Both the position numbers and the translations under genes were made by a program. From an uncultured SAR116 cluster alpha proteobacterium (GTDB lineage: Bacteria; Pseudomonadota; Alphaproteobacteria; Puniceispirillales; Puniceispirillaceae), in contig CABYPW010000005.1 of NCBI GenBank assembly GCA_902520885.1, positions 1 through 39,297 on the forward strand: a stretch of DNA of 39,297 nt, written 5' to 3'. The number at the start of each line of letters is the position of its first letter. Position 1 is the stretch's first letter. The notes under the pieces are model-generated. The model did no database searches, was not told where the DNA came from, and saw only the letters and a program-made list of their open reading frames with translations. Shown here piece by piece: positions 1-39,297 of this stretch.

Positions 1-19
1 CCAAAAAAAAGGTACAAAA

Positions 20-1297
20 ATGAATAAAACATCTTTTAACCCCTCAAATGCTTTAAGGAAAAATTTCAGGATAAATGGAGACCGACTATGGGACTCTATA
101 ATGGAAATGGCAAAAATAGGTCCAGGAATAGCTGGGGGAAATAATAGACAAACCCTAACGGATGAGGATTCTGAGGGCAGACACCTATTTAAAAGTTGGT
201 GTGAAAAAGAGGGTATGGAGTTGGGCCTAGATAAAATGGGAAATATGTTTGCAAGACATGAAGGAATTGACCCCTCACTTCCTCCGATTATGGTTGGAAG
301 TCATTTAGACACCCAACCAACTGGTGGAAAATATGACGGAGTGTTGGGTGTTTTAGCAGGCTTAGAAATAATTAGAACTTTAAACGAAACAGGTATTAAA
401 ACTAAACACCCAATAGAAGTCGTTAATTGGACCAATGAAGAAGGCACTAGATTTTCACCACCCATGATGGCCTCTGGTGTGTTTGCTGGTATTCATTCTT
501 TAGAATGGGCCTATGGAAGAGAAGACTCAAATGGAAAATCGGTGGGGGATGAGCTTGCACGGATAGGATGGATTGGAGAAGAAGAAGTCGGCTCAAGAAA
601 AATGGCAGCTTTTTTTGAACTCCATATAGAACAAGGTCCTATCTTAGAGGATGAGAATATAGATATTGGTGTAGTTACTCACGGACAGGGATTGAATTGG
701 TTGCAGATCACACTGACCGGCAAGGAATCACATACTGGCTCTACTCCAATGCCAAAAAGAATAAATGCTGGTCTTGGTATGGCAAAAATTACCCAACTAG
801 TTGATGAAATTGCTCTATCACACTCACCCTTGGCCGTTGGTGCTGTCGGCCATTGCGATGTTTATCCTAACTCAAGGAATATAATTCCAGGGAAAGTAGT
901 TTTCACAATAGATTTTCGACACCCAACTCAAGAAGTAATCGATGATATGGAACAGCGTTTAAGAGATGGAGCCGAAAAAATATGCAATGAAATAGGGCTT
1001 AAGATGGAAATCGAACAAGCCGGTAAATTTGACCCGGTAAAATTTGATGAAAATTGTGTCTCTGCTGTCAGAAATTCTGCAGAAAAACTAGGTTACTCTC
1101 ATAGAGATATCGTTTCTGGAGCAGGACATGATGCATGTTGGATAAATAGAATTGCTCCTACAGCAATGATCATGTGCCCATGTGTTGATGGTTTATCACA
1201 CAATGAAGCTGAGGAAATTTCTAAAGAATGGGCTACTGCCGGCGCGGATGTTTTATTCCATGCAGTTGTGGAAACTGCAGGGGTTATTGATGAATAA
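20..1297 (+). CDS. Zn-dependent N-carbamoyl-amino-acid hydrolase / beta-ureidopropionase (M20 hydantoinase/carbamoylase family)
   Basis: Predicted cytoplasmic metalloenzyme that hydrolyses an N-carbamoyl amino acid to the free amino acid, CO2 and ammonia; in this context the likely substrate is N-carbamoyl-beta-alanine. The 425 residues match the usual family length. Metal-ligand motifs of the M20 carbamoylase group are visible in order: GSHLDTQPTGGKYDG near residues 93-107, NEEGTRF near 141, ELHIEQGP near 202 and SGAGHDACW near 370. An AAAGG-like ribosome site precedes the ATG. The gene ends 24 nt before a dihydropyrimidinase and is followed by an ABC importer, which supports pyrimidine degradation (the PydC step). 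Closely related enzymes act on L-carbamoyl amino acids or allantoate, so the exact substrate is inferred from context. Confidence 0.9.
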   Translation: MNKTSFNPSNALRKNFRINGDRLWDSIMEMAKIGPGIAGGNNRQTLTDEDSEGRHLFKSWCEKEGMELGLDKMGNMFARHEGIDPSLPPIMVGSHLDTQPTGGKYDGVLGVLAGLEIIRTLNETGIKTKHPIEVVNWTNEEGTRFSPPMMASGVFAGIHSLEWAYGREDSNGKSVGDELARIGWIGEEEVGSRKMAAFFELHIEQGPILEDENIDIGVVTHGQGLNWLQITLTGKESHTGSTPMPKRINAGLGMAKITQLVDEIALSHSPLAVGAVGHCDVYPNSRNIIPGKVVFTIDFRHPTQEVIDDMEQRLRDGAEKICNEIGLKMEIEQAGKFDPVKFDENCVSAVRNSAEKLGYSHRDIVSGAGHDACWINRIAPTAMIMCPCVDGLSHNEAEEISKEWATAGADVLFHAVVETAGVIDE

Positions 1298-1321
1298 AAA
1301 AATAAAAAGGAGGTAGAGGTA

Positions 1322-2776
1322 ATGAGTACAGTGATAAAAAATGGTACTATTGTAACTGCTGATAGAACCTATAAATCTGATATTTTGATTGAAAAAGGTA
1401 AGATTGTTTCGATTGGAAAAAACTTGTCAGGTTCGGAGGAATTAGACGCAACAGGATGTTTTGTTATGCCTGGAGGAATAGACCCTCATACCCATCTTGA
1501 AATGCCTTTTATGGGAACCTATTCCTCTGATAACTTTGAATCTGGAACTCGAGCAGCTCTCTCTGGTGGGACAACAATGGTCGTAGACTTTTGCTTGCCA
1601 TCCCCTGGTCAATCACTATTAACAGCGATTCAAGCTTGGGATAACAAATCATCACTTGCTACTACGGATTATTCATTTCATATGGCTATAACGTGGTGGG
1701 GTGAAGAGGTTTTTAATGATATGCCAACAGTAGTTGGAAAAGGTATTAATACCTTTAAGCACTTTATGGCTTATAAAGGCGCTTTGATGATTGATGATGA
1801 TGAGATGTATGCTTCGTTCCAGAGATGTGCGGAACTTGGAGCAATGCCATTGGTTCACGCCGAAAATGGGGATGTAGTAGCTCAATTACAAGCTAAATTA
1901 ATGGAGCAAGGTAATAATGGGCCAGAAGCACACTCATATTCTCGTCCACCTGAGGTAGAGGGAGAAGCCACCAATCGAGCTATAATGATAGCTGATATGG
2001 CAGGGGTTCCATTATATGTTGTGCACGTGTCGTGTGAACAATCTCATGAGGCAATTCGCAGAGCGCGACAAAAAGGTATGAGGGTTTTTGGTGAACCCTT
2101 AATTCAGCATTTGCTTTTAGATGAAAGTGAATATTCTAATCCTGACTGGGACCATGCTGCGCGAAGGGTGATGTCTCCTCCATTTCGTAACAAGTTACAT
2201 CAAGATAGCCTATGGGCTGGTTTACAGGCAGGCTCTTTACAAGTTGTGGCAACTGACCATTGCGCATTTACAACTGAACAAAAAAGATTCGGAGTTGGAG
2301 ATTTTACAAAAATTCCAAATGGGACTGGGGGTCTAGAGGATAGAATGCCTCTTCTTTGGACTAATGGAGTAAATACTGGTCGCTTGACAATGAATGAATT
2401 TGTAGCCGTTACGTCAACTAACATTGCAAAGGCTCTAAATGTTTATCCACAAAAAGGAGCAATTCTAGAAGGAGCGGATGCAGACATTGTAGTATGGGAC
2501 CCAGATAGAGAAAAAACAATCTCATCGAAAAACCAACAATCTGCCATCGATTATAACGTATTTGAAGGCTTTTCTGTAAAAGGTTTGCCACGCTTTACGT
2601 TAACTAAAGGATATGTAGCTATTCAAGAGAATGAGATAAATACTAGGGAAGGACATGGTAGTTTTGTTCAACGCAAGCCTTTTAGTGCAACAAACAAAGC
2701 CTTATCCACTTGGAAAGAACTGACAGCTCCGAGAAAGGTGATAAGAGACCCAAATAATATGCCCGCCGGCGTATGA
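1322..2776 (+). CDS. hydA: dihydropyrimidinase / D-hydantoinase
   Basis: Cyclic amidohydrolase that opens the ring of dihydrouracil or dihydrothymine (or hydantoins) to the N-carbamoyl acid, which the preceding gene product would then hydrolyse. The 484 residues are typical. The binuclear metal site is readable: PHTHLE near residue 56, the lysine of HFMAYKG near 150 (carbamylated in the family), VHAENG near 180, VVHVSC near 236 and TDHCAF near 312. A strong AAAGGAGG-type ribosome site lies just upstream. It sits between the carbamoylase and an ABC importer in one operon. Together the two enzymes give the last two reductive pyrimidine steps; the NADPH-dependent dehydrogenase for the first step is not in the window and may lie upstream. 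Confidence 0.95.
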   Translation: MSTVIKNGTIVTADRTYKSDILIEKGKIVSIGKNLSGSEELDATGCFVMPGGIDPHTHLEMPFMGTYSSDNFESGTRAALSGGTTMVVDFCLPSPGQSLLTAIQAWDNKSSLATTDYSFHMAITWWGEEVFNDMPTVVGKGINTFKHFMAYKGALMIDDDEMYASFQRCAELGAMPLVHAENGDVVAQLQAKLMEQGNNGPEAHSYSRPPEVEGEATNRAIMIADMAGVPLYVVHVSCEQSHEAIRRARQKGMRVFGEPLIQHLLLDESEYSNPDWDHAARRVMSPPFRNKLHQDSLWAGLQAGSLQVVATDHCAFTTEQKRFGVGDFTKIPNGTGGLEDRMPLLWTNGVNTGRLTMNEFVAVTSTNIAKALNVYPQKGAILEGADADIVVWDPDREKTISSKNQQSAIDYNVFEGFSVKGLPRFTLTKGYVAIQENEINTREGHGSFVQRKPFSATNKALSTWKELTAPRKVIRDPNNMPAGV

Positions 2777-2830
2777 TAACGTAAAATATTTTGCTTACAA
2801 TAACATAAGGGGTAGAAGGGATTCTAATAG

Positions 2831-3625
2831 ATGAAACAAGCTGTTTCTAGCAAATCAGTTATTTCCGCCAAAAAACTCAACTTAATATTTAAAACAAATG
2901 ACGGCGCTGTGCACGCACTAAAAGATATTGATTTAGAGGTAGAAGAGGGAGATTTTGTATCTTTTATTGGACCATCTGGTTGTGGAAAAACAACCTTTCT
3001 TAGAGTAGTTGCAGAACTTGAAAAGCCCTCTGATGGTGAAATAACTGTAAATGGAAAAACACCAAAAATTGCAAGAAAAGATCGGGATTATGGATACGTT
3101 TTTCAGGCTCCCGCATTACTTCAATGGCGAAGTATTTCTCAAAATATCTCGTTACCGCTTGAAATTATGGGTTATTCTAAAAACGAGCAAAAAGAACGGG
3201 TCGAAAAAAATATTGATTTAGTAGGACTATCTGGTTTCGAAAAAAAATTTCCTTGGCAATTATCCGGCGGTATGCAGCAAAGGGCCTCTATTGCGCGAGC
3301 TTTAGCCTTTGATGCTGACTTGTTGCTAATGGATGAACCATTTGGAGCTCTAGATGAAATCGTTCGTGATCATTTGAATGAACAACTACTCGAACTTTGG
3401 AAAAAGACAAAAAAAACGATTTGTTTTGTTACACATTCAATACCTGAGGCAGTTTATCTATCCACAAAAATCGTTGTAATGTCACCTCGTCCGGGAAGGA
3501 TCACTGATATTATTCATTCTGATTTACCATTGAAGCGACCTCTTAATATAAGAGAGAGCCAAAAATTCCTTGAAATTGCACAAAGAGTAAGAAGAGGCCT
3601 AAGAGAAAGCCATTTGGAAAATTAA
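2831..3625 (+). CDS. ABC transporter ATP-binding protein, NitT/TauT (SsuB-like) type
   Basis: Cytoplasmic ATPase of a high-affinity importer. The 264 residues carry one complete ABC domain: Walker A GPSGCGKTT near residue 48, signature LSGGMQQRASIARA near 145, Walker B LLLMDEPFGALDE near 166 and the switch histidine in FVTHS near 198. Closest in type to SsuB/TauB/ThiZ ATPases. It is followed by two permease genes and a periplasmic binding protein, giving a full importer. Co-orientation with dihydropyrimidinase makes a pyrimidine or hydantoin-like cargo likely, but the sequence does not fix the substrate. Confidence 0.92.
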   Translation: MKQAVSSKSVISAKKLNLIFKTNDGAVHALKDIDLEVEEGDFVSFIGPSGCGKTTFLRVVAELEKPSDGEITVNGKTPKIARKDRDYGYVFQAPALLQWRSISQNISLPLEIMGYSKNEQKERVEKNIDLVGLSGFEKKFPWQLSGGMQQRASIARALAFDADLLLMDEPFGALDEIVRDHLNEQLLELWKKTKKTICFVTHSIPEAVYLSTKIVVMSPRPGRITDIIHSDLPLKRPLNIRESQKFLEIAQRVRRGLRESHLEN

Positions 3626-3649
3626 AATGTTATTTAAAGGATAGTCAGT

Positions 3650-4528
3650 TTGTTATTTGCTATTAAAAATAAAGTAATACCTGTTTTAGCAGTTGTGTCT
3701 GCTATTGGTTTTATATGGTATGGTTTTACTATATTTCTAAATTCTCCATGGCAAATACAGAATTATGAAAAAAGCTCTGTTGAATGGTCATTTGTTGACT
3801 TAGCAAAAGATACGATGGCTCATGAAAGGCCTATTTTACCCGCACCCCATCAAATATTATCTGAAATTTGGCAAACCACAGTTAAAAAAAAGGTCACATC
3901 TAAGAGATCATTGATTTATCATAGTTGGGTTACGCTTTCTTCTACATTAATGGGTTTTTTCATGGGTACATTAATGGGAATAACTCTCGCTATTTTTATT
4001 GTAGAAAATAAAGCTATGGATAAATCTTTGATGCCTTGGATAATAACCAGTCAAACCATACCTATCTTAGCTATTGCCCCAATGATAATTGTAGTTTTGA
4101 ATGCAGTAGGCTTATCGGGACTTTTGCCAAAAGCTATGATATCAGCTTATCTGAGTTTCTTTCCTATTACCGTTGGTATGGTAAAAGGCCTAAGGAGTCC
4201 CGACCCTATTTTAATTGATTTAATGAAAACCTATAGTTCATCAAGAACTAAATTATTTTTTTCACTAAGACTTCCATCATCCGTTTCTTTTCTCTTTACA
4301 TCAATGAAAATAGCAATTGCTATTAGTCTTGTTGGAGCAATAGTTGGAGAATTGCCAACAGGTGCAGTCGCGGGACTTGGCGCCCGTTTGCTTACAGGGT
4401 CGTATTATGGGCAAACAATACAAATTTGGTCTGCACTGATTTCTGCAGCAACTCTTGCGGCTCTTCTCGTGATTTCCGTTAACATTATTTCTCAACTTAC
4501 ATTTAAAATAATGGGGATGCAGAGATGA
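3650..4528 (+). CDS. ABC transporter permease, NitT/TauT type (first subunit)
   Basis: Inner-membrane subunit of the importer. The 292 residues hold about six hydrophobic segments and the permease loop of this family (EAA-like region around YSSSRTKLFFSLRLPSS, near 190-206), which contacts the ATPase. The start is a TTG with AAAGGA 8 nt upstream; no better ATG lies before the first membrane helix. It overlaps the next permease by 4 nt (ATGA), indicating translational coupling. A long periplasmic stretch rich in charged residues follows the first helix, as in other SsuC/TauC-like subunits. Confidence 0.9.
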   Translation: MLFAIKNKVIPVLAVVSAIGFIWYGFTIFLNSPWQIQNYEKSSVEWSFVDLAKDTMAHERPILPAPHQILSEIWQTTVKKKVTSKRSLIYHSWVTLSSTLMGFFMGTLMGITLAIFIVENKAMDKSLMPWIITSQTIPILAIAPMIIVVLNAVGLSGLLPKAMISAYLSFFPITVGMVKGLRSPDPILIDLMKTYSSSRTKLFFSLRLPSSVSFLFTSMKIAIAISLVGAIVGELPTGAVAGLGARLLTGSYYGQTIQIWSALISAATLAALLVISVNIISQLTFKIMGMQR

Positions 4529-5634
4529 TTAACATGAGGAGTATTCTAACATATAGCTTAGCTATACTCGGTTTAATCTGTTTTTTATCAGTATTCTTTG
4601 AAAGTAATAATCCACAGATAATATTTTCTGCTATATTGATTGGGATGATGGGATTTTTCAGAATAAACCCTCTAATTTACCAAAAAATTAGTTTTTTAAA
4701 TGATTTCAAGCTGGATCTCTGCATTAGTTTGTTAGCCGCTTTTTTTATAATAAAGGAGATTTCAAGTGACTTTGGACAGACCCTTTGGTTTTTATCAATT
4801 TGTGCTTGGCTCCATTCATGGTTGGCGGTAGAACAATTAATAAGTAAAGAAAGTAAAATTTTCCCCTTAGTATATTCTTTTGGAATACCTATCCTATTTG
4901 GGTTTTGGCTTCTGTTTTTCTGGGAAGTAATAACCGTTGGTCTTAAAATACCAACAGTAATTTTACCTCCACCATCGATGATAGCAATCAAGTTTATGAG
5001 TTCTTTGGATATTCTTTTTGCAGATTTTCAACAAACCTTTATGAAGTCTGTTTTGGCTGGTTATTTTATTGGTTGTAGTAGTGCGTTTATTTTTGCGGTT
5101 TTAATCGACAAAAATGATTTCTTAAGACGAGGATTGCTGCCGGTTGGTAATTTTATTTCTGCACTACCCATCGTGGGAATAGCTCCCATTATGGTTATGT
5201 GGTTTGGTTTTGATTGGCAATCCAAAGCAGCCGTAGTGGTGGTTATGACTTTTTTTCCAATGTTAGTAAATACACTTTCAGGACTAAATTCCTCATCTTT
5301 AATAGAACGTGACCTTTTAAATACGTATGCAGCGTCTTATTGGCAAACTCTTTTTAAGCTTCGTTTGCCTGCGGCAATGCCATTTATTTTTAACGCTCTA
5401 AAAATTAATTCTACACTAGCTCTGATAGGAGCGATTGTTGCAGAATTTTTTGGAACACCAATAGTTGGAATTGGATTTAGAATTTCGACTGAAGTAGGCC
5501 GTATGAACTTAGATATGGTCTGGGCCGAAATTGCAGTAGCAGCAATCGCTGGTTCTGTTAGTTATGGTGCTTTAAGTTTAATAGAGAGGCTTGTCACCTC
5601 TTGGCATCCGTCGTACCGTTTAAAGAATAATTAA
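4525..5634 (+). CDS. ABC transporter permease, NitT/TauT type (second subunit, extended N-terminus)
   Basis: Second inner-membrane subunit, 369 residues, longer than a plain SsuC-like permease because about 120 N-terminal residues form additional hydrophobic segments. The family core starts near residue 130. The ATPase-contacting loop is visible as NTYAASYWQTLFKLRLPAAMPF near residues 265-286. The start overlaps the stop of the first permease by 4 nt. Two non-identical permeases imply a heterodimeric channel. The extra N-terminal membrane region recurs in importers encoded next to hydantoinases as I recall, but I cannot test this here. Confidence 0.88.
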   Translation: MINMRSILTYSLAILGLICFLSVFFESNNPQIIFSAILIGMMGFFRINPLIYQKISFLNDFKLDLCISLLAAFFIIKEISSDFGQTLWFLSICAWLHSWLAVEQLISKESKIFPLVYSFGIPILFGFWLLFFWEVITVGLKIPTVILPPPSMIAIKFMSSLDILFADFQQTFMKSVLAGYFIGCSSAFIFAVLIDKNDFLRRGLLPVGNFISALPIVGIAPIMVMWFGFDWQSKAAVVVVMTFFPMLVNTLSGLNSSSLIERDLLNTYAASYWQTLFKLRLPAAMPFIFNALKINSTLALIGAIVAEFFGTPIVGIGFRISTEVGRMNLDMVWAEIAVAAIAGSVSYGALSLIERLVTSWHPSYRLKNN

Positions 5635-5647
5635 TAAGGAGAAAATA

Positions 5648-6634
5648 ATGAAAAAACTATTTTTAACATTTATTGCTGCTGGGATGACTTTTTCATCCTC
5701 GATGGCTCTCGCTGCAGATAAGCTTACTTTGCAGCTACAATGGGTTACGCAAGCACAGTTTGCGGGTTATTATGTAGCTCTCGACAAAGGATATTATGAC
5801 GATGAAGGTTTGGATGTTACCATTAAGCCTGGTGGACCAGATATTGCTCCACCTCAAGTCCTTGCAGGAGGAGGAGCAGATATGATGCTAAACTGGATGC
5901 CTTCTGCTCTTGCTGCTCGAGAGAGAGGCGTTCCCATTGTAAATATCGCTCAACCATTTAAATCCTCTGGTCTTCAGCTAACTTGCAGAAAAGAAACAGG
6001 CATCAAGTCACCAGCTGATTTTAGAGGGAAAACAATTGGTGTTTGGTTTTTTGGAAATGAATATCCATTTCTTTCTTGGATGAGCCAACTTGGCATTCCA
6101 ACTAATGGTGGAAGTGATGGAGTCACTGTACTTAAGCAAGGTTTCAACGTCGATCCTCTTTTGCAAAAACAGGCTGACTGTATTTCTACGATGACATATA
6201 ACGAATATTGGCAAGTTATTGATGCAGGTGTTTCCCCTGATGACTTGGTAGTTTTCAAATATCAAGATCAAGGAGTTGCAACCCTTGAAGACGGAATTTA
6301 TGTGTTAGAGGACCGTCTTAAAAACGCAGATTTCCAAGACCAAATGGTTCGTTTTGTCCGTGCATCAATGAAGGGTTGGAAATGGGCCGAAGCGAATCCA
6401 GATGCAGCAGCAGATATTGTGCTTGACAACGACGCCACCGGTGCACAAACAGAAAAACATCAAAGAAGAATGATGGGAGAAATAGCAAAACTTACAGCTG
6501 GCTCAAATGGAACGCTTGACCCAGCTGACTATGAGAGAACAGTTAATACCCTGCTAAAGGGCGGTTCAGACCCAGTTATTTCAAAGGCACCAGAGGGGGC
6601 TTGGACTCACATTATTACTGATAAGGCACTTTAA
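5648..6634 (+). CDS. periplasmic substrate-binding protein of the NitT/TauT-type importer (NMT1/ThiY-like)
   Basis: Exported solute-binding protein, 328 residues. A clear Sec signal peptide ends near residue 22 (MALAADK). The mature start LTLQLQWVTQAQFAGYYVA and the later KGYYDDEGLDV are typical of the NMT1/ThiY group, which binds pyrimidine precursors, and of proteins beside hydantoinase genes. A good AAGGAG ribosome site is 7 nt before the ATG. It is the last gene of the operon and is followed by a strong hairpin. Cargo is inferred to be a pyrimidine, dihydropyrimidine or hydantoin from operon context. Confidence 0.9.
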   Translation: MKKLFLTFIAAGMTFSSSMALAADKLTLQLQWVTQAQFAGYYVALDKGYYDDEGLDVTIKPGGPDIAPPQVLAGGGADMMLNWMPSALAARERGVPIVNIAQPFKSSGLQLTCRKETGIKSPADFRGKTIGVWFFGNEYPFLSWMSQLGIPTNGGSDGVTVLKQGFNVDPLLQKQADCISTMTYNEYWQVIDAGVSPDDLVVFKYQDQGVATLEDGIYVLEDRLKNADFQDQMVRFVRASMKGWKWAEANPDAAADIVLDNDATGAQTEKHQRRMMGEIAKLTAGSNGTLDPADYERTVNTLLKGGSDPVISKAPEGAWTHIITDKAL

Positions 6635-6655
6635 TCTTCTCAGGAATTGTTAAAA

Positions 6656-6687
6656 TTTAGCCATGAGTTGTTTTACTCATGGCTAAA
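6656..6687. terminator. bidirectional intrinsic terminator between convergent transporter operons
   Basis: A perfect 13-bp stem (TTTAGCCATGAGT with ACTCATGGCTAAA) with a 6-nt loop lies 22 nt after the binding-protein stop and 43 nt after the stop of the convergent deaminase gene. On the - strand the stem is followed by an ATTTTAA run; on the + strand the U-rich tail is weaker. Confidence 0.8.
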
Positions 6688-6729
6688 TACTTATTCAACT
6701 GTAGGAAATGTTCAGTCCAAGAAAACAAA

Positions 6730-8025
6730 TTATACTTGTGTCCATGAAAAATCTTTTTTTGAAAAACTAACTTTGTATGTTTCTCCGTTTATTAAGACGT
6801 TGCTAGATTTTGGCTCCTCGGAAGAGATTATTTTTCCTCTCCTAATGACAAACAAACGAGAAGGCTTAAGACGCAAAGCCTCTATAGTATCAGTGGCTTG
6901 AAGTATTACTAAATCGCCATTACACCCTTTTTGCAAACCATAATTGTCCAAGCACATAATCTCGGCAGGATATTGTGTTACAGCCCGAAAACATTCTTTC
7001 ATCTCATTTTGACCAGTCATATGTCCAACATGTAGAGCCATGCTGGCTACTTCAAGCATATCATGCGAACCTAGAGGATACCATGGGTCCATAACACAGT
7101 CATGACCAAAGGCAACTTTAAGTCTTCCATTTATTTGCTCTTTAATACGGGTCATTCCCCTTCTTTTTGGATAGGAATCATGCCGGCCCTGAAGAGTAAT
7201 ATTAATTAATGGATTTGCTATAATACCAATATTGGCTTCATGCATTAATGGAAGAAGCTTAGAAAAATAATAATTATCCATTGAATGCATAGATGTTAAA
7301 TGAGAACCCGCCACTCTTCCATGAAGACCTAACCTAACTGTTTCATAAGTTAGAGACTCAATTTGTCTGGACATTGGATCATCACTCTCGTCACAATGCA
7401 TATCAACAAGCAAGCCTCTTTTTTCTGCAATTTCACATAAAATTTTTATTGATTCCGATCCTTGAGCCATTGTTCTTTCAAAATGAGGTATTCCGCCAAC
7501 AATATCCACGCCCAAATCAAGAGCATTATTTAAATTTTCCAAACAATTTGATCTCAAAAGACCATCTTGTGGAAATGCAACTAATTGTATATCGATTAAA
7601 TCTTTGAATTTTTCTCTTACATGCAACATTGCCTCAACTCCAAGAAGGTCTTTTCCACTTACATCAACGTGACTTCTAATACCCAAAGTACCTTTTGCAA
7701 TTGACCAACGGCAGAGGTTTTCTGCTCTTTCTACTAAATCGTCATATTTTAATGAGGGTTTCAATTCACCCCATAACGAAATTCCTTCCAGCAAAGTCCC
7801 ACTTTGATTAATCCTTGGAATACCATAACTTAAAGTTGCATCTAGATGAAAATGACTGTCTAAAAATGGAGGAATAGCAAGCCAACCCTCTGCATCTATT
7901 TCCGGAACACTCTCAGAAACACCTTGTATAAAAGGTGAAATATCAGCAATATTTCCTTTTAAAATGAGGATATCAACTTTTTCCCCATTCTCAAGCATAC
8001 AATTTTTTATAAAGAGGTCACTCAT
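6730..8025 (-). CDS. cytosine deaminase-like amidohydrolase (CodA type)
   Basis: Mononuclear-metal deaminase of the CodA branch of the amidohydrolase superfamily, 431 residues from the chosen start. Visible ligands: DSHFHLD near residue 57, MHCDESDDP near 205 (His ligand and Glu shuttle), GSHLTSMHS near 240 and FGHDCVMDPWYPLG near 304. Cytosine to uracil is the likely reaction and would feed the pyrimidine-degrading operon. The start is ATG at 8025 with AGGAG 8 nt upstream; a GTG three codons earlier overlaps that ribosome site. Oddity: the residue after the metal-binding Asp, Asp314 in E. coli CodA, is Cys here, so substrate preference may differ (creatinine or another cyclic amidine). It is the last gene of the BMP-type transporter operon. 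Confidence 0.88.
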   Translation of the reverse strand: MSDLFIKNCMLENGEKVDILILKGNIADISPFIQGVSESVPEIDAEGWLAIPPFLDSHFHLDATLSYGIPRINQSGTLLEGISLWGELKPSLKYDDLVERAENLCRWSIAKGTLGIRSHVDVSGKDLLGVEAMLHVREKFKDLIDIQLVAFPQDGLLRSNCLENLNNALDLGVDIVGGIPHFERTMAQGSESIKILCEIAEKRGLLVDMHCDESDDPMSRQIESLTYETVRLGLHGRVAGSHLTSMHSMDNYYFSKLLPLMHEANIGIIANPLINITLQGRHDSYPKRRGMTRIKEQINGRLKVAFGHDCVMDPWYPLGSHDMLEVASMALHVGHMTGQNEMKECFRAVTQYPAEIMCLDNYGLQKGCNGDLVILQATDTIEALRLKPSRLFVIRRGKIISSEEPKSSNVLINGETYKVSFSKKDFSWTQV

Positions 8026-8047
8026 GTTCTTCACTCCTGAATATGTT

Positions 8048-8998
8048 TTAGTGTCTCTCTCCCCTCCTAAAAGGGATCAATAAAGCTCTGGGATAGTAAG
8101 TGCTTCTTGCTGCAAATACCATCGCTACTATGCTTAAAAGATAAGGTAACATCAAAAAGAATTGATAAGCTATAAACGCACCTGCTAATTGTTGAGCCCT
8201 TACTTGAAAGGCGTCTAAACCTGCAAATAAAATAGCGCCTAACATTACTCTAAAGGGCTGCCATGACGCGAATATTACTAAGGCTATTGCAATCCATCCC
8301 CTACCATTAACCATTCCAAAATAAAAAGCATCAAAAGCAGACATGGTCAGATAAGCACCGCCCAAAGCCATCAGCGCACTACCCAGCATTAGTGCAATTG
8401 TTCTCACAAATAAAACATCTAAACCCTGAGCCTCAAGAGCCATAGGATTTTCTCCTGCTACTTTTATTGAGAGTCCTAATGGAGTTTTATTCATTAACCA
8501 AAAAACGGCTGGTATCATCAAAAAGGCAAAATAAGTAAATGCTGTATGCTGAAATAATGCAATTCCTAAAAATGGGATATCGCTAAAAAATGGAATTTCC
8601 AAGGGTTGAAATGCCATAATTTTTGGGGGCGTTGTAGAACTCGGTAAAAGCAGTCTAAATGAATAATAACCAATTGATGAAGCAAACAGCGTGATGCCTA
8701 TTCCAGTTACATGCTGTGAGGCTCCCAAATATACGGAGAAAAAGGCGTGAAGTAACCCAAAAGAAGCACCAACAATAGCCGCTACCAATATCCCAGTGCT
8801 CAAGTCGCCGCCTAAATAAACGGTAGTCCAACCGACTAAAGCTCCAATAGTCATAATGCCCTCAATCCCTAGGTTTAAGACCCCTGCTCTTTCACAAATA
8901 AGTTCTCCTAAAGTTGCTAATAAAAGTGGGCAAGCAATTCTTATTGTAGCTGCCCAGAATCCAGCATTAAAAAGTAATTCAAGCAAGTCCAATATCAC
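8048..8998 (-). CDS. ABC transporter permease, BMP/nucleoside type (second subunit, NupQ/YufQ-like)
   Basis: Integral membrane protein of 316 residues in the BPD_transp_2 family, with many hydrophobic segments. The family segment GELICERAGVLNLGIEGIMTIGA near residues 31-53 is present and typical of the second permease of basic-membrane-protein nucleoside importers. The start is GTG at 8998, one base past the stop of the first permease, so the two are translationally coupled. The deaminase gene follows 22 nt later. Expected to pair with the permease at 9000-10058. Confidence 0.92.
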   Translation of the reverse strand: MILDLLELLFNAGFWAATIRIACPLLLATLGELICERAGVLNLGIEGIMTIGALVGWTTVYLGGDLSTGILVAAIVGASFGLLHAFFSVYLGASQHVTGIGITLFASSIGYYSFRLLLPSSTTPPKIMAFQPLEIPFFSDIPFLGIALFQHTAFTYFAFLMIPAVFWLMNKTPLGLSIKVAGENPMALEAQGLDVLFVRTIALMLGSALMALGGAYLTMSAFDAFYFGMVNGRGWIAIALVIFASWQPFRVMLGAILFAGLDAFQVRAQQLAGAFIAYQFFLMLPYLLSIVAMVFAARSTYYPRALLIPFRRGERH

Positions 8999-8999
8999 T

Positions 9000-10058
9000 T
9001 TAGAATTTTCCTCTCAACATTATTCTGTATCTAATCAAAATGAGGCTTACTAAAACAGTTAGAATTGTACTCGCAACAATAACGTCCGCAAGATATGTTG
9101 GTACCTCAATAGCCCTGCTCATCGCACCTGCACCCACGTATATGATAGCAATAAAAATAGCTGAGAAAATTACTCCAATAGGATGAAGGTTTCCTAGCAT
9201 AGCCACAGCTATCCCAGTGTATCCGAAGCCTGGAGAAAGGTCTAAGGTCAGATATCCTTTCAATCCAGCTACCTCAGATACTCCTGCTAAACCGGCTATT
9301 CCTCCACTTAAGACTGCTACACCAATCATAGTTTTGGTTACTGAAATTCCGGAGTGTTTCGCTGTGGAAGGATTAAATCCTACTGCTCTGCTTGAGAAAC
9401 CAAATGATGTTTTGGATTGTATATACCAGACCAAAAAGGCCATAGTAATTGCGATTGCAAAACCTAAGTGTAGTCTAGTCCGCGGAATAATTTGGGGAAG
9501 TACTCCTTGGTCAATTACCGGTGACGCTTGCGGCCAACCCAGTGAGTATGGGTCTTTCCAGGGACCTTCGAGTAAATAGCTCACCAGCAAGATGATAACG
9601 AAATTCATTAATAACGTTGTTACAACTTCATCTACCTTTAAAAATTGTCTTAATAAAACCATAGGTAGGAGAGCTAGAGCTCCAAACAAAAAACCAGTTA
9701 GTAGCAGAAATGGGACCATGACCAAAGGAGAAAAGACAACTAATCCCGTCCCAAAATATGTGGCAGCAAGTGCACCAATATATAATTGACCCTCAGCACC
9801 TATATTCCAAAATCGTGCCCTGAAAGCAATCGCTGCAGCGAGTCCCGTAAAAATTAAAGGGGTTGCAGTTGCACCAGTTTCTGCTATCGAATTTTTAGAG
9901 CCAAATGCACCTTTATAAAGCTCATAAAACCCAGTAACTGGGGAGGCCCCAGCAACCATAATTAATATTGCTGCAAAAATAAGAGTTATTAAACCAGAGG
10001 ATAAAATTGCAATCCAAGGAAGCCATAGAGGTGTATGTTCACGTGCTTCTAACCTCAT
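9000..10058 (-). CDS. ABC transporter permease, BMP/nucleoside type (first subunit, NupP/YufP-like)
   Basis: Membrane permease of 352 residues, the longer of the pair as is usual in BMP-type importers. The segment with FWNIGAEGQLYIGALAATYF near residues 84-103 is the signature of this subunit, and VDEVVTTLLMNFV near 141 matches the conserved cytoplasmic loop. The ATG at 10058 directly abuts the stop codon of the upstream ATPase gene. With the second permease it forms the channel for a nucleoside or nucleobase. Confidence 0.92.
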   Translation of the reverse strand: MRLEAREHTPLWLPWIAILSSGLITLIFAAILIMVAGASPVTGFYELYKGAFGSKNSIAETGATATPLIFTGLAAAIAFRARFWNIGAEGQLYIGALAATYFGTGLVVFSPLVMVPFLLLTGFLFGALALLPMVLLRQFLKVDEVVTTLLMNFVIILLVSYLLEGPWKDPYSLGWPQASPVIDQGVLPQIIPRTRLHLGFAIAITMAFLVWYIQSKTSFGFSSRAVGFNPSTAKHSGISVTKTMIGVAVLSGGIAGLAGVSEVAGLKGYLTLDLSPGFGYTGIAVAMLGNLHPIGVIFSAIFIAIIYVGAGAMSRAIEVPTYLADVIVASTILTVLVSLILIRYRIMLRGKF

Positions 10059-11567
10059 TTAAAATCCATCTCCTGCCATCATGAGACCTAACTTATTTGG
10101 ATTTAAATTACTATTCTCAATAAATTGTGATAGTTTTCCGTTAAATAAAACAACTATCTTGTCTGCTAATAAAAGCAATTCATCTAAGTCTTCAGATATT
10201 AAAATTATAGCAGTTGACTTTTTTCTTTCAGATAATAGTGTTTTATGCACAGCACTTATTGCCCCCTCATCTAAGCCTCTAGATGGCTGGCAGGCCACAA
10301 TGACGCTTGGTTTTCTCTCCAACCATTTACCAATAAGCAGTTTTTGAATATTACCGCCAGATAATAATCGCGCTGATTGCTCAATTGATTGGCAACGGAC
10401 ATCATTTTTTTGACAAACAGAATTTGCTAATTCATGACTATTTTTAATATTTAAAATTCCTTTTTTATTAAAGAATTTTAAGTTTTTGGACTCAGTTAAT
10501 ATGATATTTTCCCATACTGACATATCCCCTATAATACCATCTGCATTTCGGTCTTCTGGAATATATGCAACACCTGAATTCATGAAATCACTTGGAGTTT
10601 TCCCAAATAGATTTTTTCCATTTACAAAAATTTTTCCTGAATTCGGTTTATTATGACCTGTCAATACCTCGGCGAGAGCTTTTTGTCCGTTCCCTGCTAC
10701 TCCAGCAACTCCAATGATTTCTCCACCCCGAACTTCTAAATCCACATTTTTCAAAGCAGCCAACCCATTACCACTTTTAGTAGATAACTGAAATAATTGA
10801 ATTCTTGCTTCCTTAAATGAATTTTCTTTTCTAATAGGGCGATTTATCTTACGCCCAACTATCATTTCACCTAATTGAGTTTTATCGGCGTTTTTTGTTT
10901 TTACCTTTCCTACTACTTCTCCAGACCTCAATACAATAATTCTATTACTAATTTCTAAAATCTCATTCAATTTGTGTGAAATCAATATTACACCAAGACC
11001 AGAAGCTACCATCTTGCGAATAGAAATGAATAATGTCTTCACTTCTTGCGGAGTTAAGCTTGCCGTTGGTTCATCAAGAATCAGCAACTTACAATCACCA
11101 AAAAGAGTTTTCAATATTTCCAATCTTTGCTTTTCACCAACAGACAGATTTCGAACTAATTGTTGTGGTGAGAGCTCTAGGCCGAATTCTGCAGCTAAAT
11201 ACTTTAGCTTTTCTTTAGCTTTTCTCTCTGAAAGGCGAGGTTGATATAAAGGTTGAGTTCCAACTAATATGTTTTCCAAAACAGTAAGGTTTTCCGCAAG
11301 TGTAAAATGCTGGTGTACCATTCCTATACCCGCATCAATTGCAGCTTTAGTATCCCCGGCTTTTAATTCATTTCCATTAAAATTAATCAAGCCAGAGTCC
11401 GCTACATAATGACCAAAAATGATATTCATTAGAGTAGTTTTACCAGCACCATTCTCACCAAGAATAGCAACTATTTCGCCCGATGCTACGTCAAAGCTTA
11501 TGTTTTTATTTGCATTTAGCCTACCAAAGCTTTTATCAATGTTTTTTACATTCAATAAGGCAGTCAT
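10059..11567 (-). CDS. ABC transporter ATP-binding protein with two ABC domains (NupO/YufO-like)
   Basis: Tandem ATPase of 502 residues energising the BMP-type importer. First domain: Walker A GENGAGKTTLMN near residue 36, signature LSVGEKQRLEI near 141, Walker B LLILDEPTASL near 160. Second domain: degenerate Walker A GVAGNGQKALAEVL near 293, as is normal in this family, signature LSGGNIQKLLIGKWL near 403 and Walker B-like VIVACQPSRGLDEGA. A 14-bp stem-loop separates it from the upstream binding-protein gene, which probably lowers its expression relative to that protein. Confidence 0.93.
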   Translation of the reverse strand: MTALLNVKNIDKSFGRLNANKNISFDVASGEIVAILGENGAGKTTLMNIIFGHYVADSGLINFNGNELKAGDTKAAIDAGIGMVHQHFTLAENLTVLENILVGTQPLYQPRLSERKAKEKLKYLAAEFGLELSPQQLVRNLSVGEKQRLEILKTLFGDCKLLILDEPTASLTPQEVKTLFISIRKMVASGLGVILISHKLNEILEISNRIIVLRSGEVVGKVKTKNADKTQLGEMIVGRKINRPIRKENSFKEARIQLFQLSTKSGNGLAALKNVDLEVRGGEIIGVAGVAGNGQKALAEVLTGHNKPNSGKIFVNGKNLFGKTPSDFMNSGVAYIPEDRNADGIIGDMSVWENIILTESKNLKFFNKKGILNIKNSHELANSVCQKNDVRCQSIEQSARLLSGGNIQKLLIGKWLERKPSVIVACQPSRGLDEGAISAVHKTLLSERKKSTAIILISEDLDELLLLADKIVVLFNGKLSQFIENSNLNPNKLGLMMAGDGF

Positions 11568-11586
11568 AAAAGATTATTCCAAAATT

Positions 11587-11618
11587 CCAGAATACAAATT
11601 AAAAAATTTGTATTCTGG
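11587..11618 (-). terminator. intra-operon stem-loop between binding-protein and ATPase genes
   Basis: A 14-bp perfect stem (AATTTGTATTCTGG and its complement) with a 4-nt loop sits between the BMP gene stop (11632) and the ATPase start (11567). On the - strand it is followed by AATTTT. Such hairpins after solute-binding-protein genes usually act as partial terminators or mRNA stabilisers that favour the binding protein; that role is inferred here. Confidence 0.7.
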
Positions 11619-11631
11619 GTTTTTAAATGTT

Positions 11632-12654
11632 TTAAAAAGTTGATTTTGGTTCCTCATCAATTATTTCGACTGTAAATTTTCCAGCTTTTATATCTGCCGC
11701 TAGACCAGATATTTGGGCTTTGAGTTCAGATGATATTTTCGAGTCAAATTCATAGTACGGAGCTAAACTAGCACCGCCTTTGGCCATCATTGTCCAATGA
11801 TGGTATTCCTCAGCACTAAAAGTGCCTGCTTTTACTCTTTCGATGGCATGGTCAATAGCCGACTCCATATGCCAAAGAGCGGAGGTTACAACTACGTCAG
11901 TTCCATTTTCTTCTTTATTCATGTCATTAACATTACCAAATGCCAATATACCCTTTTCCCTACAAGCATCTACCACTCCTGCTCGCTCTGCATACATGAT
12001 ATCTACCCCAGCCTCTATTTGCGCTATAGCAGCCTCTTTTGCCTTTGGCGGATCATACCAGGAACCAATAAAGGTAACTTTAAATTCGAAATTGGGATCT
12101 ACTGATCTTGCTCCATTCATAAACGCATGAAAGAGTCTATTAACCTCTCCAATTGGGTATCCCCCAACCATCCCAATTTTTTTGGCCTTACTCATATGTC
12201 CTGCAATTATACCCATCAAATAACATGGTTCATGGATATAATTATCAAAAACAGAGAAATTATTTCCGTGTGGCTTAAATGGGTCTCCCATTAAAAAAGC
12301 AATATTAGGGTAATCATCTGCTACCTTCCTTGCCTCTTTACTAATTCCAAAAGCCTCCCCAACAATAAGTTGAACTCCTTTATCACAATATTCTCTCAAA
12401 ACCCTGACATAATCCGTATTTGAAACCTTCTCTGAATAAGAGTAATCTATATCACCTCTATTTGCTGCAGCATCCAGAGCTAAATGCAATCTTGCGTCCC
12501 ATTTCTGTTGAATGGGTTGAGTATAAATGCCAGCAACTTTAATTTTACTTGACCCGAAGACTTGAGAGGACCCAAAGGCAACAGAAGTTGCTGCCATTCC
12601 AGCTACAAATGTCCTTCTTTTTAGTGAAAAAAATTGTTTTATCTGTTCATTCAT
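11632..12654 (-). CDS. BMP-family ABC transporter substrate-binding protein
   Basis: Exported binding protein of 340 residues, first gene of the - strand transporter operon. The N-terminus has a twin-arginine-like signal (LKRRTFVAGMAATSVAFG near residues 11-28), and the mature protein begins with IKVAGIYTQPIQQKWDARLH. The body matches the Bmp/Med lipoprotein-like fold that binds nucleosides or purines; no lipobox cysteine is visible, so it is probably periplasmic rather than lipid-anchored. The downstream CodA-like deaminase points to a nucleobase or nucleoside cargo. Confidence 0.9.
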   Translation of the reverse strand: MNEQIKQFFSLKRRTFVAGMAATSVAFGSSQVFGSSKIKVAGIYTQPIQQKWDARLHLALDAAANRGDIDYSYSEKVSNTDYVRVLREYCDKGVQLIVGEAFGISKEARKVADDYPNIAFLMGDPFKPHGNNFSVFDNYIHEPCYLMGIIAGHMSKAKKIGMVGGYPIGEVNRLFHAFMNGARSVDPNFEFKVTFIGSWYDPPKAKEAAIAQIEAGVDIMYAERAGVVDACREKGILAFGNVNDMNKEENGTDVVVTSALWHMESAIDHAIERVKAGTFSAEEYHHWTMMAKGGASLAPYYEFDSKISSELKAQISGLAADIKAGKFTVEIIDEEPKSTF

Positions 12655-13075
12655 TTTTATTTCCCTTCTGATTTTAATTACCGCTCTGAATTCTTAGCGA
12701 ACTTTTTATACTTTAAGAATAAGCATCAGATAATTTTACAAAAAAATCAAAAAAAAGAAGGAAGTTCGCATTGCTTATTTAAAAAATATCAAGAATGCAA
12801 CTATATTAGATTATAGATAAACGTTGTTTATATTGAATAAAATTCAATAGAGCAATTTATAGTTTCATCTGATTACAAGTTTAGCAACCCAAAAAACGTC
12901 GCGTATAATTACTTGATTAATCCCAGCTTGGTAAAAATTACTGCGATTCTTCTCATTTTTTTCACTAAATTAAATACAAGAACTATCACTTAATAACTTT
13001 TTTATTTTTTAAAAAAATACCAAAAATTCTCAAAATTACATAAATCAATCAAATTTTTGGAAGAAATTTTTGTCT
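12655..13075. other. intergenic region upstream of the BMP operon
   Basis: 421 nt, very AT-rich, without a convincing coding region. It must carry the promoter and leader of the BMP operon (reading left) and the 3' end of the aldehyde dehydrogenase transcript. A TATAAT-like hexamer on the - strand (12810-12815) is a possible -10, but I find no good -35 partner. No strong hairpin was seen. Confidence 0.5.
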
Positions 13076-14599
13076 TTAACTTGGTGTCGATAAACTTACC
13101 GTTACATTTTTTGTCTGAGTAAAACTTTCTAGCATGCCATTTAACGAGAACTCGCGGCCAATACCAGATTGTTTAACGCCTCCATAAGACTGCCCAGGCA
13201 TCTGACCTAATCCTTGATTTACTTGAACCCATCCAGCCTCTAATGAATGAGCTGTTTTAAGACCCTTACCGATATCATGTGTCCAAACATATCCTGCTAG
13301 TCCATAATGGCTATCATTGGCCATCTTGATAACATTTTCTTCATCTTTCCAGCTTATTGCTGTTAATACTGGTCCGAATATCTCTTCTTTTGCCAAACGC
13401 CATTCATTTGTAGTATTGGAAAATATTGTGGGTAACGTAAAATAACCCTTGCTCATTTCTCCATTTTCTGGGGGCATGCCTCCACAAATCAATTCACTAG
13501 ATGGATGCTCCATTCCTTCCTGAATATAGTTTAAAACTCTAGAATACTGTTTTCTGTTTATTAATGACCCAATATCATTAGCCTCATCTAAAGGATCTCC
13601 AATTTTTAAATTCTTGAGCTTTGAAATTAACTTTTCGAGAAAACTATCAAATATTTTCTCATGTAAAAATAATCTGGAACCAGCGGTGCACGATTGACTT
13701 TGGCGGGTAAATCGCATTGCTGCCATAACTCCCTCCACTGCCCAATCCTCATTTGCATCTGGATATACTATTGAAGGGCTTTTCCCACCTAATTCTAGAG
13801 ATACTGGAACAATACGCTCTGATGCAGCCTGCATAATGAGTTTCCCCACACCTGTCGAACCCGTAAAAGAAATTTTTCTTACATAAGGGTGTTCAATTAG
13901 TGGTGTGCCGCATTCTTCTCCAAAACCAGTAATTAAGTTTACTACGCCTTTTGGGATAAAAATCTGACAGATTTCTGCAATCCTAAGAATACCTAAGGGC
14001 GCATCCTCTGCCGCTTTCATAACTATCGTGTTACCAGCACAAAGTGCAGGTGCGATTTTTAATGCTCCTAAAAGAACGGGGGCATTCCACGGTATAATTG
14101 CTCCTACAACGCCGATTGGTTCACGCCGAGTATAACTTAAAAAATTTTCCCCTAAAGGTATTGTCTCGCCTTTCAACTCACCGCCAAGACCACCGAAATA
14201 GCGGAAAATATCAGCAACTAGTTTTGCCTCAGGTCGTGCTTGAGTTCTAATAGCATTGCCAGTTTCCTGAGCGATTATATTTGCTAAATTTTCAATCTCA
14301 TTTTCAATAGCGTCAGCAATCCGTAAAAGTAGTTTTCCACGCTCTCTTGGCTCTACTAAAGACCATTTTCGGAAAGCATCAGAGGCCGCTTTAACTGCAA
14401 AATTCACATCTTGATTATTTCCGCGCGGCACAGTAGCAAAAATTTCCTTTGTCGCAGGACATTCTATTTCTATCCTATCTAATCCATGACTATCAACCAA
14501 CTGCCCATCAATTAACATTTTATAATTTTTTATAGAGTTATATTCAGTTTTCTGAGCAGATTTGGAGTTATTTATTTGAGTGCTTTTTGATAAAGTCAT
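13076..14599 (-). CDS. NAD(P)-dependent aldehyde dehydrogenase
   Basis: Oxidises an aldehyde to the carboxylate in the cytoplasm. The 507 residues are standard ALDH length. Catalytic residues are in place: Asn172 in IPWNAP, cofactor loop FTGSTGVG near 245-252, general base Glu269 in LELGGKSP and nucleophile Cys304 in SQSCTAGSR. It stands alone, divergent from the TauE-like gene. The substrate cannot be read from sequence. Being near a pathway that yields beta-alanine, it could act on malonate semialdehyde or another semialdehyde, but it lacks close coupling to those operons. Confidence 0.92.
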   Translation of the reverse strand: MTLSKSTQINNSKSAQKTEYNSIKNYKMLIDGQLVDSHGLDRIEIECPATKEIFATVPRGNNQDVNFAVKAASDAFRKWSLVEPRERGKLLLRIADAIENEIENLANIIAQETGNAIRTQARPEAKLVADIFRYFGGLGGELKGETIPLGENFLSYTRREPIGVVGAIIPWNAPVLLGALKIAPALCAGNTIVMKAAEDAPLGILRIAEICQIFIPKGVVNLITGFGEECGTPLIEHPYVRKISFTGSTGVGKLIMQAASERIVPVSLELGGKSPSIVYPDANEDWAVEGVMAAMRFTRQSQSCTAGSRLFLHEKIFDSFLEKLISKLKNLKIGDPLDEANDIGSLINRKQYSRVLNYIQEGMEHPSSELICGGMPPENGEMSKGYFTLPTIFSNTTNEWRLAKEEIFGPVLTAISWKDEENVIKMANDSHYGLAGYVWTHDIGKGLKTAHSLEAGWVQVNQGLGQMPGQSYGGVKQSGIGREFSLNGMLESFTQTKNVTVSLSTPS

Positions 14600-14917
14600 T
14601 TTTTGTGCCTCTCAATTCAAAGATACCTGGACTAACTTATTTGCTATGAATTTAAATTCTAAGTTTTTTTTAAAGAAACATCTATTAGAAAAATTACCAT
14701 CCAAACTAATATTCAGAAAGTTTAACTTTCAAGTTTTATCAAAAAAAAAGACAACACAAAGACCGACCAAGTTTAGCAAGAGGCTATGAAATATCGATTA
14801 TTGCGACATTCTGTGTATAGTTTTAAATTTTGCATCGTCAAATTTCTTTAACATTTGCCGATTTTTTGTCAAAATTGATTATATTTTATTTACTAAGGGG
14901 GCTTTTTAAAAACTTAA
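14600..14917. other. divergent intergenic region between aldehyde dehydrogenase and TauE-like permease
   Basis: 318 nt with no convincing gene. It should hold both divergent promoters. On the + strand TTGTCA (14866-14871) with a 17-nt spacer and TTTACT (14889-14894) is a possible promoter for the permease. A purine-rich AAGGGGG follows but lies about 16 nt from the ATG, too far for an ideal ribosome site. Confidence 0.4.
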
Positions 14918-15661
14918 ATGTTTACATTTTCTGATATGCAAACACTTGTGATCGTCGGGTTGGCGTTTGCTCTTGGAGGAATATTAAAAGGAGCTACTGG
15001 TGTGGGCGCTCCATTAGTAGCCGTGCCGTTGATGACAAGTTTTTACGATGTTCGCTTTGCTGTGGCAGTTTTTGTTCTGCCTAATCTAATTACTAATCTA
15101 TTACAAATGTTTATTTATCTCCATGCACTTAAACATAGATTATTCTTATTTGTACTCTGTTGTGCAGCAGGAATTGGAGCCTTAGTTGGAAGCCTTACTT
15201 TACAACTGACTTCCAGTAGTATTTTAGAAAAACTGATGGCCATTCTTGTTTTGTTTTATGTAGGGTTCAGAATTTTTACACCAGGCTGGAAATTATCTAT
15301 GAAAATAGCTCAAAAACTAAGTTTTCCTATAGGATTTCTTGCAGGTTTTTTACAAGGTACTTTTGGTATTTCATCACCAGCAACCTTTACCTTTTTAAAT
15401 GCAATAAAATTTGAACGTTCCGAGTTTATAGCCATTGTCTCATCATTTTTCGTGGCAATGTCAGTAATACAACTTCCTACCCTAAGTTATCTTGGGCTTA
15501 TGGAGATTGAACATTTCATACTAGGATGCTTAGCAGTTTTACCATTAACCTCTGGAATGCCACTTGGGGCACTTTTACTTAAAAATGCTTCTGCAGCTTT
15601 ATTTGACAAAGTAATTCTATTTGTGCTTGTAGGTGTAGCTTTAAAACTTCTATTTATATAG
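14918..15661 (+). CDS. TauE/SafE-family sulfite/anion exporter-like permease
   Basis: Integral membrane protein of 247 residues with about eight hydrophobic segments. The N-terminal GGILKGATGVGAPLVAVPLM near residues 21-40 and the repeated inner motif FLAGFLQGTFGISSPATFTF near 140-159 are the paired half-repeats of TauE/SafE proteins. Members move organosulfonates, sulfite, sulfoacetate or other small anions; the substrate is unknown here. The gene is monocistronic on the + strand and converges with the EamA-type exporter. No ideal ribosome site precedes the ATG. Confidence 0.85.
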   Translation: MFTFSDMQTLVIVGLAFALGGILKGATGVGAPLVAVPLMTSFYDVRFAVAVFVLPNLITNLLQMFIYLHALKHRLFLFVLCCAAGIGALVGSLTLQLTSSSILEKLMAILVLFYVGFRIFTPGWKLSMKIAQKLSFPIGFLAGFLQGTFGISSPATFTFLNAIKFERSEFIAIVSSFFVAMSVIQLPTLSYLGLMEIEHFILGCLAVLPLTSGMPLGALLLKNASAALFDKVILFVLVGVALKLLFI

Positions 15662-15729
15662 TTTCTCAGCTTCTAATTAACTTTATCCTAAAAGCTTCGA
15701 AAACCCATATTTAAAAAAAATTCAATAAT

Positions 15730-16623
15730 TTAGATATCAGCCTTGCGAAACTCTGATAACGTTTTTCCTAAAACCGATAATGTCACAATGCTTCCCCCGA
15801 CTAAAGTCCAACTTGATGGCACTTCATTAATAAATACCCAAACCCATACGGGGGCCAAAGTAAATTCTAAAAGCATAAAAAGAGTTAATTCTGCTGCGAA
15901 AAGGTGCTTTGATGCCAATATAAGTAGAGTGTTAGCAGTGGCCTGAAGAAACCCGCCAATAACAAAACAAATTATCAAATCATTCCATGGGATTTTTAAA
16001 TCATCCCATGTGTAAATTAAGGCAGCAAACATAATTATCAAGTTTGATAAAATTAATGTTGGAAGCATTTCAGACCTGCTATTTCTGCGTATCATTATTG
16101 CAAAAGAAGAAAATCCAACAGCACATAATAATGCCATAACGTTTCCATAAAATGTTCCAGAACCCAAACCTTGAAAAAACATAATAGAGATACCAATCCC
16201 TGCTATAGCCATTGTTAAAACAGTAGACTTACCAATACGCTCACCGAGAACTAGCCAGGCCATAATGGCCGTTAAGAAAGGAATAAAACTAAGGGTAAAG
16301 GTTGTAGCAGCAACAGTGGTATTTGTTATTGCTTGTAAAAAGGAAATACTAGCAATAGCTAGGAAAGCAGCTGCCAAAATACCCTGCATTCCAATGCCCT
16401 TAATTTTTGAGGGTACTGTTTTTCCATGTCGAATAAGTAAAATTATTGAGACCGAAAATCCAAATGCAATTGCCCTATAGAAGTTGATTTGAAAATTATC
16501 AGCTATTTCTATGTTGCGGATAGCTAATCCGGCGAAACTAATAGTGATAGAGCCAATAAGCATTAAAATCATCGCGTATCCACGCCTTGAGCTTACCCTC
16601 TGAATTTCATAAACTTGGGTCAT
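15730..16623 (-). CDS. EamA/RhaT-family (DMT superfamily) transporter
   Basis: Membrane protein of 297 residues with ten predicted hydrophobic segments arranged as two EamA repeats, roughly residues 14-150 and 160-290. The first repeat ends in ITAIMAWLVLGERIGK-type sequence (near 121-135) and the second contains LLEFTLAPVWVWVFINEVPS near 255-275, both hallmarks of drug/metabolite exporters. The substrate is unknown. It stands alone and converges on the TauE-like gene. Confidence 0.88.
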   Translation of the reverse strand: MTQVYEIQRVSSRRGYAMILMLIGSITISFAGLAIRNIEIADNFQINFYRAIAFGFSVSIILLIRHGKTVPSKIKGIGMQGILAAAFLAIASISFLQAITNTTVAATTFTLSFIPFLTAIMAWLVLGERIGKSTVLTMAIAGIGISIMFFQGLGSGTFYGNVMALLCAVGFSSFAIMIRRNSRSEMLPTLILSNLIIMFAALIYTWDDLKIPWNDLIICFVIGGFLQATANTLLILASKHLFAAELTLFMLLEFTLAPVWVWVFINEVPSSWTLVGGSIVTLSVLGKTLSEFRKADI

Positions 16624-16891
16624 TAAATATGCTTACATCAAATGGGACAAATTTTCTGCTTCTAATACGACAAGGTTTTTCTTGGATTTTTCTAACCTCA
16701 ATAAGCGCAATATTTAAATTTAATAAAATTTCTTACTGTAAGAGAAAAACATATCTCATCAGTAAAAATCGCAAGCAAACCTTAAATTTTTAGAAATCTA
16801 ATTTCCCATCTATTTGGTGATGACATAGTTAACTTACGATGTAATATTTTAAAGATGTTTTTTGTTATGTTTTTATTTATCATTTCAAATT

Positions 16892-17272
16892 ATGAATAGT
16901 TTGATATCAGATGTAGTCTTAGTTTTTCATTTTATTATCATAATATTTATAAGCACCGGGTTCTTCATTGTGCCTATTGGTTATAAAATGAAATGGGTAT
17001 GGCTTAGCAATTTGAAACTGCGTTCTACACATTTAGGCCTAATTTGTTTTATTACTTTTGAGACAATTATCGGTATGACTTGCCCTTTGACACTTATTGA
17101 AAATGTACTTAATGAAAACCAATATTCCCAATCTTTTGTAAAATACTGGATTTCAAAAATTGTTTACTGGGACTTCCCCACTGTGTATTTTGTCATTCTC
17201 TATTTATTATGTACAATATGGACAGTCTTAATGTGGAGCATTTTTCCACCAAGAAAGAAAGATAAATTTTAA
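16892..17272 (+). CDS. DUF2784-family small membrane protein
   Basis: 126 residues from ATG at 16892; an in-frame TTG at 16862 would add ten residues but has no ribosome site. There are four hydrophobic segments, a conserved-looking HF near residue 12 and the motif GMTCPLTLIENVL near residues 61-73, which with the C-terminal membrane helices is the pattern I recall for DUF2784. Function is unknown for the family. It is a single gene, convergent with the small-protein cluster to its right. Confidence 0.65.
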   Translation: MNSLISDVVLVFHFIIIIFISTGFFIVPIGYKMKWVWLSNLKLRSTHLGLICFITFETIIGMTCPLTLIENVLNENQYSQSFVKYWISKIVYWDFPTVYFVILYLLCTIWTVLMWSIFPPRKKDKF

Positions 17273-17313
17273 ATTATTTCTTCCATTCAATGGAGCCATT
17301 TGCTTATCTCATT

Positions 17314-17643
17314 TTATCCACGACTATCATAAACCAAAGACGGAAGCGGGGGTGGAGATTTAACATCCATTCCGTGAATATCCATTACAAAATCTGCAAA
17401 GTCAGCAGGTAAATTTTCCATTATCTTTCCAAAACTCTCCACTGGATTTTCGCCTTCATATGTAAGTATAACAAAATCTCCATTTGGTGTTTCTTGAAGA
17501 AACGCTCTTTCATGGACACCAGCATTTTCTCTTATAGAGTCGGCTGCTGGCTTAGCTTCAGGACTGTTTAGCTGTTTTACGGCCTCTAACCAAGCCTCTT
17601 TCTTTCCGGGCAAAATGGGCATACACATCGCAAGTAATGACAT
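17314..17643 (-). CDS. small soluble protein, DUF6176-like (dimeric alpha/beta barrel type)
   Basis: 109 residues. The opening LLAMCMPILPGKKEAWLEAV, the mid segment GVHERAFLQETPNGDFVILTYEGENP (about 42-67) and the alternating strand/helix pattern resemble DUF6176-type proteins with a ferredoxin-like fold. No catalytic residues can be assigned. It lies 46 nt downstream of another small protein of similar style, probably in the same transcript. Function unknown; the family name is from memory and not verified. Confidence 0.75.
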   Translation of the reverse strand: MSLLAMCMPILPGKKEAWLEAVKQLNSPEAKPAADSIRENAGVHERAFLQETPNGDFVILTYEGENPVESFGKIMENLPADFADFVMDIHGMDVKSPPPLPSLVYDSRG

Positions 17644-17689
17644 CTTATTTCTCCTAAAATGTTTCTACAAATATTGAATTATGTAATTA

Positions 17690-17974
17690 TTAACTTAAAA
17701 AATATTTTCCAATCTGAGCTATTGGGGTAGTTGAAGAGACGTCAGCACCGGCGGCCTCTCGGATTGCAACAATATCTGGTCTTTCCCCAAATGTTTTTAT
17801 TTGCTCTGGGTTTTGCATTTCAGCGAGAGCATAGATAGCTGTCTCATCTGCGTTACATCCCGCCCAAATCATTTTTGCACCTACTTCATTCATTTGAGGC
17901 TCAAGACTTTTAGCCATTTTAGACCAAGTCTCCCACCCTTTTGAGATTTTTACTGTCATCAAAACTGTTACCAT
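17690..17974 (-). CDS. small soluble protein, DUF3764-like
   Basis: 94 residues. Begins VTVLMTVKISKGWETWSKMA, followed by GAKMIWAGCNADETAIYALAEM (about 32-53) and a helix with FGERPDIVAIREAAGAD. The beta-alpha-beta layout and length resemble DUF3764 proteins common in marine bacteria, which form small alpha+beta folds. Function unknown. First gene of a likely pair with the 109-residue protein downstream; an 18-bp perfect palindrome lies about 150 nt upstream and may be its operator. Confidence 0.72.
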   Translation of the reverse strand: MVTVLMTVKISKGWETWSKMAKSLEPQMNEVGAKMIWAGCNADETAIYALAEMQNPEQIKTFGERPDIVAIREAAGADVSSTTPIAQIGKYFLS

Positions 17975-18122
17975 AGTTTGCTCCCAAAATTATCTAACTA
18001 ACTTGATTTTTATCTTTTCGAACATTGTTAACCTTACTATGGATTAATACACAGAAAGAAATTCTTCAAAAGTGAATTTAGAAATTATTTATACTTAGCA
18101 TAAAAAATAAGCATTCTATTAT

Positions 18123-18140
18123 AATTCTGCATGCAGAATT
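18123..18140. promoter_or_regulatory. 18-bp perfect palindrome, candidate operator
   Basis: AATTCTGCATGCAGAATT reads the same on both strands. It lies in the 248-nt gap between two small-protein genes, upstream of the start at 17974. A dimeric repressor or activator site is the simplest reading; no cognate regulator is adjacent. Confidence 0.5.
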
Positions 18141-18222
18141 CTTGTTATTAATAATGTCTGGACGAAAGTGATTACATCAAATTTAAATATAACTAGGCTT
18201 ATAATGATGGTGTGCATGCATA

Positions 18223-18540
18223 TTATTCATCTTCAGGAATATTAATCTTTTCATCTTTTATGTCATAATGGGTTACATATCTTTGCATCTCATTTGCTAA
18301 AGTAATAATAAATTTATCAGCTCCAATTTTTGAGAGAACTTCGTGGATATCGTCTTCATTTTCTGCTTCCCAATGGCAAAAGAAAAACTCATCCTTACCA
18401 GCCCAATGTTGCAAGACTCGGGCATTTTTACCGCTATTCATATCTAAAAATTCTCTATCTGTTACACCCCTAAGCTGATTAATTATATTTTCTTTTGCAT
18501 CGCCAGACAGGTAACTATGCGTACACATGAAATGTTTCAT
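18223..18540 (-). CDS. small soluble protein of unknown function
   Basis: 105 residues starting MKHFMCTHSYLSG. The pattern is strand, helix (AKENIINQLRGVTDREF), strand with VLQHWAGKDEFFFCHWEAEN near residues 42-61, then a helix DDIHEVLSKIG. This is compatible with a ferredoxin-like or Dabb-like fold; I do not recognise the family with certainty. It is a single gene with its own upstream gap, in a row of four short same-strand genes. The acidic C-terminal tail (IPEDE) is unremarkable. Confidence 0.72.
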   Translation of the reverse strand: MKHFMCTHSYLSGDAKENIINQLRGVTDREFLDMNSGKNARVLQHWAGKDEFFFCHWEAENEDDIHEVLSKIGADKFIITLANEMQRYVTHYDIKDEKINIPEDE

Positions 18541-18739
18541 TAAAGATTATTTTCCCACTTCTTTATTAACAGACTAATAACTAAACTATACCAAGTTTTG
18601 AATGGATTTTATTTCTTAATTTATACTGGCTTTATTTAAACTAAATGGAGTGACTAAAGTCGATACGATGGTGCTTAAGCAAAAATAATTTAAATAAAGA
18701 AAGACAGCACTAGGGCCGTCCAATATCTAACTATGTTGA

Positions 18740-19036
18740 TTATAAAATCACCTCTGATAAATCCCAAAGTTGTGAACTCTCAATGCATTCATCATAAATT
18801 GGTTTCATTGATACATTTTCGCCAGAAACAAAACTTTTCATACCATCTTCATCGGTCACAAAAACCTTGAACATTACCGCACCCTTATCTGGCGTAACTG
18901 CGGCAATTGTCTTAGGTGGAATTGCAAATTTTCCCCGTTCGGTCATACCCTCCTCCGACTGCATAAATGCCATAAATTTTGAAAAGTTCTCCTCTCCCTC
19001 TTTTAACTTAACTAGTGCGAGCATTTCTTTTTCCAT
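18740..19036 (-). CDS. small soluble protein of unknown function
   Basis: 98 residues, no signal peptide or membrane segment. The sequence suggests beta-alpha-beta-beta-alpha order: MLALVKLKEG, helix NFSKFMAFMQS, strand KTIAAVTPDKGAVMFKVFV (about 42-60) and helix DEDGMKSFVS. Its size and layout match the other three short genes to its left. A purine-rich GAGGGAAT lies just before the ATG. It is the last host gene before the island's left end. Function unknown. Confidence 0.72.
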   Translation of the reverse strand: MEKEMLALVKLKEGEENFSKFMAFMQSEEGMTERGKFAIPPKTIAAVTPDKGAVMFKVFVTDEDGMKSFVSGENVSMKPIYDECIESSQLWDLSEVIL

Positions 19037-19334
19037 TATTCCCTCTACTTTTTTTTAAATTTTTAAATAATCGGACCAAATAAAGTTTATGGTGTCAATG
19101 AATTGCTGCTGAACTAGGATAATATTAGTAAAAATTATACTAGAAAAACGTAAAGACTGTATGCAACCTACGAGTCACTGAGAAGCATTGAGCGAACTTC
19201 TATCCGGACCATATGGGCCAAGCGAGTGACCATTCTAGCCAAATGTCGCAGAATTTCCCAAAAAAGTAGTCAATGCCTAAAAAATCGGGGAAAAACAGGC
19301 AAAATTCGGTAAACCATTGAATTTATGAATTTTC

Positions 19335-19349
19335 GTGGCGGAGGGGAAG
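19335..19349. repeat. left attachment site (15-bp direct repeat)
   Basis: Identical to 33341-33355 at the tRNA-Ser 3' end. After the 15 identical bases the sequence continues AACTCCGAAC against GGATTCGAAC, so part of the T-arm is also loosely retained. The tRNA at the other end is intact. Confidence 0.88.
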
Positions 19350-19409
19350 AACTCCGAACACATACTCAACCTATTGTTTTATTGATATTTTTTTACTTAT
19401 TAAGAATTC

Positions 19410-19429
19410 TACCCCACATTCTACCCCAC
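19410..19429 (+). repeat. tandem TACCCCAC boxes, left end (candidate integrase arm sites)
   Basis: Two copies of TACCCCAC separated by ATTC, 61 nt inside the left att repeat. The same arrangement (spacer ATTT) in the same orientation occurs at 33197-33216 by the integrase gene. Placement at both ends suggests arm-type binding sites for the integrase or excisionase. Confidence 0.65.
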
Positions 19430-19514
19430 GAATTTTATTAAAAAATGAGGTCTTTTAGTCGTGTTTAATTTCATTTGGTCAAAAATAGATAATTATTTCT
19501 TTTAGATCATAACG

Positions 19515-19745
19515 CTACGTCACATTTTTCCAATATTTTTCCCATTCCTCTCCAACAACTGCTGCAATGCATGGCGTATCAACATATCTTATATGAAGTG
19601 AATTCAAGTCCATTTCTGGTTTCTCATTTGAACTATTAAAATCTGCTAATAACTGTGTTCGGAACAATTTATCTGCCTCCACTCCTGAGGAAGCAGAAAC
19701 TACCGATTTAGAATAGAATGTAGCTTTCCAATAAAATACAAACAT
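19515..19745 (-). CDS. hypothetical 76-residue protein
   Basis: Short reading frame inside the left end of the island, no recognised family. It begins FVFYWKATFYSKSVVSASSGVEADKLFRTQL and ends EEWEKYWKNVT. The strand-forming first 15 residues could be a small DNA- or protein-binding domain, but nothing specific can be assigned. No clear ribosome site precedes the ATG, so it could be spurious or a remnant. It is the only candidate gene between the att site and the UDG-like gene. Confidence 0.4.
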   Translation of the reverse strand: MFVFYWKATFYSKSVVSASSGVEADKLFRTQLLADFNSSNEKPEMDLNSLHIRYVDTPCIAAVVGEEWEKYWKNVT

Positions 19746-19918
19746 TAAAAAAACATTTTTTTCATAATTTCAAATAAAAAGAGGGATTCCTAAAATTTAC
19801 CTATATGGTTTTAAGTGGCATAAGTTTTGATTCTCCAATGGAAAAATTTAGTTTCCAAAAAAGAACATTTTAGGCAAAAAGCACTCTCCCTCAATAGCGC
19901 TGGAGTATAACGCCACTC

Positions 19919-20596
19919 TCAATGTGTTAGACCTGCTGTCAAACTCTTTATCCACTCCACAACTTCTGGATGTTTATTAATTGCATAGCGACTCAAGTGA
20001 GGTAGGCAGACAATGTTACGCTCCCTTCCTTCAATTCTCCCAAAGACTGATTTACACATCCAATCCCCATGACCTGATGATATGGAAAAAACGTCTGTTT
20101 TGTTAGAGAGTTTTGTTAATAGAAAATCGAAACCTTCATTTCCCATCACAAGTACAACATCTGGGTCTACAATTTCAAAAAGCTTTTGGTGAAACGACCA
20201 ACATTGTTGTGCTAAAACTTGAAAGTTCGGAAGTTCCATCATTGAGCGAGACCGCTTTAGAACAAGATTAGTAGCACAAATATTTCTAGGATTGCGAGCT
20301 AATGATGCAAAGAGAAATTGAATTCGCTTCTGTAACGGTGCTGTTCCCGGAGACATTTTATTTCCACCTGGTGCCCAAGTTCCATCACAGTACTCATTAA
20401 GTTTTCCCTGGTTTTCAAAATGTTGTTTAATGGTTTGTATTTCATTTTCAACACCCCCGGGGTTTAGACCAAAAAAAAGATAGGTGCCTTTCGTGAGAGT
20501 CTCATCACCTGAATAGAGTGCTGCGCCTGGCTCATCGAGTAAATTGGTGGCATCTAGCCTATTAAAAAGTTCGTTTTTTATTTCGTAAGTCTCCAT
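19919..20596 (-). CDS. uracil-DNA-glycosylase superfamily-like protein
   Basis: 225 residues from ATG at 20596, chosen because GGAG lies 7-8 nt upstream; a longer frame to 20659 would run through the promoter region. UDG-fold signatures: YLFFGLNPGG near residues 39-48 (motif A, GxNPG), a central VDPDVVLVMGNEGFDFLL strand-helix unit near 144-161, and HLSRY near 200 in place of the C-terminal catalytic-loop histidine motif. Family enzymes excise bases from DNA. On this island, beside Mrr-type and HNH nucleases, a role against phage DNA with unusual bases is plausible (such a glycosylase, Brig1, has been reported), but this is inference. It is divergent from an unknown gene with shared operator-like boxes. 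Confidence 0.75.
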   Translation of the reverse strand: METYEIKNELFNRLDATNLLDEPGAALYSGDETLTKGTYLFFGLNPGGVENEIQTIKQHFENQGKLNEYCDGTWAPGGNKMSPGTAPLQKRIQFLFASLARNPRNICATNLVLKRSRSMMELPNFQVLAQQCWSFHQKLFEIVDPDVVLVMGNEGFDFLLTKLSNKTDVFSISSGHGDWMCKSVFGRIEGRERNIVCLPHLSRYAINKHPEVVEWIKSLTAGLTH

Positions 20597-20729
20597 ATCA
20601 AATCTCCTTTTTGTTATTATTTTGATATCAATTTCATATCTAATTAAATCTAATGTCATTATTTTCTGGTAATGTCAATTATTTTTTGATAATAATTATC
20701 TATTTGATATCTATTTGATTGGAGTCACC
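20597..20729. promoter_or_regulatory. divergent promoter region with repeated TTTGATATC boxes
   Basis: 133 nt between the UDG-like gene and the 244-residue gene. TTTGATATC occurs at 20621-20629 and 20703-20711, and its inverse (ATATCAAA) at 20595-20602 over the glycosylase start codon. TAATGTCA is directly repeated at 20651-20658 and 20670-20677, 19 bp apart. These look like operator boxes for joint control of both divergent genes. No dedicated regulator gene is adjacent. Confidence 0.55.
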
Positions 20730-21464
20730 ATGTTAATTGCTTTGACTATCGAGGAAATAAACGAATTTCCAGAAGAAATAAAAAATTATTTATTCAAATA
20801 TGCCGCTAACCAGTTACCAGCAGATATTAAGACAACGGAAACGGAGAAAACTAGCTTTGCAGGAATACCTAAACCTCCCAGTCAAGTATTAGAGGACCAA
20901 TTAATAGTATGGTTTGAAGGCAGGGATTCTGACGACTATTCGGGCTTTACTACACGACACTGTAGAAATCTGATTGCAGGTAATTTTGATTGGGAAAGAA
21001 TGATAGACGTAGAACTGAGTGGTCTGAGTCATGATATCTATAATAATGTTGAGATAATCGTAAATGAAAATAGTTTCGAAGTTAAAAACTGGGCAGATCT
21101 AACTGATTTTAATGATCCGAAAACATGGGGATTCGCCATCATATTTTGTGCTATGTTTGGATTTGGAGGGGCCGTTCCAAATTTTAAAGTGGCTAGAAAT
21201 TCAAAAGAGTTGTGTAAAAACCTCGAAAATTTTGGAATAAGCGGTGACAAAATTATTCAACCGAGAAGTGTGGGACCACTATTGAAATCCATTACTAACC
21301 TTGTGGTTGTTTGGCACGCCATAGAGTTAGAAGGCCCCCCAATTAACAACGTTCACTGGTTTGATTTTGATAAAGCTGGAAATTTTTATTTTGCAGGAAC
21401 AACTTTAAATGATTGTATTAAAGCCGCAAAATATGTAACCGAAACCTACTTTATAGTCGAATAG
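20730..21464 (+). CDS. unknown 244-residue island protein, divergent from UDG-like gene
   Basis: I do not recognise the family. The start at ATG 20730 is supported by GGAG 6 nt upstream. The N-terminus LIALTIEEINEFPEEIKNYLFKYAANQLPAD is helical. The middle has an acidic FEGRDSDDYSGFTTRHCRNLIAGN (about 66-90) and one hydrophobic stretch TWGFAIIFCAMFGFGGAVPNF near 136-156, too glycine-rich to be a sure membrane helix. The C-terminal third (HWFDFDKAGNFYFAGTTLNDCIKAAKYV) looks like a small alpha/beta unit. Sharing operator-like boxes with the glycosylase suggests a common function, perhaps partner, effector or inhibitor. Confidence 0.75.
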   Translation: MLIALTIEEINEFPEEIKNYLFKYAANQLPADIKTTETEKTSFAGIPKPPSQVLEDQLIVWFEGRDSDDYSGFTTRHCRNLIAGNFDWERMIDVELSGLSHDIYNNVEIIVNENSFEVKNWADLTDFNDPKTWGFAIIFCAMFGFGGAVPNFKVARNSKELCKNLENFGISGDKIIQPRSVGPLLKSITNLVVVWHAIELEGPPINNVHWFDFDKAGNFYFAGTTLNDCIKAAKYVTETYFIVE

Positions 21465-21583
21465 CTTTATTAGGTTAATAATATTAAAGTAGAGAGCTTT
21501 TTTAGTTTCCATGAAGTTTAGTGTTTTCTCGGTGTTACTTTGTCCATTAACTAGGCAGCTAAAGGTTTTTTAATATGGGCCAA

Positions 21584-21613
21584 GGTCCATGTACCGTGGA
21601 CCTGTGACCACGG
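21584..21613 (+). promoter_or_regulatory. overlapping, mutually exclusive hairpins upstream of the Mrr-type gene
   Basis: GGTCCATG pairs with CGTGGACC (21584-21602, loop TAC, one G-T pair). The overlapping CCGTGG pairs with CCACGG (21594-21613, 8-nt loop). Both cannot form at once. GGACC recurs at 21598 and 21612, 14 bp apart. The structure lies about 55 nt before the ATG of the nuclease gene and could be an attenuator or a protein-binding operator. Confidence 0.5.
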
Positions 21614-21667
21614 ACCCCGCAGGATTGATGGATTGGCAAAGTTAGAAGAATATGGTTTTGTTGAGAA

Positions 21668-22867
21668 ATGAAAGATCACAACTTTAAAATAGACAAAATA
21701 ATAGAGCTTTTAGAAAAACCCTCAAAAACAGACCTTCCCGGTGGCAGGGGAAATGACCAAAGGGGGGAGTTTGCTGAAAGTTGGACGGACAAGGGAAGAA
21801 TAGTTTTCCGAAGAAAGAAAGGATCTCATCACCCCGTAATGACGGTTATACCTGACCTATTATCGATTTGTGCTATGCCAAAAGATGATTTTATAAAACT
21901 TATAACATTAATTAGGGAATTCGATAGGAAGGAGGAACTACTAGATTTCTACAAACCAGTTTTTATAGGACATAACGACTCATACCTTGAATTTGCATGT
22001 GATTATGATAGCTCTTTTAATGTTACTGACCATGTAAGAGAAAATCCTGATCCGAATAAAAAACCTACTCATTGGATGCTGAGAGGAATACCTGATAATT
22101 TTGCGCTTAATGAGTCGAAACCTGTTGATTTTTCCAAAGAGTATTTGATGTTTTTTTTGATCAAATTTGTTGGCAACTTGGATGGTTTTATAAGGCTTTA
22201 TCGAAATGAGATACGATTGGACGAATTCGGGGTTCCAGACAGGACTTCTTGGCAGAGAAAATTAAACAAGTTTCTTGAAAGTGAAGTTTTTCAAAGTAAA
22301 TATTTTCGCCATGAAAATTATTCTACAGAGCTTGAAAAGGAAGAATGGTCCTGGAAATATTTATCAAAATGCCTCAGACAAAAGGTAAGTGTGCGCCAGA
22401 AAGGTAGTTCTTGGGAAAACGTTTCACACAGTTATGAACTCATACAAAATGTTTGCGATTTTTTCTTTGAGATGTCGTCAAAAGCCTCACAATATAAACT
22501 TGAACCAGGTTCAGGTGTTTTGAATAGCGCCCTCATAAGCAAAAAAAGTAAAGGTATTGAATTTGAAAACCAGTGTATAGAGATTCTTCACGGCAGGGGC
22601 TGGTCATGTTCATCTACGCCAAAGTCGGGAGACCAAGGAGCTGACATAATTGCCTCAAGAGGCCCTATTCGTTTTGTTATTCAATGTAAAGATTATAAGG
22701 GGTCAGTTGGAAATGATGCGGTTCAGCAAATTAACGCTGCAAAAACTTTCTTTAAAGCCCATATTGCAGCAGTTGTAACCCAGTCCAAGTATACCAGCTC
22801 TGCAATGGACCTTGCTGAAAGCACAGGAGTATTACTGTTATTTAAGGATGATCTTGAGACCATTTAA
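21668..22867 (+). CDS. Mrr-type restriction endonuclease-like protein
   Basis: 399 residues. The C-terminal ~110 residues are an Mrr_cat PD-(D/E)XK domain: GIEFENQCIEIL near 296, catalytic GADII (Asp326) and FVIQCKDYKG (Gln339, Lys341), then a conserved helix and the ADVVTQS-like IAAVVTQSKYT. The N-terminal ~290 residues are not recognised and probably hold the recognition or sensing domain; they contain several Trp/Arg-rich helices. Mrr-like enzymes cut modified DNA. No methyltransferase accompanies it, which fits a type IV rather than type II system. The start ATG has only a weak ribosome site; a hairpin pair upstream may control expression. Confidence 0.82.
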   Translation: MKDHNFKIDKIIELLEKPSKTDLPGGRGNDQRGEFAESWTDKGRIVFRRKKGSHHPVMTVIPDLLSICAMPKDDFIKLITLIREFDRKEELLDFYKPVFIGHNDSYLEFACDYDSSFNVTDHVRENPDPNKKPTHWMLRGIPDNFALNESKPVDFSKEYLMFFLIKFVGNLDGFIRLYRNEIRLDEFGVPDRTSWQRKLNKFLESEVFQSKYFRHENYSTELEKEEWSWKYLSKCLRQKVSVRQKGSSWENVSHSYELIQNVCDFFFEMSSKASQYKLEPGSGVLNSALISKKSKGIEFENQCIEILHGRGWSCSSTPKSGDQGADIIASRGPIRFVIQCKDYKGSVGNDAVQQINAAKTFFKAHIAAVVTQSKYTSSAMDLAESTGVLLLFKDDLETI

Positions 22868-22927
22868 TTATTTTTTAAATTGTTGTTCATCCTTCACCTT
22901 GGTTGGTTAAGCCCAAAAAACATCCTA

Positions 22928-23773
22928 TTAATTCTGAAATCTTATATGCCGCCAATTAAGCGCTTCTGGATGCGGCATAGCTTCATTTGAAATAACATCA
23001 TTTTCGATTTTTAACTGAACGCTTGTGTTTCCAGATTTAACATACACCTTTCCAGAGCCTGGCATAATGTTAAACAGCCAATTATCAAATGCTTTATGAT
23101 GATTGGCGCACAGGATTATTCCGTTTTCTGGATGATCTGAACCGCCATCCTTAACACTTTTAACATGAGCTGCCTCCAACAATTCTGGAGTTGATATTGA
23201 ACATACCGCGCATTTAAGACCACAACGTTTTCTGACGTAGTAGCCAAACATTGGGTCGCGGCGCCTCTGTTCAGCTGACCTGGTCTTTTCGCGCTTACTG
23301 GCGTTGAGGTTGAAAGTGCTCGGGTCTGGCGTCTCTATTTTTGATGAATGTTTATTCCCAAAGATGATCAAACACTCGCTCTTGCCAAAATCGACAATCT
23401 TCCCAAAATCGACTTTCCTTAACGTTTTAGTTTTGCCATGGGAGATCACAAAAATTGGGAGCTCTAGCTCAAAGCTATTTTTTATGCTTTGAATATCAGC
23501 TCGATCGTAGCTCACAGTTTGATTGTTTGGGAAATGATAGATTATACCGTCATTATAAAGGTCATTTGCATAGCGTTGGCCAAGGTGCAAAACGCTGACA
23601 ACTGCTCCATCACCATCACTCGTTAAGCCTCTTGTATTCGCTTTGTCACGCCAGATTCCCCTTCCTCCACCATAGACGCCCATGTCTTTTAGTTCTTGCG
23701 GTGTGATATCGTCACGCCCCTCAAGTGATGCCCAACAATTAACTCGCCTCTCTAACTCAGCTTCTACTAACAT
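22928..23773 (-). CDS. HNH endonuclease with SRA-like N-terminal domain
   Basis: 281 residues from ATG 23773, chosen for GGAG 6 nt upstream; a TTG ten codons earlier lacks one. The N-terminal part carries GVYGGGRGIWRDKANT and VVSVLHLGQRYANDLYNDGIIYHFPNN (roughly 33-95), a pattern I know from HNH nucleases with an SRA/EVE-like base-reading domain. The C-terminus is an HNH domain: CGLKCAVC near 185-192, AAHVKSVKDGGSD near 202-214, NGIILCANHHKAFD near 218-231. Such enzymes resemble type IV (modification-dependent) restriction. It is convergent with the Mrr-type gene; no methyltransferase is present. Confidence 0.8.
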   Translation of the reverse strand: MLVEAELERRVNCWASLEGRDDITPQELKDMGVYGGGRGIWRDKANTRGLTSDGDGAVVSVLHLGQRYANDLYNDGIIYHFPNNQTVSYDRADIQSIKNSFELELPIFVISHGKTKTLRKVDFGKIVDFGKSECLIIFGNKHSSKIETPDPSTFNLNASKREKTRSAEQRRRDPMFGYYVRKRCGLKCAVCSISTPELLEAAHVKSVKDGGSDHPENGIILCANHHKAFDNWLFNIMPGSGKVYVKSGNTSVQLKIENDVISNEAMPHPEALNWRHIRFQN

Positions 23774-23940
23774 TTGGCTCTCCAAAAATGGCAAAGAACG
23801 CAAAAAACATTGTTTTCAACCCAATTTTCATTATCAAAAATTTAAAAATAGAAAAATCCTGTGATTAGAATTATCCAAATTAAAGTTTCTAAACTAATCA
23901 CATTATAAAATAATTTTAATTCTTTTCTCATAAATAATGG

Positions 23941-24315
23941 CTAATCTTTTTTATTTTTTTCAGTTTCGGTTTCTTCTTTGAGTTCAGATTTAATTTCTTC
24001 TTTGAGAGCTTTTCTGTAGTTAAAATATTCTTCTCTTTCTTTCTCTGCCCATTTATTATCTAACTTATTGAAAATGAGAAATAATACGCAGTAAAATGCC
24101 AAATGAAAATAAAATTGTGTGAACTCGTCATCGTATGTATTCACTTCAAAAAATGGTGGAAGAATAATATCAAGTATTCTCGTTTGATAAATTACAGTTG
24201 CTGTAATTAAAAATAAAATTAAAGCTTTGTACCGTGAAAGAGGACCACGCTTATATTTTATGCTGTTCTTCATAAGGCCTATATCCGAAAAACTAATCAA
24301 AAAAACTAATGGCAT
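23941..24315 (-). CDS. small membrane protein with charged C-terminal tail
   Basis: 124 residues from ATG 24315; an in-frame TTG three codons earlier and an ATG at 24273 are alternatives and none has a clear ribosome site. Two hydrophobic segments are visible, ALILFLITATVIYQTRILDIIL and FYFHLAFYCVLFLIF, followed by a ~45-residue Glu/Lys-rich helical tail (ending EETETEKNKKD) probably in the cytoplasm. No family recognised. Small membrane proteins on defence islands can be effectors or exclusion proteins; nothing here proves that. Confidence 0.6.
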   Translation of the reverse strand: MPLVFLISFSDIGLMKNSIKYKRGPLSRYKALILFLITATVIYQTRILDIILPPFFEVNTYDDEFTQFYFHLAFYCVLFLIFNKLDNKWAEKEREEYFNYRKALKEEIKSELKEETETEKNKKD

Positions 24316-24399
24316 TGTAGCCAATTTTAATTAATAAGATGAAAAGCAAAGTATTATTTTCGATAAAATTTGTGATAAAATCAGACATTTAAAATTAGC

Positions 24400-24426
24400 T
24401 TGACAGTGTTTTAGTTCTATTATGAT
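24400..24426 (+). promoter_or_regulatory. promoter-like sequence upstream of secreted-protein gene
   Basis: TTGACA (24400-24405) and TATGAT (24421-24426) with a short 15-nt spacer, 57 nt before the ATG at 24484. The -35 is consensus; the spacer is suboptimal. Confidence 0.4.
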
Positions 24427-24483
24427 AGTTAATATGACTTACAAAGAATGATGTCACATTTACCAACTAGTTGAAAATATTTA

Positions 24484-24993
24484 ATGCGTATTTTTAGGTT
24501 TACTATTTTATTTTTTTTATTCTTCCAGCACGCTGCTGCAGAAGTTTCCGAAATCAACTTAGTTTGTAAATACAAAAATAGTTGGATAGTTCTAACGGAC
24601 GGCATGGGACTTGATGTGAAACCGCCTTTTGGCCTGGAGAAACATAGTTATGTATCAGAGGTGGTGCAGGATATTAAAGATATATCGCTCAATTTGAGAT
24701 GGGTTGAAACCGCGACAGCAGGATTACTAACTCATAATAACGTAGAAGATGTTGTATTTCAGTTGGAAGGGAATAAAATCTTTTATACTCTGTTTCAAAA
24801 TATAAATAATAAGCCTTTTATTATTCATGAATTCAGCCTAGATCGATTAAGCGGAGAACTTCAAACAAGAACACGATTAAATATGGAAGATAATAAAGAG
24901 CGGTGTAAACAATTCCTAACCTGCGATTCTGAAATGTCTCCTGAAACAGGGGGTAAAATGTATTCTTGCTCCAGGGCTAAAGCTTTATTTTAA
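24484..24993 (+). CDS. exported protein of unknown function
   Basis: 169 residues. A clear Sec signal peptide covers residues 1-19 (hydrophobic FTILFFLFF, cleavage after HAAA). The mature part has four cysteines (NLVCKYK, ERCKQFLTCDSE, MYSCSRAK), consistent with disulfides, and a mostly beta pattern. No family recognised. It is a single gene with its own promoter-like sequence inside the island, divergent from the small membrane protein. A role at the cell surface, such as blocking adsorption or entry, is possible but unsupported. Confidence 0.65.
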   Translation: MRIFRFTILFFLFFQHAAAEVSEINLVCKYKNSWIVLTDGMGLDVKPPFGLEKHSYVSEVVQDIKDISLNLRWVETATAGLLTHNNVEDVVFQLEGNKIFYTLFQNINNKPFIIHEFSLDRLSGELQTRTRLNMEDNKERCKQFLTCDSEMSPETGGKMYSCSRAKALF

Positions 24994-25069
24994 AAGTTTT
25001 ACGTCGATAGGGTAGTCTCATAAAATCCCATTTTATCACATAAAAACAGTTAGTTACAAATTTTTTATA

Positions 25070-25097
25070 TTTACAATTGGGTAACTCTATGTATAAT
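25070..25097 (+). promoter_or_regulatory. sigma70-like promoter of the AlpA-primase-helicase operon
   Basis: TTTACA (25070-25075), 16-nt spacer, TATAAT (25092-25097). It leaves a ~150-nt leader before the ATG at 25250. In the leader GTACGCCG is repeated at 25141-25148 and 25174-25181 and is enclosed by TGAGCA (25115-25120) and TGCTCA (25186-25191), so the RNA could fold into a larger stem. A strong AAGGAG is 7 nt before the ATG. Confidence 0.65.
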
Positions 25098-25249
25098 TGG
25101 AGTATAGGTAAGTATGAGCACCTATCTGAACCGGAATACAGTACGCCGTTAAAAAGACTGCATAGTGGTATACGTACGCCGCCACTGCTCATCAAAGGCT
25201 GCGCTGCAAAAAAATCAAATAATTTTTAGAGCGCATAAGGAGCGATGCT

Positions 25250-25438
25250 ATGCAGCAATTTAATATCATTCCGCGCAGTCGTCTGTGCGAAGAACTTGGC
25301 ATAAGCCGAAGTACAATAAAACGATGGATCCAAACTCGCCAATTCCCTCGGCCCTTAAAAGCCTCCGGACGAGCCCCATTATTCGATAAACAGAGTGTAA
25401 TAGACTGGTTTGATAATATGGAGGGTCAAAATGACTGA
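25250..25438 (+). CDS. AlpA-like HTH regulator
   Basis: 62 residues forming a single MerR-like winged-helix DNA-binding domain: LCEELGISRSTIKRWIQTRQFPRPLKASGRAPLFDKQSVIDWF matches the AlpA pattern (helix-turn-helix, then wing, then the WF that ends the last helix). AlpA-type proteins control integrase or replication genes in P4-like elements. It overlaps the primase-helicase start by 8 nt, so the two are translationally coupled; this is the first gene of that operon. AAGGAG precedes the ATG at good spacing. Confidence 0.82.
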   Translation: MQQFNIIPRSRLCEELGISRSTIKRWIQTRQFPRPLKASGRAPLFDKQSVIDWFDNMEGQND

Positions 25439-27620
25439 TGTCCTCCTAGCCAAACGTTTCATGCAACTTTTTCGAGGGTACTCTGCAGCTTATGGTACAT
25501 ACGACCACCACAAACTTGGTGGAAGCGGAAAGCAGAAGCCTTCCTACTTAACAAAGAAACAAGCCTATTCACCCCAGGAATTTTTAGCTCATCTCAACGG
25601 TAGTTCACCAATTGGAATATACCCACTTGATGATCAGGAATTAGTTTCCTTTGCTGCGATTGATATTGATGAATACCCCATTGTTCATGAAGACATATCC
25701 AAGAGGCTGAAAGATTGGAATTTACCCTTTATTGTATGCAACAGCAAATCAGGTGGTGCGCATGCTTATGTATTTTTTCAAACACCCGAATTACCTGGTC
25801 CAACAATCTCTTGCCTAAGTAAAGTTAGCAACGCCCTTGGCTACGCAGATGCAGAAATTTTTCCGAAGCAGGAGTTCAGGCAAGCTGGAAAATTTGGAAG
25901 CTTTATTAACCTTCCTTTTTTTAGACACACAAAATTGAATTATGCCTGCTGGGATGGCAACAGAAAATTAGACTTGGATGGATTCTTAATATTTGCAGAG
26001 AAACAGAAAACAACACTCGAAAAGCTATCAAAAGCGATTGAGCTGGCAAAACTACCTCTTACCGATATTGATGCTCAAACTCATAAAAAAAACGAAGCAT
26101 CTGGACGAAATGATTTTATATTTATGTATGGCTGCAAGCTTAGAGAATATGTTGATGACAAGAAAATTCTTCTAGACTCAATGCAAAAGAAGAACCTAAC
26201 GGCAACCGAGGATGACCACGAGAATTTTCTTACACACGGGCCTCTTCCTTCACACGAAGTTAAAACGATTTGCAACAGTGTTCTAAATTACAGAAGAGAA
26301 GATAAAGCTGGAGAGCTATCCAGAGTTATAGATGAATTTAACCAGCAGCATGCCCATGTAATGATTGGAGGCAAAGCACGCATTCTGAATATTAAAAAGG
26401 ACCCAATTCATGGATGGGATATCTATGACTTCTCGACGCCAGCAGACTTCAAGTCACAATATGCAAATAAAAGTATAATGGTGGGAGATAAGCTTCAAAA
26501 TACCGCTCGTTTATGGCTGCAACACGTAAAAAGGCGCTCCTTTAAAGGACTGTGTTTTAATCCAGGAAAACATCAAAATGACTATTTCAACCTTTTTCAG
26601 GGCTTCCCGGTACAACCTATTCCTGGGGATTGTCATCAATACCTTGAACACATTAACCTTAATATCTGCAAGGGTGATGAGGAATTATATAACTACATTC
26701 TTGATTGGATGGCTGACGCGATTCAAAACCCGAATAAGCGACCTGGGGTTGCATTAGCAATCAGAGGCAAACAGGGTGTTGGTAAGGGCATATTCGTAAA
26801 TGTTTTTGCCAGTCTTTTCGGGCCACATACAATGCATGTTACTCAATCTAGTCATCTCGTGGGTAACTTTAATGCCCATCTAAAAGATAAGCTTCTAGTG
26901 TTTGCTGATGAAGCATTTTGGGCTGGTGACAAACGTGCTGAGGGGGCCCTTAAAGGAATGGTTACGGAAGACACCATCGCTATCGAAATGAAGGGGGTTG
27001 ATGTGCAGCCGTCACCTAACCTTATCCGCTTAATATTAGCATCCAACAATGACTGGCTAGTCCCAGCGAGTGCAGACCAAAGAAGGTTTGTCATAATAGA
27101 GGCAGGTGAGGCGCGAATGCAAGACTCAGCTTATTTCGAAACGATCATGGAACAGATAGAGAATGGGGGTCGCGAAGCATTGATGCATCTTTTGTGTCAG
27201 AGGGACCTCACGGATGTAAATCTCAGAAAGATCCCAAAAACAGATGCTCTTAGAATTCAGCAAACACTGAGTTTAGATAGTGTAGGAAAATGGCTTCATA
27301 GCTGCCTCTACACGGGTGAGATAGAAGATAGCCCAAACGGAGATAGAACTAATTGGCCCCCAAGTATTTCACCGTCGAATTTCCATCAAGCTTACCTTTG
27401 CTTTTGCAAGCAACACTCTTTATCACATCCTTCTGCATTTAATGTGTTTGGAAAAAAGCTTAAGGAACTTTTGCCTGCAATTAGCAAAATCAGGGAGGGT
27501 GGAAAAACACGTGAGATAAAGTATCTGCTGCCCTCACTTGAAGACGCAAGAAGCCAGTTTGAAAAGGTAAACGGCTGGGTTGCTATGCAATGGGAGGATA
27601 GTGACGGTCTACTTTTATAA
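25431..27620 (+). CDS. primase-helicase fusion (TOTE-type AEP primase + DUF5906/SF3-like helicase)
   Basis: 729 residues from ATG 25431; GAGGGT lies upstream and the alternative ATG at 25410 is inside the AlpA gene. N-terminal primase domain: YGTYD near 21, IDIDE with catalytic Asp78/Asp80, SKSGGAH near 105-111, IFPKQEF near 143 and GSFINLPFF near 156, the motif order of TOTE-type archaeo-eukaryotic primases. C-terminal helicase: Walker A GKQGVGKG near 446-453, Walker B LLVFADEAFW, sensor-type LASNNDW and an Arg-finger-like DQRRFVI, as in DUF5906/D5-type replicative helicases of phages and islands. It probably starts and unwinds the element's origin. Other members of a TOTE conflict system (terminal transferase-like, REase fusion) are not present. 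Confidence 0.87.
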   Translation: MTDVLLAKRFMQLFRGYSAAYGTYDHHKLGGSGKQKPSYLTKKQAYSPQEFLAHLNGSSPIGIYPLDDQELVSFAAIDIDEYPIVHEDISKRLKDWNLPFIVCNSKSGGAHAYVFFQTPELPGPTISCLSKVSNALGYADAEIFPKQEFRQAGKFGSFINLPFFRHTKLNYACWDGNRKLDLDGFLIFAEKQKTTLEKLSKAIELAKLPLTDIDAQTHKKNEASGRNDFIFMYGCKLREYVDDKKILLDSMQKKNLTATEDDHENFLTHGPLPSHEVKTICNSVLNYRREDKAGELSRVIDEFNQQHAHVMIGGKARILNIKKDPIHGWDIYDFSTPADFKSQYANKSIMVGDKLQNTARLWLQHVKRRSFKGLCFNPGKHQNDYFNLFQGFPVQPIPGDCHQYLEHINLNICKGDEELYNYILDWMADAIQNPNKRPGVALAIRGKQGVGKGIFVNVFASLFGPHTMHVTQSSHLVGNFNAHLKDKLLVFADEAFWAGDKRAEGALKGMVTEDTIAIEMKGVDVQPSPNLIRLILASNNDWLVPASADQRRFVIIEAGEARMQDSAYFETIMEQIENGGREALMHLLCQRDLTDVNLRKIPKTDALRIQQTLSLDSVGKWLHSCLYTGEIEDSPNGDRTNWPPSISPSNFHQAYLCFCKQHSLSHPSAFNVFGKKLKELLPAISKIREGGKTREIKYLLPSLEDARSQFEKVNGWVAMQWEDSDGLLL

Positions 27621-27654
27621 CTGTAGTCACAGATGTCATGTTAGGGGCTTAATA

Positions 27655-27797
27655 CTATGACGCCCTCTAGCCTATGACTAACAAGAGCTCGTCACACCCG
27701 TCATACACGTCATAGCAAAAAAGAGCCTGCTGTTTTCTTTGTGAGACGAGAAAAGAAATCGAACGCTATTTTTATCGTTTGCTGTGACAACTATGAC
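27655..27797. repeat. CTATGAC repeat cluster, candidate replication origin
   Basis: In the 247-nt gap between the convergent helicase and exonuclease genes, CTATGAC occurs at 27655-27661, 27672-27678 and 27791-27797, its inverse GTCATAG at 27709-27715, and a near copy GTCATAC at 27700-27706. Iteron-like repeats next to a primase-helicase gene fit an origin; a transcription-termination role is the alternative. Confidence 0.5.
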
Positions 27798-27867
27798 ATA
27801 AAGCGATCACGCCATTTATGGTCTAAATAGCCAGCCATAATAAGATCAGCTCTATCTGCCAAAGTTT

Positions 27868-29226
27868 TCAGAGAGTTTTCAAGTAGGATTCAATTTTTTT
27901 TATTTCTAATATTCTCTCTGGGTATGTAGTCATGAGTTTTTCACAAGCCGAAAGTGCTTTTGCCACTGTATTCCAAGGAAAATCATCTGGTCCGTATATT
28001 CTTTCCTTGATTGCAGCCTCATATTTTGCCAATATTTCCGGTTCAAAATTATTTCGATAGTTATCATATAGAATTCTTTGAGCCAATAAATGGAATTTTT
28101 CACTAGCAAAAGTTTTTGCTATGGTAAACTTTGTTGTAACAGACCCATCATGAAATTGGTGTAATAATTCTGCTTCAGATGAAAAATCCTGAAAGCTATC
28201 ATAAAGCTGCAGTTCAACATGTTCGCTTGGTTCCCACACTTTTTTATTTTGCTCAAAAAGCTGCTTTATCTCCGTAGTATCGAAAATAGCTTGAACTTTT
28301 TTTTGTCTCTCTATCAGCAATGGTAAATCTAAATCTTTTGAAATATCAAAAGATAGAAATTCATCTACCGAAAAGGCGATTGGCATTTTAGAGCTTTCAC
28401 AAACTCTAAATTTTCTTGCTCTTCCTGAAAAACATTCATCGGGTTTTTCTAGGGAAACGAATTCGGGATCATGTCGTAAGTCAAAGAAAAGAGCATCGCG
28501 CCCATTATTAATTTTACAGATTTCGACTGCTGGAAATATTGTCACCCATCCAAAGGCCTGTTCACAAATTATCCAAATTTCTTCTTTTTGAATTTGGTTG
28601 TGAAAGCTTGCCCTTGAGGAAGCTTCTTGGGCACGGCTCCACAGTAAGGGTGCTCCATCCTTAATTTTGTTGGCAATAAAAATGGTGGCCTCAACGTCTC
28701 CTAGAGCATCATGAGCATGATGAGTGTTGAACCCATTTGCTTGCGCAAGGTCTTCCAATTTTTTCGATGTTTTCCCTTTTTTATTCAGGGGGAAATTCAA
28801 TAACTCAGGATACAAAAATTCAACCAACCTCGCCAGGATTAGTAAATCCGTTCTGACATTGCCGTTTATTTGTGTGAGAAACGGCTGATGCAAATTTTTA
28901 AAAAACAGGCTCCGCAAATATGGTTCATCAAAACCTAGATTATTATAACCAGAGATAATTGAAGGTCCCCAACTTTCAAGTTTTTCTTTAAACAATCGAG
29001 CTGCCTCAAATTCACTATGAGGTGCTTGGTCCAAGCTATAGGGGTCAGTTCGCGTAACAAGTAAAGCCTCAGGTTCTGGAACAATATGGCGAAGTCGCCT
29101 CAGCCGAATATTAAACTTTTCCAGTGGTTCGAGGTCTTGATCTGTATGAATTGCAGCTATTTGTGTTATTTGTCCAAAATTCGGATCGCGGCTCGTTGTC
29201 TCAACATCATAAAAGGTATAATTCAT
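27868..29226 (-). CDS. exodeoxyribonuclease I-like 3'-5' exonuclease (SbcB family)
   Basis: 452 residues, close to E. coli ExoI (475). DEDDh catalytic set: YDVETT with Asp7/Glu9, GYNNLGFDEPYL near 93-104 and the HDALGDVEAT motif near 172-181 (His and Asp five apart, as in ExoI). The SH3-like and C-terminal regions are present but divergent. ExoI degrades single-stranded DNA 3' to 5'. It is the last gene of the - strand island operon, one base after the PD-(D/E)XK gene. An element-borne copy may process replication intermediates or attack incoming DNA. Host ExoI would normally be elsewhere on the chromosome. Confidence 0.88.
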   Translation of the reverse strand: MNYTFYDVETTSRDPNFGQITQIAAIHTDQDLEPLEKFNIRLRRLRHIVPEPEALLVTRTDPYSLDQAPHSEFEAARLFKEKLESWGPSIISGYNNLGFDEPYLRSLFFKNLHQPFLTQINGNVRTDLLILARLVEFLYPELLNFPLNKKGKTSKKLEDLAQANGFNTHHAHDALGDVEATIFIANKIKDGAPLLWSRAQEASSRASFHNQIQKEEIWIICEQAFGWVTIFPAVEICKINNGRDALFFDLRHDPEFVSLEKPDECFSGRARKFRVCESSKMPIAFSVDEFLSFDISKDLDLPLLIERQKKVQAIFDTTEIKQLFEQNKKVWEPSEHVELQLYDSFQDFSSEAELLHQFHDGSVTTKFTIAKTFASEKFHLLAQRILYDNYRNNFEPEILAKYEAAIKERIYGPDDFPWNTVAKALSACEKLMTTYPERILEIKKIESYLKTL

Positions 29227-29703
29227 TTAGTTTCCCCCCAAAGCACTAAGCGCGCTTTCCCAGGAGAGAACTTCTGCATTATCGCTTATAAATTGTTCTC
29301 GTTTCCAAATTACGTTTTTTTGAACACCGGCAGAAAATAGGATTTTTTCATCAATTAGATTTACGCAACACGCTATATCAAATGAGTTATTTTGATAAGG
29401 AAAAACACCTTTTTTACTATAGTAATAACCTCTCATAAAAGTAAAATTATACGTAGCTTTTAAAACATTCGACGTCTTTACTTGGATTTTTTTTAGACCA
29501 AATTTCGTATCTGCAACAATATCATAGGAATCACCCGCAGCTACAGAAAAAGCATTAACGTTCCATTTTTTTAGCTTCGCCAGGGCTAGTGTCTCTCCCG
29601 CCTCACCAATTCTCACGTCAGATTTCTCCCGGGTGTGTATTTGATTTTCAGGGCGAGTAATGTTCGGCTCGAAAAGGTCTAAATTTAACTGTTTGTTAAG
29701 CAT
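29227..29703 (-). CDS. PD-(D/E)XK nuclease-like protein
   Basis: 158 residues from ATG 29703 (GGGGAG upstream; a TTG directly before it is the alternative). Core nuclease pattern: GEAGETLALAKLKKWNVNAF near 32-51 (Glu in the first helix), YDIVADTKFGLKKIQVKTS near 60-78 with catalytic Asp and the QVK, then a strand-rich segment. This resembles the small PD-(D/E)XK endonucleases (PDDEXK_11 type) found with group I introns and on islands. It overlaps the 79-residue gene by 8 nt and abuts the ExoI-like gene, so the three are coupled. Could be a Holliday-junction or nicking nuclease; not determined. Confidence 0.78.
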   Translation of the reverse strand: MLNKQLNLDLFEPNITRPENQIHTREKSDVRIGEAGETLALAKLKKWNVNAFSVAAGDSYDIVADTKFGLKKIQVKTSNVLKATYNFTFMRGYYYSKKGVFPYQNNSFDIACCVNLIDEKILFSAGVQKNVIWKREQFISDNAEVLSWESALSALGGN

Positions 29704-29935
29704 CAAAAAATTCTCCCCTTCTTACTCTCTGGCTAATTGCAAGGAAAATAATCGCTGCGGCGTCGTGCCAATTTGGTTCATGTTCGATATCGGATATCAT
29801 ATCTATTGAGTCCAACATAATTTTAAGGGCCATTTTTGGGGATAGCCCTTTTTGCTTGGCAAGACACAAATATGCATCGGTATATAATCGAATTTGGTCG
29901 CCATCCTGCGACAATGGGACATTTTCAAACAGCAT
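29696..29935 (-). CDS. unknown 79-residue protein in the primase-nuclease operon
   Basis: Small, helical, acidic-to-neutral protein with no recognised family. It begins LFENVPLSQDGDQIRLYTDAYLCLAKQKGLSPKMALKIML and ends in a charged RRGEFFDA. The ribosome site GGAG is 7 nt before the ATG, so translation is credible. The gene overlaps the PD-(D/E)XK gene by 8 nt. Its position between primase and nuclease suggests a partner or regulatory subunit. Confidence 0.68.
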   Translation of the reverse strand: MLFENVPLSQDGDQIRLYTDAYLCLAKQKGLSPKMALKIMLDSIDMISDIEHEPNWHDAAAIIFLAISQRVRRGEFFDA

Positions 29936-30047
29936 TTTACTTCTCCTTTTTTCTTGTAAATGAAAAGTCTGATGCGTATAAAAATGTTGCGAACAAGGAC
30001 ATCAGACATGGTGTTTTTGGGGGAGGGTCGCTTGCAGGTGACCCTCC

Positions 30048-30632
30048 TTATACTAACTCCTTAATTTTATAAATTTCTTTGCTTGTGATCTCTTGAATTG
30101 GCAAATTGTTCCTTATTTTGTATAAATTACCTGATTTATGCTGCGAGTAAGGCCCTATCACAAAGCTTAAATCGCGGGTATATTTTGGCTGGCTACACAG
30201 GTCTATGCCAGGAGCAATAGCATCCACTTCACTAAAAATTTCGTCATTGCATCGAAAATAAAAATGAAAGCCCCCTGAGCCTGTTTCAACTGAAAAAGTT
30301 GAATTAAACATTTCTAACGCAGCTAGGTTTTGCGCAAACGTGGCAAGACCCCCTGCCCGAGTGTCAATATCTATTACTGTAAGTCGGCTTTTAACACCCG
30401 TGTGAACAACTAAGTTAAAGTTTTTACCACGCCACCAAGAATTAATTGTGTTCTTATCAATTGATGATTTTTTCGGCTCCTCCTGAAAAAACGGATGTTT
30501 GCCAACTCTCCAACAATTATTGTTTTTGCAGTTACAAAAACTACCATTCAACCCGAAAGCTGGCGATACGTATATTTCTTTACGTGCAAGTGCAAGGGCC
30601 ATATCAAGTGTATTTTTAGCAAGAAAATTCAT
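30048..30632 (-). CDS. stand-alone primase-polymerase (PrimPol, archaeo-eukaryotic type)
   Basis: 194 residues corresponding to a bifunctional DNA primase/polymerase N-terminal domain without a helicase. Motifs: zinc-knuckle-like CNCKNNNCWRVGKHP near 33-47, catalytic LTVIDIDTRAGG (Asp88, Asp90), GSGGFHFYF near 118-126 with the motif II histidine, and VIGPYSQHKSGNLYKIRN near 166-183. It starts inside the HTH gene (4-nt overlap, ATGA). This is the second primase of a different subgroup on the same island. It could synthesise primers for the element or act in a defence-like module with the two nucleases downstream. Confidence 0.85.
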   Translation of the reverse strand: MNFLAKNTLDMALALARKEIYVSPAFGLNGSFCNCKNNNCWRVGKHPFFQEEPKKSSIDKNTINSWWRGKNFNLVVHTGVKSRLTVIDIDTRAGGLATFAQNLAALEMFNSTFSVETGSGGFHFYFRCNDEIFSEVDAIAPGIDLCSQPKYTRDLSFVIGPYSQHKSGNLYKIRNNLPIQEITSKEIYKIKELV

Positions 30633-31453
30633 AGTCTTCGAACCTTAGGGTAATCAGAGGGATCCACCAACTTACCATTTTTAAAAAACTTGGTCCTATC
30701 GTTAAGTATCAATTTTTCCCATTCATATTTTAAAGTTGGTGGTGGTGTACCTGAATTGACAAAAATACGTGCGGATATGACAGAAGAAGGAACAATTATT
30801 ATCATAAGATGAATTGTTGAGTTAAAATGAATATCAAACCAGTTATAAAATTCGTCGCTTCTCTCCCAAAAATCAAAACACTCCGCAAAAACGGTAACGC
30901 CGGACTGCGTTAGTTCTTCTTGTATTTCAAAAAAACCATGATTGAGCCTTTTTCTTGCAACTTGTTGGGCCAAATTATCGTCGGTTGTATCTTTTGCCTC
31001 TGTCGCGTTTGAGTGCGAATGAAGCTTATCAATCCAGTTTTCTAGCTTCTCGAGCAGAAACTCTTGTTCTCGTGTGAGGATCTCAATTTCAAGTTTGTAC
31101 CGAATTCTTGAACTCCGCTTAATTAATATTGGCAAGCGGTTTGGTTCGACTTCATCCATATTAAGCATTACTTGCGGGCTGGTTTCATCCTCACAATAAT
31201 TAAAAGTTTTAGAGGTTTCAAAGTCGCGTAACTCAGGAAATAAGTTATCTAAAGAGTTGTCTAAAATAATGTTAACCTTGCGCAGGGTTTCTAACTTCAC
31301 TTCTTCACCATTCGCAATTATATCGACAGTTTTCCTATCAATACCTTTAACTCCTTTAGGAGTGTTAGTGTTATATAAATCAGTTCTCTTTAACCCTTGC
31401 TCGGAGAGAAACTTATCCAATAAACCTTTTTCTAATTTAACTTTTTTCTTCAA
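30629..31453 (-). CDS. HTH (XRE-like) regulator with unknown C-terminal domain
   Basis: 274 residues from a TTG start with AGGAG 8 nt upstream. Residues about 8-70 read as a Cro/CI-type helix-turn-helix (LLDKFLSEQGLKRTDLYN, IDRKTVDIIANGEEVKLETLRKVNIIL). The remaining ~200 residues are unrecognised: a helical LTREQEFLLEKLENWIDKLHSHS segment near 125-147, and a hydrophobic IHLMIIIVPSSVISARIFV strand unit near 215-233. It is the first gene of the five-gene operon. A 12-bp inverted repeat sits 55 nt upstream and fits autoregulation. The C-terminal part may sense a ligand, as in CI-like repressors. Confidence 0.68.
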   Translation of the reverse strand: MKKKVKLEKGLLDKFLSEQGLKRTDLYNTNTPKGVKGIDRKTVDIIANGEEVKLETLRKVNIILDNSLDNLFPELRDFETSKTFNYCEDETSPQVMLNMDEVEPNRLPILIKRSSRIRYKLEIEILTREQEFLLEKLENWIDKLHSHSNATEAKDTTDDNLAQQVARKRLNHGFFEIQEELTQSGVTVFAECFDFWERSDEFYNWFDIHFNSTIHLMIIIVPSSVISARIFVNSGTPPPTLKYEWEKLILNDRTKFFKNGKLVDPSDYPKVRRL

Positions 31454-31482
31454 TCTTTGGTCTCCTTCTGTTTGAGTAAGAG

Positions 31483-31557
31483 ATATGGGAAAAAAAAAGG
31501 AAAAACAATGGGAATTTTTGAAGAAAAAATTATATTTTTATATAAAAATTCCCATAT
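31483..31557. promoter_or_regulatory. operator-like inverted repeats upstream of the HTH-primase operon
   Basis: ATGGGAATTTTT (31508-31519) is perfectly complementary to AAAAATTCCCAT (31544-31555). A third half-site ATATGGGAA (31483-31491) pairs with TTCCCATAT (31549-31557). All lie in the 291-nt gap between the AlpA gene and the HTH gene, just upstream of the latter. Probable binding sites of the HTH protein. Confidence 0.6.
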
Positions 31558-31744
31558 TTATACTCAAGTATATGTATTAATTGAGGGATTTATATTTTCT
31601 TTTTTTTTAAGTAAAATGAAAATTTACTAAAAATAATACTCTCGTGCATTTAGGTGTCATCCAAAATATGTAAATTTGTGTAGGCAGCAAGTTACTAATA
31701 AGCGTATTTTTTATAAAAGCTTATACAGATTCACACTATGCTTT

Positions 31745-31987
31745 TTAATTTTTGGATTGAAAATCGCTGTTAGATATAATCGTATTCACCAATCCTTGTA
31801 TATCATCGGATCGCCAAACAGTCATATTTTGAGATAGCTTGATCGGCTTTGGATAGATACCTCTTTTAACCCCATCCCACCAAGCAGACTTGGAAACGGG
31901 GATAATAGGCTGGATGTTTTTCTTATTATCTCCGATGATATGTTTTAATCGAAGAAAGGTCGGTGTGACCGTGGGCTCTTGTTTCAT
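31745..31987 (-). CDS. AlpA-like transcriptional regulator / excisionase-like protein
   Basis: 80 residues with one AlpA-type domain: FLRLKHIIG, VSKSAWWDGVKRGIYPKPIKL and VWRSDDIQGLVNTI match the family's helix-turn-helix, wing and final helix. It overlaps the integrase stop by 4 nt and is co-transcribed with it. In P4-like islands AlpA-type proteins control integrase expression or excision direction. This is the second AlpA-like gene on the island (the other is at 25250), so the two probably serve separate switches. Confidence 0.8.
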   Translation of the reverse strand: MKQEPTVTPTFLRLKHIIGDNKKNIQPIIPVSKSAWWDGVKRGIYPKPIKLSQNMTVWRSDDIQGLVNTIISNSDFQSKN

Positions 31988-33192
31988 CTATTATGTCCTT
32001 CAACAAGTCTAATTACTTTTTCTTCTCTCCTATATAAAAAGTTTGCCCAATCGTTCATAAGAGACACTCTTTTTTCATATAAATTACCTCGTCTATAAGC
32101 TGCCTCTACTTTATTACTCACTATATGTGCTAGTGCCATTTCGGATGTCTCATTATCATATCGAGTTGTCTCACTTACCCAATCCTTAAAGGTAGACCGA
32201 AGACCATGGGTAGTAGTTTTAAGCTTTAATCTTTTTTGCAAAGATAGCCGTAACGTATTGTCTGACAAACGCTTACCTGTCTCAGGATTTGGAAAGACTA
32301 ATCCTTGAGAGCCGTAACGCTCTCCTGCCTCTAAAAGGACTGCCAAAGCCTGTTTTGAGAGCGGTACCTTATGTTCAAGTGAAGCCTTCATTCTCTCTTT
32401 AGGAATAACCCAGCATTGTTTTTCTAAATCAATTTCATCCCAGCGAGCTCCCAATGTTTCAGACTGCCTAGTGGCTGTAAGTAAAAGAAATGCAAGCGCA
32501 AGGCGCGTAGAGGGTTTAATTTGGCTCTCATATAATTGTTTTATAAGTTCTGGAGCTTCCTGATAAGGTAGTGCTTCATGGTGTCTTCCTTGAGCTGAAA
32601 CTTTTGGCAAAGCAAGTGTTGCTAGGTCTACGGGGTTGTCTGAAGAATGATACCCCTCTGCTTTAGCCCAGGTCATGATTTGTGATAATCGTTGCTTAAT
32701 TTTCTTCGCGGTATCTGGTTTATCTACCCAAATAGGAGATAAAACAGATAAGATATCGGCTGAGTTAATAGAGGATACACTTTTTTGGCCAATCTTTGGG
32801 AATACATGATTTTCAAGAGAAGAAAGCCATTGAGCTGCGTATTTCTCATTTTTATATGTTTTAGCATTCATTTTATGAACTATTAGTGCAATTTCCTTTA
32901 AACTTTTGTCTTTTGCCTGCTGCGCTCTTTTCTCTTTAAGAGGATTTCCGCCATTTTTAATCATTCGCTTATTACGAATGGCAATCTCCCTTACCTCCTC
33001 TAACGATATAAGTGAGGCGCTTCCAAGACCTAAATCATGTCGTTTTCCGTTAATGGTGATTCTTTGCTCCCAGCGTTTTGCACCGCTTTTGGCAACAACC
33101 AAATACAGCCCATAACCATCGCCATATTTGCCTGGTTCCGATATCTTTTTTATAAATAAAGCACTCAATCGATTTGAGTTGTGAGCGGCCAT
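31984..33192 (-). CDS. tyrosine recombinase integrase (P4-type, DUF4102 arm-binding N-terminus)
   Basis: 402 residues, typical for P4-like integrases. The N-terminal arm-binding domain includes GKYGDGYGLYLVVAKSGAKRWEQR near 20-43 and GLGSASLISLEEVREIA near 55-71. The core-binding helix region follows. Catalytic residues: LLTATRQSETLGARW near 237-251 (Arg), THGLRSTFKDW near 318-328, ALAHIV near 345 and the Tyr in VEAAYRRG near 354-361. It is 149 nt from the tRNA-Ser target, transcribed away from it. Its ribosome site lies in or beside the TACCCCAC boxes, so self-binding could repress expression. Confidence 0.95.
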   Translation of the reverse strand: MAAHNSNRLSALFIKKISEPGKYGDGYGLYLVVAKSGAKRWEQRITINGKRHDLGLGSASLISLEEVREIAIRNKRMIKNGGNPLKEKRAQQAKDKSLKEIALIVHKMNAKTYKNEKYAAQWLSSLENHVFPKIGQKSVSSINSADILSVLSPIWVDKPDTAKKIKQRLSQIMTWAKAEGYHSSDNPVDLATLALPKVSAQGRHHEALPYQEAPELIKQLYESQIKPSTRLALAFLLLTATRQSETLGARWDEIDLEKQCWVIPKERMKASLEHKVPLSKQALAVLLEAGERYGSQGLVFPNPETGKRLSDNTLRLSLQKRLKLKTTTHGLRSTFKDWVSETTRYDNETSEMALAHIVSNKVEAAYRRGNLYEKRVSLMNDWANFLYRREEKVIRLVEGHNR

Positions 33193-33196
33193 ATCT

Positions 33197-33216
33197 TACC
33201 CCACATTTTACCCCAC
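33197..33216 (+). repeat. tandem TACCCCAC boxes, right end (candidate integrase arm sites)
   Basis: Two TACCCCAC copies with spacer ATTT, 125 nt from the att core and 4 nt upstream of the integrase ATG. Matches the left-end pair at 19410-19429 in sequence and orientation. Confidence 0.65.
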
Positions 33217-33340
33217 AATTTGTCTTAGATTCTACAGGACGGCATCGGACGAGTCCAGCACTTATTATCCCATAATATCCTGATTTTATTGAGATATTTT
33301 CGATTTAAAGATGGTAAAAGATGGCACTAATAAGGGTAGT

Positions 33341-33355
33341 GTGGCGGAGGGGAAG
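33341..33355. repeat. right attachment site (15-bp direct repeat in tRNA-Ser)
   Basis: Same 15 bases as 19335-19349. It covers the CCA end, discriminator and acceptor stem 3' strand of tRNA-Ser plus the start of the T-arm on the complementary strand. Confidence 0.88.
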
Positions 33356-33433
33356 GGATTCGAACCCCCGGAAGGAGTTTCCTCCTTCAACGATTTAGCA
33401 AACCGCCGCCTTCAGCCACTCGGCCACCCCTCC
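33342..33433 (-). tRNA. tRNA-Ser (anticodon GCU)
   Basis: 92 nt with encoded CCA. The acceptor stem GGAGGGG/CCCCTCC, discriminator G, the serine-type TGGCCGAGTGGCTGAAGGC D-arm, anticodon loop TTGCTAA (GCU), a long variable arm (GAAGGAG...CTCCTTC) and TTCGAATC T-loop are all readable. It is the integration target of the island and remains intact. Confidence 0.95.
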
Positions 33434-33656
33434 GCAATAAATAGTTGAAGTTCAAATAATTGCACGGCGTTTGTACTTTTCGTTTAATCTCTTCACATAA
33501 GCATGTCAATTCATTCAATCATTAATATGAAAGAAATTTATAAAATCATTATGTAACCTATTTATAAATATTTTCAGATTTAATGTGATACAGATCTTGA
33601 TTAGCAATAATTTCTGATTTAATTATTTGTCATTTGTGTGTTTCTCTGGAGTACAA

Positions 33657-34604
33657 GTGGATTTAATTACCTCAATGCGCGTTTTCACTATTATCGCGAG
33701 TGAAAATTCATTCAGAGCAGCTGCCGAACTTTTAGATATGCCACCCTCTGCTATATCAAAGCATCTTGCAGCTCTGGAGGCTCGACTAGGCGCCCAACTG
33801 ATAGAGAGAACAACAAGAAAAGTTTCAGTAACAGAAGTAGGTTCTGATTATCTAGAAAGATGCCGTCATATCTTATCCGAAATTGACGAGGCAGAGGCAG
33901 AGATTACAGATGCTACTGGAGAGGTAAAAGGTGTATTAAAGGTCAGCGCACCTCCCGCTTTTGCGCACAGACACATTGCACCACACATGCCATTTTTTCT
34001 GAGCAAATATCCAAAATTATCCGTAGATTTAAGCACTACAGATTATTCAATATCTCCCAGTCATACTGCAATTGATTTACACATACGTATCTCTGAAATG
34101 AATACAACAGATGGTCTCACAACTATTATGCTTGCACCTAATACGCGAAGACTAGTTGCAAGCCGAGAATATTTAAATACTCAGGGAACACCATCGGCTG
34201 TTTCAGACTTGCAAAAACATCGTCTAATTACGCTCGAATATGGACATCCACATAATAACTGGCATTTCAGATCAGATAATGGCGAGATAATTACATTTCT
34301 TGCAAATGGTACAGTCAGGATGGACTCTGGTGATGCTATATTACGTGCGGTCCTAAACAATGGAGGTATCTCAATGCTTCCAACCTATGTTACTGGAAAG
34401 CACATTCATAATAAGCATCTTGTTCCCGTTCTTGATGAGCTGGTGAATGAAGATGAGCCTATACATGCGACATTTAGAACAAAAAATCATCGATATAAGC
34501 GTATAATGCTACTCACTACTTTTCTTCAAAGCCTATATTCTCCAACACCTTATTGGGACCAGCATGAGGGGACGTCAGAAGCTGCATTACGAGCAGCGCT
34601 CTAA
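33657..34604 (+). CDS. LysR-family transcriptional regulator
   Basis: 315 residues from GTG 33657, chosen because GGAG lies 5 nt upstream; an in-frame TTG ten codons earlier lacks a ribosome site. N-terminal winged helix-turn-helix ([50 protein letters not shown]) covers about residues 6-57, followed by a LysR substrate-binding domain from about 90. It converges on gatB with overlapping stop codons. No target operon is adjacent; the gene may regulate a distant locus. Confidence 0.9.
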
Positions 34605-36055
34605 ATATCAAGCTTTTGTTTCAATAACTGGTTTACCATACCTGGGTTAGCCTGCCCTTTTGAAGCTTTCATCACTTGACCAACAAAAAATCCGAATAAT
34701 TTTTCTTTACCGCCTCTATATTCATCTACCTTATCAAGGTTGGCTGCTAACACCTCATCTATCATGTAAATAATAGCGCTTTCGTCTGATACCTGTTTCA
34801 GCCCTCTTTCTTCAACAATAACCTTTGCATCCTTTCCAGTCTCAAACATGGAAGAAAACACTTCTTTTGCAATCTTACCAGATATACTCCCATCAGAAAT
34901 CAAATCAACTAAACCACCCAACTGTTTAGGTTTCACTGGGCTTTGAGCTAGTTCAATACCAGCTTTATTAAGAGCGCCAAATAATTCTACGCTCATCCAG
35001 TTTGCTGTAATTTTCCTGTCTCTCCCATCACTAGCTAGCTCATAAAACACTGCCGTTTCTCTCTCTTCAGTAAGTACATTTGCATCATACGAAGAAAGAC
35101 CATATTCGTTAACCATTCTGTTTTTTATTTCATCCGGTAATTCTGGCATTCCGTCTTTTAGCTTATCAATAAATGCATCATCGAATGTGAGTGGCAACAA
35201 ATCAGGGTCCGGAAAATAGCGATAATCATGTGCATCTTCTTTTCCACGCATAGTTCTAGTCATTCCAGTTGAGGTATCGAATAGTCTAGTTTCTTGAATA
35301 ACCTCACCACCATCTTCAATAAGTTCTATTTGCCGTTGTACCTCAAACTCAATTGCTTGCATTATGAATCTAACCGAATTAAGGTTTTTTGTTTCAGTTC
35401 TAGTTCCCAGTATATCTCCTGGTCTCCTAACTGATACATTCACATCCGCACGCAGAGAGCCTTCCTCCATGTTCCCATCACATGTCCCAAGATATCGTAA
35501 AATTGACCTTAACTTTTTAATGTAAGCAGCAGCTTGTTCTGCCGAATGCATTTCAGGCTTTGATACAATCTCCATCAAAGCTACACCAGAACGATTAAGA
35601 TCAATGTAACTTTTTGAAGGATGTTGGTCATGAAGTGATTTACCTGCATCTTGCTCTAAGTGAAGTCTTTCAATACCTACTTTATGTATACTTCCATCAG
35701 ATAGCTCTATTTGTATTTCCCCTTCCCCAACAATTGGATGTTTAAATTGGCTTATCTGATAGCCTTGCGGTAAATCTGCATAAAAATAATTTTTCCGATC
35801 AAATACACTGAATTTATTTATCTTTGCGTTGAGTCCGAGGCCGGTTAAAACAGCCTGTTTAACACATTGTCCATTTATTACCGGAAGCATTCCTGGCATT
35901 GCTGCGTCCACCAGAGAAACGTGATTATTAGGACTTGCCCCAAATACTGCAGAAGACCCTGAAAACAATTTAGAATTCGAAACTACTTGTGCATGAACTT
36001 CCATGCCAATTACGATTTCCCAATCACCGGTTCTACCTGATACTAATATGCTCAT
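34601..36055 (-). CDS. gatB: Asp-tRNA(Asn)/Glu-tRNA(Gln) amidotransferase subunit B
   Basis: 484 residues. The GatB core is clear: [12 protein letters not shown] near 12-23, [14 protein letters not shown] and the ATP-binding [11 protein letters not shown]-like segment ([27 protein letters not shown] near 203-229). The C-terminal YqeY-like domain ([20 protein letters not shown]) is present. GatB activates the carboxylate on the misacylated tRNA. It overlaps gatA by 4 nt and is the last gene of the gatCAB operon. Confidence 0.96.
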
Positions 36056-37533
36056 TGTAAATCTCCCGCTGCCCGAGCTGGTGCCAACAAGAATTCTGCT
36101 TGCTTCTCAATAGCATTTGCTACTGAAAATAGTCTTCCCTCTTCAAAAGGCGGTGCTAACAATTGGAGTCCAAGAGGAAGGCCCTGATTTGAGAATCCTG
36201 CCGGAACAGATATACCAGGCAAACCTGCAAGATTTGCTGGGACAGTAAAGACGTCGTTTAAATACATTGTAATAGGGTCAGAAACTTCTGCACCCAAAGG
36301 AAAGGCTGGCGTGGGAGTAGTAGGGGTTAGGATCGCATCAACATCATTAAACGCTTCGTCAAAATCTTCTTTTATAAGGCGTCTTACTTGTTGTGCTTTA
36401 AGATAATAGGCATCGTAATAACCTGCAGACAATGCATAAGTACCGATTAGTATCCTCCTTTGCACTTCTTCGCCAAACCCATCTGCTCGAGTTGCTTCAT
36501 ACATCGCATCAAGTGTCTCAGCTTCTATACGTTTACCATACCTAATTCCATCATAACGAGCCAGATTCGATGATGCCTCTGCTGGCGCAATAATATAATA
36601 ACAAGGAAGAGCATACTTCGTGTGAGGAAGGTTAATATCAACAATCTTAGCGCCAGCTTGTTCTAACCAGGCACGTCCCTTTTTCCATAAGTCAGAAATT
36701 TCAATATCCATCCCATCTACATTATACTCTGCTGGAATGCCTATACGAAGTCCCTCAATACCAGATTTTACTGCTTCTGAAAAATTTGTATATCCTAGAG
36801 AAGCTGAAGTAGAGTCTTTTGGGTCATGCCCTGCCATAACAGAAAAAATTAATGCTGAGTCTTCAACTGTTCTAGTAAATGGGCCTGCCTGGTCGAGAGA
36901 AGACGCAAACGCGACGATACCCCACCTGGAACAACGTCCATAGGTAGGCTTTAATCCAACCACACCACAAAATGCAGCGGGTTGACGGATAGAACCTCCC
37001 GTATCTGTCCCCAAGCTCATTAAGGCAGAACCGGCTGCTACAGAGGAAGCAGAACCCCCAGAAGAACCCCCAGAAGATAAATCAATTCCGTCTATTTTAC
37101 TCCATGGATTAACTGCCGGACCAAATATACTCGTTTCATTAGAAGAGCCCATAGCAAATTCGTCACAATTTAACTTTCCTAGCATCACGCCACCAGACTG
37201 CCAAATATTAGATGTAACAGTGCTCTCATATGAAGGCAAAAATCCTTTAAGTATAGCTGAGCATGCTGTCGTTTCTATATTTTTTGTGCAAAATAAATCC
37301 TTGACCCCAATAGGCAATCCAGCTAAGGAGCCAGCATTTCCTTGAGCGTAAGCTTTATCAGCATTTACAGCCATCTGTTTTGCCGCATCCAATGTGGTGG
37401 TAACATAATTATTTAATGCCTCTGTTTTTTCCATGGCATTCTGGTAAGCATTTAACAATTCAACAGATGATATTTCTTTTTTCAGAAGCGAATTTCTAGC
37501 CTCTGTCGCCGTCATTTTTAATAAGTCTGACAT
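36052..37533 (-). CDS. gatA: Asp-tRNA(Asn)/Glu-tRNA(Gln) amidotransferase subunit A
   Basis: 493 residues, amidase-signature family. The Ser-cis-Ser-Lys triad is visible: Lys in GVKDLFC near 77, the [14 protein letters not shown] loop near 153-166 and [11 protein letters not shown] near 174-184. It releases ammonia from glutamine for the GatB reaction. It sits 28 nt after gatC and overlaps gatB by 4 nt. Confidence 0.97.
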
Positions 37534-37561
37534 TTGAAACCTATAAATTTCTCTAAATTTT

Positions 37562-37849
37562 CTATTCTATAACCTTAGGCACAACAAAAAATTCTCCTGC
37601 TTTCTCAGGTGCATTTTTTAAAACCTCATCCGTTATTTCTCCATCAGTTACAGTGTCATCACGCCAAGCTAATAGATGTTCATTAACACCAGACAATGGC
37701 TCTACACCATCCGTATTAACTTCTTCCAGCTGTTCTATCCAATTTAGAATGTTACCTAAATCCGAAGATAGCATTTCTGACCTTTCCTCAGATACATGAA
37801 TTCTTGCAAGACGAGAAATTTTCTTTACGACGTTTTTATCAACGGACAT
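37562..37849 (-). CDS. gatC: Asp-tRNA(Asn)/Glu-tRNA(Gln) amidotransferase subunit C
   Basis: 95 residues, standard GatC length. Starts [20 protein letters not shown], with [22 protein letters not shown] near 31-52 and a C-terminal [15 protein letters not shown], all typical. GatC stabilises the GatA-GatB complex. First gene of the gatCAB operon, divergent from ruvX across 60 nt that must hold both promoters. Confidence 0.95.
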
Positions 37850-37909
37850 TGTGATATTTCCAATTTTTGTTACTCTTTCATTTATAATTGATAGGTGCTA
37901 ACACGGCTT

Positions 37910-38389
37910 ATGACAATCTGCAACATCGATGATACAATAACACAAATAAATGCCGGAAAGCGACTTATGGGGCTTGATGTAGGCAAAAAAACAATTGGAA
38001 TTGCAATTGGTGACCCAGAACACAAAATAGCTTCACCCCATCGTATATTAAAGCGTAGTAAATTTTCTTCAGACATTTCGGGGTTATTTGCTGAAATGGA
38101 TAAGCTTAATGTTGCTGGTCTGATTATTGGATGGCCATTGTTAATGAATGGCGATATCGGACCAGCATGTGACTCTGTTCGAGATTTTACGCATGCCTTG
38201 CTCAAAATTAAAGATTTACCGGTGACTTTTCAGGACGAACGATTATCCACCTATGCCGTTGAAAGAAGCATGATAAAAGCAGATTTAACACGAAAAAAGC
38301 GTCAAAAGAGAAGAGACGCTCTTGCTGCGAGTTGGATATTACAAACAGCTCTTGACCGTTATCAGCAAAACAATAAAACAAAAAAATAA
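37910..38389 (+). CDS. ruvX: Holliday junction resolvase-like RuvX (YqgF family)
   Basis: 159 residues from ATG 37910; a GTG five codons upstream is possible. RNase H-like fold with [18 protein letters not shown] near 18-35, [15 protein letters not shown] near 70-84 and [12 protein letters not shown] near 108-119, the usual YqgF motifs. Family members act in pre-16S rRNA 5' maturation and possibly DNA repair. It is followed 46 nt later by pyrB on the same strand. Confidence 0.93.
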
Positions 38390-38435
38390 ACAAACTAGAC
38401 TAATAGTTAAAATAGCGTGTATAAAATCCGGTTTA

Positions 38436-39297
38436 ATGGAAAAAGAAACAGCAAATGAGAATTTAACTCCAGTGACGGCGGCCAGTCTGTCAAAAAAGCA
38501 TATACTCGGCATAGAGAATATGCCTATTCCAGAAATCAATGCACTTTTAGAGCGCGCTAATTATTTTGCCAATCAACCGAAAGCAACCTTTTCAACTATT
38601 TTAGCTAATTATACTGTGCTAAATATTTTTTTCGAAAATTCGACGAGAACAAGGGTTTCGTTTGAGCTCGCTGCTAAGAGACTAGGTGCTTCCTTACTAA
38701 ATATATCCATCAGTGGTTCATCCGTGAAAAAGGGTGAAACTTTAATTGATACAGCTACAACGCTTAATGCTATGCGCCCAGACATATTAGTCGTAAGACA
38801 TCACTCGTCTGGAGCACCCTTACTACTAAGCCAGCATGTTGATGCAGCAGTTATTAATGCTGGAGATGGAAGGCATGAGCACCCAACTCAGGCCCTACTT
38901 GATGCACTTACCATTAAACGTACTTTAGGAAAAATAGCCGGCCTAAAAATTGCTATTTGTGGTGATATCAATAACAGTAGGGTCGCTCGTTCAAACATGT
39001 ATCTCCTATCTGCACTGGGTGCAGATGTAAGATTTGTAAGTCCCTCTACTCTTGTTTCCCCATTTTTTTCTGATATTGGTATACCGGTATTTACAGATAT
39101 GGAACAAGGCATCGCAGGATGTGAAATTGTTATGATATTGCGTCTTCAAAAAGAACGCATGGAGGGAAGAGAAGCGCCCAGTCAGCGTGAGTATTTTCAA
39201 CTTTTTGGTCTTGATAGTCACAAGCTTCAAAAAGCCGCCCCAGACGCTCTCATAATGCATCCAGGTCCTATGAATAGAGGTGTAGAAATCGATTCTA
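38436..39297 (+). CDS. pyrB: aspartate carbamoyltransferase catalytic chain (runs off the window)
   Basis: 287 codons are visible and the frame is open at the window end, so the 3' end is missing. The active site is intact: [12 protein letters not shown] near 66-77 (carbamoyl-phosphate loop), [10 protein letters not shown] near 98-107, HPTQALLD near 150-157 and HPGPMNRG near the end. Catalyses the first committed step of pyrimidine biosynthesis. Downstream of ruvX; pyrC usually follows in related genomes (family knowledge, not seen here). Confidence 0.94.

Follow-up and report, generated by a model that had tools for sequence, protein, structure and literature searches.

The locus described here raises the question of what a stand-alone primase does in one operon with a regulator and two nucleases. 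The window is the whole stretch of DNA that was analysed, 39,297 nucleotides from a SAR116 cluster alphaproteobacterium, probably a marine one. An earlier note on it had described five open reading frames (ORFs) as a combination belonging to no named system, and had proposed either a replication/processing module or an anti-phage module. An ORF check finds the five-gene operon at 27868-31453, all genes on the minus strand, and bears out that note as to coordinates, strand and junctions. In the order of transcription, the features are as follows.

31485..31555, no strand assigned: candidate operator with three ATGGGAA half-sites
30629..31453, minus strand: regulator, 274 aa, with a Cro/C1-type HTH and a part of about 200 aa of no recognised kind
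30048..30632, minus strand: stand-alone PrimPol (AEP), 194 aa, PF09250 E=6.7e-19
29936..30047, minus strand: gap of 112 nt between PrimPol and the 79-aa gene, with a hairpin of 8-bp stem (30022-30047) directly behind the PrimPol stop
29696..29935, minus strand: 79-aa protein of no known family, best-scoring of six frames by codon usage
29227..29706, minus strand: PD-(D/E)XK endonuclease-like protein, 159 aa, PF11645 (PDDEXK_5) E=7.5e-08, alternative ATG at 29703
27868..29226, minus strand: Exonuclease I-like 3'-5' exonuclease, 452 aa, RNase_T E=4.2e-10, full ExoI fold

The regulator and PrimPol genes share the sequence ATGA, a 4-nt overlap, and 112 nt lie between PrimPol and the 79-aa gene. 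The PD-(D/E)XK gene overlaps the 79-aa gene by 11 nt when read from TTG and by 8 nt when read from the ATG at 29703, and its TAA is directly abutted by the ATG of the exonuclease gene. Such junctions, two overlapping and one abutting, suggest that translation of the genes is coupled. By codon usage, in a score trained on 15 genes of the window, the own frame is the best of six for all five genes; a contrary signal comes from a plus-strand ORF across the 79-aa gene (29836-30072), which scores 0.068 versus 0.102 for that gene. Scans for promoters and terminators gave no excess over shuffled sequence.

The regulator gene starts with TTG, preceded by AGAAGGAG. Its HTH gives a weak Pfam match to HTH_26 (13.4 bits versus a cut-off of 22), and the AlphaFold model, made from a single sequence, has a pLDDT of 43.4 and is usable only for residues 1 to about 70, that is, the HTH. 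A PDB sequence search returned nothing below E=0.07, and relatives of this protein were found in none of 245 other relatives and none of 288 other genomes of the class (overlapping sets), in no plasmid and in no phage record. Two of the three ATGGGAA half-sites ahead of the gene lie inside an inverted repeat with 21-nt arms (31508-31555), which was equalled in 1 of 200 shuffles; the motif occurs 9 times in the window, against 2.4 expected. The first gene is likely to encode an autoregulator of the operon. In CapH/CapP-type regulation an HTH gene is paired with an ImmA/IrrE protease, whereas Pfam detects no ImmA/IrrE domain in any of the five products.

PrimPol scores 69.3 bits, against a gathering score of 22.8 for PF09250, and consists of the core domain only, without PriCT or helicase. 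Asp88, Asp90, His123 and Asp144 are invariant in ten sequences and the three AEP motifs are present; a PDB sequence search gave nothing at E<=0.01. The PrimPols in the PrimPol-ATPase replication modules of relatives are likewise stand-alone, of the same Pfam family and carried on elements. However, they are 253-280 aa long and are followed by an ATPase-like protein of 369-411 aa (five of the eight loci opened), whereas the window PrimPol, of 194 aa, stands downstream of an HTH gene and lacks a partner of this kind.

The PD-(D/E)XK motif, read from an alignment by eye, is intact (Glu38, Asp62, Gln75-x-Lys77). The PDDEXK_5 match, like that of the exonuclease to RNase_T, exceeds its Pfam cut-off. 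Relatives are rare: 2 of 150 genomes, one with in-frame stops (the same two among 135 in the order), 1 of 288 in the class, five plasmids and no phage. The gene of the nearest relative overlaps that of a PF10108 3'-5' exonuclease, and DUF3427 and DndB genes run convergently towards this unit.

The last gene product is, as predicted from sequence and model, an ExoI-like 3'-5' exonuclease. The AlphaFold model (pLDDT 93.8) matches ExoI over its whole length in all of the top 18 PDB hits, with a TM-score of 0.80-0.86 by query length. D7, E9, D100, H172 and D177, which we take to be the DEDDh catalytic residues of Exonuclease I, are invariant in 39 sequences; the catalytic residues named earlier, Asp7 and Glu9 here (39/39) and Asp88 and Asp90 of PrimPol (10/10), were therefore correct. 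Since the protein scores 154.9 bits with the NCBIfam model of exodeoxyribonuclease I, below the equivalog cut-off of 260, we call it ExoI-like rather than an equivalog. It shares the full-length fold and the DEDDh residues with Exonuclease I (SbcB) but differs in this score, in its place on a mobile element and in its long tree branch. It is the sole ExoI match in its own genome, which is 95% complete. PADLOC matches it to RTasSbcB at 1e-81, which had suggested a link to DRT systems; we dropped an identity as RT-associated SbcB, however, because in a control with eight ExoI relatives, among them a presumed chromosomal SAR116 ExoI at 2.4e-90, every one had a better score (E no higher than 1.4e-88), so the match is unspecific.

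The 79-aa gene is preceded by AAAAAAGGAG (an AAGGAG site). Its product has no Pfam or NCBIfam match, a best PHROG of E=0.24, and no relatives in 150 other genomes or by viral-contig scan. We also considered, and rejected, a template RNA between PrimPol and the 79-aa gene: the fold of 29926-30060 has z = -2.14 (5 of 200 shuffles as stable), which is insufficient, and no Rfam family matched.

The operon is carried by an integrative element of 14,006 bp that is bounded by 15-bp repeats at tRNA-Ser(GCT) and has a second primase, a setting absent from the earlier note. Besides the operon, the following features were identified.

33341..33355, no strand assigned: att core copy at the 3' end of tRNA-Ser(GCT) (33342-33433)
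31984..33192, minus strand: tyrosine integrase (Pfam), within a stretch 97% identical to a sister element
31745..31987, minus strand: AlpA-like gene (Pfam, below cut-off); similarity to the sister stops inside it, at 31797
25410..27620, plus strand: AEP(TOTE)-DUF5906 primase-helicase (Pfam), convergent with the exonuclease gene, 247 nt between
25250..25438, plus strand: second AlpA/HTH_17-type gene, ahead of the primase-helicase
22928..23803, minus strand: HNH endonuclease cargo gene, PF13391 E=5.8e-12
21668..22867, plus strand: Mrr_cat restriction-endonuclease-like cargo gene, PF04471 E=7.3e-21
19335..19349, no strand assigned: second att core copy, the far end of the element

The sister element, in a genome of the same genus, has the same integrase and AlpA genes at the same tRNA, with 97% DNA identity until inside alpA. 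Its cargo differs and includes a DNA methylase as well as defence proteins resembling PbeA (E=8.7e-192) and PbeC (9.9e-126); neither the five operon genes nor the primase-helicase has a match there at E<=1e-3. Because the two elements share int-alpA at one tRNA but carry different cargo, the operon is exchangeable cargo, and because the sister holds defence-type genes in that slot, it may be defence cargo.

Pfam recognised no conjugation or virion genes among the 15 ORFs taken as genes. With its tyrosine integrase and its att repeats at a tRNA, the element is classed, on sequence grounds, as a cryptic integrated element with an AEP. Elements of this kind, the third class in PMC5862659, likewise have a tyrosine integrase, direct-repeat att sites, a tRNA target and an AEP; the present one differs in carrying, as a second AEP, a stand-alone PrimPol in a coupled operon with a regulator and two nucleases. 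Capsid-remodelling and packaging genes of phage satellites (P4-like, PICI) were not found by Pfam in the 15 ORFs, of which PHROGs covered 9; some satellites are described as having neither (PMC10803314). The primase-helicase matches AEP-TOTE (54.1 versus 27 bits), and its helicase part is DUF5906. A TOTE conflict system combines an AEP-TOTE domain with a TOTE-type helicase and nuclease.

For the conserved-operon search, single proteins and alignments were used as queries. ExoI loci were collected by a contig scan with one peptide pattern, and the best 80 of at least 441 relatives were kept, some of them short (from 3.2 kb). None of these best 80 has any of the other four operon genes. Seven viral-contig scans found no relative, single-protein scans detecting close relatives only, and the open-licence full-text literature yielded no PrimPol-ExoI system. 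Conserved co-occurrence of the whole set, whose absence the earlier note had named as a refutation of its proposal, was not found in the genomes, plasmids, phages and contigs searched. Only pairs recur: ExoI with a neighbouring primase and, near DndB/DUF3427, a PD-(D/E)XK gene that overlaps one for a 3'-5' exonuclease. The genes may, of course, have no joint function, being gathered by recombination and read from one promoter by chance; the combination is unique in these searches and the cargo of such elements turns over. We consider this unlikely, given the coupled junctions and given that a second genome, too, has a PD-(D/E)XK gene overlapping one for a 3'-5' exonuclease.

The neighbours of ExoI bear on a second alternative, in which the operon serves replication or maintenance: after excision, PrimPol would prime, the PD-(D/E)XK enzyme would resolve or nick intermediates, ExoI would trim single strands, and a lysogeny-like repressor would control the unit. 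In 4 of 79 ExoI loci (among the best 80 of at least 441), all of one clade, ExoI is convergent with a primase-helicase at 131-188 nt, as it is in the window at 247 nt; in one of the two closest relatives of the same set, ExoI lies upstream of an AlpA-like gene and a zinc-ribbon primase. Moreover, nearly all of the AEP families studied in PMC5862659 occur on integrated elements. On the other hand, the element already owns a complete primase-helicase, and none of the five genes is present in the sister, which shares int-alpA. This alternative is tenable, though we hold it only tentatively.

The reading that we prefer is a cargo module for DNA processing that regulates itself, with an anti-invader role somewhat likelier than a replicative one. 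In particular, we give a probability of roughly 0.4 to one self-regulated transcription unit in the cargo slot of the tRNA-Ser element, most likely in accessory anti-invader use. Both functions proposed earlier stay in play, with the cargo status leaning somewhat to the anti-phage one. Beyond the observed layout, domains, element borders and cargo swap, we infer a mechanism in which the first-gene product would repress the unit via the inverted repeat ahead of it, until phage entry, DNA damage, excision or a similar trigger releases it. The PD-(D/E)XK enzyme would then cut target DNA and ExoI would degrade the single strands thus released, starting at the 3' end, while PrimPol would re-prime and fill single-strand gaps, allowing host or element DNA to outlast both nucleases. 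Replication of the element itself would be left to the separate primase-helicase.

The anti-invader reading is somewhat favoured because the operon is cargo. It is supported by the PF10108 exonuclease, DUF3427 and DndB genes around the nearest PD-(D/E)XK relative, by the Mrr_cat and HNH genes of the element, and by the ExoI relatives near restriction, C5-methylase or ThiF genes: type I restriction or C5-methylase genes occur near ExoI in three of the four primase-linked elements (among the best 80 of at least 441 loci), and ThiF adjoins ExoI in four of five plasmid loci opened. HTH-ImmA/IrrE-ExoI modules, often beside ThiF, also unite an HTH regulator with an ExoI of the same family; the window operon, however, lacks the ImmA/IrrE protease and its ExoI is in another clade. 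With a second, complete primase-helicase in the element, PrimPol is possibly redundant for replication. In addition, a PrimPol on ICETh2 of Thermus is reported to hold the nuclease AddAB in balance (PMC9751324). The anti-invader reading is weakened by the lack of a conserved five-gene neighbourhood and of a specific match to a known defence model, by ExoI beside primases in other elements, which fits replication equally, and by the resemblance of relatives' stand-alone PrimPols to parts of replication modules.

A third alternative is an abortive system that makes and destroys DNA: the bare PrimPol would make un- or poorly templated single strands, ExoI would limit them, and a phage that blocks or saturates ExoI would let them build up until the cell stops. 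The precedent is DRT9 with host ExoI, whose poly-dA is reported to be toxic without ExoI and to accumulate when phage gp58 shields 3' ends (PMC12483538). Both systems have a DNA-making enzyme and an ExoI-type enzyme able to restrain its product, but the window has PrimPol for the reverse transcriptase, the exonuclease inside the operon, and no ncRNA found. Truncation of PolpTN2 to its catalytic N-terminal part gave long terminal-transferase products, the whole enzyme adding one nucleotide (PMC3973330), and the window PrimPol is also a bare core; the operon ExoI, moreover, is the only one matched in the genome. Against this, PolpTN2 belongs to another AEP family, Pfam finds no reverse transcriptase among the 15 ORFs, and an Rfam search of 19000-33600 matched only tRNA, with no known template RNA. 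In addition, PrimPol and ExoI are never paired in the best 80 of at least 441 ExoI loci, and the PD-(D/E)XK role is unaccounted for. We regard it as improbable; PrimPol-based abortive immunity by analogy with DRT9, in which constant single-strand synthesis and ExoI destruction would be tipped by phage interference with the exonuclease or regulator, is a long shot.

If the operon serves defence, stand-alone PrimPols would join the enzymes with which bacteria may counter invaders, and the locus would offer a testable case of a DNA-making enzyme and a possibly restraining exonuclease in one operon. If the PrimPol abortive reading were true, the DRT9 principle would reach from reverse transcriptases to primases. 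If the operon serves replication, it would show small elements packing their own end-processing enzymes. On either reading, the two elements of one genus, alike in int-alpA and different in cargo, provide a natural comparison pair.

The stretch from 27868 to 31453 is a five-gene operon on the minus strand, an arrangement beyond chance. All five open reading frames reported in the earlier note were found, and they are listed here with other features of the integrative element in which they lie.

Features of the operon and its element (window coordinates)
30629-31453, minus strand: regulator gene, first of the operon
30048-30632, minus strand: PrimPol gene
29696-29935, minus strand: gene for a 79-aa protein
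29227-29706, minus strand: PD-(D/E)XK nuclease gene
27868-29226, minus strand: exonuclease (ExoI-like) gene
25410-27620: AEP(TOTE)-DUF5906 primase-helicase gene, convergent with the exonuclease gene, 247 nt apart
31984-33192: integrase gene, between the 15-bp repeats
31745-31987: AlpA-like gene, between the 15-bp repeats (AlpA match under the cut-off)
Between the 15-bp repeats: second AlpA-type gene
Between the 15-bp repeats: Mrr_cat nuclease and HNH nuclease genes

The regulator gene starts with TTG, preceded by AGAAGGAG, and overlaps the PrimPol gene by 4 nt (ATGA). A gap of 112 nt separates PrimPol from the 79-aa gene, which is preceded by AAAAAAGGAG, and the exonuclease ATG stands immediately after the TAA of the PD-(D/E)XK gene. 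These three junctions are those of the earlier note; its 8-nt overlap between the 79-aa and PD-(D/E)XK genes holds for the ATG at 29703 and becomes 11 nt if TTG is the start. Codon-usage scoring, trained on 15 window genes, ranks the gene's own frame above the other five frames for all five genes; a plus-strand ORF across the 79-aa gene also scores positively, at a lower value (0.068 vs 0.102). A hairpin with an 8-bp stem (30022-30047), immediately 3' of the PrimPol stop codon, could control how far the genes after it are expressed.

The region upstream of the regulator holds an inverted repeat at 31508-31555, each arm 21 nt long, which one of 200 dinucleotide shuffles of that region equalled. 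It also has three copies of ATGGGAA plus three A/T within 31485-31555 (nine window-wide vs 2.4 expected). This region fits a candidate operator, which the HTH protein would bind in repressing its own operon; the protein itself gives only a weak HTH_26 match (13.4 bits vs a cut-off of 22).

PrimPol matches PF09250 (69.3 bits vs a cut-off of 22.8, E=6.7e-19) and stops directly past the catalytic core, with neither a PriCT region nor a helicase. Asp88 and Asp90, singled out in the earlier note, proved invariant in ten aligned sequences, as did His123 and Asp144. The PD-(D/E)XK protein matches PF11645 (E=7.5e-08), with the motif residues Glu38, Asp62 and Gln75-x-Lys77 read by eye from the alignment. 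For the exonuclease, an RNase_T match (E=4.2e-10) is joined by a structure model (pLDDT 93.8, built from 39 sequences) whose 18 best hits in the PDB are without exception Exonuclease I, aligned along the full length with TM-scores of 0.80-0.86 (by query length); its sequence scores under the NCBIfam exodeoxyribonuclease I cut-off (154.9 vs 260 bits). It is the one ExoI match in its own genome (95% complete), and ExoI as such is widespread in the order, with matches in 55 of 151 relatives (E<=1e-10). Pfam and NCBIfam searches gave no match for the 79-aa protein.

As to the conserved co-occurrence and order proposed for checking, searches of genome, plasmid, phage and viral collections, as far as they went, did not turn up the full set elsewhere, and no description of such a system was found in the literature searched for it. 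ExoI loci were sampled through one peptide pattern, with one genome per species over 84,980 species, and around the best 80 of at least 441 relatives no match to any of the four remaining operon genes appeared at E<=0.01. Further searches of genomes, plasmids, phage records and viral contigs gave nothing or single genes only.

What recurs is pairs. In 4 of 79 listed ExoI loci (from the best 80 of at least 441), belonging to Ruegeria marina, R. arenilitoris, Nioella and one uncultured Rhodobacteraceae, the ExoI gene and a primase-helicase gene converge with 131-188 nt between them, and in all four an ORF behind the primase-helicase is matched by the window integrase. Since these ExoI proteins form one clade (100% SH-aLRT support), the loci count as one origin. 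Two tree rows are nearest the window ExoI among the listed sequences: one, from Puniceispirillum (L064/L076), is followed downstream by two small genes, an AlpA-like gene and a zinc-ribbon/AAA_25 primase, and the other (L065/L077) shares its setting with locus L066, where no primase was seen. The nearest PD-(D/E)XK relative (46% over its 77 residues, the sequence ending at the contig end; L176, G131:C62) overlaps, by 4 nt from a GTG start or 1 nt from the next ATG, a gene for a 3'-5' exonuclease of PF10108 (E=7.7e-60); the pair is followed by a 243-aa unknown, convergent with DUF3427 and DndB-like genes. Four loci were opened among five plasmid matches. A PDDEXK_5-type gene precedes an AAA ATPase gene on three Sulfitobacter plasmids and in the genome G399 (L180-L182, L188), with a Peptidase_M41 domain in both plasmid ATPases scanned; no such ATPase gene is annotated at the Paracoccus plasmid locus.

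A defence assignment through the PADLOC match RTasSbcB was rejected as unspecific, all eight ExoI relatives tested outscoring the window ExoI. All five plasmid loci opened (L046-L050, of 41 records with a match) place ExoI after an HTH gene and an ImmA/IrrE gene, and ThiF adjoins it in four. In 7 of 79 listed genome loci (L081, L088, L107, L128, L136, L143, L152) ExoI follows ImmA, and divergent ThiF genes are frequent neighbours across these plasmid and genome loci. Unlike these modules, the window has no ImmA gene. PMC10904395 reports that CapP cleavage of CapH is activated by ssDNA, and by analogy ExoI at ImmA/IrrE loci could tune a signal of this kind.

Another reading takes the operon as a replication or maintenance module of the element. 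Distant relatives of PrimPol are numerous among the primases of phages and plasmids, and 13 of the 245 other relatives searched contain a match to it. In the eight neighbourhoods opened out of these 13, a 369-411-aa ATPase-like protein comes next after PrimPol in five (L053, L054, L057, L059, L061; AAA_25 in L061, the one scanned), a D5_N/DUF5906 helicase in L052, and neither in L056 and the fragment L063; an AlpA-type gene lies upstream, by match, in L053, L054 and L061. These loci look like replication modules. A 117-124-aa protein with WRFG-x-x-WPG-x-x-C recurs close to primase genes of elements in relatives (L170-L175, L057, L061).

The element itself belongs to an already described class, and its enzymes are of known kinds. 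Its 15-bp repeat lies once at the tRNA-Ser(GCT) 3' end (33341) and again at 19335, a spacing of 14,006 bp. Pfam recognised no transfer or virion genes among the 15 ORFs taken as genes, nine of which were covered by a PHROGs search. Relatives of the primase-helicase occur within the same order, among them one at 62% in G015 that carries a single in-frame TGA, and their fetched neighbourhoods contain no ExoI match.

In the same-genus genome G001, a sister element (L212/L213, G001:C1 about 16444-36110) shares tRNA-Ser, int and alpA with the window at 97.1% identity across 1,644 nt, the similarity stopping within alpA at 31797. A 12-base copy of the att core, weaker evidence of a border than the 15 bases in the window, lies about 19.7 kb away; in the stretch between, phmmer at E<=1e-3 found no match to the five operon genes or the primase-helicase. 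Among the proteins encoded in the G001 cargo are one like PbeA (E=8.7e-192), one like PbeC (9.9e-126) and a DNA methylase; another, 674 aa long, combines a sigma-70 region 4 domain with an RNA polymerase alpha C-terminal domain. Because the tRNA-Ser, int and alpA are shared and the cargo differs, the slot behind int-alpA is exchangeable, with defence-type genes there in this single comparison. The stretches compared in G004 and G003 (L207, L209) showed no related integrase. In the G003 stretch the att core of tRNA-Ser occurs three times (9954, 12564, 16527), and two of the copies flank a 1097-aa ORF that by eye resembles flagellin. The tRNA-Ser looks like an integration hotspot.

A bolder reading is a DRT9-like abortive system in which PrimPol would make single-stranded DNA and ExoI destroy it. 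On this bear PMC12483538, in which the poly-dA that the DRT9 reverse transcriptase makes proves toxic when ExoI is missing and has its 3' ends shielded by phage gp58, and PMC3973330, in which the PolpTN2 primase, of another AEP family than the window PrimPol, makes long untemplated stretches when cut down to its catalytic part. On the other readings bear the Thermus ICETh2 PrimPol, which reportedly keeps a nuclease in balance (PMC9751324), and the work of PMC5862659, whose AEP families nearly all sit on integrated elements. The gene layout, the folds, the motifs and the exchange of cargo are direct observations. We tentatively favour, at a probability of roughly 0.4, a cargo module of two nucleases and a PrimPol that would fill gaps alongside them, under its own repressor; with all activities and triggers predicted, the operon would serve against invaders rather than in core replication.
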